A stretch of 64,000 nucleotides of DNA from positions 603,707-667,706 of the forward strand of contig BDDD01000023.1 in assembly GCA_001972305.1 (NCBI GenBank), in the 5' to 3' direction. Positions 1 through 64,000 of this stretch are shown piece by piece. Made by a program: the position numbers and the translations under genes. The DNA is from Cephalotus follicularis. Lineage: Eukaryota; Streptophyta; Magnoliopsida; Oxalidales; Cephalotaceae. The number at the start of each line of letters is the position of its first letter. Within the stretch, counting starts at the first letter, position 1. Under the pieces are notes generated by a model, which saw only the letters and a list, made by a program, of their open reading frames with translations, made no database searches and was not told where the DNA came from.

Positions 1-665
1 ATAACGCTTTGAAAATTCGATATCCGTTTTAAATTGATTGTATGACTACTTACCCTCACTTTTGAAAATACTATTAAATTATTTTATGTATAAAGTATAT
101 GATATTTGAAGATTCAGGTATTTTTCTATCTTTTAAATTATCGTTTTAAGTTTTATGATTCTATATCCGTACTGAGGTTTGCTCAGCCGCGTTTTTGTTT
201 CCATGCAGAAGGTATTTGGGGACAGCATCCGGGCAATGTGTGATGAACGAGATGACACTTATGATAAGGATCACCTAGGAGATGGAAACGTTTATGTTTA
301 GTTATTTTATGGTCATGTTAGAACTCTTATTTGAGCAATATTATGTCTATTAGTTTATGACTTAGAATAATGTTAAAGCTTTTGGTTTATGTTTAAGTTT
401 GGGTTTATGTTTAAGTTTTCATATTATGAATAAAGTTTTAGACCATGTTTTAGATTTTGAATATTAAGTTTTAGACCATCACGCAATTTGAATTAAAGAT
501 GAGTAAATAACTAGATAATAAGAATAAAGGCGAACCTTGATTTATAGTTAAATAAGAATACATGCTATGTTATAATTTGATAAAATTGAGCCATGTTATA
601 TGATAGGTTATGTTTAGTCTCGGATTAGGAACCGTAACGACTCCCACCGAATCGGGGGTGTTACA
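1..665 (+). mobile_element. El-1: 3' part of a Ty3/gypsy LTR
   Basis: This is the downstream part of an LTR that begins outside the window and ends GGGGGTGTTACA at 665, the terminal form seen in El-14. The stretch at about 171-222 (CTGAGGTTTGCTCAG followed by a T-rich run and ATGCAG) matches the same module in both El-14 LTRs and, on the other strand, in El-11. That places El-1 in the same gypsy lineage. No coding sequence is present and the region is A+T-rich. Whether a full element lies to the left cannot be seen. Confidence 0.7.
171..222 (+). promoter_or_regulatory. Conserved LTR hairpin and splice-acceptor-like module
   Basis: CTGAG-GTTTG-CTCAG can fold into a short stem-loop. It is followed by GCCGCG, a T-rich run and ATGCAG, which reads like a 3' splice site. 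The same module occurs near 48214-48255 and 55484-55531 in El-14 and, reversed, near 36915-36945 and 42105-42140 in El-11. Its role in leader RNA folding or splicing is inferred from conservation alone. Confidence 0.45.
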
Positions 666-1081
666 TCACCTATGTTTAAGGATCATCTAGGAGATTCCTC
701 CGGCTATGTTTAGTTATTTTATAGTCATGATAGGACCCCTTTTGAACAGTGTTATGTCTTCCAGTTTATGACTTTGGATTATGTTTTAGCTTTTGGTTTG
801 TGTTTAAGTTTTCATATTATGAATAAAGTTTTAGGCTATGTTTAGATTATGATGTTATGTTTTGACCATCACGCAATTTGAATAAATGATAAGCTAAAGT
901 TTTGATTAAAAAAAAAAAGAATGAATGCAAACTTTGAAATATAGTTAAAAACGGATACATGCTAAGTTACGTGTTAGATAAAAGGAAAGGAAGTCGAGCC
1001 CTAATATATGTGTTTATGTATATGTTAGGTTATGTTTGGATTAGGAAACCGTAACGACTCCCGCCATTCGGGGGTGTTACA
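666..1081 (+). mobile_element. El-2: second LTR tail, same family as El-1
   Basis: This segment repeats the last roughly 410 bp of El-1 with divergence and ends GGGGGTGTTACA at 1081. It begins TCACCTATG, which aligns with El-1 from about position 257, so its upstream part is missing here. The simplest reading is that El-1 inserted into the LTR of El-2, and that El-2 had inserted into the RT gene of El-3. The matching left parts lie outside the window, so no target-site duplication can be checked. Confidence 0.6.
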
Positions 1082-2031
1082 GTGTGGAAGAGGATACTTG
1101 TTCTTAACTGTGGCCTTATTCAACATCCGATAGTCAATGCATAGCCGCATCGACCCATCCTTCTTCTTCACAAACAACATCGGTGCACCCCACGGGGAAA
1201 CACTGGGCCGAACAAACCCTTTGTCGATCAAGTCTTGTAATTGTAACTTCAGTTCCCTCAACTCTGCAGGAGCCATCCGGTAAGGTGCCTTAGAAATAGG
1301 AGATGTACCCTGCATGAGATCAATAACGAACTTCATACTCCTCTTCGGCGGCAATGACTCTAAGTCTGTAGGAAACACATCAGGAAATTCACTTACCACA
1401 GGAATTTCCTCCAAGCTGAATCCTTTTTCTTTCCTTCTGTCAATCACATAGGCCAAATATCCATCGCATCCCTTCTCAAGATATCTCGCCGCATGAGTGA
1501 AGGATATTATTGGTGTAGAAAACCCTTTGTCTCCCTTAAATTGGAAGGTAGTACCATCGGGCAGACAAAAATCCACTGTCTTGCTGTAACAGTCCATATA
1601 AGCACGATGGGCTGACAGCCAATCCATACCCAAGATGATGTCGAAATCATGAATGGGCAACACAATCAGATCTTCGTACAACGGAATACCCACCACAAAA
1701 ATCTCACAACTTCCATACATAGAATCTGTACACATGGTATCTCCAGCAGGTGTACTCACATCAAGCATATGTGGCAAACAAACAGGTACCACATCCAAAC
1801 ATTATGCAAATCGTGAGGCGATAAAGGAATGTGATGCTCCAGGATCCATCAAAACTCTAGCCGAAAGCCATAAATATACAGTGTACCTCCGATAACATAA
1901 GTAGACTCCGGAACCTCTGTCTCAGTAAGGGTGAAAACTTTACCTTTCATGATACTCTTGCCAGTATCACTCGACCGTGAAGGTCCAGCAGCAACACCAC
2001 TGCCACCTGCAGGTCCAGTAGGCACTGTCAC
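1082..2031 (-). pseudogene. pol: El-3 protease and N-terminal reverse transcriptase, broken
   Basis: The minus-strand reading starts with a protease leader (KGKVFTLTETEVPEST). The aspartic protease motif MDPGASHSF lies at about 1850-1825, but a frameshift near 1858 separates it from the leader. A stop after RFA (about 1802) precedes the longest open stretch, 1798-1082. That stretch covers the protease C-terminal half ([13 protein letters not shown]), a linker, and the RT fingers through MRLCIDYR and KYPLP. It ends abruptly at 1082 where the El-2 LTR tail is joined, so palm catalytic motifs, RNase H and integrase are missing. It cannot make an active enzyme. Family assignment rests on strong similarity to El-15 and El-14. 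Confidence 0.85.
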
Positions 2032-2078
2032 TCAACTCCTCGAACAATCTGCAGTCGTGTGAGCAGACGCCCCACGCC

Positions 2079-3104
2079 TCACGTACCACCCGTTCTGCAC
2101 CCAACAATCCTTTTGCTGATGGCCGGAATGACCACAATGAAAACAACTTGCATATCTTGCATTGCTTCCCTGGCTGGGAGTACCCTATGCGACGGACTGC
2201 TGAGATTTGTTCTATGATGAGTTGGTCGGAGAACCACTACCTTGCCATTTCGACGATGCTGGTCTCGACTGTGTGGGGGCCTGTTTAGTCTGCTGCATAC
2301 AGGCCCTCTCAGCACGGTCCTCATTATGTATGCTCTCTAATAACCTCACCTTTTGGGAGACCTGCACAAAGGTTCCCAACTCCATAGCTCTAACTCTCAC
2401 CCTAAGATCCGGTCGTAAACCCTTCACAAACCTCCGAATATTTTTCGCCTCATGTGCCACCCGATAAGCTGAGTATATGGCCAACTCCATAAATCGGGCC
2501 AGATATTCAGCCACTGTCATCTCCCCTTGACGTAGCTCCAAGAGCTTCTTTTCTCTACGCTCATGCTCAATCCATAGCACATAAGCCTCAAGAAATTCCT
2601 CCTGAAACCTCTCCCAAGTACTAGCAAGTCTATCAGACTCCCACTTTGCTTTGACCGTCTCCCACCAATGAATGGCCTCTCCCAATAACCGGCACACAGA
2701 AAATTTCAATTTTTGGTCATCCGTGCAGTGCATAACATCAAAGATCTTCTAGAGATCTTGTAACTACCTCTCCGCAATAGTTGCGTCAAGCTCACCTCTG
2801 AAGGCTGGAGGGTTTTGTCTCATAAATCTCTCGAGATTCCTCCCAAACTGATTACCATCATCACAAGCACCACGGCCCAGAGCCGCATGCCGAGGCTGTG
2901 CCTAGGTCTACAACCGCATCATCTCCTACAAATTAGCTGCATTAGCAGCTATCTGCTGCTAGAAGTAGTCTGCCATGAGATCCACCGGATCTCTCTCAAC
3001 ATTAACTTTCTGGGGAACATTACCCATCGCTCTCCCCAGACGTTTGCTTCCTGAGGAACATTTTCATTGACAGCTCTACGCCTTCCACGCCTTATCCTGT
3101 CCAT
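2079..3104 (-). pseudogene. gag: El-3 gag, broken
   Basis: An ATG at 3104-3102 begins MDRIRRGRRRAV, about 95 bp inside the primer-binding site, and matches the gag start of El-15. The N-terminal third carries stops and frame changes. The central capsid-like part (2733-2212) reads openly for 173 residues with WERFQEEFLEAYV and RQGEMTVAEYLARFMELA, the typical retrotrans_gag pattern. The basic tail and zinc-knuckle region (about 2330-2079) is out of frame. Gag would form the virus-like particle and bind RNA in the cytoplasm, but this copy is not translatable as a whole. Confidence 0.8.
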
Positions 3105-3198
3105 TTCGTTCCCTGTAAGGAAGATGTAATTAGTCATCTCAAGGAACAATTGTTAATTGCCAAGAAACTTATCAAGCTAAGCATATAATATTATATAT

Positions 3199-3210
3199 GC
3201 TTTGATACCA
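3199..3210 (-). other. El-3 primer-binding site
   Basis: The minus strand reads TGGTATCAAAGC directly after the LTR terminus. It differs at one base from the TGGTATCAGAGC complement of plant initiator tRNA-Met. It fixes both the LTR edge and the element's orientation. Confidence 0.8.
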
Positions 3211-4354
3211 CTGTAGTCACACCCCGTTCTTAAAGCGACACTTAGGTCATGAAAATTTAAAACAATATTCAGCTTATATAAAACACAGGAAAATTAAAAC
3301 TTTCCAATTATATATAAAGTCATTGCGGAAGCAGTAATATAAGCCGAATTTTAACAATATAACACGCATACCATACTACGTGTTATCAATATCCCACGAT
3401 AATACAATAACACATTGTTAATTGCCCACAACGAGCATGATCAAATTCCATAAACATCTCAATGCAGCAATCCATCAGTACATAAATTCCTCAAAATACA
3501 GTTTTCCAATTATTACAACAATTCCTTTCTCAAAAGGAGTACAATTCATCTCCGCGTCGCTTCCCCACATGCATGAACAACGCCAAGCCAACTGCATCAA
3601 TCTGAATTTGATAGGGTTAGCCAAACCACAGGCCCAGTAGAGAAAACATAAAAGTACCTTGGGGACACCAATAACAAATGTCAAGAAATGAATGCATTCA
3701 TGATGCATACGCAACATATACATATACATATATATGTATCTAACCATAGGCAAACAACCATGCCACACAATTCATGTGTATCGAGGCACTCCGATCGCAC
3801 GGCTAGGAAAACTCGACCACTCAATGATGTTAACCGGCCAAGGCTAGAAAGGCACGAGGTCTGACCGTCCGAGGCTAAGAACAGCATCCCATAAACAAAC
3901 AAGCCAACCTGGCCCCGAGATATGAAAGCTGGCTCGAAAACCGTCTCGTGTAATGGGGTCAATCCAAAAATACATTTTCAAGTAGTTATAAGTGATAACG
4001 CTTGAAATATCACAAAATACATTTTCAAGTAATTACATAAAATAACGCTGGAAATACCGCAAAATACATTTTCAAGTAGCTATATAAAATAATGCTTGAA
4101 ACACCACAAAATTCATTTTCAAGTAGTTATGAAATACTACATTTATTCAAAATGTAATCCAAAATCCGTTTCAAGTAGCTATGTGTAATAACACTTGAAA
4201 TAAATTTATCTATACTTGTTGAATATATATATAAAACAAATCCTTTTCAAGTAATTTACGTGTTTTATACTTATAATAATATATTTACTCAAATATGTAA
4301 CAATCCACAACCATATGTAAACAAACATATGCTCAAAATGTAGACAGACCCTTT

Positions 4355-4860
4355 TGGCGTCAACACCTAACTCTAGGCGTCAACGTGTACGCATCCTGTG
4401 CTCCAAAACAAAATCAGTCTCTTTGGGCATCAACGTATACCCCATACGTGTTAACGTATAAACAGTGCTCTTAGGCGTCAATGCATATCCTAGGTGTTGA
4501 CGTGTATCGTAGCCCACTCAGGTGCCAACACGCGCTCTAAGCATCAACACAAGCTCTAGGCGTCAACGTATAAAACAGTCCTTTAGGCATCAATGTTTTC
4601 TCTAGGCATCGACGTGCATGGCAACCCACTCAGGTGCCAACATTCTCTCTAGGCATCAACACCGACACTAGGCATCAACGTTAATAGCGCATAGTGTCCG
4701 GTAGACACTTAGGCGTCGACGTGTTCTTTTGGCATCGACGCCTTAAGGTAAGGAACCTTAGGTGCCAACGCGTCGTGCGTTCTCTTCTCCCATAGAACAA
4801 GTCATGGCGTCGACAAGCACCCATGGCGTCGACAAGCACCCATGGCGTCGACGTCTGTGA
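4355..4860. repeat. GTCRAC palindrome array in El-3 LTR, downstream of TATA
   Basis: About twenty short copies of GGCGTCAACG / GGCATCAACG / GGCGTCGACG occur at roughly 20-35 bp spacing, in an otherwise A+T-rich LTR. The copies are degenerate around a GTCGAC core; most now read GTCAAC. In the minus-strand sense they lie in the transcribed leader. Confidence 0.8.
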
Positions 4861-5312
4861 GACCATAACAACGTCTCTTTTGTTGCAAACCGTAACCATG
4901 TCCCACAACAATGGTTCTAAGCAAACAACACATGCATATTCAGTTCATAATCACCCAAAACAGCATACCAGGTTATCATTCAAGACAACCACAAGCCACC
5001 ATTCATGCGTTCATCAAACGACTGTTATTATAACTGAACTCAAAAACATAGTTATGTGATCCCTACCTCTGATTTCAAGTTCGGAATCGAAGTCCAACCC
5101 TTCAAGCTTTACCGAGCAGTAGCTTCCAAGCTCCCAGGTTTGGCGTAGAAGCTCCAAGTTCAAGCTCAGCTCCGCTCTTGGCTCGAGCCTCCAAGCTTCC
5201 AGGTCCAACAATGGAGAAACGGTCTCTCCTTCTCCCTTTTCCTCTTCTGTTTCTCACGATTTCTCTCCTTCTCTCTCTGTGCGGTAGAAGAAAGTGAAGG
5301 TGAGAGGCGTGT

Positions 5313-5320
5313 GTTTTTAT
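5313..5320 (-). promoter_or_regulatory. Weak TATA-like box of El-3 LTR
   Basis: The minus strand reads CATAAAAAC, followed by a purine-rich GAGAGAG leader. Position and context fit an LTR promoter, but the match is weak. Confidence 0.4.
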
Positions 5321-5529
5321 GGAGGAGCTCTCTCTCTCTCTCCCTCTTCCTGAATTAATGGCACCTAGCACCTTCCTCTCTCCTTCTTCTCTCTGGCGAC
5401 ATGACAACCATCAGTCACCTCCATCTCTCTTTCTATCAATGCAGAGCATGGGGAAGAGTTAAAGTGTCTTTCCCATGCCCTTCACACGTCTTATGTCAGT
5501 GTCTTGTCTTACTCCACCGACATACATTG

Positions 5530-5715
5530 GCTTCAACGTCCACGATACGTGTCGACGCGTTGACTCCTTCCTTTGGCGCTAACAGGCTCCATGAACCGTG
5601 TTAATGCCTACCTTCTTATTCTCCCAATCGGTGGCGTTGACGCCTTAAGGCATGGAGCCTTAAACGTCACATTGTCCCTTGGCATCGACGCTGTATCTTG
5701 GCATTGACGTGCATG
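5530..5715. repeat. GTCGAC palindrome array in El-3 U3
   Basis: Copies include TTCAACGTC, GTCGACGCGTTGAC, GGCGTTGACGCC, GCATCGACGC and GCATTGACGT. In the minus-strand sense they lie about 210-395 bp upstream of the TATA-like box at 5313-5320. Confidence 0.75.
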
Positions 5716-5852
5716 CACCCCTTTTCCCTTCATTTCTCCAACTCAACCATTTTTCCTTAACACCTTTTTATTGAAATTTAATACAACAAGTTGAAAATCC
5801 ATAATTCTCATTAATTCATCATGGAACTACAAAGGAATTTACAATAATACAT

Positions 5853-6862
5853 TTAATGGAAATTCCGGGCATACTCTCCTCGCATGTTGTCCATTTTAAT
5901 CTTGAGTTTCTTCATCTCAGCTAAAATAGAAAAATCTAAGCTGTTGTTAGCTTGTTGTTGTGGTGCAGAGGTAGGTCTAACCCTTTGTGCCTCACCTTGC
6001 TCCCTTCACCTTCAACTCTTCTTTTTCTCCTTCCACGTTCCATAGGTAGCCAACTAGTGCATTTACCACTCTCATACACTCTCTTCCTTCACAATCTCTT
6101 CAACGAAGAAGCATTGTAAATGTCACCCACATCTAACCTAGATGCAACCTCATTTACAACTATAATTCCAAATTGGGAAATAATCTCAGTGATCACCATC
6201 CCGTATGGAAATGCACCTTCAACCTTAGAGGTGGCTCTAAGCATGTTTTTCATGATTAAGTGGGGAAGGTTCAAAGCTTTACCAGTCACCACATGCCACA
6301 TAATATACAAGTCTTGGTAACTCATTTTTTCATGCCCATCGGAGGTAGGTAGAATATGAGTGGCAGTGATGTGGTGGAGCAGCCTATGCTCAGTACCCAG
6401 GATGTTGGTAGGTTTTTCCATGCCTCCAAAGACATTCTCATTTGGGTAAAATACCCTTAAACAATCCTCTAACACCAATTCCTGATCTTCCGGCCATTTC
6501 TTAGTTTCAAAAAACCTAGAACCAGTAGCAAGAACACCTAGAATGTTACCTAACAATTTATCATCAAAATTAATCACTGTCCTATTGACCTTAGTCTTGA
6601 TTTCTACAGAATCACAATCATCACTAACCTTTGTCATATTGCTATAAAATTCTTTTACTAACTCAACATAATAAGGGGCATTGATGGTAAAATAATCTCT
6701 CCATCCTAAGGCAGTAAACCATTGCTCTAATTGAAAATTATCACCTGTAGTGAAGGAGAAGTCCACTACCCTTCCACATAGCACTTTTCTTGCTGTATAG
6801 CTATCCTTGTACTTTGACCCAGATGGTGTTTTGCCTCCATGTGATGAGTGCTTCTTCGGCAT
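5853..6862 (-). pseudogene. El-4: 'putative plant transposon protein'-like ORF, decayed
   Basis: An ATG at 6862 opens 257 codons (MPKKHSSHGGKTPSGSK...) to a stop at 6089. A shifted frame continues to about 5853 and ends MDNMRGEYARNFH, a charged coiled-coil-like tail. The pattern W(F)xALGWRDYF, then APYYVELVKEFYSNM, then DKLLGNILGV resembles the family Pfam calls Transposase_32 / putative plant transposon protein, which is common in plant repeats and has no proven biochemical role. I recognise this by pattern only. No signal peptide or membrane segment is seen. It lies between two GTCGAC-type arrays, in the same orientation as the El-3 and El-5 coding parts. It may be the product of a non-autonomous LTR element whose LTRs I cannot delimit, or extra cargo of El-5. 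Confidence 0.5.
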
Positions 6863-6973
6863 GGTTGATGGTTTCGATTTTCATGGTTAAAACAGAGATT
6901 TTTGGTTTTGAAATCGATTTTGCAGAGAGAGAATAGAAAGAGGGAAAATAGGGGTTTGACACCAAAAGGAATG

Positions 6974-7290
6974 TGTGTCAACGAAAATGCTCAAAACAAA
7001 ATATCTGGTGTTTAGGCATCGACGTCTAACATACGCGTTGATGTTAATCGTGCACATTCTTTGTACAGGGGATAATAACGTTAACACCATTGTTGACGTG
7101 AATCCATAACGTTAACGCTAATCTATAGCGTTGACGCTAAAATCATAGAAGGGGTATATATATGTTAACGCTTATAAAAGCGTTGACGCGAAAACACAGA
7201 AATGAAACCATTTTCGTGAACGCTTAAAAAACAAAAGGTTGTATATACGTTAACGTGTATATTAACGTTAACGTTAATATATAGCGTTGA
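6974..7290. repeat. GTCGAC-type array upstream of the El-4 ORF
   Basis: About ten copies such as GCATCGACGTC, GCGTTGATG, AACGTTAACGCT, AGCGTTGACGCT and GCGTTGACGCG occur. In the minus-strand sense the array is about 110-430 bp upstream of the El-4 start codon. Some copies have GTTAAC in place of GTCGAC. Confidence 0.7.
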
Positions 7291-7566
7291 CGTGAAAACG
7301 TTTAAAACATGAGAACTTTGATTTTTCAAAACATTTTCAAAAACTCTTTCATTCAAAAACTTTGTCACTTTAAAACATTGAGAAATATGGCATATTCAAA
7401 ATCAGCAAACAAGATAATGCATACATAATCATTCATTGCATAATCAAACAATTCAATCAACAATCATGTAACATTTTAACAATCAAAACAATAAACACTT
7501 ACAATATGTGTGCTTGGATCATCTTTTTGTCCAATCTTCTTCAAGCACACCTACAAAACAAGGAAC
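7291..7566. other. A+T-rich spacer, nothing recognised
   Basis: This is simple A+T-rich sequence with several near-identical 'AATCAAACAATTCAATCAACAATCA' style words. It has no credible ORF. It is probably the 3' non-coding part of El-5, since the El-5 frame runs into it. Confidence 0.4.
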
Positions 7567-9148
7567 TCATCTTTTTAGTACCCAAAAGGTTTTGGGTCCT
7601 TTTGCATTAGTAGGAAAAGTTCCTTCCGGAACCCATATCCTTTTAACCTTTGTATTTGTTCTTCTAAACCAACAAGTTGTAGAAACATGTCCAAACTTTC
7701 CACAATAATTGCAATTAACCATATTCTTCTTTCTATCCAACAATTTATTAAAATGTTGTACCTTGTTCATTTCATCAAAGCCTAAACCGGCTTTGTCAAA
7801 TACACAACGTTGCATTCCTAGCAACCTATCCAGTTTATTACTACTATCAGAAAATTTTGAAAATGTCTTTTTCAAAGCATCAATTTCAATCTTTAGTTCT
7901 AAATTCTCCTTTTCTAAGGCAGAATTCTTTTCAACTAAGCATTCATCATTTTTTATTTCCAAAATATGATTTTTCATTTCAACATTTTCTTTAGCTCTAT
8001 CCTTACTTATTTTCTTTAACAATTGATGCTCTCAATTAAGATCATCCAATACGTCTATCAATTCATTACATTCATTGTGAAGATCATTATAACTAAGGGA
8101 TGAAAAACATACCTCATTTTCGTCTTCCATTGCCATAAAAACAATGTTGGCAATTTCCTCGTTTTCGTCCTCGTCCGAACTTGAATCATCGCTATCGCTC
8201 CATGTTGGGATCATAGCTTTCTTTTTGTCCCTTTTCTTCTTTAATTTAGGACAATCTGGTCTTATCTGACCAGGTTTGTTACATTCATATCGAATCACTT
8301 CTTTTTCATCTTTGTCACTTTTACTTGAATCTCCTTTTGACTGAAACGTTTTTAATTGCTTATTTGAAAAATTCTTTTTTGTCAAGTTGGATTCTTCTAA
8401 TCCTCTTTGTAACTAAAGCCATTTCATTCTCATTGCTTTCTTCATGTTTTGAACCTTTCAAGGCAATCGTCTTTTTCTTTGGCTCATTCCTTGCTTGGTC
8501 GCTCATTCGAAGCTCATGTGTCATCAAGGATCCTAGCAAGTCTTCCAATGGTAGAGTAGACAAATCGTTCGCCTCCTCTATAGCAGTGACTTTTGCTTCC
8601 CATGACTTCGGAAGGCACCTAAGAATCTTGCTCACAAGTTCATGGTTAGTGTAAACTTTTCCAAGACCTTTCAAAGCATTGATAATATCATTGAAACATG
8701 CTTACATACTAGAGATGTTTTGATTCTCAAGCATAGTGAATAGTTCATAATCATGCACTAATCAATTTATTTTGGTATGTTTTACCAAGTTGGTTCCTTC
8801 GTAGGTAACCATTAGCCTATCCCACATTTCCTTTGCAGAATCAAGGGATGAAACACGGTTGAATTCACTAGAACTCAAGGCACAAAATATAACATGTTTT
8901 GCCTTAGCATTCAACTGAAACAATTTATAGTCATGATCATTAAACTCATTATTCATTTTAATAATCCTTTGACCATCAAATATTTTAGTGGGAATTTTAG
9001 GACCATTTGTAATAATGTTCCATAGTTGATAATCCAACGATTGAATAAAAATGGTCATACGAGTTTTCCAATAACTATAATTGTTTCCATCAAAGCTAGG
9101 GCGTTTGCTGATAGATTGGCTCACATTATCATTGAAAAAGGTTTCCAT
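7567..9148 (-). pseudogene. gag: El-5 copia gag with two zinc knuckles, broken
   Basis: An ATG at 9148 starts METFFNDNVSQS about 40 bp inside the primer-binding site. The first 128 codons carry the copia gag pattern YWKTRMTIFIQSLDYQLW. A stop near 8762 and a frame change near 8380 split the rest. The next parts give LVSKILRCLPKSWEAKVTAI, a basic then acidic stretch, and a first knuckle YECNKPGQIRPDCP. That knuckle has Gln where the conserved His should be. A lysine/glutamate-rich coiled coil (8022-7700) and a second knuckle CNYCGKFGHVSTTC follow. The gene is not translatable end to end. Confidence 0.8.
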
Positions 9149-9188
9149 AGGATCAAACTAATTTCAATTAAGATTAACAATTAGAACC

Positions 9189-9201
9189 GCTCTGATACCA
9201 A
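9189..9201 (-). other. El-5 primer-binding site
   Basis: The minus strand reads TTGGTATCAGAGC, an exact initiator tRNA-Met type site next to the LTR edge. Confidence 0.85.
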
Positions 9202-9706
9202 GTTTAGGTCCACAAAAAGGATCCAAGAGGAGGGTGAATTGGTTATGCAAAAAATAACCACCCTTTTAAAGATTGAAAACAAGAATGATAATATCAATCA
9301 AAACACACAAGGCAATAAAATAATTTGCAAATAAAGTAAAGAGTGAGAGAAGAGATATGCAAACTATTTTATAGTGGTTCAGCAAACCGTACCTACGTTC
9401 ACTCTCCCAAGCCGCACTTGAGGTTCCACTAGAATGTAATCCCCCGATCACAAACAGCGATTCTGGATTTTTACAAGATGAATCCAAACTTGAATTTTTG
9501 TGAGCTAAATTCTAACTCGAATTTTCAAAGCTAAATCCTAACTTTTGAGTAAGGTACTGACGACCTTGGGTTACACAAATAAAAGGTTGTGTGTTTGTGT
9601 TTTCTTTCACTTCTAAAAGGTTGTATATGAAAATGATATTCAGAAAACAATAACAAAGTATGTGACAAGAATAAAAGCTCTTAAGAACACTTGTAAGTTT
9701 TGCTTC

Positions 9707-9717
9707 ATATTTATAGC
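9707..9717 (-). promoter_or_regulatory. TATA box of El-5 LTR
   Basis: The minus strand reads GCTATAAATAT, a strong plant TATA box, with the array 130-580 bp upstream of it. Confidence 0.65.
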
Positions 9718-9844
9718 GTTCAGAAGCATGTAGCCGTTGCTAAAGTCCAGGAATCATCAGACAGCCGTATGAATCAAGTATGGAAAGGATCACACCATTT
9801 CAGCACCTTCAATTTTTTCAAATTTCATGTCTGGCTGTCATTGG

Positions 9845-10296
9845 TGTTGACGTGTACACATGGCATTGACGTCTATCTCCTTATGCGTTAACTCCTTTGG
9901 CTTTCTGCGTTGATACTCCAAGCTTTTGTTCATCTTCAGTTCTATTTACGTTGACTCACATCCATGGCATTGACGCTAATATCATTTGAGTTGACTCCAT
10001 AATATCTTCGCGTTAACGTCCAAACTCACTGTCCCAAATGTGCACCATTTGTGTTGATGTTTTGATATGACGTTGATGCCTATAGACAAGGTGTTGACTC
10101 CACCTGTTTTCTGCGTTGACGTTCAAGTCTCCATCACCTTTTGACATTGACGTCTTCCTCAAGGCGTTGACGTAAATAATAAGTTTCCCAGCATGTTGAC
10201 GAGGATAAAGATGGCGTTGATGAGAATCATCTTGCTAAACTTAGAACATGTACTAATTCCCAGCACATTGACGCCTAGAGCATAGTCGTTGATGCC
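9845..10296. repeat. GTTGAC/GTCGAC-type array in El-5 U3
   Basis: About twenty copies, such as GGTGTTGACGTG, GGCATTGACGTC, TGCGTTAACTCC, GCGTTGACGTTC, GGCGTTGACG and ACATTGACGCC, occur at about 20-30 bp spacing. Nearly all have decayed from GTCGAC to GTTGAC. They lie just upstream of the LTR TATA box in the minus-strand sense. Confidence 0.8.
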
Positions 10297-10429
10297 AATA
10301 ATTCTGATATGCAAGTTTAAGCTTTCTTACAATGCAAGTTAACTTAGTTAGATAGTCCTTTACATCAAACACACCTGTTAGGTGTTTTGTTATCATCAAA
10401 ACAAGGATTGTGACATATAAATGTCAACA

Positions 10430-11215
10430 GTAACTAAACTATAATATCAAAGTAAACATCTGGTCAATCGCTGAAATAAAACAGTATAACTAAAGACAAT
10501 ATGATCAGAGTATAACAAGGTCACAAAGAAATCAGAGTAAAATGAAATATCATGAGTCTCGGATGATATCAGAAAAATAGGAAATGTGTATACTATCTGG
10601 AAGGCTAGTTCATCTAAACTGGGTGGTACTCTAGTACCACTGTGCTATATGGGATTCGGACACAACTATGTTGTCTGGAATACGGGTACAACTATGCTAT
10701 ATGGGATGCTGTTACAACTGTGCCATATGGGACACTAGTACTACTTTTTTGTCTGAAATACTGAAACTACTGTGCTATCAGGGATACTGATACTACTGTG
10801 CTGACTGAAATACTCAATTGTGCTGTCGGGGATACTGATATTAATGTGCTGACTAAAATACTGAAACTATTGTGCTGTCTGGGATACTTTTACCACTGTG
10901 CTATCTGGGATGCTGGTAAAACTTCATCATCTCATATCAGCCATTATAGGCCTCAGCGTAGCACCCCCTCTACCCTCGCCCGAGTGGCCTACTACGCTGC
11001 ACACACAGCCTCTACCCTTGCCCAAGGGGCAAACGTGCACAAACATCTCAATATCATCTCATCTCATGTCATGAGCTCATCATATCTCATCATCCTCATG
11101 CACCGGTGCAATATCTCATGTCACCGGCATATCTCATGGCACTGCTATATCTCCTGTCTCTGTCATATCTAATGGCAATACTATTATGATCTGCTCTGCC
11201 ATATCTAATGGCAAT
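10430..11215. mobile_element. El-6: unclassified LTR-like fragment
   Basis: This is a non-coding fragment between the El-5 LTR end and the El-7 LTR start. It has an A+T-rich left part, a tandem repeat (10635-10925), and a right part with repeated 'CATATCTCATGGCA' words. It looks like the internal part of another LTR cut on both sides. I cannot assign a family or orientation. Confidence 0.4.
10635..10925. repeat. About 26-bp tandem repeat
   Basis: Roughly eleven degenerate units of the form ACTGTGCTATCTGGGATACTGG occur, with alternating variants (GTGCTGACTGAAATACT). It is seen directly as a minisatellite inside El-6. Confidence 0.75.
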
Positions 11216-11879
11216 TGTGAAGCCCCAAACCCCAAGGGTGAACCCCCAAGGCCTGGCACGCTACAACAGTACCATTCAATACTTATAACAATTTAGCGGA
11301 ATAATTAAAACATTTAACAATATAATAATGCATGCAGAAAACTCAATAAAATATCACTTATGTGGATAAAACCCAATGTACAATACTATTCATAATTATA
11401 GCTCTGCCACAGACCGACAGGTCATAAAAATAAAATAAAATCTCATCTTTATACTCTTGGGTCGTCCAACTGCAATTGCAAGGAGGAGACTTACTCAGGG
11501 CTTCAATCATCTGCTTGCTATGAAGTTCCACCTCCACCCATTACATTACAATGCAATTGGTCAGCAACCACTGGTTGTGTAGGAACAACTACCTATGCAT
11601 TCATGGAGATGCAGATGCAACAAGCATATGCAATGCAAGTGAGAAATGCAAGGGAAATCTCAACATTCAATACAGGCATCCATATATTCTATAATCATTA
11701 ACATTCATTTATACAGCCCTCCTCGCCTTTCTCAGCTTGAGGAGGAGGGATATACGCACTCCAGACGTTAAAGGCAGAGGAGCTGGAATGGGTGAATCAC
11801 TACACTACCTTTGGTCAGACCTTGTTAGATATAACATTATATATTACACTAAACATTAACATTCATTTAACATTTATGG

Positions 11880-12055
11880 CTCATCTCAGTCGGTGATCAT
11901 TGTGGGCTATCAACCTTGGTGACCCTCCTGGTTCAGCTCAATTGGTGACCCATTAGTTCATCTCAAGGGATAGCATTTCCTGGTTCATCTCGGTCGGTGA
12001 CCCCCGTAGGGTTCATCTCGGTGGTGACCGTAGGGTTCATCTCATTGGTGACCCA
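11880..12055. repeat. GGTGACCC minisatellite in El-7 LTR
   Basis: About seven degenerate 24-30 bp units of GGTTCATCTCGGTGGTGACCC occur. A second copy of the block lies at 24175-24375 in the other LTR, so it belongs to the LTR rather than being a local expansion. Confidence 0.75.
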
Positions 12056-12279
12056 GTACATTACATTACGCTAACACTACATTAATAGTACATGAACACT
12101 ACATTTCCATTTCTCTGTGTGGTCTGCCTTCACTACATTATACTAGATTACACTAGAATCATTATTTTTTCACTTTCATCTAAAATAAAATACACTACTT
12201 TAACTTATACTCCTACAGTTTACGTCCTCCTTACACAACCGCACTAATCCTTCTTGGGAATCTAAGGTCAGGCCCATGA

Positions 12280-13310
12280 CGCATGCACAAGATGCACGCT
12301 TGGGATATAGGTCATGGCGTGCTATGGCGCTCTACTTGGCATGCTCAGAGGCATGAAATAGAGTGCCTGGGCTTATTGCTCGTCATGCTCAGTGCATGGT
12401 GTGCTAGGACGCACTGCCTTGCATGCTCGGGTGCACACTTGCATGCTCGGATGCGTTGCTCGGGCGCATGCATGGCATGTTTGGACGTACAGCTGAGATG
12501 CATGCATGGAGTGCTCACTGCTCAGACTCATGCATGCTCACACTTGTGCACCATCTAGACTTGGACGCATGCATAGTCGGACGCTTGCTCATGCTGTGGA
12601 GAGCTCGGGCTCATGCTTGGCATGCACAAGATGCACGCTCAGGATGCATGGCGATAGGGAGATCTGGCGCATGTCATTGCATGCTCTGGATGCATGGTTG
12701 TGGAGAGCTCGGGTGTATATCATCACATGCTCGGGACTCATGGCGATAGGGAGCTCTGGGGCATTGCTTGGTATGCTCGGGGTGCATGCTCGGAGCGCCT
12801 GTGTTGGAGAGCTTAGCGCAAGGCATTGCATGTGTGGGACGCATGCTAGTGGAGAGCTCGGGTATGGCGCTTCACGCTTACGATGTGGAGAGCTCGGCCA
12901 TGACATTGCATGCTTGGGACGCATGCATGTGGAGAGCTTGGCCATGACACTGCATGCTCACGATGTGGAGAGCTCAGCCATGATGTTGCATGCTCGGGAT
13001 GCATGCACATGGATAGCTCGGACGTATGCAGGACAGTGGTCGGGTGCCTTACATGCTCTGGATGGTCACAAAAGAGAGCTCGGAGGCATTGAATGCTTAG
13101 GATGCATGAAGTGGAAAGATCGGTGCTATGCTATGCTCGGGCATGACATGCACACACCAGACACACGGTCGGGATGCATGCTTGGGGAGCTCGGGTGGAT
13201 GACATTGCATGCTCGGGCGCATGCTTGGAGAGCTAGGGTGTATGTGATTGCAAGCTCGGTGCATGGCATAGTGCGGCATGCTTGGCATGGCGTCATACAG
13301 ATGGGATACA
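12280..13310. repeat. GCATGC / GAGCTC palindrome array in El-7 LTR
   Basis: About 1 kb is dominated by TGCATGCTCGG, GACGCATGC and GTGGAGAGCTCGG words. It is G+C-richer than its surroundings and open in several frames only because of its periodicity. A truncated second copy starts near 24590. In the minus-strand sense it is downstream of the LTR TATA box. It parallels the GTCGAC arrays of other families but uses different palindromes. Confidence 0.8.
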
Positions 13311-13710
13311 CATGAACACTCTCCAAGCTCATAACTCATTACCATTTAGAGGAACATTGCACACATGTTAGTCATTCAATTCTTAACATTATTCATCTAA
13401 CTCTAGCCTGAGCAACCACATTTTCACAATAATCATAACAACAATACATATTAAGAATAAAGGCTCTTAGTAGGAAGTAGATCCTACCTTAAATCCTCTG
13501 GAGTTTGATTATGCTTTCCTTTGCTCGTCTTTTCACACACCACTTCCTTCTCCTTTGCTTCCAGTGCGTTCTTCTTTGGCTCTTCCAAGGTTGGAGGTGA
13601 GGGGATTAAAAGAGAGTGAGAAGGGAGACAGGAAGTCTCCAGATAATTACTATCTCCTTGTCTCTTTCTCTCCAAGACAGCAGCAGCCGTCCCCACACTC
13701 ACTCTTTCCT

Positions 13711-13719
13711 TTTTTATAG
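13711..13719 (-). promoter_or_regulatory. TATA box of El-7 LTR
   Basis: The minus strand reads GCTATAAAA, followed by a purine-rich leader (GGAAAGAGTGAG). It is placed between the U3 repeats on the right and the palindrome array on the left. Confidence 0.6.
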
Positions 13720-14089
13720 CCACCCAAGGAAGACTCTAGAATTCACTAGACAAAATCATCTCCATTCCTTACAAATATGGGCTAGTAATATTGTGATGTC
13801 AGCCCAACATTTCTTTCAAGTCACAGTTTTTAACAGTACACCTTCATTTCAAGTCACTTATTTATCTGATGATAATGTAGAGGCCAACTAAGTATATACA
13901 CTATCCCATACCAGTATATATAAGCATTTAACCATCTAGAGGTTAGCCAAATATATATACCGTCCTATCCCAGCACATATAAGTAGTTAACCATCATCTA
14001 ATATCCATCCACAATCATACATTGTTTAACAATACGACATTGGTTTCATTACGATAAAGATACGATTTGATAACATTACAGCCCATATC

Positions 14090-14400
14090 CATACGATCCA
14101 CAGTCATTCCATCGCCATATACTCCATAACTTTGTGATCTACACGGTCCATACTATCCGTATCTATACGATCCGTACAATCCATAACCAAACAACTAATA
14201 ACCATTTGATCCATTCCATATTGATCCGTTCCATAACGATCCATTTCGTACAATCCGTAACCGTACGATTCGTAACTGTACCATTCCATTCATTCACAAT
14301 CCATTCGATAGCAATACATTGGATCACAATCCATCATTCCTCGTCCATTCAAGGTCCTGGCCCAAAATGATCCGTAACGATTCTATATAATTCAATAATG
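14090..14400. repeat. CGATCCATA-type repeats in El-7 U3
   Basis: Many degenerate words such as CGATCCAT, GATCCGTAACG and CAATCCGTAAC occur at about 10-20 bp spacing, 370-690 bp upstream of the LTR TATA box. The right part of this U3 (22930-23270) has similar CAATCATTCACTTGGTCAATC-like words. Confidence 0.6.
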
Positions 14401-15791
14401 ATACGATATCAATACAATCCATATCCACTTAGCACTATACTAGGAATCTAGAAGTTAACTAGGTATATATATATATTGTCCATACAGTAACGCCCCCGAT
14501 CCGAGTTCACTTTATGATCAAAGCGAACTACGAAGATTCGGTGCGTTACGTGGGAGTGAAGCCTTTGATCCTTTAACAATCTTAGTAATTGCTAATATTT
14601 ATCCAATTCATCATAATCTCATATATAACTTACAACTTGCAACACTAAACTTTTCAATGTCATATTTTTATTATAAACCATAACGATCACAGTCAACGTA
14701 TTTATAAAACATTATCAGGATACATTTCACAGCGGAAAAGATTAACTTATTACATCAAAAGCAGTTTATACAAAACATTAATGTATAACATAATTCCTTT
14801 TCAAAAGCTTCCTTTATGAACTCCCTCTAAAGCTCGAAATCTCTTCGTTCATCCATTCCCTGGAAAATTTTTATTTAAAAACAAAACATTGAAAGGAATG
14901 AGCTTAAATAGCCCAGTAAAGGTTTCAAAATAAACATTTCATCACATTCATTCTTTTCTATTCATATCTCATGAAACAGAGCATTTTATTTCTTTTTCTG
15001 ATCATATCTCATGAATCATAATATTTCATAAATAACTGAGGAGTTGTATAAACTTAAATAACCCAACTGAAACCTTTTGCTTCACCGGGGCATTGTGCAC
15101 TCCCCGATTACTATCCTTACATCACATGCATGTCCGTGAGCACTATCCGCTCATTTAATCCTTCTCGAATTGATCCCCCTTGGATCGCAATCCAAGAGTT
15201 GTTCATCTCAGTTTATTATCTTTTCCTAAAATCATTTCTTAATACTTTGAGTGATTAGCTCAAGGTATTCATAAAAAAGTAAATTCGTACAACATTTGTA
15301 AAACTGAATTTACATAGATCAACATAAAAACAAAAAAAAATTTAGTGGATATTTCAACGATTTCAGAATGGTTAAAAAAATCATAATTTCATTGAGAATA
15401 TCAGCAGAACATGAGCAAGAATTTTAAACATAGAATTTCATCAAGAAATTGACAGAAATTTGAAATACATAAAACGTAATAATTTGTTGCATAATTTCTA
15501 GAAATAACAGAAAATATTTTTAAAAAATGAGTAAGCATAAAGTAGTTTAGCAAAAAGTGAATAGGGATTCTTACTTTTCTTTAATCTCCTTCTCTCCTTT
15601 AGTACACTGAAGTAATTTCTACACTAAAATCTAAGCAAAATTCTCATTCTTTTCTCTTATCTCCTATTCTCTCTTTTTCTTTCTCTCCTTGTTTCTCTCT
15701 TTCTTTCTCTCATTCTTTCTCTCTTTCTTTTCTCTCTCAGTAATTTTTTTATTGGTAGAATTACTATTGCTCTCAGACGTTAAATTTACCC

Positions 15792-15802
15792 GTATTTATA
15801 GG
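15792..15802 (-). promoter_or_regulatory. TATA box, El-8 3' LTR
   Basis: The minus strand reads CTATAAATACG. The equivalent in the other LTR is CTATAAATA at 22191-22199. The array starts about 220 bp upstream of both. Confidence 0.7.
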
Positions 15803-16024
15803 GAAGTTACCTACAGCTTCCTTACCCTCGTCAGTCCTCACATTACGTCACCCACGTTATGCAGCCCACATTGTTAAATTCCCTTCCTCCAGATAAACGA
15901 AAATTGTCCTCTTTTAAGTTAAAATAATGATAATCAGTTATAATATCTCAATTTCTTCATCCGGTTGATGACAAATGTCCATAATTATTATAATTAAATC
16001 ACAAAACGACAGAAAAAAGAGATA

Positions 16025-16345
16025 AGCGCCAACACTTTCAAGCTTTGTTCTTTAAAAAGCGTCGATGCTTTAACCGCAAAGTGCTGCCACTTTCCCAATA
16101 AGCGTCACCAGTTGAGCGCTTTTAACAAAGTAAATAAGTCTTAAACCGTCGAAGGAAAAGGAAATAAGCGGTGTTGGTTTAAACACATAAGCGTCGCCGC
16201 TTTCCCACTACGCTATAACAAACCGTCGACGCTTAAGCTAATAAGTTTGGTATGTTTTGGGGTACGAAATTAGTCGACGCTTTGTGTATAGTGAAGACTA
16301 ACCGTCGACACTTTAAAACTAGATAGTCGACGCTTTCAACACTCC
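16025..16345. repeat. GTCGAC palindrome array, El-8 3' LTR U3
   Basis: About eleven copies occur, among them AAGCGTCGATGCTTTAAC, AAGCGTCGCCGCTTT, AAACCGTCGACGCTTAAGC, TAGTCGACGCTTTG, ACCGTCGACACTTT and TAGTCGACGCTTTC. The best copies are near-perfect palindromes with arms AAGC/GCTT. Confidence 0.9.
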
Positions 16346-16438
16346 AAAACTCAAAACATACACACAACACACCATACGACACTTAGAACAACCATATTTC
16401 CATAAACAATTACTTCAACAAAATTTCCGGTCATTACA

Positions 16439-16455
16439 TTCTACCCTCCTTACAA
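16439..16455 (-). other. El-8 polypurine tract
   Basis: The minus strand reads GTAAGGAGGGTAGAA just before the 3' LTR start TGTAATGACC. This is the expected priming site for plus-strand DNA synthesis. Confidence 0.65.
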
Positions 16456-16499
16456 AAATTTTTTCCTCAAAATTTGCTTATTCAACAGACTTCAAAAGA

Positions 16500-19400
16500 T
16501 GAGGGTATTCTTTTCTTATAGTTTCCTCCAATTCCCTTTTAGCTTCATCGATTACATGATTTCTTCCACAACACTTTTACTAAGGGAATTATTTTTGTCC
16601 TTAGAATTTGTTCCTTATGATCCAGAATTTCCATCGGTTGCTCGTCGTAGGATAAGTCTTTATGCACTTGTATTGGTTCAGCTCTTAGAACATGAGATGG
16701 GTTGGCCATATATTTTTGAAGAACAGATATATGGAATACATCGTGAACGTGAGAGAGATTCGGTGGCAGTACAAGCCTATACGCAACCTCTCCAATTCTT
16801 TCTAGAATCTCGAATGGTCCAATCTACCTCGGACTAAGTTTTCCTTTCTTGCCAAATCTCATTACTCCTTTCCAAGGTGATATCTTTAAGAAAACATGGT
16901 CTCCCACTTCAAACTGTAATTCCCTTCCTCTTTTATCTGCATAGCTCTTTTGTCTACTTTGGGCTGTTAAGAGGTGTTTCTGAATCAGCTTTACCTTTTC
17001 CGTGGTTACTTGTACCATTTCTGGTCCCAATAACTTCCTTTCTCCTACTTCTTCCCAACATATAGGTGTTTGACACCTCCGTCCGTATAGTGCTTCAAAA
17101 GGTGCCATCTGTATACTAGCTTGAAAGCTGTTATTATAGGCAAATTCAATAGAGTGACATGCTACTCCCAATTCCCTTGAAAATCTATAACGCAAGCTCT
17201 TAGCATTCTTCCAAGGTTTGAATAGTTTGTTTTGATTTCCCATCGGTATGCAGGTGGTACGCCACACTAAAATTCAATCTTGTACCCAAAGCATTTTGTA
17301 GACTCTTCTAAAATCTTGATGTGAAATGGGGATCTCGATCTGAGACAATCAATACAGGTACGCCATGTAACCTGATTATTTCTTGCTCATAAATCCTCGC
17401 CAATTGACATAATGAATGACTGTCCTTAATCGGTAAGAAATGAGAAGACTTCGTTAAACGATCCATAATCACCCATATCACGTTATTACCCTTAGCTGTT
17501 CTCGGAAGTTTAGTTACAAAGTCCATGCTGATGTGCTCCCACTTCCACTCGGGTATGGGAAACGATTGTAGAGTCCCTTTTGGTAACTGATGTTCAGCCT
17601 TAACCTATTGGCAAACAAGACATCTTGACACAAAGTCCGCAATTTCTCTTTTCATATTATTCCACCAATATAGGTCTCACAAGTCCCTATACATCTTTGT
17701 ACTTCCAGGGTGGACTGAAAAATTCGAACTATGTGCTTCCATCAATACTTCCTTCTTCAAATCGGCATTTGATGGGACACACAATCTTGAATCAAATCTT
17801 AAAACTCCATCAACTCCGAAATTAAAGCGTGACTCTTTTCCATTTTGTACTCCCTCTGCTATTTCCTTAAGCTCTAAATCATCAAACTGACATTGCTTTA
17901 TTCTTTCAACTAAAGAGGGTTGAGCTATGACTTGACATAGGGAAGCTTCCTTCCCTTGCCTTATAATTTCCAAGTTCAACTTTTGAAAATGTCTTACTAA
18001 CTCCTCTTGTGCGGTGATCATCGTCGCCAAATTTCCCATGCTCTTGCGACTTAAAGCATCTGATACAACTTTAGCTTTTCCTGGATGATACTGTATTGTG
18101 CAGTCGTAATCTTTAAAGAGTTCAAGCCATCTCCTTTGTCTCATGTTTAACTCTTTTTGGGTGAAAATATATTTGAGGCTTTTATGATCGGTGAAAATTT
18201 CACATTTGTCCCCATAAAGATAGTGCCGCCAAATCTTTAGTGCGAAAATAACCGTAGCCAATTCAAGATCATGAGTTGGATAATTATGTTCGTGCACTTT
18301 AAGTTTTCTGGAAGCATATGCAATCACCTTGCCTTGTTGCATCAACACGCAACCTAGCCCTTTGCGATATGCATCGCTATATACCACAAAGCATTCTGAT
18401 CCAGATGGTAAGGCTAATATTGGTGCGTTCATCAATCTCTCTTTTAGATCCAAGAAACTCTTCTCGCATTGGTCAGACCACTCAAACTTGACATTCTTCT
18501 GAGTTAACCTTGTCAGAGGGTTCGCGATGCAAGAGAAATTTTCAACAAACCTTCTATAGTAGCCTGCTAATCCAAGAAAACTTCGTATCTCGACTACCAT
18601 TGTTGGTCTTTCCCACTTTCTTATTATTTCTATCTTGGCGGGGTCTACAGAGATACCTTCCCGTGTAATCACGTGACCCAAAAAGGATACTTCTTCCATC
18701 CAAAATTAGCACTTGCTGAACTTAGCATACAGTTGTTCCCTCCTCAGCGTTTGCAACACATTTGTCAAATGTTCTTCATGCTCCTCATGACTCTTTGAAT
18801 ACACCAGTATATCGTCAATGAAAACTATCACGAATTGGTCCAAAAATTCCCTGAATATCCTATTCATCAAGTCCATAAATACAGCAGGAGCATTTGTTAA
18901 TCCAAATGACATTACCAAAAACTCATAATGTCCATATCTTGTCCGGAAAGCAGTTTTCGGTACATCCTCCTTCTTTACCTTTACCTGATTATAGCCTGAT
19001 CGAAGATCAATCTTTGAGAAGTATCAAGCATTCTTGATCTAATCAAATAAATTGTCGATCCTTGGTAGTGGATACTTACTCTTGATGGTGACTCGATTTA
19101 GTTCTCGATAATCGATGGATAGTCTCATTGTGCCATCTTTCTTCTTTACAAATAACACCGGTGCACCCCATGGTGATACACTCGGTCGGATAAATCCCTT
19201 ATCCAAAAGTTCTTGCAACTGATTCTTCAATTCTTTCACCTCAGCTAGTGCCATACGATAGGGACTCTTCGAAATTGGAGCTGTTCCGGGTACCAAATCA
19301 ATTGCAAACTCTACTTCTCAATCAAGTAAATCTGCGGGAAACACATCCATAAACACCTTAACAATATGAACGTCTTCTATCTTCATCTTCGATTCATTGG

Positions 19401-19560
19401 TATCCACCACATGTGTAAGATAACCTTCACAGCCGCTTCTCAATAATCGTTTAGCTTGAATTGTTGATATGAAGCTTAGAGGTTTACTAACTCCCGTACT
19501 TCGGAAAGCAACCCCATCAGATTTTCCTTTCTTGTTTTTATTATTAGAGGATTCACCAGC
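16500..19560 (-). pseudogene. pol: El-8 pol: RT, RNase H, integrase, chromodomain relic; no protease
   Basis: The minus-strand order is: linker (KPLSFISTIQAKRLL, about 19490); RT fingers (19296-19039, [12 protein letters not shown]); RT palm with an intact catalytic FIDDILVYS (18918-18706); RT connection and RNase H (18699 onward, [19 protein letters not shown]); integrase zinc-binding start near 17700; integrase core ([21 protein letters not shown] at 17526-17308; 17267-16824 with MAPFEALYGRR and the GKLSPR tail); and a chromodomain remnant (about 16700-16500, EQILRTKIIPLVKVLWK). Stops and frameshifts separate the blocks, for example KC*FW at about 18708. Gag runs straight into the post-protease linker, so knuckle and protease were deleted. 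Confidence 0.9.
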
Positions 19561-20282
19561 CTTCCTCTTTCCTTGTCATTGATCCGCTCGTTGTTGTTGA
19601 TATTTCTGGTTGTCGATTTCTATTCTCGATGCGCACCTTAAAACTGCTTCATACGTTCACAAGTCTTGTGCTATCAATAATCTTCGGATATGAGGTTTTA
19701 GACCCTGGCAAAACCTATTTGCCCTTCTTTCTTCCTTGACATCATGTGAGCCACGTATCGAGACAACCTCGAAAAATTTACCTCATATTGTGCTACGGTT
19801 TCCAATTCACCTTGCTCCAATCGGAGAAAATCCACTTCCATTTTATCCTTCATTGTCTGAGGAAAATATTTGTCCTTAAATATTTCCTTAAACTCTTCCC
19901 AAGTCATTGTTTCTAACTCTCGTCGTGTCTTTGTTCTCTCAATCATGTTCCACCATTGGTCGGCTTCTCCTTCTAACTTGTAGATTGGAAATTCTACTTT
20001 CTGATGATCGGTGCAATTTAATGCTCTGAAAATCTTCTCAAGTCCTTGGATCCATGCCTCTACTTCCAAGGGATCTACCCTTCCTGAAAACGCCTTCGGA
20101 TTTTGTCTCACAAACTGTTCAAGGGTTGGCAGTGCCGGTAAAGGCACTTGATGGTTATTACCGTTGTTATTGGCAATAACTTGAGCCAATCGATTCAAAA
20201 CTGTATTTAAAGAATCATTTTCTTCGTTGTCTTGTGTATTGCCATTTCTCCTTTGACCACGATTTCTTCTTACGTCAGCTAT
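19561..20282 (-). pseudogene. gag: El-8 gag, knuckle deleted
   Basis: Reading begins at an ATA (20282-20280) in the context ATA-A-D-V-R-R-N-R-G, which looks like a mutated ATG. The open stretch 20198-19698 gives the capsid-like pattern TFEEFKEIFKDKYFPQTM-like (WEEFKEIFKDKYFPQ) and LEQGELETVAQYEVNFSRL. A frame change follows AHMMSRKKE, and the lysine-rich tail (SSNNKNKKGKSD) ends where the deletion joins it to post-protease sequence. The CCHC knuckle expected here is absent. Family: retrotrans_gag of chromoviruses. Confidence 0.8.
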
Positions 20283-20464
20283 CTAGTTAGTATTCACAAG
20301 TTAGTACTCAACCTTAGTCAATTTTGTTAGATAAAATAGTACATAATTCTAGTACTTAAGATCTTTTCACATAACTAACAATTTATTTATCATACATCTC
20401 CTTCATACATATTTCACATTTCTACATTTCTACATATTATACACAAAGCCTTTTTATTACTACT

Positions 20465-20835
20465 CTAGTTTTCATCACTAGATACATCGTTATCTAGTAA
20501 CTCATCTCGTATACGCCTTATCATCATCAACAAGTTTTCACTAACTCCTATCATGACTATTCCATTAATCCCCCAAATATATCTTAAAAGGACTTTCAAA
20601 CTTGATTTAGTTTCTCTAAGAATCTCATTCTTTCTTTCTATTTCTTGATTATATTCTTCCTCCATCTGGTATTTATGAGTGTAATATTCTTCTCGATTAT
20701 TCTGATCATTTGTCTCAAATTTTATTTTTCTTCACGTAGCTTCTAGTTCTTAGCCATTAAAACTCGTATTTGCGATTCTACGGGTTCGAATGATCCGCAA
20801 CGAGAAGATTGCATGCTAGCACTTATCGTTGACAT
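20465..20835 (-). pseudogene. El-8 small ORF upstream of gag (ORF0-like), broken
   Basis: An ATG at 20835 opens MSTISASMQSSRCGSFEPVE, stops after about 30 codons, and continues in another frame to 20465 with MEEEYNQEIERKNEILRETK and the acidic end DNDVSSDEN. The coherent, charged, coiled-coil-like composition across both frames suggests a former protein of about 120 residues between the primer-binding site and gag. I do not recognise the family. Most gypsy elements start with gag, so an extra upstream ORF is unusual. Function unknown. Confidence 0.45.
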
Positions 20836-20894
20836 CTAAAAAATCAGGTTAGAAAATACACAAGTTACATCCTCAAATATAACAATAAATCAAC

Positions 20895-20910
20895 TCTCTG
20901 ATTCCAAAAC
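20895..20910 (-). other. El-8 primer-binding site
   Basis: The minus strand reads TTGGAATCAGAGAG after the LTR end, a two-base variant of the initiator tRNA-Met type. Confidence 0.7.
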
Positions 20911-22836
20911 TGTAACGCCCCCGATCCGAGTGAACTTTATGCTCAAAGTGAACTACGAAGATTCGGTGTGTTATGTGGGGGTGAAGCCTTTGATCCTTTA
21001 ACAATCTTACTAATTGCTAATATTTATCCAATTCATCATAATCTCATTTATAACTTACAACTTGCAACACTAAACTTTTCAATGTCATACTTTTATTATA
21101 AACCATAACGATCACAGTCAACGTATTTATAAAACATTATCAGGATACATTTCACAACGGAAAACATTAACTTATTACATCAAAAGCAGTTCATACAAAA
21201 CATTAATGTATACCATAATTCCTTTTCAAAAGCTTCATTTACGAACTCCCTCTAAAGCTCGAAATCTCTTCGTTCATCCATTCCCTGGAAAATTTTTATT
21301 TAAAAACAAAACATTGAAAGGAATGAGCTTAAATAGCCCAGTAAGGGTTTCAAAATAAACATTTCACCACATTCATTCTTTTCTGTTCATATCTCATGAA
21401 ACATAACATTTTATTTCTTTTTCTGATCATATCTCATGAATCAGAACATTTCATAAATAACTGAGGAGTTGTATAAACTTAAATAACCCAACTGAAACCT
21501 TTTGCTTCACCGGGGCATTGTGCACTCCCCGATTACTATCGTTACATCACATGCATGTCGGTGAGCACTCTCCGCTCATTTAATCCTTCTCGGATTGATC
21601 CCCCTTGGATCGCAATCCAAGAGTTGTTCATCTTAGTTTATGATCTTTTCGTAAAATCATTTCTTAATGCTTTGAGTGATCAGCTCAAGGTATTCGTAAA
21701 AAAATTAATTCGTACAACATTTGTAAAACTGAATTTACGTAGAGCAACATAAAAACAATAAAATTATAGTGGATTTTTCAACGATATCAGAATGATAAAA
21801 AAAATCATTTTCATTGAAAATATCAGCAGAACATGAGCAATAATTTTAAACATAGAATGTCATCAAGAAATTGGCAGAAATTCGAAATACATAAAACGTA
21901 ATAATCTGTTGCATAATTTCTAGAAATAACAGAAAATATTTTTAAAAAATGAGTAAGCATAAAATACTTTAGCAAAAAGTGACTAGGGATCCTTACTTTG
22001 CTTTAATCTCCTTCTCTCCTTTTCTACACTGAAGTAATTTCTACACTAAAATCTCAGCAAAATTCTCCTTCTTTTCTTTTCTCTCCTCTTCTCTCTTTTT
22101 CTGTCTCTCCTTGTTTCTCTCTTTCTTTTCTCTCTCAGTAATTTTTTTGTTGGCAGAATTACTATTGCTCTCAGACGTTACATTTACCTGTATTTATAGG
22201 GAAGTTACCTGCAGCTTCCTTACCCTCGTCAGTCGTCACATTACATCTCCCACGTTACGCCTCCCACGTTGTTAAATTCCGTTCCTCCAGATAAACGACA
22301 ATTGTCCTCTTTTAAGTTAAAATAATGATAATTAGTTATAATATATCAATTCCTTCATCCGGTTGATGACAAGTGTCCATAATTATTATAATTAATTCAC
22401 AAAAGGACTGAAAAACGAGATAAGTGTCGGCGCTTTCAAGCTTTATTCTTTAAAGAGCGTCAACGCTTTAACCTCAAAGCGCTGCCACTTTCCCAGTGAG
22501 CGTCACCGGTTTAGCGCTTTTAACAAAGGAAAAAAGGCTTAAACCATCGAAGGAAAAGTAAATAAGCGTTGTTGGTTTAAACGCATAAGCATCGCCGCTT
22601 TCCCACAACACTATAACAAACCGTCGATGCTTAAGCTAATAAGTTTGGTGTGTTTTGGGCTACGAAATTAGTCGATGCTTTGTGTACACTGAAGACTAAC
22701 CGTCGACAGTTTAAAACTAGATAGTCGACACTTTCAACGCGATAGAACTCAAAACATACACACAACACACCATACGACACTTAGAACAACCATATTTCCA
22801 TAAGCAGTTACTTCAACAAAATTTCCGGTCATTACA
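20911..22836 (-). repeat. El-8 5' LTR
   Basis: 1,926 bp, TGTAACGCCCCCGATCCG to TTCCGGTCATTACA, homologous to 14486-16438. It carries the TATA box at 22191-22199 and an array at 22418-22745. Confidence 0.9.
22418..22745. repeat. GTCGAC palindrome array, El-8 5' LTR U3
   Basis: Same layout as 16025-16345, with different decayed positions: AGCGTCAACGCTTT, CCGTCGATGCTTAAGC, TAGTCGATGCTTTG, TAGTCGACACTTTC. Comparing the pair shows CpG to TpG/CpA changes within copies. Confidence 0.9.
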
Positions 22837-23271
22837 TCCATACCTACATATTATATATAGTTAACATCTAGTGGTTGACTAAATATATGTACTGTCCCAT
22901 ACCAACATATATAAGTAGTTAACCACTTCCCCTTTTTAATCAGTCATTCATTCACTTAGCCGCCCAATCAACCATTGAATCAGTCACTCGGTCATATGTT
23001 CAATCATTCACTTGGTCAATCCATTATGCAACTGATCATTCACTCAAATACTCACTATCCAGTCCCCGAGGGTTCTAGCTTAGGAACCACTAGACCACTC
23101 ACTCAATCAATCGATCGGTCGGTCAATCATCATATGATGTAAAATCCACTATGTCAAACACTTATGCCTTCTATCCATTCGATTGATCATTCGTTTATTC
23201 CAATCCATACCGTCAATCACTTATCCATTTCGATTCATTCTATCGGTCACTTATCCATTTTAGACGTCACA
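22837..23271 (-). repeat. El-7 left LTR, second part (U3 end)
   Basis: Resumes the El-7 LTR after El-8 with the repeated TCCATAC and continues to ACGTCACA at 23271. It contains degenerate ATTCA/CAATC words. The outer edge is inferred from the TG...CA rule, the plausible G-rich tract just outside it, and the closeness of the next primer-binding site. Confidence 0.55.
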
Positions 23272-23516
23272 GCCCTCGCGGCCACATCTGCCTCTTGGGC
23301 TACATTCACTCCTTCTGCATCTCTATTTGTTCGAGTACAACTAGTCGACGACTTGGTTCTCGCTCCTCGTGCAGTTCTATTTCAAAGACCCCCGTTTTTA
23401 CCTTGAGCAAAGGGTTAATATCCACTTATCTTATCCGTATGCATTTAACTTTATAAGCCAAGGTCTCCATATTGGTACACCCAATTTAGAAGAACATGTC
23501 GCTCTGATACAAAAAC
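23272..23516 (-). other. El-7 internal region with primer-binding site
   Basis: About 245 bp. Next to 23517 the minus strand reads TTTTGTATCAGAGC (23501-23514), a variant primer-binding site. Next to 23271 it reads GGCAGATGTGGCCGCGAGGGC, a possible polypurine-like tract. No credible ORF lies between. If the edges are right, nothing but priming sites is left of the internal region. Confidence 0.5.
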
Positions 23517-24888
23517 TGTAATGCCCCAAACCCCATGGGTGAACCCCCTAGGCCTGGCACGCTACAACAGTACCATTCAATACTTATAACAATTTAGCAG
23601 AATAATTAAAATATTTAACAATATAATAATGCATGCAGAAAACCCAATAAAATATCACTTATGTGAATAAAACCCAATGTACAATACTGTTCACAATTAT
23701 AGCTCTACCACAGACCGGCGGGTCATAAAAATAAAATAAAATCTCATCTTTATACTCTTGGGTCATCGAACTGCAATTGGAAGGAGGAGACTTACTCAGG
23801 GCTTCAATCCTCTGCTTGCTATGAAGTTCCACCTGCACTTGACCCATTACATTACAATACAATGGGTCAGTAACCACTGGTTGTGTAGGAACTACTACCT
23901 ATGCATTCATGGAGATGCAGATGCAACAAGCATATGCAATGCAAATGAGAGATGCAAGGGAAAGCTCAACATTCAGTACAGACAACCATATATTCTATAA
24001 TCATTAACAATCCTTTATATAGCCCTCCTCGGCTTCCTCGGCTTGAGGAGGAGCGATATACGCACTCCAGACGTTAAAGGCAGAGGATCTAGAATGGGAG
24101 AATCACTACACTACCTTTGGTCAGACCTCGTCAGATATAACATTATACATTACGCAAAACATTAACATTTATGGCTCATATCGGTCGGTGATCCATCAGG
24201 CTCATCTCAGTCGGTGATCCATGTGGGCTATCAACCTTGGTGACCCTCCTAGTTCAGCTCAATTAGTGACCCATTAGTTCATCTCAAGGGATAGCATTTC
24301 CTAGTTCATCTTCATCGATGACCCCCGAGGGTTTATCTCGGTGGTGACCCTCGTAGGGTTCATCTCAGTGGTGGCCAAGTACACTATATTAACAGTACAT
24401 TAACACTACATTAACAGTACATTAACACTACATTTCCATTTCTCTGTGGGGTCTGCCTTCAGTGCATTACACTACAGTCATTATTCTTTCACTTTCATCT
24501 AAAATACAATACACTACTTTAACTTATACTCCTATAGTTTAGGTCCTCCTTACACAGTCGCACCAATCCTTCTTGGGCATCTAATGTCAGGCGCATGAAG
24601 CATGCGCAAGACGCACGCTTGGGATGCAGGTAATGGCATGTCATGGCGCACTACTTTTCATGCTCATAGGCATTAAATAGAGTGCCTGGGCTCACTGCTC
24701 GTCATGCTCGGATGCATGGTGTGCTAGGACGCACTACCTTGCATGGTCGTGTGTATGCATTGCTCGGGCGCATACATGGCATGTTTGGACGTACAGCTCG
24801 AACACATGCATGGAGCGCTCACTGCTCGGACTCATGCATGCTCACACATGTGCAACATCTCGGCTTGGTAACATGCATGATCGGACGC
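23517..24888 (-). repeat. El-7 right (5') LTR, truncated
   Basis: Starts TGTAATGCCCC and follows the left LTR through the minisatellite and the start of the GCATGC array. It breaks at 24888, after CGGACGCTT, where El-9 LTR sequence begins. At least 2 kb of the LTR is missing. Confidence 0.75.
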
Positions 24889-27045
24889 TTCCCCTTCCCC
24901 GGCATCTCAGCAAAGGTGCCACGCACGAAAGGGCCCTAGGAGAAACACTGAAGTTTCACCAAGGCCAGGGCTGGGAAGACCTGCTTCCTTGCCCAGGGCC
25001 CCACAACCCCCAACTCACACATCGTTCGTCCCTACACGCCGGAAACACTTAGCAAAAATAGCTCCAGGGCTAGAAAATAGGACAAACAACAAGGTATATA
25101 AAACAAAGGAAAAAGAATTATATACGCGGTCTCTAGCAAACTGCCGAGGACACCCAACATCCAAGAGTTATACACATGTTTACAAGAAGATTTTACAAGG
25201 CATAGATATCAACAAAACTATACAAAAGAACCCCCAAGAATGTCCCCAAATGCATGAAGGTGTCTGAGGCCTAGGAGCCATCCTAAGGTGCTGCGTCCGA
25301 CGTCAACCTCTCTCAAAAAGTTGTCCTTAGTGGATCTCAAGAACACTGCTGCCCCGCTCCCTCCGCACACAAAACTGAGAGGGGATTAGTCCAACTAACT
25401 AGTGAGTAAGATCAAGGAGTATACTGGGCGATCCACTTCCACCGGGGTGCCAAGAGTCAAGGTGAACGTGCCCTGCCCCATCTGGGCCGGGGACGACCCA
25501 TCTCCCCTGCTCAACAAAACAAGGTAGAGGTGAAAGTATACAAGGATATCGATAACAAAGAAAAGTCTGAGGAGACGTCAGAGCTACCAACTCAATGACT
25601 GGCCTCAAGGAAAGAGAATAAACAACAGTTTATATATATATGAACATGCCAAGGATCCAAGGATCAACAGAAGATCAACTCTAAGGATCAACAATTCTCA
25701 AGGGGACTACTGGTACTGTATCAATCACAAGCACATTCCACACACGCACATGCACAATCGACTCACACACTTCCATAACCGGAACCACCTCGGCAGCATA
25801 AATAACAAACTCTGTTAACGTTCTATCAACGCGGTCATGGGCTACTGGATTGAACACATCCCTCACATACTCAATATAGATAGCCATTTCCAGAGCACTG
25901 TATAAACATCGGTAAAAGGGCTACGCAAGCACTCCTCCCTCAGCAAATCATACGTTGGCGCACCTCACTGCATGAACCTCGAACGAGGGGCTACGCAAGC
26001 CCACCCCCGTTGGCAATCACGAGCTCAGCACTACACCAGGTGAACCTTGATCAAGCAGCTACCTCGTCAGTAATCACATAACGTTAATATCATACAAGGG
26101 GCCCGTGAATCACTGCTCAGCTCCACCCTTGACGACATAACAGAGGAGAACCTCAGCTCGGAGGTAAGTGTATCACCACTTAGACCATCTCGTGCTGGCA
26201 ATCTCATATGTAACCAAGTAACCAGCACCTAGTAACCAGTATTCAAGGACAACAACACATGATATCAAATAAAGCATGAATACTTAAACAGAATGGGGAA
26301 ACAACAAGTTCAACCTAGGTAAAGCAGTATTCACATGCAATATCAACAAGATGACAGGAGAAAAAATCGTAGTCAAAGGTAATATCACGGGAGGGTATGA
26401 AATCAATAAACTCTCAATTATCAATTGATGAAAAGAAGAACATCCCACTCACGAGTGTCAACAGTTTCCTCAGCTAGCTCCCTTGTTGCGCGGGCTCCGA
26501 GCCTAGATCTTCCTCTGCAAGACCAACAAACAACAACGCTTAGATACCATGAAAAACATCTCTGAAGCTGTGCAAGAACCACATACAACCATGAAAACCA
26601 AGGCGAAACTCTTCCTCGGCCTCAAGGGTCGTGCCTGCACCAACCGTACGACGCACCAAAACGTACTGAGGAGGACACTCACCTGCTAGATGCGTAGACG
26701 GGTGAAAGAAAGTTCCAACCTCAAACAGCGCTCAAAGCTCCAGAAGAAAGATGAAGGCTCACTCTCCCAATTGCTTCTTCCGACGTGAGGTGATGGACAT
26801 GATATCTACTGAAGTCAACTATCCAGCTTCCTAAACAAGCTTTGCACATATCCCAACACCAACTAAACCTTTCTTATAACTTAACCACAAACACAAACCA
26901 TAGGCAACCATTGGGCCTCCACCACGCCCAAGGCCAACAAACACTTAACCAAGAAGGAGAAGCCCAAACCAACACAACCGAGGAAAAAAAATTTTTCCCC
27001 AAGCCCCAAACATCAATTTATCCAAAATTAATGCGAGCCGTTACA
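24889..27045 (-). repeat. El-9 left (3') LTR, truncated
   Basis: Homologous to about 34420-36580: same GGCATCTCAGCA, GGTGCCACGCACGAAAGGGCC and GCTACGCAAGC blocks, ending GAGCCGTTACA. A possible TATA (TTATAAG, minus strand) lies near 26873. No GTCGAC array was seen. Confidence 0.85.
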
Positions 27046-27062
27046 ACCTCTCCCCCTTAAGG
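27046..27062 (-). other. El-9 polypurine tract
   Basis: The minus strand reads TTAAGGGGGAGAGGT immediately before the LTR start TGTAACGGCTC. Confidence 0.75.
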
Positions 27063-27072
27063 AATTTTGTCC

Positions 27073-27261
27073 TCAAAATTCCAGCTCTGGTCCAGGGAAC
27101 AAGTAAGGATAACGTTCCCTCATCTGGTACTCACGTTCCCAGGTAGCCTCTTCTGCTACATGGTTTCTCCACAAGATCTTCACCAAGGGAATGGTCTTGT
27201 TCCTCAAAACCTGTTCTCTTCGGTCTAAGATCTGCTCTGGGGTTTCTTCATAAGCCATCAC
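27073..27261 (-). pseudogene. pol: El-9 chromodomain at pol C-terminus
   Basis: 62 codons with EQILDRREQVLRNKTIPLVK and WRNHVAEEATWERE, the chromodomain pattern that ends chromovirus integrases. In active elements this domain guides integration into chromatin carrying silencing histone marks. It ends GPELEF just before the polypurine tract. A frame break separates it from the integrase. Confidence 0.85.
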
Positions 27262-27371
27262 TGGTAAATCCTCTTAGGCCAATACCACTGGCTCAGTCAA
27301 CACATGGAAGGATCAGTAACGTATTTCCTCAGCACAGATACATGAAACACGTCATGCACCCTGGCCATTCC

Positions 27372-28267
27372 CTAAGGCAATGCCAGACGATAAGCCACTG
27401 GTCCAATCCTTTGCAAAACCTTAAAGGGACCTATGTACCTTGGGCTAAGCTTCCCATGCTTGCCAAAATGAACAATCCCCGTGTAAGGTGATACCCTCAG
27501 GAACACCTTGTCACCTACAGAGAATTGCAAGTCCTTTCGGCGCTTGTCTGCGTAGCTCTTCTGCCTACTCTGGGCTGCTCGTAAACGGTTTCGGATCACC
27601 TTAACCTTCTCTATTGCGTCTTGTACCAATCTATTCCTAGAAACTGGCGTTCTCCCACGTTGTTACAACACAAAGGAGTTCAGGAAAGTCTACCGTACAA
27701 CGCCTCATAAGGAGCCATACCAATGATCGCTTGGTAGCTGTTGTTGTAGGAAAACTCGATCAAAGTCAAATGGCCATCCCAACTTCCTCGGAAGTCCATG
27801 ACACAGGCTCTCAACATGTTCTCAAGAATCTGGATAGCACGCTTAGACTGCCCATCAGTCTGAGGATGGTACGCCATAATGAGTCACAACTCTGTACCCA
27901 ACGTCCTCTTAAAGCTCCGCCAGAATCTTGATGTGAACCTTAGGTCTCTATCCGAAACTATGCTGCTGGGGATCCCATGTAACCTGACCACACCATCCAC
28001 ATACAACCGAGCTAACTTGTACAAACCAAAGTCCTTCCCTATAGGTATGAAGTGAGCAGACTTGGTCAAACGATCTACTATCACCCAGATAGCATCATGC
28101 ATACTCCCTGCCCTAGGAAAACCAGTGACAAAGTCCATAGATATGTTGTCCCATTTCCACACTGGAATCGGTTGAAGAAGACCTGAAGGCTTATGTCGCT
28201 CTGCCTTCACCTGCTGGCATGTCAAGCACCTTGCCACAAACCTGGCAATCTCACGCTTCATGCCTGT
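27372..28267 (-). pseudogene. pol: El-9 integrase, main part, split by El-10
   Basis: Three open blocks: 28261-27884 ([36 protein letters not shown]), 27877-27680 ([26 protein letters not shown]) and 27629-27372 (AAQSRQKSYADKR, GKLSPRYIGPF). The first and second catalytic Asp are visible. The third position reads GQSKRAIQ, where Glu is expected (GQSERTIQ in El-14), so the DDE triad is broken by Glu to Lys. Frameshifts separate the blocks. The N-terminal zinc-binding part continues at 29791 on the far side of El-10. Confidence 0.85.
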
Positions 28268-28639
28268 TCACGTAAAAAGAATGTTTTAAAATTTATAGCC
28301 GCAAGTGCACGGATCATGCAGTAACGGGTCAAACGCAAGGAAACGTAAACTAGTTGTAATTTATCCAACCTAGGCAAAGTATACCAATTTATGAGATAAA
28401 CTATTGAAAACTACTCCTAATTATGCAAAAATAATAAAATAATTGAAAACAGGAAATAAATAAATAAAATAAAATAACGGACTAAAATAAAATAATTGAA
28501 AAGAACACGTGCAAATTAAAACTAATTAAAACAATAAATAAAACTCTAGAAAATATATAATTAAAAAGCGGTTTAGGGTATAGAAACTCACCGTAGATTG
28601 TATTGAACAATTTCCATGTAATTGAATGATCATACCTTG

Positions 28640-28805
28640 GTAATCAACGCAGCTAGGTCTATACGGAGTGTGGCATTGCTGACAAGACGTATGAGTAGTC
28701 ATGCTAGGTCTATAAGAAGTGTGGATTTTAATCAGACAAGACGTATGAGTAGTCATGCTAGGTCTATACGTAGTGTGTTCGTAGCGACAAATCGTATGAG
28801 TAGAC
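28640..28805. repeat. About 60-bp tandem repeat in El-10
   Basis: Three diverged copies of a unit containing GACAAGACGTATGAGTAG, then TCATGCTAGGTCTATA and AGTGTG. Seen directly. Confidence 0.8.
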
Positions 28806-29088
28806 TCCGTTGATTGAATTAAGCACCTTTTATTCACCAACTTTCAGCTTCACCGACAAGATGTTTGTGGATTTTAATCAGACAGACAAAGTGTGTGCGA
28901 AGGCAGAAAAGTTGAAGAACAAATAAAATATTCAAGGATTTTTATTGATGGAATTGAAACAATAACAATCTAGGCTTTGTTCTAACCCAAAACCTTGAGA
29001 AACTAGCTACAAAACATAATAAAACTAAACTAAGGAGGGAGGTGGCTACTTCCACAAAACTCTCTGCCCTATTTGGCCGAATAACATT

Positions 29089-29098
29089 GTTTATATAC
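29089..29098 (-). promoter_or_regulatory. TATA box of El-10
   Basis: The minus strand reads GTATATAAAC. The GTCGAC array begins about 90 bp upstream in that sense. Confidence 0.55.
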
Positions 29099-29185
29099 TA
29101 CACAATTGATCAAAAACGGAATAAAAGCAATCCTAGTTACAAAATATGGCAAAAATCTAAACTTTCTATTTCTGCTGCAGAGGAA

Positions 29186-29577
29186 GACGTCGACTTCTTC
29201 TTGAATGGCGTCGACTTCTTTGTGTAAAAATCGAGACTTTGCTGAGATGCGAGTGAAAGGCGTCGACTTCTTTTTGAAAGACGTCGACTTCTTATGTGTC
29301 AAAAGTTACAGGACAATTTTGTTGAAAGACATCGATGTGATAGTTGAAAGACGTCGATCTTCATGAAAGGCGTCGACTTCTTTGTCAAAAGACGTCGACT
29401 TCTTTTTCATAGCTCCTTGAAGATTGTTGCATTTTCCAGAAAAGACATCGACTCTCAAGGAAAGACATCGACTTCTTTTGTTGTACCCAGAAAAGACATT
29501 GATGTTGAATGAAAAGAGTCGACTGCTTTGATGTAAACCCAGAAAAGACGTCGACCTTTAAGGAAAGGCGTCGACGT
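29186..29577. repeat. GTCGAC array with AAGA arms in El-10
   Basis: About fourteen copies of AAAGACGTCGACTTCTTT and AAAGGCGTCGACTTCTTT, with decayed forms (GACATCGACT, GACATTGATG, GAGTCGACTGC). The arms differ from those in El-8, El-11 and El-14, but the core is the same. Confidence 0.9.
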
Positions 29578-29790
29578 GTTTATTCTGTTTTCTGCAGAAT
29601 TTTGCATTTCTTCAATCTTTACTCTTTAAGCTCCAATTTTGCACACTTTTGGGAAGTATTCTTGCACTTTGGTCATTTAGCACTTGTACCTGAAAATCAA
29701 TATAACACAACCAAAGTAGTCTATTCCAAGCATAAAAATATAACAAATATATCATTAAAAATAACAAATTTTTATGCTAAACAATGCCCC

Positions 29791-30430
29791 GCCACCAAAA
29801 ACATTGCCTTAGGTCACGATACATCTTGGTACTTCCAGGATGCATTGACCAGGAGAACGATGAGCTTCTTTTAGGATCTCCTGCTTGATCATCCCAACCT
29901 GTGGCACACATATCCTTTCTCCAAACATTAGAGCACCGTCACCCCTGATGTGGAAGTCAGTCCAAGAACCCTCTCTGACTTGCTTCAACAACTTGGCCAA
30001 CCGCCAGTCCTTCTCTTGCAGTCCCCATATCTACTCTTCCCAAACAGACCTCACTTGCAAGGAAGCTAACACAACTCCACTGTCTCTGGCAGATAGCTGT
30101 GCCCTTAAAGACCTCAACTGTTCCAACATTGGCAAGTAAACCAATCGTACATGAGCCAAGGAAGCGGAGGTTCCTACTCAACTCATCAGCAACCACGTTG
30201 GCCTTACCAGGATGATACTCGACGGTACAGTCATAGTCCTTGATGATCTCGATCCATCTGCTCTGCCTCATGTTCAAATGCGATTGAGAAGACAAATACT
30301 TCAAACTCTGGTGGTCGGTAAAGATCTGGCAGACCTCACCATACAGATAGTGATGCCATATCTTCAAAGCAAACACCACCGCAGCTAACTCCAAGTCATG
30401 TGTAGGGTAACTGAGCTCATGAACCTTCAA
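29791..30430 (-). pseudogene. pol: El-9 RNase H and integrase N-terminus
   Basis: The minus strand from 30430 reads the RNase H part ([44 protein letters not shown]), then a broken linker, then an integrase start ([18 protein letters not shown] at 29973) and the HPG-like zinc segment up to the El-10 junction at 29791. Frame changes occur near 30170 and 29830. The frame breaks at 30430 from the RT block. Confidence 0.8.
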
Positions 30431-31551
30431 CTATCGAGAAGCATAAGCAAAGACCTTTCCTTCTTGCATCAACACACAACCAAGACCGTGCAAAGAAGCA
30501 TCACTGTCCACCACAAAACCAACCCCTGGGGAAGGAAGGGTCAACACCAAGGCTGACGTTAACATATCCTTCAACGTCTGGAAGCTCTTCTCATAGTCCT
30601 CTGACCACACGAACTTCACATCTTTCCTTGTCAATTTCGATAGAGGAGCCACTATTGCCGAGAATCCTTCCACGAATCTTTGGTAATAGCCAGCAAGTCC
30701 AAGGAAACTACGCACTTCAGGTACGCTCTTAGGCCTTTCCCATGCCAACATGGCTTCAACCTTCCTCGGGTCCACTACAACACCATGTCCCGAGATCACA
30801 TGGCCTAAAAACACAATACTGTTCAGCCAAAACTCACACTTACTGAGCTTAGCTTACAACTCATGGTTTCTCAACGTCTGTAAAACAATCCTCAAGTGTT
30901 CCTCGTGCTCAGCCATACTCCGCGAGTATACAATCATGTCGTATATGAACACCACCACAACGGTGTCCAAGAACTGTTGGAACACACGATTCTTCAAATC
31001 TATGAAAACTGCCGGTGCATTGGTTAAGCCAAATGGCATAACTGAGAACTCATAGAGCCATAACAAGATCTGAAGGCTGTCTTCGGAACATCCTCTTCCT
31101 TCACCTTCAACTGGTGATATCCGGACCGAAGATCTATCATAGAGAGCACACAAGCGTCTCGCAACTGATCAAACCAGTCATCTATCCTTGGCAACGGATA
31201 CTTGTTACGCACAGTGACCTTGTTGAGCTGGCTGTAGTCTATACACAAGCGCATAGCTCCATCATTCTTCTTCATAAACAGGACCGGAGCACCCCATGGA
31301 GAAGTACTAGTTCGAATAAATCCTTTATCCAAAAAATCTTCCAACTATACCTTAAGCTCTTTCAACGCTATAGGTTCCATGCGGCGGTCAGGAGCAAGGG
31401 ATATAGGAGCCGCACCAGGGATCAACTCGATCTCAAAGTTTATTTCCCTGTCTGGAGTAAGACCTGGTAACTCGTCTGGGAAGTCATCGGGAAACTCACA
31501 AACAACGGGTATGTTCCCTACCTCTGGCTTAGTCATCTGAGTATCCACCAC
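30431..31551 (-). pseudogene. pol: El-9 reverse transcriptase, catalytic Asp lost
   Basis: Blocks 31551-31345 (post-protease linker, FPDDFPDELPGL), 31344-31024 (fingers, [36 protein letters not shown]), 31153-30854 (palm) and 30814-30431 (thumb/connection, [31 protein letters not shown]). The palm motif reads FIYDMIVYS where El-8 and El-14 have FIDDILVYS, so the first catalytic Asp is Tyr. Frame changes separate the blocks. The enzyme would be inactive even if joined. Confidence 0.9.
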
Positions 31552-31616
31552 ATGAGCTAGGAATCCTTATGCACCTTTACCCAAAGCCTTACATGCAACC
31601 ATAGTCGAGATCAACT

Positions 31617-32138
31617 TCACTGGTGTCGAGCGCTGCTCGCAAACCAGCTCCGTTCCTGACTCGTCGGGCAAGCAAAAGGAAACAACCCTGCGCGAACAAT
31701 CAACCACTGCTCGATGCCTTGCCAACAATCCATGCCCAGGATGGCATCAAATTCCTCAATTTGGAAGGGAACAAGGTCGGCCACAAAACTCTGTCCCTTG
31801 ATCACAACATCACAACCCCTGTAGACTCGTTTTACACGGTAACTCTGGCCCGTATGAACAAATGCAGTGATCTCTTTTTCCAAGGAACTCAATACTCCAC
31901 ATGCATGTATGCAAAATGCATGGGCAACAAAGGATAAAGAGGCTCCTGTGTCAAACAAAACCGTGGCATCTCTGTCGAAGATAAGAGCCTTACCTATAGC
32001 CACGTCTGCAGATCTAAGAGCATCTTCTCTGTTCAGAGCATAGACTCTAGATGTTGCCGCTGGTCTACCCTGCTGACTACTTCCACCAGCCCTGGATGAT
32101 ACCGCTTGCGAAGCCGTTGATCCACCTCTAGCTCCCAC
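31617..32138 (-). pseudogene. pol: El-9 aspartic protease
   Basis: 173 codons. A linker with AGGSSQQGRPAATSRVYAL precedes KALIFDRDATVLFDTGASLSF, which keeps the DTG active-site triad. The C-terminal ILGMD motif is followed by a frame change (ILGMDCWQG for ILGMDWL). The protease would cut the Gag-Pol polyprotein inside the particle. Confidence 0.85.
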
Positions 32139-32180
32139 AGGTTTTCTATTACAAGCAACTGATCCAGGTGTCGTCGTGGT

Positions 32181-33363
32181 CTATTGGACTTGTGGACAAT
32201 TTCTCTTGAAGTGCCCAACCTGGCCACACTGGAAACATTCCCGGGTATCTGTCTTGCAGTTGCCAAAGTGGAAGAGACTACACTTCTGGCACTTAGGAGG
32301 CTGTTGAGAAACAGATGAACTCTGGTGCCTACTCTGCTGCGCACCACTGGCTGTAGGAGGATTCACCTGCTGTGGAGAAAACGTCCCCTGGCCATCAGTC
32401 CTGGCCTGTCCCCGATTTCCACCGTCAACTTGCTGGTTGGAGTACCGTTTCCTTCGTTTCCCTTGTCCTTGGGAAGAACCCTCCCCTTGAGCAAATTGTT
32501 GTCCATCTCTCTTCTGCCCCCTTTCCTGACGGCTCCTCTGTTCCATGATACTCTGCTCAACTCTCTTGGTCGATTCCATCATATCCCCAAAGACAGTCCA
32601 GTTGGTTGCTGCCACAGTATGTCTTACCTCAGGTTTCAACCCATCCAAGAACTCCCACATCTCTCCTCTTGGTCTGCAACCAAAGCCAGAGCAAAATGAG
32701 ACAACTCCATAAAGCGGTATTCATACTGGGTCACAGTCATACTCCCCTGACGTTGATGTAGAAACTCTCTCCTCTTCCCCTTCACGAAGGTAGCAGGGAA
32801 GAACTACTGATGAAACTCTCTCTTTAAAACATCCCAAGTGATCATGGCAACATCAGTGTGTCTGGCTTGGAAAGCTTCCCACAAACGAAGAGCATTCTTC
32901 CTTACCAAGAAGACAGCAAATCCAACGCGTGGTCGTCGGAAACTCCCATCTGTACAAAAAGCATCTCAAGATGATTCAGCCATGCCTCAGCATCCGCTGG
33001 ATCATCCGTTCCCTCAAAAGTTGCAGTACCTAAACGTTGCAGACGTTCAACTGGTAAAGCTTGAGGTCGAGAACCACTCAAAGCTTGTGCTATCATCATA
33101 GCAAACTGCATCCACTCTGCTTGACCACCTGTACCAATCGGTGGAGGTACCTGCGCTATCGGGACCTCAGCTGCCATAGCTGGTCCAGTCTCTTGTTCAA
33201 CCACTCTAGGGTTTGCCTGCACACCAGGTCCAACAAGAGGCAGTTCTTGATCCACATGTGGTGGGGAGGTCTCTCTTCCTCTACCCTGACCACGTCCTCT
33301 GGCTGGGAAGACCCTTCGTCCCCTACCCATACCACTTCCTCTAGTTTGAAGCAGAGGCACCAT
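32181..33363 (-). pseudogene. gag: El-9 gag with zinc knuckle
   Basis: An ATG at 33363 (MVPLLQTRGSGMGRGRR) lies about 110 bp inside the primer-binding site. A Gly/Arg-rich head and the capsid start (DAEAWLNHLEMLFVQMG) end at a stop near 32902. The middle (FHQ*FFPATFVKGKRREF) is out of frame with a stop. 32660-32181 gives the C-terminal part with a Gln-rich linker, CQKCSLFHFGNC and a good CCHC knuckle CFQCGQVGHFKRNC that would bind genomic RNA. Confidence 0.85.
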
Positions 33364-33473
33364 CTACCTTCACAAGCAAGGTTAGGACATTACTAACATG
33401 TGTACTACATGAAATGTAATGCATGCATACCCCCAAAAGTCTCCAAAGAAAACACAAGGAAACTAAACCGGTC

Positions 33474-33485
33474 TCTCGGATACCA
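33474..33485 (-). other. El-9 primer-binding site
   Basis: The minus strand reads TTGGTATCCGAGAG, a variant of the initiator tRNA-Met site. It implies that the LTR edge is near 33492. Confidence 0.65.
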
Positions 33486-33491
33486 AGAAGC

Positions 33492-36400
33492 TGACATGAC
33501 CCGTTCCCGAGCACCCCCGCCCGAGGTCTGTCGTGCCAGGTCAAAGGCTCCCTCACCTGGAACCCTAACCAAACCCCAACAACAACAAAGGCTAATGCTA
33601 AGGCCAGGGCAGGCGTTAAAAACAAGCTGCCGAGGAGAGCCGCGCTCCCCAGGCCAAACGCTCCCAAGGCATAAAAAACAAGAAATGCCCGAGCAGGAAG
33701 GAGGAAAGAAGGAAGGGTAAAACAGCAAAAGAACCCTTACTTAAACTATCCCCAAAGCTCACCGTTTAACTAAAACAAACGTGCAAAAAACCCACTTAGC
33801 AAACACACCGTTTAACTAAAGGGAACAAACACAACGCTCACTTTAGTAAACGCGCCGTTTAACTAAAGGGAACGCGAACCACACCCGCTGCCCAAATGCA
33901 CCATTCCAGTAAGGGGACATGCCAGGCCAGAGAACGCAACACTACGTCTTGCCTGGTGTCCCAGGCAGGGATGCCAACACAACATGACGTACCACAAACT
34001 AGGCCTGCGCCTCATCCTAAGACATGCCTTCCCAGGATGAACCATCCTCGGACATGTCCTCATTGGACGACAACACATAACAAAAGTTGAGCCTGGTAAC
34101 AACATAAGGGCCCGGGGACAAACGCCAAGCGCATGGGACAACCACCCGAGGTCACACCAACACTCGAACTACACCAAGGAGATAGAATCTCATCCCGGCC
34201 AAGTGCCCAGGGGATCCACTAGGGCTCACCCACCAAAACGTCTCCAGGGACCGGGCTGGTCCAAGGTCGGGAGGTCGGGCAAAACTAAAGAAAACTGCTT
34301 ACCTCCACTTAAGGCGTACGGTATGCCCGGGGATAACACCAGACCTCAGCTTAGGTTCAACCAACCCGAGCTGCAAGGTCAACCTAAAGGTTTGGCCAAC
34401 CGATGATAAGGCCACCCCTTCCCCCAGCATCTCAGCAGAGGTGCCACGCACGAAAGGGCCCGAGGAGAAACACTGAAGTTTCACCACGGCCAGGGCTGGG
34501 AAGACCTGCTCCCCTGCCCATAGTCCCACAACCCCCAACTCACACGTCGTCCCTGCACGCACAAAACACTTAGCAAAAATAGCGCCAAGGCTGGAAAACA
34601 GCACAAACAACAAGGTATATAAAACAAAGGAACAAAAATTATATACACAGTCCCGGGCAAACTGCCGAGGACACCCAACATCCAAGAGTTATACACATGT
34701 TGACAAGAAGATTTTACAATGCATAGATATCAACAAAACTATACAAAAGAACCCCCAAGAATGTCCCCAAATGCATGAAGGTGTCCGAGGCCTACGAGCC
34801 ATCGTAAGGTGCTGCGTCCGGCGTCTAGCTCTCAACAAGCTGTCCTTAGTGGATCTCAAGAACACGGCTGCCCCGCTCCTTCTGCACAGAAAATTGAGAG
34901 GGGATTAGTCCAACTAACTAGTGAGTAAGATCAAGGAGTATCCTGGGCGACCCACTTCCACTGGTGTGCCAAGAGTCAAGGTGAACGTGCCCTGCCCCAA
35001 CTGGGTCGGGGACGACCCATCTCCCCTATCAACAAAACAAGGCAGAGGTTAAAGTATACAAGGATATCGATAACAAAGAAAAGTCCAAGGAGACGTCAGA
35101 GCTACCAACTCAATGACTGGCCTCAAGGAAAGAGAATAAACAACAGTTTATATATATATGAACATGCCAAGGATCCAAGGATCAATAGAAGATCAACTCT
35201 AAGGATCATCAATTCTCAAGGGGGCTACTGATACTGTATCAATCACAAGCACATTCCACACATGCACAGCACAATCGACTCACACACTTCCATAACCGGA
35301 ACCACCTCGGCAGCATAAATAACAAACTCTGTTGAGGTTCAATCAACGCGGTCATGGGCTACAGGATTGAACACATCCCTCATATACTCAATATAGATAG
35401 CCACTTCCAGAGCACCGCATGAACGTCGGTAGAAGGGCTACACAAGCACTCCTCCCCCAGCAAATCATACATTGGCGCACCTCACTACATGAACCTAGAA
35501 CGAGGGGCTACGCAAGCCCACCCCCGTCGACAATCACGAGCTCAACACTACACCAGATGAACCTCGATCGAGAAGCTACCTCGTCGGCAATCACATAGCG
35601 TTTATATCGTACAAGGGGCCCGCGAATCATCGCTTAGCTCCACCCTTGACGAGATAATAGAGGAGAACCTCGGCTCAGAGGTAAGTGTATCAACACTTAG
35701 ACCATCTCGTGCCGACAATCTCATACATAACTAAGTAACCAGTACCCAGTAACCAGTATCCAAGGACAACAACACGTGATATCAAATAAAGCATGAATAC
35801 TTAAAAGGGAAGGGGAAACAACAAGTTCAACCCAAGCAAAGTAGTATTCACATGCAATATCAACAAGAAGAGAGGAGAACAAATCCTAGTCAAAGGTAAT
35901 ATCATGGAAGGGTATGAAATCAATAAACTCTCAGTTATCAATTGATGAAATGAAGAACATCCCACTCACTAGTATCAACAGTTTCCTCAGCTAGCTCCCT
36001 TGTTGCGCAGGCTCCGAGCCTAGATCTTCCTCTGCAAGACCAACACACAACAACTCTTAGCTACCATGAACAACATCTATGAAGCTATGCAAGAACAACA
36101 TACAACCATGAAAACCAAGGCAAAGCTCTTCCTCGCCCTCAAGGGTCGTGCTTGCACCAACCATGCGACGCACCAAAACGTATTGAGGAGGACACTCACC
36201 TGCTAAACGCGTAGATGGGTGAAAGAAAGTTCCAACCTCAAACAGCGCTCAAAGCCCTAGAAGAAAGATGAAAAAGAAGATGAAAGATGAAGGCTCGATC
36301 TCCGAATTTCTTCTTCCGACGTCAGGTGATGGACATGGTATCTGTCGAAGTCAACTATCCAGCTTCCTAAACAAGCTTTGCACATATCATAACACCAACT

Positions 36401-36580
36401 AAACCTTTCTTATAACTTAACCACAAACACAAACTGTAGGCAATCATTAGGCCTCCACCAAGCCCAAAGCCAACAAAAACTTAACCAAGAAGGAGGAGCC
36501 CAAACCAACACAGCCGAGGAAAAAAAATTTCCCCCAAGCCCCAAACATCAATTTATCCAAAATTAATGCGGGCAGTTACA
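33492..36580 (-). repeat. El-9 right (5') LTR
   Basis: About 3.1 kb, from TGACATGACCCG (edge set by the primer-binding site, uncertain by a few bases) to GGGCAGTTACA. It contains three copies of CCGTTTAACTAAAGGGAAC-like sequence near 33760-33870. From about 34420 it matches the left LTR closely. Confidence 0.75.
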
Positions 36581-38496
36581 GCCCTTACAGGTGATAATAC
36601 ATAACTAAACAAAACATATACATAACAAAAACTCGACTTTATTCATTTCACGTAGTGGTCTGAAACAACATCCTTTAACATATCATAGTCCAAAACAAAA
36701 TCTGAAAATCCTAACCAAGGTCATATTTCTAAAATCATAAATGGTTCATAAAAGTCATAAACTGAAGAGCATAACATTGCTCAAAAGTCAAGCCCTAACG
36801 TGACCATAAGACAACAAAAACATAAACGGGCCAATCTCCTAGATGTTCCTCAGAAATAGGGTCACGTCTCTCTCACGCATTCACATGATGCTCTTGAAAA
36901 CCTTTCGCATGAAAAATAAAATGCGGCTAAGCAAACCTCAGTAAGGATAACGAATATAGAACATAGAACAATGATTTAAACAAAACAGGAAGTATCTGGA
37001 GATTTAAATCAAAAATCTGAAAAATACGATTTCAAAACAATATCCGAAAGCAAAATCCGAAGACAAACTCCGAAAGCAAAATCCGAAAACAAAATCCGAA
37101 AGCAAAATTCGAAAACAAAATCCGATGTCATAAGCAATATCAAAGATTCAAAGCAAAATCTAAATTTCAAAACAATATCTGAAACAATATCCAATTTTCA
37201 TCACAATATCCGAGTTTCATTATCCAAATCCGAAAAATCATAATTATCCAATTAAATAATTCCATAATAGAGATCGGATGAATATATATATATATAATAA
37301 ATGCAAGGGGTTTGCAAGGCCCACATGCTCCGACGGAAAGACGTGTACGGCACTTCATAATCAATCCCCAAAATCCGAATCCGATAACAAAATCTAGGGT
37401 TAACCCATACGCCTCTATCAAAAGGGGGATCCGTATCCTATTCACAGAATATCAAAACAAAGAGAGACGCCATAGACTAATCACGCCGCTACGGAAGTAT
37501 CATGTCCCCGTGTCAGGCCTACGACATGCCTATGGTACCTCCATAGGTAGGAAACAAATATCTCTGTTTGTCATTATTCCAAAAATATTTTTTTTATCTA
37601 AAATCAATTCAAAAACATATTTTCTAAACATTTTTTTAACATATCATAATCATATTCGTATCTGAAAATTTACATACTTCCTAATATGAAAGTCATGTTC
37701 GTTTAACATACTTCGATTGTGAAAGTCATGCTCAACGTCAAAAATCAGTATACTTTCGTAAATGAAAGTCATACTCGTTTAGTGAACTTCTGGTAGTGAA
37801 AGTCATACTCAGTTTATAAAACCGGTAATATTAAACTTTAGTAAAAGATTTCATAAAAATTGAACAAACATCCGATAAAAAAATCCTTACATTTTCACAA
37901 AGTAAAACATAATTTATGAAAAGATCGAATATTACTAAAACTGATTTTTCATATATACGTAGTCATTTTCAAAGAAAACCTAAAATATCAAAGTTGAAGT
38001 AAACGTTTCAAATATTCCAGAAAAGTAACTTCATAATTTTTGGTTGAGAAACGAAGCTGCAGTGAATTTTTAAAGTCACTGATTTCAATTGAAAACATAA
38101 CATGAACAGAAATTTTGAACATAGATTTTTGCAAGAATTGGACAGAAATTCAAAATACGTTAAATATAACAGTTAAAGAGGACATCTTAATCTTTTCAGA
38201 ACATTCAACCATTTAATTTTTCATCAAGAAATGAAAAATTTATGATTTAAAGAAGTTGCTGCATAATCCAGGAATAAAACAGAAGAAAACAGTACCCCAA
38301 CAATAATTTAAAACATGGATTCTCATTAGGAAATCAATAGAATTTTGAAACATACCAAACATAACAGCTAAATAAGACATCCTAAAGTTTCCAAAACACC
38401 TAACCATTCAAAATTTCATCAAGAAACGAGCAGGATATGAATAAAACAATCTGCTACCAATTACCAGAAGAAAACAGAGCATGGATGGTTGAAATC

Positions 38497-38506
38497 CTTA
38501 CCTTGC
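38497..38506 (-). promoter_or_regulatory. Splice-donor-like site in El-11 LTR
   Basis: The minus strand reads GCAAG|GTAAGGATT, a near-consensus 5' splice site just downstream of the TATA box. The El-14 LTR has CTAAG|GTAAGGATT at 47934-47947. Shared position in two related families suggests a spliced leader. Confidence 0.45.
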
Positions 38507-38591
38507 TTTAATCTTATTCTCTCCCTCTCTTAGCCAAAATCTCCTTTCCGAACTCAGTAAAAACGAACCTCTTTTCAGCTGAAATTACACA

Positions 38592-38602
38592 TATATTTAT
38601 AC
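38592..38602 (-). promoter_or_regulatory. TATA box, El-11 left LTR
   Basis: The minus strand reads GTATAAATATATG. The equivalent lies at 57294-57304 in the other LTR. Confidence 0.7.
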
Positions 38603-38847
38603 AAAGAGAGAACTTGGAGAGCAAGCTTTGCATAGTGAGTCACCATGACATCACCCATGTGAGTTGTCCATGTGAGTCACCTCCTAGTTGCCCATGTGAT
38701 GGAATTCTCCTCCACAACTTGATGCCACATGTCCTTTTCCATGAAATTATCTTAACTCCTTACTTCCTTACTTGACACGTGTCCCTCAATCCATTTAATT
38801 CATTCGTAACGAGACAAAACGTTAACTTTTGCAACAAATCTGCAGGC

Positions 38848-39206
38848 CAAAGCATCGGCGTTTCACCTCCAAGCCTCGCCGCTTACGGGTTTGTCCAAGG
38901 TTCTTCATCTAATATGCGGGGCAAAACATTGACGCTTCACTTCCAAGCGTCGCCACTTACAAGCTTCATCCAGGTCAAACGAAATTCTTGACTTTGAAGC
39001 GTCGAAGCTTACATTTAGAGTGTCGTCGGTTTCATCCAAGCGTTGCCGCTTTCGTCGAAGCGTCGTCGGTTGGAGAAGTTTTTCCAAGATAAAAACTCAC
39101 TGTTTTTAACCGGCATTGGACGGGGTCCAAGCGTCAAAATTTTAATGTTCAAAGCGTCGATGCTTTAGCAAACCGTCGGCGCTTAACACAGAACTGTTGA
39201 CACTTT
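38848..39206. repeat. GTCGAC-type array, El-11 left LTR U3
   Basis: About fifteen copies: AAGCATCGGCG, AAGCGTCGCCACTTAC, GAAGCGTCGAAGCTTAC, AAGCGTTGCCGCTTTC, AAAGCGTCGATGCTTTAG, AAACCGTCGGCGCTTAAC. The array sits 250-610 bp upstream of the TATA box. Confidence 0.9.
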
Positions 39207-39372
39207 AAACTTTGCAGTCTAAAAAAAGACAGACTACTTAACAAAACAAATTAAAAAGCCTAAAACTATGCGCACAGAGAAATGGGGTATTACGTCCTCT
39301 CCCGTTAAAAAGATTTCATGCCAAAATCTAAACATCTACTAACCCATATCAAACAACAGAAAAGGCACCCCA

Positions 39373-39779
39373 TGTGACACCCCACTTAAGAGTGGGCAAG
39401 AGGAAAGGGCTATCCATGAGATGAAGCCACCAAGAGGAAAGGGCTATCCATGAGATGGAGCCGCCCTTGTGACAGGAATGAACCGGATCCATCGAAATGG
39501 GGGAAAGTATGGCTGTGCTATATAAGAAATGGTCCTTGAACCTAATTACATGAGGCATCTTTTGATGGATTGGCTGAGGAGTTAGTGGAAACTCCAAAGT
39601 TAAGCGTGCTGCGCTCAGGGCAAAACCAGGATGGGTGATCTCCTGGGAAGTCTGACCAATCCATCAATTAGGACAAAACCGTGATGGTCAACGTGGAAAC
39701 ACAGATGTATGGGCTCTGTATGTTCTGCGTGATACAAAAGCGGAAAATTTCTCATGTGGTTAAGGATCGGGTCGTTACA
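39373..39779 (+). repeat. El-12 5' LTR
   Basis: 407 bp. It carries an internal near-duplicate of AAGAGGAAAGGGCTATCCATG. It differs from the other LTR at scattered sites. Confidence 0.9.
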
Positions 39780-39849
39780 ATTGGTATCAGAGACGGACCC
39801 CCTCCAGTAGATGTGGTTCGGGGACGAACCAGACGGAAGCTGGTGGGCC
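39780..39849 (+). other. El-12 internal region (PBS and PPT only)
   Basis: 70 bp. Starts ATTGGTATCAGAGACGG (initiator tRNA-Met type) and ends with a G-rich tract next to the 3' LTR. The middle holds CGGGGACGAACC. Nothing else fits. Confidence 0.9.
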
Positions 39850-40256
39850 TGTGACACCACACTTAAGAGTGGGCAAGAGGAAAGGGCTATTCATGAGATG
39901 AAGCCACCAAGAGGAAAGGGCTATCCATGAGATGGAGCCGCCCTTGTGACAGGAATGAATCGGATCCATTAAAATGGGGGAAAGTATGGCTGTGCTATAT
40001 AAGAAATGATCCTTAAACCTAATTACATGAGGCCCATTTTGATGGGTTGGCTGAGGAGTTAGTGAAAATTCCAAAGTTAAGCGTGCTGCGGTCAGGGCAA
40101 AACCAGGATGGGTGACCTCCTGGGAAGTCTGACCAATCCATCAATTAGGACAAAACCGTGATGGTCCACGTGAAAACATAGATGTATGGGCTCTGTATGT
40201 TTTGCGTGGGACAAAAGCGGATAATTTCTCATGTGGTTAAGGATCGGGTCGTTACA
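39850..40256 (+). repeat. El-12 3' LTR
   Basis: 407 bp, same length as the 5' LTR. TGTGACACC to GGTCGTTACA, followed by CCCCA. Confidence 0.9.
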
Positions 40257-41736
40257 CCCCAAGATGCCAAACAAAAGACTCAGTTTCCACAAAATGACTT
40301 CACCCATCATCAAACAAAACAAACTCCTTACGATTACTGAAAGCAAGAAAAAACAAAACAATACCTAGAGTGTTCGCAGCCTGATGAGTGGTCATGGCGA
40401 AGCCTCTGCCTCCCACGCTGCGCTATCCCGCATCATTTCCATCTCCTCCTTTAATCCTTGTACAAGGATTTGGACAATTCTTAAAGAGATGACCCATTTG
40501 TCCACACGCAAAACACGCACCAGTGGCCTTGTAACATGTCCCAATCGGCTGTTGCCTCCCACAAGTATCACACAAGGCAATCTGAACATTGGAGTTACCC
40601 TTACCAGTAGCTCCCTGAACTTGTTCCTAGTCAAATCGAAGTTGTCTCTGTTGTTTCCCACCTCCATTCTGATTATGATTCCTTTTTTGTTGCTTACCAT
40701 CATGACCCTTATTCCATTGGCCGCTTTGTCCTTCACCTTGCCGCCCAGAATTCTGTCCTGGGGAATCACACCTATTTCGCTTCCTTTCTCCCTTTTGCCG
40801 AGCTGCTTGGAAGTCCAACCTCTCCATTTCAATGTTCTTCGCAACATTCAAACTTCTGACACATCAGCAAATCTGCAATTTATCAGCTTTCCTCTGAGCT
40901 GATAATGCAGTTTACATTTGAATTTCTCAGCCTGCTCCAATGCCAACACCGCCGCGGATCCAGCAAAACCTGCTAACCTAGTGAATCGGGCCAAAATCTC
41001 GGTGACTGATTCACCCTCCTTATGCCTAGTGTTTACAAACTCCCTTGCGTAAGCTTCCTTGTCAGTAGTGGGGAAATACTGCTGATAGAAAACTTCACAT
41101 AGCTCGAACCATGACAAAGCATCAATGTAGTCACCACTCTTAGCTAACCTCAACGTTTTCCACCATCGTTGAGCGTCTCCTTCTAGCTTATATGCAGCAA
41201 ACCTTACTTTCTGCCCATCGTTACATCCCAGCACATCAAAAATTTTCTCCATGTGCGCGATGCTGTGTTCAGCTTCCACAGGGGTTAAGGCTGAAATAAA
41301 AGACTGCGACCTCTGCTTCTGGAACCGCTCAAGCCAAATATATAAAGGAGTGTCGGGCCGATCCTCAACTCCCCTCTTAGCTGGAATATCAACAGGTGTA
41401 TTTTCCTCAGCAATATTCTCTCGACAACCCTGTTCTGGATTTTGTATAGCGTGAATCAATCGATCTACTTCTTGAGCAACTACCTGTCTTACCAATTCCT
41501 CAATCGAAGGTTCATTTCTAACCTCTTATCGAGCCACAGATGGTTCAGTTCTCTGAGAGGTATTCCTTGTTCGTACCATCTTCGCAATAGAAACAAGGAC
41601 AAGATAAAGACAAAAAGAATCAGAAAACCAAAACAAAAGGCATATTGAAATGACCGTAATGGAAAAGCCCTAACCCAAAGTCTACCCAAACTCACAGGTC
41701 AAACCTAGTTATGTCTTCTAAGGAACAAAATCAAAT

Positions 41737-41750
41737 CTCTGATACCATAA
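41737..41750 (-). other. El-11 primer-binding site
   Basis: The minus strand reads ATGGTATCAGAGA after the LTR end GAGGGTGTTACA. Its type matches El-14. Confidence 0.75.
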
Positions 41751-41752
41751 TC

Positions 41753-42859
41753 TGTAACACCCTCAAACGGTGGGAGCCCTTATAGGTCATAATACAGAAC
41801 TAAACATAACATATACATAATAAAAACTCGACTTTATTCATTTAACGTAGTGGTCTGAAACAGAATCCTTTTACATATCATAGTCTGAAACAAAATCTGA
41901 AAATCATAACCAAGGTCATATTTCAAAAATCATAAAATGGTTCATAAAAGTCATAAATTGAAGAGCATAACATTACTCAAAAGTCAGGCCCTAACGTGAC
42001 CATAAGACAACAAAAACATAAACAGACCAATCTCCTAGATGATCCTCAGACATAGGGTGACGCCTCTCTCACACATTCCCATGATGCTACTGAAAACCTG
42101 ACTCATGGAAAACAAAATGCGGTTGAGCAAACCTCAGTAAGGATAAGGAATATAGAACATAGAATAGTGATTTAAACAAAATAGGAAGTATCTGAAGATT
42201 TAAATCAGAAATCTGAAAAATCCAATTTCAAAACAATATCCGAAAGCAAAATCCGAAGACAAAATCCTAAAGCAAAATCCAAAAACAAAATCCAAAAGTA
42301 AAATTCGAAAACAAAATCCGATTTCATAAGCAATATCCAAGATTCTAAGCAAAATCTAAATTTCAAAACAACATCCAAAACAATATCCAATTTTCATAAC
42401 AATATCCGAGTTCACAATCAATTCCCAAAATCTGCATCCGATAACAAAATCTTGTGCTGACCCATACGCCTCTATTAGAAGGGGGATCCAAATCCTATTC
42501 ACAGGATATCAAAACAAAGAGAGACGTCGTAGACTAATCACACCACTACGGAAGTGTCATGTCCCCGTGTCAGGCCAACGACATGCCTATGGTACCTCCA
42601 TAGGTAGGAAACAAATATCTCTTTATGTCATTATTCCAAAAATATTGTTTCATCTAAAATCAATTCAAAAACATATTTTCTAAACATTTTATGAACATAT
42701 CATAATCATATTCGTATCTAAAAATTTACATACTTCCTAATGTTAAAGTCATGTTCGTTTAACATACTTCGATAGTGAAAGTCATGTTTAACGTCAAAAA
42801 TCAGTATATTTTCGTAAGTGAAAGTCATACTCGTTTACTATACTTCCGATAGTGAAAGT
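41753..42859 (-). repeat. El-11 right LTR, first part
   Basis: Starts TGTAACACCCTC. It lacks about 140 bp present in the left LTR (the part around 37205-37345). It is interrupted at 42859 by El-13 within AAAGT. Confidence 0.85.
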
Positions 42860-42963
42860 TGTTGACTTTTAGTCTCAATCCTAAGTTTTAATGATTACAA
42901 ATTTGCATTTAACTTTGTTTCTTTCTGTGCAAGATAAACAAAATTAAGAAGTGCAGAAACAGG

Positions 42964-43255
42964 GCAAAGCGCCGACGGTCTTGGAATCAAAGCGTCAGCG
43001 GTTTGGTCCCAGGCGTCAATGCCTAAAGAAGCTTGTATATGCTGATTAAATCAGTAACTTGCAAAATTAGTTGAAGAACTCAAAGCGCCGACGCTTAGGA
43101 GTAAAGCGTTAGCGCTTTATGCCAAAGAGTCGACACCAAGATTAAAGCGCCAGCGGATGAAACGAGAAAATTCAAATTCAACTCATAACGGTAACCTAAG
43201 CGCCGACGCTTTAGGCAACACCGTCGATGCTTTGGACAACTGGAACAATGTCAGA
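42964..43255. repeat. GTCGAC-type array, El-13 5' LTR U3
   Basis: About ten copies: AAAGCGCCGACGGTC, AAAGCGTCAGCGG, AGGCGTCAATGCCT, AAAGCGCCGACGCTTAGG, AAAGCGTTAGCGCTTT, AAGCGCCGACGCTTTAGG, ACCGTCGATGCTTTGG. It lies 90-385 bp upstream of the TATA box. The arms are the same as in the gypsy elements El-8, El-11 and El-14. Confidence 0.9.
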
Positions 43256-43347
43256 ATTTGTTTTAAAGAGCCAACTTTTATGCAACAACTTTCAAGACTT
43301 CTCCAACGGCTATATTACTGTTACAACGGCCATAAACTAAAGCAAGC

Positions 43348-43356
43348 TATATATAG
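43348..43356 (+). promoter_or_regulatory. TATA box, El-13 5' LTR
   Basis: GCTATATATAGAGG, a strong plant TATA box, repeated at 55996-56004 in the other LTR. Confidence 0.8.
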
Positions 43357-43906
43357 AGGCCAAGAAACAAGATTTAAGTGACTTGGAAAGACTTTGATCA
43401 TCTACACTCAAGAAGCTAAACTTGCACATCTACAAAGAGAAAGACATCAAGCTTTTGTTTACACTTTCATATCCAATGCTTGTAACCATTTACATTTTCA
43501 TATCCAACCTTTAAGAGGTTATTGTAAACACAAACCAATCCTTTTATCATTCATTGTAAAAGAGAGTTGTGAAACCTTCGTGAGATAATCAAGGGGAGTG
43601 AACCCTTAGGAGGATTATCAAAGGGGGCAATTCACGTGTAAGGTGGTTTTGCTTTGATTTGCACCCGTAAGCCGAAATTAAAGGTTGCTAGTGGTATCGA
43701 GTGGAATCTCAAGGGGTTCTTGAGAAAGTGGACGTAGGCACGGATTTTGCCGAACAAATATAAATCGTTTGCACACTCTCTATCCCTTATCTCTTTACTT
43801 ACAATTGCATTATTTGTTCTTGTGTGATTGTTTTAGTTTCATAGATTAATTTGTTAATTCCGCAAACAAATTTATTAATTAAGAGTTGCCATATAGGACC
43901 CATCAA

Positions 43907-43920
43907 TTGGTATCAGAGAC
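43907..43920 (+). other. El-13 primer-binding site
   Basis: TTGGTATCAGAGAC, one base after the LTR end. Confidence 0.85.
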
Positions 43921-43961
43921 GGTTATTTCACTATTCTTAATTGTTAGAAATATAAAGATCC

Positions 43962-45669
43962 ATGCCAACCCACATGAATCTAAACGTAGGATTAGAAGGT
44001 TCCTCCATAACTAGACCTCCGTTTTTTTACGGAAATAACTATAGTTTTTGGAAAACTAGAATGACAATATTTCTACAATCCTTAGACTATCAATTATGGC
44101 ATATTGTTATAAATGGTCCTAGAATGCCCACAAGAACAATAGAAGGAGTAGTCTCTCCTAAGCCCGAAAATGAGTATAATGATAATGATTTTAGGATGCT
44201 TCAATTAAACTCAAAATCTAAACATGTTTTGTTTTGTGCCGTGGGGCCTAATGAGTTTAATCGAATTTTGTTCATGTGACACGGCTAAAGAAATGTGGGA
44301 TTTGTTAGAAGTTACTTACGAAGGCACTAATCAAGTTAAAGAATAAAAAATAAGTATGCTTGATCATGAATACGAATTATTTTTAATGCATGATAATGAA
44401 AGTATTAGTGATATGTTTACTCGCTTTACTACCATTATTAATTCTCTTAAAAATCTTGGCAAATCTTATTCTAACCAAGAACTTGTAAGGAAAATCTTAA
44501 GGTGTTTGCTGAAGAGTTGGACTCCAAAGGTGACAGCAATTGAGGAGGCTAAGGACCTTTCCACTCTCCTTCTTGAGCAGCTCCTTGGCTTCTTGATGGC
44601 ACACGAGACAACAATGAAAAATCATGAGAATGTGGAAGTCAAGAAGAAGAAGAAGACGATTGCCTTAAAAGCCTCGAGGGAAGAAAGTGAGAGTGAGGAG
44701 GATAATGATATTATTCTTATCTCCAAACAATTCAAGAAGTTTCTCAAGAGTCAAAAAGGCAAAAAGGCCCTCAAAAAGAAATTCTCTCAAGATGAAGAAT
44801 CAAACAAAGTGGAAGAACCGACTTGCTATGAATGCAAAAAGACGGGTCATTTCAAAAATGAGTGCCCGAATCTTAAGAAGAAAGAACGATTCCACAAAGA
44901 GCAAATCAAGAAGAAGAATGAGCATTCCAAGAAGAAGAAAGCAATGGTAGCAACATGGGATGATAGAGATCCCTAAAGCTCAGAAGAAGAAAAAAGTGAT
45001 GAAGAGGTTGTAAACCTTGCTCTCATGGATTTGGAAGAAGATACAAGTGAAGATGAAAGTGAAAATGAGGTAAACTTTACTTTCGATGAATTGCAAAATG
45101 CATATGAGAACTTGTTTAAAGAATATGAAAGTGTTTGCATAAAGAATAAGTCTCTAAAGAAAAATGTTATTTCCATGTCTAAAGAAATTAAAAATCTAAA
45201 GAATGAGAATAGCAAATATATAAATGAAATTGATTCTCTTCAAAGTAAGAATAGCTTCTATGAAAATGAAATTGAAATTTTAAATGTTTCTTCAAAATTA
45301 TCAATTGATTTTATGGAAGAAAATGAAAAGCTAAAAATTGAGATTGATGCTTTGAAGAAATCTTTTTCCACTTTTTAAAATAGTAGTGCTAAATTAGATA
45401 ATCTTTTAGGTCTTCAAAGGTGTGTGTTTGACAAAGACGGTCTTAGCTATGAAGAAATGAAAAATGTAAAAAATTTTAAAAATATCTTTGTTAAGAAAAA
45501 TGAGCCTCAATTTTGTTGCAATTATTGTGGTAGATTAAGACATATATCTACTTCTTGAATTTTTAGAAATAATCTTTGTTTTGGTAAAACTAGAAAGATT
45601 TGGGTTCCGAAAGAAACTTTTGTGACTAACTTGCAAGGACCCAAGTTCAAATGGGTACCAAAAGCCTAA
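43962..45669 (+). pseudogene. gag: El-13 copia gag, broken
   Basis: An ATG at 43962 starts MPTHMNLNVGLEGS, 42 bp after the primer-binding site. The first 105 codons have NYSFWKTRMTIFLQSLDYQLW. A frame change near 44270 and a stop at about 44344 precede the next block (44356-44976). It contains YELFLMHDNESISDMFTRF, LVRKILRCLLKSWTPKVTAI, lysine-rich stretches and the knuckle CYECKKTGHFKNECP. Stops at 44974 and 45376 split off an acidic region and a long coiled coil. A second knuckle, CNYCGRLRHISTS, has TGA in place of its last Cys. The end KIWVPKETF...KWVPKA is where a normal element would run on to protease. Confidence 0.88.
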
Positions 45670-46264
45670 ACCTTGTTTTTGTAGGTGTACTTGGAAGACA
45701 AAATGTTCAAGTACAAAAGTTTTGGTGAGAAAGCTTTTGTTGAGGGGGAGGTATCGTTTTATGTTAGACAATAAAATAATGCTCTCATTAAATTAATCCT
45801 TAATTTTCAATTGGTATCTTTCAAACTCTTAAATTGAATTTTTTTTAATGATATGATATTGATATTTTAACTTTCAATGGATTTCATTTCAATTGGTATT
45901 CTTTTATTCTCAGTTGGTATCCCTTTAAAATTGTTTAATTGGTATCAAATTTTTGACATAATCTTTTTTATGCTAACAAAAAGGGGGAGAATGCTTTATG
46001 CTTAAGGAAAAATTGATGCTTTATGAAAATGTGATATTAATGAAGAATGTGTTAAGGGGGAGTTTATGGTAAAGATAAGATTATTTGCATAAATCCTTAT
46101 TTTGAAAAATGAAAATTAGATATCATATTAAGGGGGAGAGTATCTAAATTTTTAAGTTGGTATCTAAAGAAAGTCTTATCTTTCAATTGTACTTTTTCTT
46201 TGAAATGTTATAGTTTCTTTTCCTTAATGAAGCAAATTTTTGAAATCATCAAAAAGGGGGAGAT
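45670..46264 (+). other. El-13 3' non-coding region with five polypurine tracts
   Basis: Tracts GAGGGGGAGG (45743), AAAAGGGGGAGA (45980), AAGGGGGAG (46055), AAGGGGGAGAG (46130) and AAAAAGGGGGAGA (46251, next to the LTR). Repeated TTTCAATTGGTATC words lie between. Extra polypurine tracts are a known trait of SIRE-type elements. Confidence 0.8.
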
Positions 46265-46639
46265 TGTTGACTTTTAGTCTCAATCCTAAGTTTTAATGAT
46301 TACAAATTTGCATTTAACTTTGTTGCTTTCTGTGCAAGATAAACAAAATTAAGAAGTGCAGAAACAGGGCAAAGCGCCGACGGTCTTGGGCAAAGCGTCA
46401 GCGGTTTGGTCCTAGGCGTCAACGCCTAAAGAAGCTTGTATCTGCTGATTAAATCAGTGACTTGCAAAATTAGTTGAAGAACTCAAAGCGGCGACGTTTA
46501 GGAGTAAAGCGTCAGCGCTTTATGCCAAAGAGTCGACACCAAGATTAAAGCGCCAGCGGACGAAACGAGAAACTTCAAATTCAACTCATAACGGTAACCT
46601 AAGCGCCGACGCTTTAGGCAACACCGTCAACGCTTTGGA
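46265..46639 (+). repeat. El-13 3' LTR, first part
   Basis: Repeats 42860-43235 with an array at 46370-46637. Interrupted within CGCTTTGGA by El-14 (TTGGA duplicated). Confidence 0.9.
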
Positions 46640-46774
46640 TGTAATATCCCGTGTTCTATGTTGACATGTTTATATGTTTATTGTTTGGCATCATATCCTT
46701 TTTGATTTATGCTATGGTTTGTGGACTTTTTGATTTCTGCTTGAATTATATTATTTTTGTTTTCTGGGCACAAA

Positions 46775-46915
46775 GCGCCGACGCTCTCTTTAGAACCGCT
46801 GACGCTTTGGTTGCTGGGTGGCACGTCGATGCCTAAACGTCTGACTTCGACGCGTTTTGTATTTAAGTGCTTAACAGTCGATGCTTTAAGTAAACAGTCG
46901 ACGATTTGTTCGGCT
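46775..46915. repeat. Distal GTCGAC-type array, El-14 5' LTR
   Basis: Copies AAAGCGCCGACGCTC, ACCGCTGACGCTTTGG, CACGTCGATGCCT, CTTCGACGCG, ACAGTCGATGCTTTAAG and ACAGTCGACGATTTG. Counterpart at 53456-53595. Confidence 0.85.
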
Positions 46916-47639
46916 TTCCATATCAGTTTGGACGGTGACAGTGTTTTTGGAAGGTTGAATTCTTTCTTTTTCTGGCTATCCGATTTTCCTTAAGTGTTAG
47001 ACGCGTTTTGGTTAGTATGGTAATGTCCTAATATACCAATTTTGACAATTAAAATTTCGGATTTCGCATTTAACTAGACAAAATTCTTTTAAAAGCATAA
47101 ACTCTTTTCTACACTTTTTACAAACAAACAGCAACTTTGAATATGATTTTCTACACTGATTTCGACGTTTTCTGGAGGTAATTTCTAAACGAAAATTGTA
47201 GTTCATACTATGTAGTTTCTGTATCATCTTTTAATTCGTGTTAAAGCCGACTATAACATGATCTAGAGCATGATTTTGGAAGCTTGTTAAAAATACATTC
47301 TTTTGTTGTTTTTATATGTTCAATCATGAGTTTTATGCATAACTAGTGATATTGATCCTTAAAAACAAAGAAATCATGCTATTGACGAAGGTAGATACAT
47401 GTATATATCACTGGTTTTAGGATTTAAACCAATGAAATTCGAAATTTTGTTATGGTTGCATAAACTATTTATATGGAAGAAAATTAGGTTTCAAAATGGA
47501 TTTCACTCTCTGTATGAAATCATAATGTTTATAACATGTCACTGAACTTACATGTTGTTAGTTAAGCTTTGTGTTTATCAAAAAAATCGGATTATTCATG
47601 AAATTGAAACTGTTTTCTGCAGTTGTTATTCTGTGTCTG

Positions 47640-47782
47640 GCGCAAACCGTCGACGCTTTCGTTCCAAGCGTCGCCGCTTTGTGTTGTTTTATGCCTTAGT
47701 CTGTCGACTCTTGGCTCGACGCTTTGTCCCTTTTTGCTATTAAACCGTCGACGCCTAGGAGTAAACGGTCGATGCTTTATGA
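47640..47782. repeat. Proximal GTCGAC-type array, El-14 5' LTR
   Basis: Copies AAACCGTCGACGCTTTCG, AAGCGTCGCCGCTTTG, CTGTCGACTC, GGCTCGACGCTTTG, AACCGTCGACGCCTAGG and AACGGTCGATGCTTTATG, 60-205 bp upstream of the TATA box. Counterpart at 54350-54487. Confidence 0.9.
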
Positions 47783-47842
47783 CAGTTTTGATGTTTTGAT
47801 TCCTTTTATGTTATGTGATATTTGGACTCATATGTTTAGGTC

Positions 47843-47850
47843 TTTATATC
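47843..47850 (+). promoter_or_regulatory. TATA-like box, El-14 5' LTR
   Basis: TCTTTATATCGTTCC. The same sequence is at 54546-54555 in the 3' LTR. Confidence 0.55.
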
Positions 47851-47938
47851 GTTCCTGGTGAAGTTTAGGACATTCTAGAATACTTTTGTCCGATATTCGT
47901 ATTTTTTTAGATTGTTCGATCAGCTAAGGTAAGGATTC

Positions 47939-48255
47939 TTCGTTCTTTGGTACTCCTTCGATTAAACTTTCATTAATTGATGATTTTGTATGTTTTATCG
48001 AATGGATTTATGTTCCTGGTTTTATTAGCAATAAAACTCAATGTTTTGAATTATGATGTTATGTTTTCGCAAAGTTATGATGGTTTTTTTTTTTTACGAA
48101 TGTTCGCTTTTAAATATTATGTTTTACTTGTCAAAGATATTTACTATGTTGCTTTACTGAATTTAAAGTTCAAATTATTTTGTTTACCGTTTACTGTTTT
48201 AATTCCTTATCCGTACGGAGGTTTGCTCAGCCGCGTTTTTGTTTATATGCGGCAG
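47939..48255 (+). other. Possible intron in El-14 leader
   Basis: CTAAG|GTAAGGATT (donor-like) at 47938/47939. TGCTCAGCC, then a T-rich run and ATGCGGCAG|GTTTT (acceptor-like), end at 48255. Related sites occur in El-11. In the 3' LTR the donor has decayed to GGTGCGG. Inferred only. Confidence 0.4.
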
Positions 48256-48591
48256 GTTTTCAGGAGCATGGGAGAAACAAGTGATGAGAGTTATCCATTT
48301 GTCAGAGGACTATCTAGGAGTTGGTCCTTGTATTTTCCAGTAGGGTCAGATTAGTTTTCGTTAAAAACAGTTTCAGATTTTGGTTTTGTTCCAGTTTATC
48401 TGGATATCGGATTATTACTCGTTTTTATTTATGATTGCTTAAAATTTCAGACTTTGTAAAATCAGTTGTTATAAGATATGCTTTCAGACCACCACATCCG
48501 TTTCGTATCAGTCTTTTGTTTAGATTTCCGTTATGTTTCAGTTTGGTATTATGACCTGTAAGGTCTCCCATCATCGGGGGTATTACAGATT

Positions 48592-48605
48592 GTGGTATCA
48601 GAGAC
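48592..48605 (+). other. El-14 primer-binding site
   Basis: GTGGTATCAGAGAC, about 4 bp after the LTR end. Confidence 0.85.
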
Positions 48606-48760
48606 ATAGGTTTTGTTTCCTTAGAAGACCTGACTAGGTTTGACCTGTGAGATTAGGTAGACACTGGGATAGGACTTCTTCGTTACGATCTTTTGATATG
48701 TCTTTAGTTTTGACCTTCTGACTCTTTTGCCTTTATCTTGTCTTGGATTTTGTTGCGTAG

Positions 48761-49630
48761 ATGGCACGAACGAGGAACACCCCTCAGAGGACCGAACCAG
48801 CTGTGGCTCAGGATGGAGTAAGAAATGAGCCTGCAATTGACGATATGGTTCGACAGGCTGTGGCTCAGGAAGTGAACCGAGTAATGCAACAACAGCGAAA
48901 TCATGAACAGGGTCGTCGTGAACAAGTAACTGAGGAGAATGTACCAGTTGATGCTCATGCAGCTAGGGGAGCTGGTGACCACCCTGATACTCCAGCTCAT
49001 GTACGGATGGAAAGGTTCCAAAAACAGAGACCGCGATCCTTTACGTCGGCGCTGACACCAGTGGAGGCCGAGCATTGGATTGCTCATTTGGAGAAGATTT
49101 TTGATGTGCTGGAATGCGGTGACAATCAGAAGGTTAAGTTGGCAGTATATAAGCTGGAAGGTGATACCCAGACATGGTGGAAGATCTTGAAGGCAGCTAA
49201 GGGTGGAGGTTTTGTCGAGACCTTGTCTTGGTCTGATTTTTGTGAGATCTTTTATCAGCAGTATTTTCCCACTGCTGATAAAGAGGCTTATGCTAGGGAG
49301 TTCCTGATGACCAGACAAAAGGAAGGTGAATCTGTTACTGAGTTCTTAACACGGTTTACCAGATTGGCGCGCTTTACGGGACCTGCAGCAGGGTCAGTAG
49401 CGGAACAGGCGGAGAAATTTAAATGGAGGTTGCATTATCAGCTTAGGGGTAAGCTGATTAACTCAAGATTTGCAGATGTGTCAGAGGTTGCAAACGCCAC
49501 GAAGAACATAGAGATGGAAAGGTTGGATTTTCAGGCTGCTCGTTTAGAAGGAGAAAAGAAGAGAAATAGGGGAGACTCTCAGGGCAAAAATTTGGGGAAG
49601 CAGAATAAAGGCCGAAATGGTAAGCAATAA
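48761..49630 (+). CDS. gag: El-14 gag, open 289 codons then nonsense stop
   Basis: MARTRNTPQRTEP starts about 155 bp after the primer-binding site. The same start is seen in El-11. Residues about 30-75 are Gln/Glu-rich. The capsid-like retrotrans_gag domain spans about 90-225 (FQKQRPRSFTSALTPVEAEH, TLSWSDFCEIFYQQYFPTAD, VTEFLTRFTRLARF). The tail is basic. The frame ends at TAA (GKQ-stop-KK); El-11 reads GKQQK here, so this is CAA to TAA. In the same frame the knuckle region (CETCGKRHPVGTC, CFVYGQQGHRFMDC) and protease follow, so gag and pol were one long frame. Gag builds the cytoplasmic particle. Confidence 0.9.
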   Translation: MARTRNTPQRTEPAVAQDGVRNEPAIDDMVRQAVAQEVNRVMQQQRNHEQGRREQVTEENVPVDAHAARGAGDHPDTPAHVRMERFQKQRPRSFTSALTPVEAEHWIAHLEKIFDVLECGDNQKVKLAVYKLEGDTQTWWKILKAAKGGGFVETLSWSDFCEIFYQQYFPTADKEAYAREFLMTRQKEGESVTEFLTRFTRLARFTGPAAGSVAEQAEKFKWRLHYQLRGKLINSRFADVSEVANATKNIEMERLDFQAARLEGEKKRNRGDSQGKNLGKQNKGRNGKQ

Positions 49631-50640
49631 AAGAAGAATACTGGTGGGGGTAACCCCAATGTTCAGATTGCACAGTGCGAGACTTGTGGAAAGAGGCATC
49701 CGGTTGGAACTTGTTACAAAGCTACGGGAGCATGCTTTGTGTACGGACAGCAGGGCCATCGTTTCATGGATTGCACAGACCCTCGAGTAAAGGAGAGGAA
49801 AGGAAATGGCGGGAATGCGGGACAGCGCAATGTACGTGGCCGAGTCTTTGCTTTGACCACTCATCAGGCAGCAGGTGCTCCAGGTACTGTTTCGGGTTAT
49901 GTTTCTGTTTGTGGTCGTATGACTTATGTTTTGTATGATACCAGATCGACTCACTCTATAGTCGCGAGATCTTTTGTTTGGCATCTTGGGATGCCATCTC
50001 TATCTCTGGATCCAGCTTTGGTTCTCTCGACCCCTATGGGTACATCTGTTATGATATCTGAATGTTTTCGTGCTTGTCCTATCTCTTTTGATGATCGTGT
50101 TCGAGATGCTGATCTTTTTCTGATGGATATGTATGACTTCGACGTGATTCTTGGCATGGATTGGTTAGATCGCCATCGTGCCACGATTGACTGTCACACT
50201 CGGAGGGTTTTGTTTGGGGATGTGGATAGACCTGATTTTATTTATCAGGGTTCACAGCCGAGAAAAGAAGTTAAGATGATTTCTGCTCTGAAGGCTAGAA
50301 AGTTGGTAGCTAAGGGTTCTGAGGGTTACCTAGCTGTTGTAAAAGGTGTCTCTAAGGATGAGCCTCGCCTTGAGGACTATCCGGTTGTTAGAGAATTTTC
50401 AGATGTGTTTCCGGACGAGTTACCGGGTTTGCCACCGCAACGGGGAGTGGAGTTTACCATCGAGATCGTTCCTGGAGCGGCACCGATATCTAAAGCACCT
50501 TACAGAATGGCACCGTTAGAGTTTCATGAACTGAAGGAGCAATTGCAAGAATTGTTGGATCGGGGTTTTATACGGCCTAGTGTTTCACCATGGGGAGCTC
50601 CGGTTCTATTTGTCCGAAAGAAGGATGGGTCTATGAGGTT
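49631..50640 (+). pseudogene. pol: El-14 zinc knuckle, protease and RT start
   Basis: Continues the gag frame after the stop. The second knuckle has Tyr for its second Cys (CFVYGQQGH). Protease follows GRVFALTTHQAAG and has YDTRSTHS where DTG is expected, so the active-site Gly is Arg (GGA to AGA). ILGMDWLDRHRATIDC closes the protease. The linker (FSDVFPDELPGLPPQRGVEF) and RT fingers ([20 protein letters not shown]) lead to MRLC. There 2 bp are missing relative to the usual MRLCIDYR, and the frame shifts at about 50645. Confidence 0.88.
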
Positions 50641-50644
50641 GTGT

Positions 50645-51923
50645 AGACTACAGAGTGCTAAATCAGATCACTATTAGAAATAAATACCCTTTGCCTACGA
50701 TTGATGACCTTTTTGATCAACTCCAAGGTGCTCGGTATTTTTCTAAGATCGATATGAGAACGGGTTACCATCAGTTACGGGTGAAAGATGAAGACATAGC
50801 TAAGACTGCCTTTCGTACACGGTACGGGCATTATGAATTTTTGATGATGCCTTTTGGACTTACAAATGCACCGGCAGTCTTTATGGATTTTATGAATCGG
50901 GTGTTTCATAAATACTTGGACAAGTTTGTGATCGTGTTCATTGATGACATTCTTGTGTATTCTAAGTCGAGAGAAGAACATGAAGCTCAACTTCGGATAG
51001 TGCTGGGTGTTTTGAGGGAGAATCAACTTTATGCGAAGTTTTCGAAATGTGAATTTTGGTTGGAGCAGGTGACATTTTTAGGCCATGTGGTTACAGCAGA
51101 TGGTATCAGTGTAGATCCTGCAAAGGTTGAGGCTATTACTAAATGGCCGAGGCCTACTACAGTAACGGAAGTTAGAAGCTTTTTGGGTCTGGCTGGCTAC
51201 TATAGACGGTTTGTGGAAGGCTTCTCCTCCATAGCCTTGCCACAGACACAACTTCTAAGAAAAGGAGCCAAGTTTGTGTGGAACGAAGAAAGGGAAGCAA
51301 GTTTTGAGAAATTGAAGAATGGTCTGGTGTCTGCACCAATTCTTCGGTTACCGTCTGGATCAGGGGGATACCAAATATACAGTGATGCTTCCAAGAAGGG
51401 TTTGGGAAGTGTTCTTATGTAGCACGGTCATGTGATAGCTTATGCTTCAAGACAGTTGAAGCCTTATGAAGTGAATTACCCTACACATGATATGGAGTTA
51501 GCAGCTATGGTTTTTGCGTTAAAGATCTGGAGGCACTATTTGTATGGAGAAACTTGGGATGTCTTCACTGATCACAAGAGTCTCAAGTACATCTTCACGC
51601 AAAAGGAGTTGAACATGCGACAGAGGAGATGGTTGGAGCTTTTGAAGGACTATGACCTGAATATTCAGTACCACCCCGGTAAAGCAAATGTGGTAGCTGA
51701 TGCTTTGAGTAGGAAGAGCTCTGGAAGTGTAGCGGCTTTGCTTACTCAGCCGCAGTTGATAGCAGATATGGAGTGTTTGGATCTAAACTTGTTTGTTCGG
51801 GGTTCTGGAGGTTATATGGCTAGTATGAGTATAGAGCCTTCCCTTATATCTCGGATTAAGGCGGCTCAGAGTGATGATGGTGAGCTATGGGCCTTAGTCC
51901 AGAATGTTGATGATGGTAAATAG
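50645..51923 (+). pseudogene. pol: El-14 reverse transcriptase palm/thumb and RNase H
   Basis: New frame from the 2-bp deletion: [41 protein letters not shown] and an intact catalytic [10 protein letters not shown] (about 50935-50965). Then [16 protein letters not shown], and the RNase H motifs [20 protein letters not shown] and [11 protein letters not shown], ending [21 protein letters not shown] interrupts VLM-stop-HG at 51420 (El-8 and El-9 have Gln there, so CAG to TAG), and another ends the block at 51921. Apart from these, all catalytic residues of RT and RNase H are visible. Confidence 0.92.
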
Positions 51924-51950
51924 TCAGAGTTCCATATTGATGAACATGGA

Positions 51951-53270
51951 GTGATCTGGTTGGGTAGACGGTTGTGTGTGCCGGCAAATACTACTATCAG
52001 AGATGCCATTTTATCTGAGGCGCACAGTTCTCCATTCTCTATACATCCAGGTTCTACAAAAATGTATAGGGACTTAAAGAGGAATTTCTGGTGGAATGGA
52101 ATGAAGAGGGATGTAGCAGAATATGTTGGGAGGTGTTTGATCTGTCAGCAGGTTAAGATTGAGCACCAACGAGCCAGTGGTTTGTTACAGCCCTTTGAGG
52201 TTCCAGTTTGGAAATGGGAGAGCATAGCAATGGACTTTGTTACGGGATTGCCAAGGACGTTTAAGAAGAATGATGCCATCTGGGTAGTGGTGGATCGTTT
52301 GACTAAATCAGCACATTTCTTGGCTATCCGAGAGAACTTTTCTGTAGACCGGTTGGCGGAAGTTTTTCAGCAAGAGATTGTGAGACTACATGGGACACCT
52401 GTATCCATTGTTTCAGATAGGGATCCTCGTTTCACGTCTAGATTTTGGAAGGGATTCCAAAAAGCTTATGGGACACGGCTCAATTACAGTACAGCTTTTC
52501 ACCCACAGACAGATGGACAGTCGGAGAGGACCATCCAGACTTTGGAGGATATGCTGAGGTCTTGTGCATTAGAGTGGGCAGGAAACTGGGATGAATATTT
52601 GAGCTTGGTGGAGTTCGCATATAATAATAGTTGGCATGCTAACATTCGGATGGCTCCATTTGAGGCACTGTATGGGAGAAAATGTCGGTCTCCGACATGT
52701 TGGGATGAGGTTGGCGAGAGAGCTATTGAAGGTCCTGAGCTAGTTCAGATCACTAATGATAAAGTGACTGTAGCTAGAGAAAGACTGAAAGCAGCTCAGT
52801 CCCGACAGAAGAGTTATGCAGACAAACATCGGAGGGAATTGGAGTTTAGAGTTGGTGAACACGTGTTTCTGAAAGTTTCACCATGGAAAGGAGTTCAAAG
52901 GTTTGGACTGAAGGGAAAGTTGAGTCCACGGTTTATTGGACCATTTGAAATTTTGGAAAAGGTTGGAGCGGTTGCTTACCGGTTAGCTTTGCCTCCACAG
53001 TTATCTCATGTGCATAATGTGTTCCATGTGTCTATGTTGAGGGGTTACCAGTACCATCCCTTGCACGTGGTTCACTACCCTTTTGATCGCGTTCGCGAAG
53101 ACTTGTCTTGCGATGAGGAGGCTGAGGCTATTTTGGACAGACAGGAGAGGGTTACTCATAGTAAGACTATCCCTTTTGTAAGAGTCTTATGGAAGAATCA
53201 TTCCGAAAGCGAAGCTACTTGGGAGTTAGAGGAGCATATTCGGGAGGAATATCCTCGCATGTTTGAATAA
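51951..53270 (+). CDS. pol: El-14 integrase with chromodomain, open 439 codons
   Basis: In frame with the RT block after the 51921 stop; the ATG shown is internal, not a natural start. The zinc-binding part has His25, His32, Cys62 and Cys65. The catalytic core has Asp95 (MDFVTG), Asp156 (VSDRDPRF) and Glu192 (GQSERTIQ), spaced D-35-E, so the DDE triad is intact. The C-terminal DNA-binding part contains GKLSPRFIGPFEIL. The chromodomain is at about residues 385-439 (AILDRQERVTHSKTIPFVR, WKNHSESEATWELE). In active chromoviruses this guides insertion into silent chromatin, in keeping with the surroundings. It ends at TAA 50 bp before the polypurine tract. Confidence 0.93.
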   Translation: MIWLGRRLCVPANTTIRDAILSEAHSSPFSIHPGSTKMYRDLKRNFWWNGMKRDVAEYVGRCLICQQVKIEHQRASGLLQPFEVPVWKWESIAMDFVTGLPRTFKKNDAIWVVVDRLTKSAHFLAIRENFSVDRLAEVFQQEIVRLHGTPVSIVSDRDPRFTSRFWKGFQKAYGTRLNYSTAFHPQTDGQSERTIQTLEDMLRSCALEWAGNWDEYLSLVEFAYNNSWHANIRMAPFEALYGRKCRSPTCWDEVGERAIEGPELVQITNDKVTVARERLKAAQSRQKSYADKHRRELEFRVGEHVFLKVSPWKGVQRFGLKGKLSPRFIGPFEILEKVGAVAYRLALPPQLSHVHNVFHVSMLRGYQYHPLHVVHYPFDRVREDLSCDEEAEAILDRQERVTHSKTIPFVRVLWKNHSESEATWELEEHIREEYPRMFE

Positions 53271-53305
53271 GGTATGTGTATGGTTATGATTTCGGGACGA
53301 AATCT

Positions 53306-53323
53306 CTTTTAAGGGGGGGTGGA
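53306..53323 (+). other. El-14 polypurine tract
   Basis: TTTTAAGGGGGGGTGGA immediately before the 3' LTR. Confidence 0.85.
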
Positions 53324-55859
53324 TGTAATATCCCGTGTTCTATGTTGACATGTTTATATGTTTTTTGTTTGGCATCATATCCTTTTTGATTTATGCTATC
53401 GTTTGTGGACTTTTTGATTTCTGCTTGAATTATGTTATTTTTGTTTTATGGGCACAAAGCGCCGACGCTCTCTTTAGAACCGCCGACGCTTTGGTTGCTG
53501 GGTGGCACGTCGACGCCTAAACGTCTGACTTCGATGCGTTTTGTATTTAAGTGCTTAACAGTAGACGCTTTAAGTAAACAGTCGATGCTTTGTTCGGCTT
53601 TCCATATCAGTTTGGACGGTGACAGTGTTTTTGGAAGGTTGGATTCTTTCTTTTTCTGGCTATCCGATTTTCCTTAAGTGTTAGAAGCGTTTTGGTTAGT
53701 ATGGTAATGTCCTAATATACCGATTTTGACAATTAAAATTTCGCATTTCGCATTTAACCAGACAAAATTCTTTTAAAAGCATAAACTCTTTTCTGCACTT
53801 TTTACAAACAAACAGCAACTTTGAATACGATTTTCTACACTGATTTCGACGTTTTCTGGAGGTAATTTCTAAACGAAAATTGTAGTTCATACTATGTAGT
53901 TTCTGTATCATCTTTTAATTCGTGTTAAAGTCGACTATAACATGATCTAGAGCATGATTTTGGAAGCTTGTTAAAACTAAATTCTGCTGTTGTTTTTATA
54001 TGTTCATTCATGAGTTTTATGCATAACTAGTGATATTGATTCTTAAAAACAAAGAAATCATACTATTGACGAAGGTAGCTACATGTATATGTCACTGGTT
54101 TTAGGATTTAAACAAATGAAATTCGAAATTTTGTTATGGCTGCATAAACTATTTATATGGAAGAAAATTAGGTTTCAAAATGGATTTCACTCTCTATATG
54201 AAATCATAATGTTATTCTGGCGTTTTTGAAGTAATATAACATGTCACTGAACTTACATGTTGTTAGTTAAGCTTTGTGTTTATCAAAAAAATCAGATTAT
54301 TCATGAAATTGAAACTGTTTTCGGCAATTGTTATTCTGTGTCTGGCGCAAACCGTCGACGCTTTCGTTCCGAGCATCGCCACTTTGTGTTGTTTTATGCC
54401 TTAGTTTGTCGACTCTTGGCTCGACGTTTTGTCCCTTTTTGCTATTAAACAGTCGACGCCTAGGAGTAAACGGTCGACGCTTTATGACAGTTTTGATGTT
54501 TTGATTCCTTTTATGTTATGTGATATTTGGACTCGTATGTTTAGGTCTTTATATCGTTCCTGGTGAAGTTTAGGACATTCTAGAATATTTTTGTCCGATA
54601 TTCGTATTTTTTTAGATTGTTCGATCAGCTAAGGTGCGGATTCTTCGTTCTTTGGTACTCCTTCGATTAAACTTTCATTAATTGATGATTTTGTATGTTT
54701 TATCGAATGCATTTATGTTCCTGGTTTTATTAGAAATAAAACTCGTGTTTTGATACGGATGTTCTCATTTTGATAATAATCTTACGGAAATGGATTTCAA
54801 CATTGTTACTTCGGATATTGATTATTAATAAGCATATTTTCTGTTATCGAAAGCATGATAATTGTTTTAGACATGGCTTCCACTTTCGGAAGTATGTTAA
54901 ACTTCAGATACAGTTAAGATTTTGTTTTCAGATAAGATCAGAAATTGTTTAGAAATTGTTAAAATTGTTTTAGAATAAAACAAAGTTTTAGCATAATAAC
55001 ATACAGAGAAAAACCCTACCTATGAGGTATCATAGGCATGTTCTTTGGCACGGAGGACATGACACCTACCGTGGCGGTGTGAACGGTCTACGGCGTCTCT
55101 TTTAAATATGTATCCTGAGGGTAGGATATGGATCCTTTTGAGGCGTATGAGTATACTCGAGTTATTGACAGAATTCAGTATTCAGTATTGGGATTGATTG
55201 TGTAGTGCCATACACGACTTTTCCGTCAGAGCATGTGGGCCTCGCGAACCCCTTGCACCTATATATGTATGTATGTCAGAAATTCTCTGTTATGGAATTA
55301 TGAATCAGATAATGTTTTGAATTATGATGTTATGTTTTCGCAAAGTTATGATGGTTTTTTTTTTTTACGAATGTTCGCTTTTAAATATTATGTTTTACTT
55401 GTCAAATATATTTATTATGTTGCTTTACTGAATTTAAAGTTCAAATTATTTTGTTTACCGTTTACTATTTTAATTCCTTATCCGTACTGAGCTTTGCTCA
55501 GCCGCGTTTTTGTTTCTATGCGGCAGGTTTTCAGGAGCATGGGGGAAACAAGTGATGAGAGTTATCCATTTGTCAGAGGACTATCTAGGAGTTGGTCCTT
55601 GTATTTTCCAGTAGGGTCAGATTAGTTTTCGTTAAAAACAGTTTCAGATTTTGGTTTTGCTCTAGTTTATCTGGATATCGGATTATGATTCGTTTTTATT
55701 TATGATTGCTTAAAATTTCAGAGTTTGTTGAAATCAGCTGTTATAAGATATGCTTTTAGACCACCACATCCGTTTCGTATCAGTCTTTTGTTTAGATTTC
55801 CGTTATGTTTCAGTTTGGTATTATGACCTGTCAGGGCTCCCATCATCGGGGGTGTTACA
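53324..55859 (+). repeat. El-14 3' LTR (full length)
   Basis: 2,536 bp. The extra part (about 54748-55310) includes CTATGAGGTATCATAGGCATG and GAGCATGTGGGCC blocks that match the El-11 LTR in reverse. It is therefore original sequence, and the 5' LTR lost it. Arrays are at 53456-53595 and 54350-54487. Confidence 0.92.
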
Positions 55860-55864
55860 TTGGA

Positions 55865-56500
55865 CGACTGGAACAATGTCAGAATTCGTTTTAAAGAGCC
55901 GACTTTTATGCAACAACTTTCAAGACTTCTCCAACGGCTATATTATTGTTACAACGGCCATATTACTGTTACAACAGCCATGAACTGAAGCAAGCTATAT
56001 ATAGAGGCCAAGAAACAACATTTAAGTGAAAGAGAAAGAGATCGAGCTTTTGATTACACTTTCATATCCAAAGCTTGTAACCATTTACATTTTCATATCC
56101 AACCTTTCAGAGGTTATCGTAAACACAAACCAATCCTTTTATCATTCATTGTAAAAGAGATTTGTGAAACTTTCGTGACATAATCAAGGGGAGTGAACCC
56201 TTAGGAGGATTATCAAAGGGGGCAATTCACGTGTAAGGTGGTTTTGCTTTGATTTGCACCCGCAAGCCGAAATCAAAGGTTGCTAGTGGTATCTAGTGGA
56301 ATCTCGAGGGGTTCTTGAGAAAGTGAACGTAGGCACGGATTTTGCCGAACCACTATAAATCGTTTGCACACTCTATATCCCTTATCTCTTTACTTACAAT
56401 TGCATTATTTGTTCTTGTGTTATTGTTTTAGTTTCATAGATTAATTTGTTAATTCCGCAAACAAATTTATTAATTAAGAGTTTCCATATAGGACCTTTCA
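55865..56500 (+). repeat. El-13 3' LTR, second part
   Basis: Resumes with ACGACTGGAACAATGTCAG after TTGGA, includes the TATA box at 55996-56004, and ends GGACCTTTCA. Compared with the 5' LTR it has a duplicated ACGGCCATATTACTGTTACA-like stretch near 55955 and a deletion of about 50 bp near 56030. Confidence 0.9.
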
Positions 56501-58048
56501 AAAGTCATACTCAATTTATAAAACCGGTGATATTAAACTTCAGTAAAAGATTTTATAAAAATTGAACAAACATCCGATAACAAAATCCGTACATTTTCAC
56601 AAAGTAAAACAGAATTTATGAAAAGGTCGACAATTTCTAAAACTGATTTTTCGTATATATGTTATGATTTTCAGAGAAAACATAAAACATAAAACTTAAA
56701 GTAGACGTTTCAAAGACTCTAGAAAAGTAAAGTTCACAATTTTTTGTTGAGAAACGAAGCTGCAGTGAATTTTTAAAGTCACTGATTTCATATGAAAATA
56801 GAACATGAATAGAAATTTTGAACATACATTTTCGTAAGGAATTGGAAAGAAATTTGAGATACATGATGCATAACAGTTAAAGAGGACATCTTAAGCTTTT
56901 CAGAACATACAACCATTTAATTTTTCATCAATAAATGAAAAAATTATGATTTAAAGAAGCTGCTGCATAATCCCGGAATAAAACAGAAGAAAACAGTACC
57001 CGAGCAATAATTTAAAACATGGATTCTCATCAAGAAATCGATAGAATTTTGAAACGTACTAAGCAGAACAGCGAAAGAGGACATCCTAACGTTTCCAAAA
57101 CATCCAACCATTAAAATTTCATCAAGAAACAAGCAAGATATGAATCAAACAATCTGTTGCCAATTATCAGAAGAAAACAAAGCATGGATGGTTCAAATCC
57201 TTACCTTGCTTTAATCTCCTTCTCTCCCTCTCTTAGCCGAAATCTCCTCTCCAAACTCAGCAAAAACCAACCTCTTTTCATCTGAAATTACACATATATT
57301 TATACAAAGAGAGAACTTCGAGAGCAAGCATTACATAGTGAGTCACCATGACATCACCCATGTGAGTTGTCCATGTCTGTCACCTCCTAATTGCCCATGT
57401 GATGGAATTCTCCACCACAACTTGATGCCACATGTCCTTTTCCATCAAAATATCTTAACTCCTTACTTTCTTGATTGACACATGTCTCTCAATCCATTTA
57501 ATTCATTTGTAACGAGACAAAACGTTAACTTCTACAACTAATCTGCAGGTCAAAGCGTCGGCGTTTCACCTCCAAGCGTCGTCGCTTACAAGTTTGTCCA
57601 AGGTTCTTCATCTGATATGCGAGGCAAAGCATTGATGGTTCAATTCCAAGCGTCGCCGCTTACGAGCTTCCTCCCGGTCAAACAAAATGCTTAACTTTGA
57701 AGCGTTGCTACTTACGAGCTTCATCCAGGTCAAACGAAATGCTTGACTTCGAAGCGTCGAAGCTTACATTTAGAGCATCGTCGGTTGCATCCAAGCGTTG
57801 CTGCTTTCATCGAAGCGTCGTCGGTTGGAGAAGTTTGGCCAAGATAAAAACTCACTGCTTTTAACCGGCGTTGGATGGGGTCCAAGCGTCGAATGTTTAA
57901 TGTTCAAAGCGTCGACACTTTAGCAAACCGTCGACACTTAACACAGAACTGTCGATACTTTAAACTTTGTCGTCTAAAAAAAGACAAACTACTTTAAAAA
58001 AAGATTAAAAAGCCCGAAATTATGCACACAGACAAACGGGGTATTACA
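56501..58048 (-). repeat. El-11 right LTR, second part
   Basis: Starts with the duplicated AAAGT and matches 37797-39294. TATA at 57294-57304, GTCGAC-type array at 57548-57965 (for example AAGCGTCGTCGCTTAC, AAAGCGTCGACACTTTAG). Ends GGGGTATTACA. Confidence 0.88.
57548..57965. repeat. GTCGAC-type array, El-11 right LTR U3
   Basis: About eighteen copies. One extra unit, GAAGCGTTGCTACTTACGAGC with its CTTCATCCAGGTCAAACGAA spacer, is duplicated relative to the left LTR, so the arrays also grow by whole units. Confidence 0.88.
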
Positions 58049-59233
58049 TCCTCTCCCCCTTAAAAAGATTTCGTCCCGAAATCTAAACATCTAAAACGCT
58101 AATCAAACAACAGAAAAGGCACCCCAAGATGCCAAACAAAAGACTCAGTTTCCACAAAATGAGTTGACCCATCATCAAACAAAACAAACTCCTTATGATT
58201 ACTAAAAGCAAGAAAAACTGGAACAATACCTAGAGTGTTCGCAGCCTGATGCGTCGTCATGGTGAAGACTCTGCCTGCCACGTTGCGTTGTCCTGCATCA
58301 TAGCCATCTCCTCCTTTATTCCTTGTACAAGGATATGGACAATTCTTAAAGAGATGACTCATTTGTCCACACCCTAAACACGCACAAGTGGGCTTGTAAC
58401 ATTTCCCAACTGGAAGTTGCTTCCCATAAGTATCACAAAGGGCAATCTGAACATTGGGGTTACCCTTACCAGTAGCTCCCTGAACTTGTTCCTGATTAAA
58501 TCCCGGTTGTCTCTGTTGTTCCCCACCTCCATTATGATTATGATTCCTTTTTGGTTGCTTACCATAATGACCATTATTCCACTGGCCGCTTTGTCCTTAA
58601 CCTTGCCATCCAGAATTCTGTCCTGGGGAATCACTCCTATTTCGCTTCATTTCTCCCTCTTGCCGAGCTTCTTGGAAGTCCAATGTCTCCATTTCAATGT
58701 TCTTCGCAGCATTCGCAACTCTCAACACATCAGCAAATATGGAATTTATCAGCTTTCCTCTGAGCTGATAATGCAGTTTACATTTGAATCTCTCGGCCTG
58801 CTCTAATGTCGACCCCGCCGCAGATCCAGTAAAACCTACTAACCTAGTGAACCGGGCCAAAAACTCGGTGACTTATTCACCATCCTTCTGCCTAGTGTTT
58901 ACAAACTCCCTTGTGTAAGCTTCCTTGTCAGTAGTGGGGAAATACTACTGATAGAAAACTTCACAGAACTAGAACCATGACAAAGCATCAATGTAGTCTT
59001 CACCCTTAGCTAGCCTCAACGTTTTCCACAATCGTTGAGCGTCTCCTTCTAGCTTATATGCAGCCAACCTTACTTTCTGCCCATCGTTACATCCCAGCAT
59101 ATCAAAAATTTTCTCCATGTGCGCGATCCAGTGTTCAGCTTCCACAGGTGTTAGGACTGAACTAAAAGACTGCAGCCCCTGCTTCTGGAATCGCTCAAGC
59201 CAAATATATACAAGAGTGTCGGGCCAATCCTCA
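58049..59233 (-). pseudogene. gag: El-11 copy 2: polypurine tract, protease start and gag, cut by El-15
   Basis: TCCTCTCCCCCTTAAAAAG (polypurine tract, reversed) follows the LTR. The minus strand gives gag 59253-58969 (first bases now El-15) and 58860-58597, knuckle and tail 58634-58374, then 58362-58099. The last part carries GRVFTMTTHQAANTLG and the protease motif FDDGSTHF, with Asp in place of Thr/Ser of DTG. It ends at HLGVPFLLFD-stop about 50 bp before the LTR, so pol was deleted inside the protease. Several stops and frame changes are present. Confidence 0.85.
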
Positions 59234-59404
59234 TGTAATAACCGCAAATTCAATCCGTGTACATTGTACTTTTGATGAATAAAATGTGCACTTTCTTGAA
59301 TTTAATGTCTAATTGTTATATGAATTGTGGTTGTGAATTCAAATGAGGAAATAAACTTGAGCCACCAAAATCAGGCAAAACAGCAGACTGTTACTGGGTA
59401 ACAT

Positions 59405-59517
59405 TCGACTGCCTGGTTTAGGAAGGAACAATCGACTGTCATAGGGGAACAGTCAACTGTTTGATACGTGAGTGGATAGTCGACTGCCTGTTAAAGATAG
59501 TCGAATGGAACGGCACA
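59405..59517. repeat. GTCGAC array with ACA/TGT arms, El-15 U3
   Basis: Copies CATTCGACTGCC, CAATCGACTGTC, ACAGTCAACTGTTT, TAGTCGACTGCC and TAGTCGAATGG, 245-355 bp upstream of the TATA box. Confidence 0.85.
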
Positions 59518-59760
59518 GAACAGGTGTCTGTGCATGCATATGAGACAGGGTTGTGGCATTGCATGAGGGACAGGTGTTAGGCGAAGTCACCAGCTGCCAG
59601 AGCATGCAAAAAGGAGTGCTTGCATGTCTTCTATCCCTCCTGCAACCTGCAGACAGAAGATGGGAAAGAGAGAAAGTGAATGTAAGCAATGAACATGTGA
59701 GAGAGAGGAAAGAGAGGGTTGAGTTAATGGGAGTCTGGTGAATTCTAAGGCTCCTAAGCC

Positions 59761-59768
59761 TTTATATC
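59761..59768 (+). promoter_or_regulatory. TATA-like box, El-15 LTR
   Basis: CCTTTATATCAGC, spaced from the array as in the other families. Confidence 0.55.
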
Positions 59769-60530
59769 AGCTGTCCATGAGCTGACTGTGTGTTATAAAA
59801 CACTGAGAGAAGAGGAGAATTGTGAAAGCTTCTATTTGAGGATTGGAGAGTTCAAAGAGACTTGAAGATTTTGGAGCTCCCTAGTAAGTCCTCAATCCAA
59901 ACTCTCTGCTGATGTGGTAATGTAGCTAGAAGGATGTTAGATATACCTCCTGCTAATTTGATTATGAGTTAACAAGTTTGAATTGTGTTATAAATGGTAA
60001 ATGGTTCAATAAAGGTTGAAACTTATGAGCCACTAGTTGGATATTAGGTTGTTGGTGGATTAAACGTATTAACGATAGTAAAATATATCCACTATGACAT
60101 GAGATTAAATAGCTAAACCTGGGAATTAAGTTGGAATTAGAAGTTGTTTAATAATGTGGAAGTGATGTTGTAAAAGGATAGTTATGAGGCTTAATGAATT
60201 ATTGATGAACCACGGTTAGAACAGCAATTGTAGCTGGATAATTTAGTTAAACCTACTGATTAAGTGACTGGACCTTCATGCATGCGTGATATAGATTAAA
60301 TTCCTGCAAATTGGAAGATTGGTTGGTGAAAAGGCCTTGGAAACTCGAAGAGAGAGATCAACCCCAATTGATCTCAGGATAGCGTTTGAGGTAGGGGTAA
60401 TGACATATTTTGGAAGATATGAGTATGCATATCATGTATGGTTATTTTCTGCTTGATTGCATGCATTGATTTATTTGTATTAGGCATTGAATTATACAAC
60501 CTGCTACTGCCTGCATTTTCTGGGCAAAGC

Positions 60531-60640
60531 AGTCGACTGTTCTTCATGGCAGTCGACTACTCAACCTATTTAGTCGACTGTTAAGAGAAAATAGTCGACT
60601 ACTCAATCCAAACCGCCGACTGTTCTTCAAAGCAGTCTAC
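60531..60640. repeat. Second GTCGAC array, El-15 LTR, downstream of TATA
   Basis: Copies GCAGTCGACTGTTC, GCAGTCGACTACTC, TAGTCGACTGTTAAG, TAGTCGACTACTC, CCGCCGACTGTTC and GCAGTCTACTGTCC. El-3, of the same lineage, also has arrays on both sides of its TATA, but with different arms. Confidence 0.85.
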
Positions 60641-61990
60641 TGTCCTGGGAAAAAAATGCTGATATAGGTCCTCTTAGGGCCTCAATTTAAATGTAATTAA
60701 CTTGGCCTCGATATGGATGATTATAACAATCAATCCTAGCCTTATATACAATTACATTTCAGAAACTAAACCAGTATGCACTCCTTGGGTAAGTTGCACA
60801 TGAATGACTATAGTACACAATGACCTCATTGAATGTCTTGAATTGTTATTGTGCTTCACTGATTGCTACATATGCTACTGTTATATTAGTATATACTGTT
60901 TTGGTGTTATTTAACACCACTACCACTTATATTTCAATAATCGAACCAACTAAGTGCTATATGCACAATTTATGATATCAACTATCATTTTCAAATGAAA
61001 ACTTATTGTTAAAAGAACTACTGATTTTCCTCCTATGTGAGGTACCTACTGTTTTGTTCTCCAACTGGGAACCACTACTGTATTGATATCGTTTCCCTCT
61101 TATGAGATGTACGATCACTGAAATGTTATATGTTTCTAAAAGAAAACAAATACGATATTGCATATCATATATATGTAATATTATTATTGAATTGATTGAA
61201 TTGATTGTCTATGTTATTGCCGATTAGTCGAGTGATGGCAGATGTCACTGGTTAACGGAGGTGGTCCTATGTGCCAGGAGTTGGCTAGAGTACACACCCA
61301 AACTGCCTGCAATGCAGAGCTTTATTGTTAAACTGCCCGCTAATGCTGGTAGTAAATGTTTCCTTATCTATCATCTTTAGAGTGTAGGGTGATAGATAGG
61401 TGGTGCACAGTTGGTGCTAGGAGGTAGCGACATGTGACACCCAAACCACAGTATGAATTGATTGTACCCTTGTGCGGTATGTTTTCATTGTATTGTCTAT
61501 GGCCACTTAGCATGGTTGCTTATATATTGGCACACTTAAATGTTATTTTGAATATAATATGTCATACATGATGCATTCATATATTCCTTAGCATGCATTA
61601 TCTTCCTACTTAGCCAAGTGAGGACAACGGCTAACCCCTACAATTTCAGATTAAGCAAGGGCGTACGGGAGTTGCTGCTGAAGCTTCAGGAGAGCTTCTT
61701 TCCATCTTAAGGTTGTTATTTTTATGATGATGTACTGTATTTTGTAATGAACGGTTCATACCCCGTGATGTTGTTATACTTTCCTTATGTATAAGGATAC
61801 TGTTGGATTGTGCCTGCACATAGTATGGGTTACGTGCAGATGATTTATATTTTATATAATCCAGAGATGAATGCTTCCACTTATATTATTTGAATTTTTA
61901 ATGGCAGTGCTGGATTATATTGATAATTTCTGATATCACCATGTATGCTTTTCTTAATGGTATGGAATCGAACGACGGGGTGTGACAGGC

Positions 61991-62003
61991 TTGGTATCAG
62001 AGC
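61991..62003 (+). other. El-15 primer-binding site
   Basis: TTGGTATCAGAGC, exact initiator tRNA-Met type, 3 bp after the LTR. Confidence 0.9.
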
Positions 62004-62091
62004 ATATTCCATATATGCTAGCTGGGATAAGTTTCTCAGAAATTAAGTGAATTGTTTCCTAATGATTATGTCATTCCATATAGGAAACTGA

Positions 62092-63780
62092 GTGGATCTA
62101 CGAAGAGCAAGAAGAGGAAGGCGTAGGGCCGATGAAGGTGCCAATGCACCGCCAGTACCTGGAAATGACCCGCCAGTGAATGAAGGAGTGAATATTCCTC
62201 CAGTGCAAGAAGAGAGGAGTAATTTTGACCGCCTGGCTGATCTTTTCCGACAACAGATGCAAGCAAATGCTGCAAACATGGAACAGATTCGGCAAATGTA
62301 CGAGGCTAACCGGGCCTATCAGCAAGCACCTGAAGCTTATCATGCTGGTAGTTTTGGCAGATATTTGGAGCGGTTAATGCGACAGAATCCTCCGACTTTC
62401 AATGGTGAACTGAATGCTACTGTGGCCGAGCAATGGATAAGAGACCTGGAGAAAATATTTGTTGTTTTGGAATGTACTGATGACCAGAAACTCAATTTTG
62501 CTATGTACCGCTTATGGGGCGAGGATACCTATTGGTGGGAAAGGACCGAAGAAAAATGGGAATCTCGTGGACTTGACAGGACTTGGGACAGATTTCAGTC
62601 TGAGTTCCTTGCAACTTATGTGCCACAGTTAGAGCGTGACCAATGGGAGACAGAACTGATGGAGTTATGTCAAGGAGACATGACGGTAGCTCAGTACCAG
62701 ACCAGATTCGTGGAGCTAGCAAGACACACACCTTATCTTGTGGAGGGTGAATCACGGATGATCCGAAGGTTTCTAAAAGGCCTTCGACCTGACATCAGAT
62801 CTAAACTGTTGATGTTGCAGCTAACCTCTTTTGTAGATGTTGCTGAGAGGGCGATGATTCTGGAAGCAGATGCGAATGAAAGGAGAGCAGAGCGGTCTGA
62901 TACTAATCAATCAAGAGCCACACAGTCACAAGGGCAGGGAAGTAATAATCGTGCTAAGTCAACAAAGTCTGACAACAGAGGTCAGGGGGGTTCTCGACGC
63001 AAAAATTCACGGTCAAGGACACCTAGCCGAAACAGTCAACAGAATGCAGGTGGATGTGCTTTTTGCGATCGTCAGAATCATGATGAGACTGAATGCTGGA
63101 AGAGGATGGGAAAGTGCTTAAGGTGTGGTTCACAAGATCACATGATAAATAGTTTCCCAATGATGAGGGATCAAGCACGCGGCCAACAGGGAAGTGCGGG
63201 TGCTGGTGGTAGTGTTGCGGCTGCTCAACCAAGGAAGGACACCGGGAAAGGGATTGTGAAAGGTAGGGTCTACACCTTATCTAAAGATGATGTGCCAGAA
63301 TCTACTACTGTTGTGGGAGGTACTATTTATGTATCTGTCATACTAGCTCATGTATTGATTGACCCTGGTGCGACGCATTCATTCATTGCATCTGAATTTG
63401 CTCGCAATTTGCATGGTATTACTTCTAGACTACCCTATCTATTGGAGGTGAGTACTCCTGCGGGTACTTGTCTTCTATCTGACACCATAATGAAAGATTG
63501 TGAGATAATGGTAGTTGGAATCCAATTATCTGCTGACTTGATAGTGTTACCTATCCGGGATTTTGATGTGATCTTGGGGATGGACTGGCTGTATGCTCAT
63601 CATGCTTGTGTTGATTGCTACAACAAGATGATAACATTTTACCTTCAAGATGGGACTGAGTGCAAGTTTATCGGGGAGAAGAATGTTACTGCTCCGATCA
63701 TTTCATATACTCAAGCACAGAAGTATCTCAAGCAAGGATGTGAGGGCTATTTGGCGTATGTGATTCAACATACAAAAGGT
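62092..63780 (+). CDS. gag: El-15 gag-protease, start codon degraded
   Basis: Open for about 560 codons of real coding. The first codon is GTG ([14 protein letters not shown]); El-3 has ATG in the same context, so ATG to GTG is likely and the start is doubtful. Domains: basic head, Gln-rich region (about 45-85), capsid-like gag (about 95-240, [42 protein letters not shown]), Arg/Ser/Gln-rich linker, a knuckle [14 protein letters not shown] and a second [14 protein letters not shown] that lacks its last Cys. The aspartic protease has [10 protein letters not shown] and [16 protein letters not shown]. The frame is lost at an ACAAAAGG run near 63775. Confidence 0.9.
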
Positions 63781-64000
63781 ACGCCCAGAACAAGTGCCTG
63801 TTGTATATGAATTTCCTGATGTATTTCCAGATGAACTCAGTTCATTGCCACCGGAGAGAGATATAGAGTTCTACATTGAACTATTGCCTGGAACTGCTCC
63901 TATATCCAGAGCGCCATATCGAATGGATTCTACCGAACTGAAGGAGTTGAAGGTTCAATTACAGGATTACCTTGACAAGGGCTTTATCAGACCGGGTGTA
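63776..64000 (+). pseudogene. pol: El-15 RT start, shifted frame, cut by window end
   Basis: After the shift, the next forward frame reads [21 protein letters not shown], a linker typical between protease and RT. It then reads [19 protein letters not shown] and [10 protein letters not shown] at the window end. The residues before the shift and after it join without a gap, so a single-base indel explains it. A programmed frameshift is less likely at this place. Confidence 0.85.

Follow-up and report, generated by a model that had tools for sequence, protein, structure and literature searches.

GTCGAC-core dyad arrays with 21-bp spacing in LTRs of copia and gypsy retrotransposons

Regulatory repeats in LTRs are usually studied one family at a time. 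The DNA analyzed here, a 64-kb stretch of nested LTR retrotransposons (hereafter the window), raises a question that crosses families: why do LTRs of both copia and gypsy elements carry dense arrays of one palindrome, and what might read them? We found that the two superfamilies share a word, its dialects, and a 21-bp grammar, a spacing rule that was absent from the preliminary description of this DNA.

The genome is very probably that of the pitcher plant Cephalotus follicularis: among named proteins, those that best match a gag-protease frame (87% identity) and a PF20167 frame come from Cephalotus. We searched the assembly of 1.577 Gb that contains the window and counted sites in the window, in a genomic sample of 20 stretches of 10 kb (200 kb) from the same genome, picked nonrandomly from spaced contig numbers, and in a larger set of 286 kb made up of the window and 23 loci (L001 to L024 without L015). 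L015, in which positions 1-9376 are a satellite array with a period of approximately 163 bp, was excluded from the analyses of matrix clusters, spacing, variant spectrum, 6-mer pairing, and compartment counts. Second copies of LTR pairs were excluded from the spacing analysis and the variant spectrum. The motif matrices were trained on some of the arrays that they later scored (clusters, spacing, LTR positions, and PF20167 promoters); the 200-kb abundance, exact-site pairs, variant spectrum, 6-mer pairing, and compartment counts use exact words and are free of this overlap.

Distribution of GTCGAC arrays

Counts bear out the preliminary report of dense GTCGAC-core palindrome arrays. GTCGAC occurs 43 times in the window versus 5.9 expected from dinucleotides, the strongest over-representation among the 64 six-base palindromes, and the densest 300 bp hold nine sites with at most one mismatch, more than in any of 60 simulated windows (mean maximum 4.6, highest 7). 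The 200-kb sample contains 122 copies versus 17.5 expected (7.0-fold), which ranks GTCGAC third by fold excess among all 6-mers, behind two GA-repeat words. Across the window and the 23 loci, we counted 58 exact GTCGAC in 37.0 kb of paired LTRs (15.7 per 10 kb) and three in 58.6 kb of retroelement coding DNA (0.5 per 10 kb); the remaining 190.3 kb, which may contain LTRs with a partner outside the stretch, hold 112. The control words CAGCTG, GAGCTC, and CTCGAG showed no LTR excess over coding DNA in the same set. Matrix hits in the 286 kb numbered 393 versus 58 in a simulated copy, and clusters of at least three dyads numbered 43 versus one. A different palindrome, GCATGC, exceeds its expected count 3.3-fold in the window; together with GAGCTC, it abounds in tandem repeats at 12632-13259, outside the dyad arrays.

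Thirteen of the 15 intervals in the preliminary description were recovered as clusters of at least three dyads. The other two, 6974-7290 and 9845-10296, were not recovered in this way and are built mainly of GTTGAC, GTCAAC, and GTTAAC forms. Two arrays lie beyond that list, at 4718-4850 and 60535-60638. The arrays of the window and two associated features are as follows.

4718..4850, array in the El-3 region, 4 dyads; known here without a mapped LTR pair
5554..5687, El-3 array, 4 dyads
6092..6880, minus strand, PF20167 (Transposase_32) open frame, downstream of the El-4 array
6974..7290, minus strand, El-4 array of GTTAAC/GTCAAC/GTCGAT dyads in the promoter region of the PF20167 gene
9845..10296, minus strand, El-5 array, composed mostly of GTTGAC forms; a copia gag (8390-9157, minus) lies downstream of it, and TATAAAT is at 9715
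16031..16329, El-8 3' LTR array, 9 dyads, in an LTR at approximately 14484-16445 of a minus-strand gypsy element; the focal interval of the preliminary description
22429..22727, El-8 5' LTR array, 9 dyads; LTR at approximately 20909-22844
29189..29575, El-10 array with 9 exact GTCGAC; the surrounding 28265-29783 is a probable solo LTR
38857..39199, El-11 LTR array, 12 dyads of dialect AAAGCGTCGACGCTTT; gypsy, minus strand
42974..43226, El-13 5' LTR array, 9 dyads; Sirevirus-type copia, LTR 42860-43905
45743..46262, plus strand, five polypurine octamers AGGGGGAG of El-13, at 45743, 45982, 46055, 46131, and 46255
46379..46629, El-13 3' LTR array, 8 dyads; the El-14 insertion splits this LTR
46780..46900, El-14 5' LTR first array, 4 dyads; chromodomain gypsy, LTR 46640-48587
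47652..47771, El-14 5' LTR second array, 4 dyads
53464..53584, El-14 3' LTR first array, 5 dyads
54357..54476, El-14 3' LTR second array, 4 dyads
57560..57954, array in the second El-11 LTR copy, 13 dyads; LTR split by the El-13 insertion
59386..59503, El-15 first array, 6 dyads of dialect CAGTCGACTG; known here without a mapped LTR pair
60535..60638, El-15 second array, 6 dyads with gaps of 20-21 bp

The El-10 array lies in a stretch of 1519 bp with TG..CA ends and a 5-bp target duplication (ATGCC), and the matrices recovered it only in part (3 dyads at 29521-29573). The first El-15 array is upstream of a plus-strand gypsy gag-protease frame (62092-63807). Interval 6974-7290 (El-4), which had been counted among the LTR arrays, instead lies directly upstream of the minus-strand PF20167 frame; it adjoins this frame and matches the layout of other PF20167 promoters, and is therefore not an LTR array.

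In element orientation, arrays start approximately 100-200 bp into the LTR in El-8, El-11, El-13, El-14, L001, and L008 and approximately 1130 bp into it in L003; a second dyad group is present further into the LTR in El-14 and L008. The preliminary description held that arrays lie upstream of the TATA box. This order was found in El-5, El-8, El-10, El-11, El-13, and El-15, where a TATAWAW string, common as such strings are in AT-rich DNA, follows approximately 90-290 bp downstream of the array (in El-10, TATATAA at 29097, minus strand), and in El-3, where the distance is approximately 450 bp. It was not found in L001, whose LTR has no TATAWAW, in L003, where such strings occur solely ahead of the array in the 2271 bp scanned, or for the second array of the El-14 5' LTR, in which the single TATAWAW (position 763) comes before that array. 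The El-14 3' LTR has a TATAWAW at 1937, within a stretch absent from the 5' LTR.

In the El-14 3' LTR, 557 bp at 54754-55310 are without a match in the 5' LTR and partly resemble the opposite strand of the El-11 LTR; they may therefore have been lost from the 5' LTR. The El-14 target duplication TTGGA (46635-46639 and 55860-55864) is directly beside a dyad of the El-13 array. The El-11 region also holds a TRIM-like insertion (39373-40256) flanked by CCCCA, with two 407-bp direct repeats that are 94.6% identical, lie 70 bp apart, start with TGTGACACC, and end with TTACA. The first repeat is followed by the string TGGTATCAGAG, which we take to be a tRNA-Met-type primer site.

Dyad symmetry, spacing, and variation

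The unit of the arrays is a dyad of 10-16 bp whose flanks covary between half-sites. Among 150 distinct sites, the first base outside the core complements the opposite flank in 69%, versus 41% with right flanks re-dealt (z 7.9), and complement covariation beyond column composition extends to the second and third positions (z 5.2 and 3.1). Seven control palindromes, counted without a permutation test, had 3-41% complementarity at the same three flank positions. Motif learning that started from GTCGAC without a symmetry constraint returned near-palindromic flanks in two of four array sets, as CAAAGCGTCGACGCTTTa in one (approximately 62 sites in 8.9 kb) and CAGTCGACTG in another (approximately 93 sites in 6.1 kb); neither of the two smaller sets (El-4/5; El-10 plus three loci) yielded a clean GTCGAC dyad. 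The dyad center is about as conserved as the flanks in the learned motifs. There are two main dialects, CAGTCGACTG, carried by L001 (copia-type) and L003 (gypsy), and AAAGCGTCGACGCTTT, carried by El-13 (copia) and by El-8, El-11, and El-14 (gypsy). Many dyads of the PF20167 promoters and El-4 are centered on GTTAAC or GTCAAC, and those of El-5 mostly on GTTGAC.

Neighboring dyads keep a preferred distance. After dropping second LTR copies and relatives, we retained 30 non-redundant clusters, 28 of which contain a gap of 19-23 bp; such gaps make up 107/157 of all non-redundant gaps, and 63 are exactly 21 bp. Exact words gave the following counts. In the 200-kb sample, 38 of the 140 exact GTCGAC pairs no more than 130 bp apart start 20-22 bp from each other. 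A core with at most one change occupies 118/288 slots at 20-22 bp from an exact site and 56/288 slots at 41-43 bp, compared to 3/288 at 14-16 bp, 12/288 at 26-28 bp, and 4/288 at 34-36 bp in control slots. When 2080 strand-collapsed 6-mers are ranked by pairing excess at 20-22 bp, two GA-repeat words come first and AGTCGA, CAGTCG, and GTCGAC next.

The spacers between neighboring dyads are largely unrelated, with little above chance alikeness: for pairs at exactly 21 bp, spacer identity is 0.34 between adjacent spacers (14 pairs), 0.37 within the same cluster (96 pairs), and 0.29 between different clusters (1857 pairs). Proteins that occupy neighboring sites on a single helix face would be expected to leave such a pattern of fixed spacing and mostly free spacers. 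For gaps other than 21 bp, helical phasing was unclear at 10.5 bp (R 0.218, p approximately 0.09), and the best of the 16 periods tried was 11.5-12 bp (p 0.025, uncorrected); we dropped helical phasing beyond 21 bp because it lacked significance at 10.5 bp.

Cores at lattice positions comprised 74 GTCGAC, 19 GCCGAC, 13 ATCGAC, 8 GTTGAC/GTCAAC, and one each of four others. Among the 44 one-substitution neighbors at 20-22 bp, 32 fit RYCGAC (the 19 GCCGAC and 13 ATCGAC) and eight have the central CpG-decay form; 40 of the 44 are transitions, as are all three tolerated variants. ATCGAC can be obtained by CpG decay in one dialect. Although CpG transitions are common in these LTRs, GCCGAC outnumbers the central CpG-decay form, a hint that the central CG is important in active lineages.

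For changes after insertion, we compared the LTR copies of seven elements using matrix-defined dyads and stratification, leaving out pairs X, Y, and L005; CpGs changed other than by transition are outside both CpG counts. Transitions affected 42/144 CpGs inside dyads versus 93/283 elsewhere (stratified odds ratio 1.07, p 0.85), and other bases were changed at 38/797 positions inside dyads versus 502/11486 outside. The LTR copies of these seven elements thus carry no mutational sign of lasting methylation protection at dyads. Dyads decay no slower after insertion, so any function would be confined to active copies; inserted copies seem to drift neutrally, and selection must act on the active lineage. 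A loose-motif count over ten LTR pairs (21/91 versus 176/472) had pointed to CpG protection, a candidate that we rejected when the difference vanished with matrix dyads and stratification.

Array carriers in two superfamilies and upstream of PF20167

The copia carrier El-13 has a copia gag (PF14223) with zf-CCHC at 44347-44973, and its next frame has a leucine-zipper match below the curated cutoff (25.8 versus 28.1 bits). One copia RT query and one integrase query gave no match in El-13; the copy seems to be pol-less, and its clade therefore cannot be read from RT or integrase. The El-13 LTR holds nine dyads at positions 114-366 of 1046 and TATATAT at 489, and the last AGGGGGAG octamer (46255) starts 10 bp before the 3' LTR (46265). 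In L001, two paired LTRs separated by 3.7 kb each carry dyad arrays, and an array at 5070-5132 is followed by PF20167 at 5205-6401 and by AGGGGGAG at 6748, 6779, and 6818. PF20167 thus occupies the envelope position of a Sirevirus-type element, in a frame of two pieces that each score under the Pfam cutoff, and from this position we infer that it is the published Sirevirus envelope-like gene. Searches within L001 found no gag or pol, so its Sirevirus label rests on the tracts and the layout.

PF20167 had 13073 first-look candidate places in the genome, of which 150 were scored; many of these 150 have stop-free open frames near 400 aa. We took upstream DNA from 20 of the 21 best places, the remaining one being at a contig end. 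At least three dyads are present in 17/20 upstream regions, most often 290-480 bp upstream of the domain. A TATA string 277-334 bp upstream of it is present in 19/20, and one comes no more than 40 bp after a dyad in 16 of the 17 dyad-bearing regions; an in-frame ATG lies 153-159 bp before the domain in 14/20. PF20167 genes have the clearest promoter layout among the array carriers; most of the 20 promoters are related to one another (each pair shares a median of 113.5 14-mers) and hence amount to few independent cases. The PF20167 protein has a lysine-rich start and a long predicted C-terminal helix. A DNA-binding fold was set aside as a candidate, the AlphaFold2 model of protein P0125 (alignment of 68 sequences) being too poor for fold comparison (mean pLDDT 55, pTM 0.29).

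Among gypsy carriers, El-14 encodes SH3 and chromodomain matches and has its arrays within paired LTRs, and the paired LTRs of El-8, L003, and L008 likewise contain arrays and enclose gypsy RT, RNase H, SH3, or chromodomain matches; El-11 has a gypsy gag. The El-11 and El-14 LTRs share parts at 73-77% identity, and the array-bearing gypsy families may, judging by such likeness, be related among themselves, so strong independence is that of copia against gypsy. Arrays are not universal, since no matrix dyad was found in the 5' LTR of the paired-LTR element Y. No relatives of the El-14 integrase were confirmed in viral contigs.

The preliminary description proposed a common force acting on copia and gypsy LTRs, with array exchange as one possible form. 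The first idea is supported, since the dyad, its two main dialects, and the 21-bp spacing all occur in both superfamilies. For exchange, we kept dyads fixed and shuffled spacer letters 200 times in six copia x gypsy pairs in both orientations, uncorrected. The alignments were reached by 2, 15, 22, 28, 58, 67, 100, 114, 160, 160, 177, and 200 of 200 shuffles. Exchange is thus unsupported: 11 of the 12 tests were each reached by at least 15 shuffles, and the exception, El-13 x El-14b in the plus orientation at 2/200, is a single case out of 12. The procedure is able to detect kinship, as L003 x L010 shared spacers at 0/200 shuffles in the plus orientation (the L010 array being of unassigned host element type); L010 and L019 share 47 14-mers. 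Copia and gypsy arrays have motif and spacing in common and little or no spacer sequence.

Possible readers of the arrays and known systems

Judged from sequence, it is fairly probable that the arrays are activating cis-regulatory sites for a protein that binds as a symmetric dimer, cooperatively at 21 bp, and that comes from one host transcription-factor family. The arrays, located in LTR U3 regions and in the internal PF20167 promoter, would be read as double-stranded DNA, with a sequence-specific protein binding each dyad as a symmetric dimer. Dimers on neighboring dyads, two helical turns (21 bp) apart, would lie on the same face and bind jointly, and the bound array would stimulate transcription at the promoter downstream of it. 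That unrelated elements have word and spacing in common makes one host transcription-factor family the most likely reader, and paralogues within that family would account for the dialects. An AP2/ERF factor of the DREB/CBF kind is a weak candidate, a lead rather than an identification, suggested because RYCGAC appears among listed CBF elements; DREB1D is one of the LTR-associated factors in a machine-learning survey of plant LTRs. Against this candidate, RYCGAC itself is no dimer site, the three tolerated variants are all transitions, and ATCGAC can result from CpG decay in one dialect. If true, a reader common to both superfamilies would be relevant to a large share of the mobile DNA in this genome, and the 21-bp two-dyad unit is a ready bait for finding it.

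Other readings assign the arrays to different agents. One element-encoded trans-factor, perhaps the PF20167 protein, might bind dyads two helical turns apart to activate or un-silence its own Sirevirus, with chromodomain gypsy elements having evolved the same strips; we regard this as rather improbable. We also think it unlikely that the arrays recruit an element- or host-derived factor that removes or blocks promoter methylation and that unrelated elements parasitize. VANDALs, which are DNA transposons, offer a precedent for such an anti-silencing target, since VANC acts in this way on VANDAL elements of Arabidopsis. The targets of VANC are short-motif arrays in noncoding TE DNA, with motifs that depend on the family (PMC5735166, PMC10398659), and VANC6 motifs also occur in the unrelated AT9TSD1 (PMC5735166). 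The arrays here are alike in being short-motif arrays in noncoding TE DNA whose motif varies by family and which unrelated TEs also carry, and the promoter of the PF20167 gene itself contains an array, which would be conceivable for a factor under autoregulation. However, dyad CpGs transition as often as others, and VANC targets are tandem repeats, in a paper whose main text does not contain the string "palindrom" (PMC5735166), whereas spacers here are mostly unrelated. The VANC motifs YAGTATTAY and AGTTGTCC/AGTTGTAC are also non-palindromic, unlike the dyads, and the factor is known for VANDAL but putative here. The comparison with VANC made in the preliminary description is fair as a functional analogy only.

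It is distinctly unlikely, in our judgment, that the palindromes serve as a silencing handle by folding in read-through RNA, feeding small RNAs, or binding a host repressor. Maize Sireviruses are reported to have a small-RNA excess on palindrome clusters with strong predicted structure (PMC10760457, citing Bousios 2016), and two of five arrays fold far better than shuffles (z -5.5 and -6.8), but the remaining three fold less clearly (z -0.9, -1.6, and -2.2). Conservation at the dyad center, the would-be loop, is about equal to that of the flanks; folding needs no fixed 21-bp spacing; and sites purely harmful to the element should disappear. Regular spacing, with spacers somewhat more alike within a cluster than between clusters, would also fit decayed, functionless tandem duplications of a 21-bp unit. 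Such minisatellite-like growth is disfavored and seems to us very unlikely, given that adjacent spacers are hardly alike while dyads are, that half-sites covary, and that copia and gypsy share dyad and spacing with little or no spacer kinship. Recombination between superfamilies, followed by divergence of the spacers past recognition, is highly improbable: elements do nest in each other's LTRs within the window, and El-13 x El-14b in the plus orientation was reached by just two shuffles, but in the remaining 11 copia x gypsy tests, 15-200 of 200 shuffles reached the observed alignment.

Palindromic arrays upstream of TATA are already known from Sireviruses (PMC2829016). The RM boxes described there (Bousios et al. 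2010, PMC2829016) are many, family-specific palindromes in the upper LTR half, upstream of TATA; RM copies recur upstream of the envelope-like gene, and multiple AGGGGGAG tracts stand before the 3' LTR (PMC2829016). Their core is CGG-CCG except in Tnd-1, the Vitis RM is CGGTCGACCG, and no common factor among the palindromes is reported in the RM account (PMC2829016), which calls RM Sirevirus-specific and missing from the classic Ty1/copia elements compared. The El-13 array is likewise in the upper LTR half before TATA, El-13 has a AGGGGGAG octamer 10 bp before the 3' LTR with further copies in the linker, and the L001 array is upstream of PF20167, with AGGGGGAG tracts after it. This Sirevirus likeness of the copia members, and with it the published TATA- and envelope-upstream palindromes, was overlooked in the preliminary description. 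Unlike RM, the core here is GTCGAC, with GCCGAC variants carrying half of CGG-CCG, and the arrays are also present in the chromodomain gypsy elements El-14, El-8, L003, and L008; the spacing is 21 bp, whereas no mention of spacing was found in the RM account (PMC2829016). Since they depart from both the RM core and the Sirevirus restriction, we do not file the arrays as Sirevirus RM members, although by analogy they look and probably work like RM. The published, unexplained Sirevirus palindromes thereby gain a testable rule. In the literature searched, we found no earlier account of a GTCGAC core with covarying dialects, of a 21-bp rule, or of gypsy members, and we regard these three features as new to that extent.

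A maize Sirevirus palindrome, CACCGGACNNNGTCCGGTG, is found in both Copia and Helitron elements, and palindromic arrays are cited as cis-regulatory regions in several TE families (PMC10760457). The arrays here are similar in that a single palindrome spans TE superfamilies; unlike CACCGGACNNNGTCCGGTG in Copia and Helitron, two LTR superfamilies share motif and spacing and little or no spacer sequence. Helitrons can capture DNA of other elements. Tnt1 and ONSEN have stress-type enhancer repeats in plant LTRs, one family and one known factor each, and the arrays resemble them as repeated, here putative, transcription-factor sites in U3.
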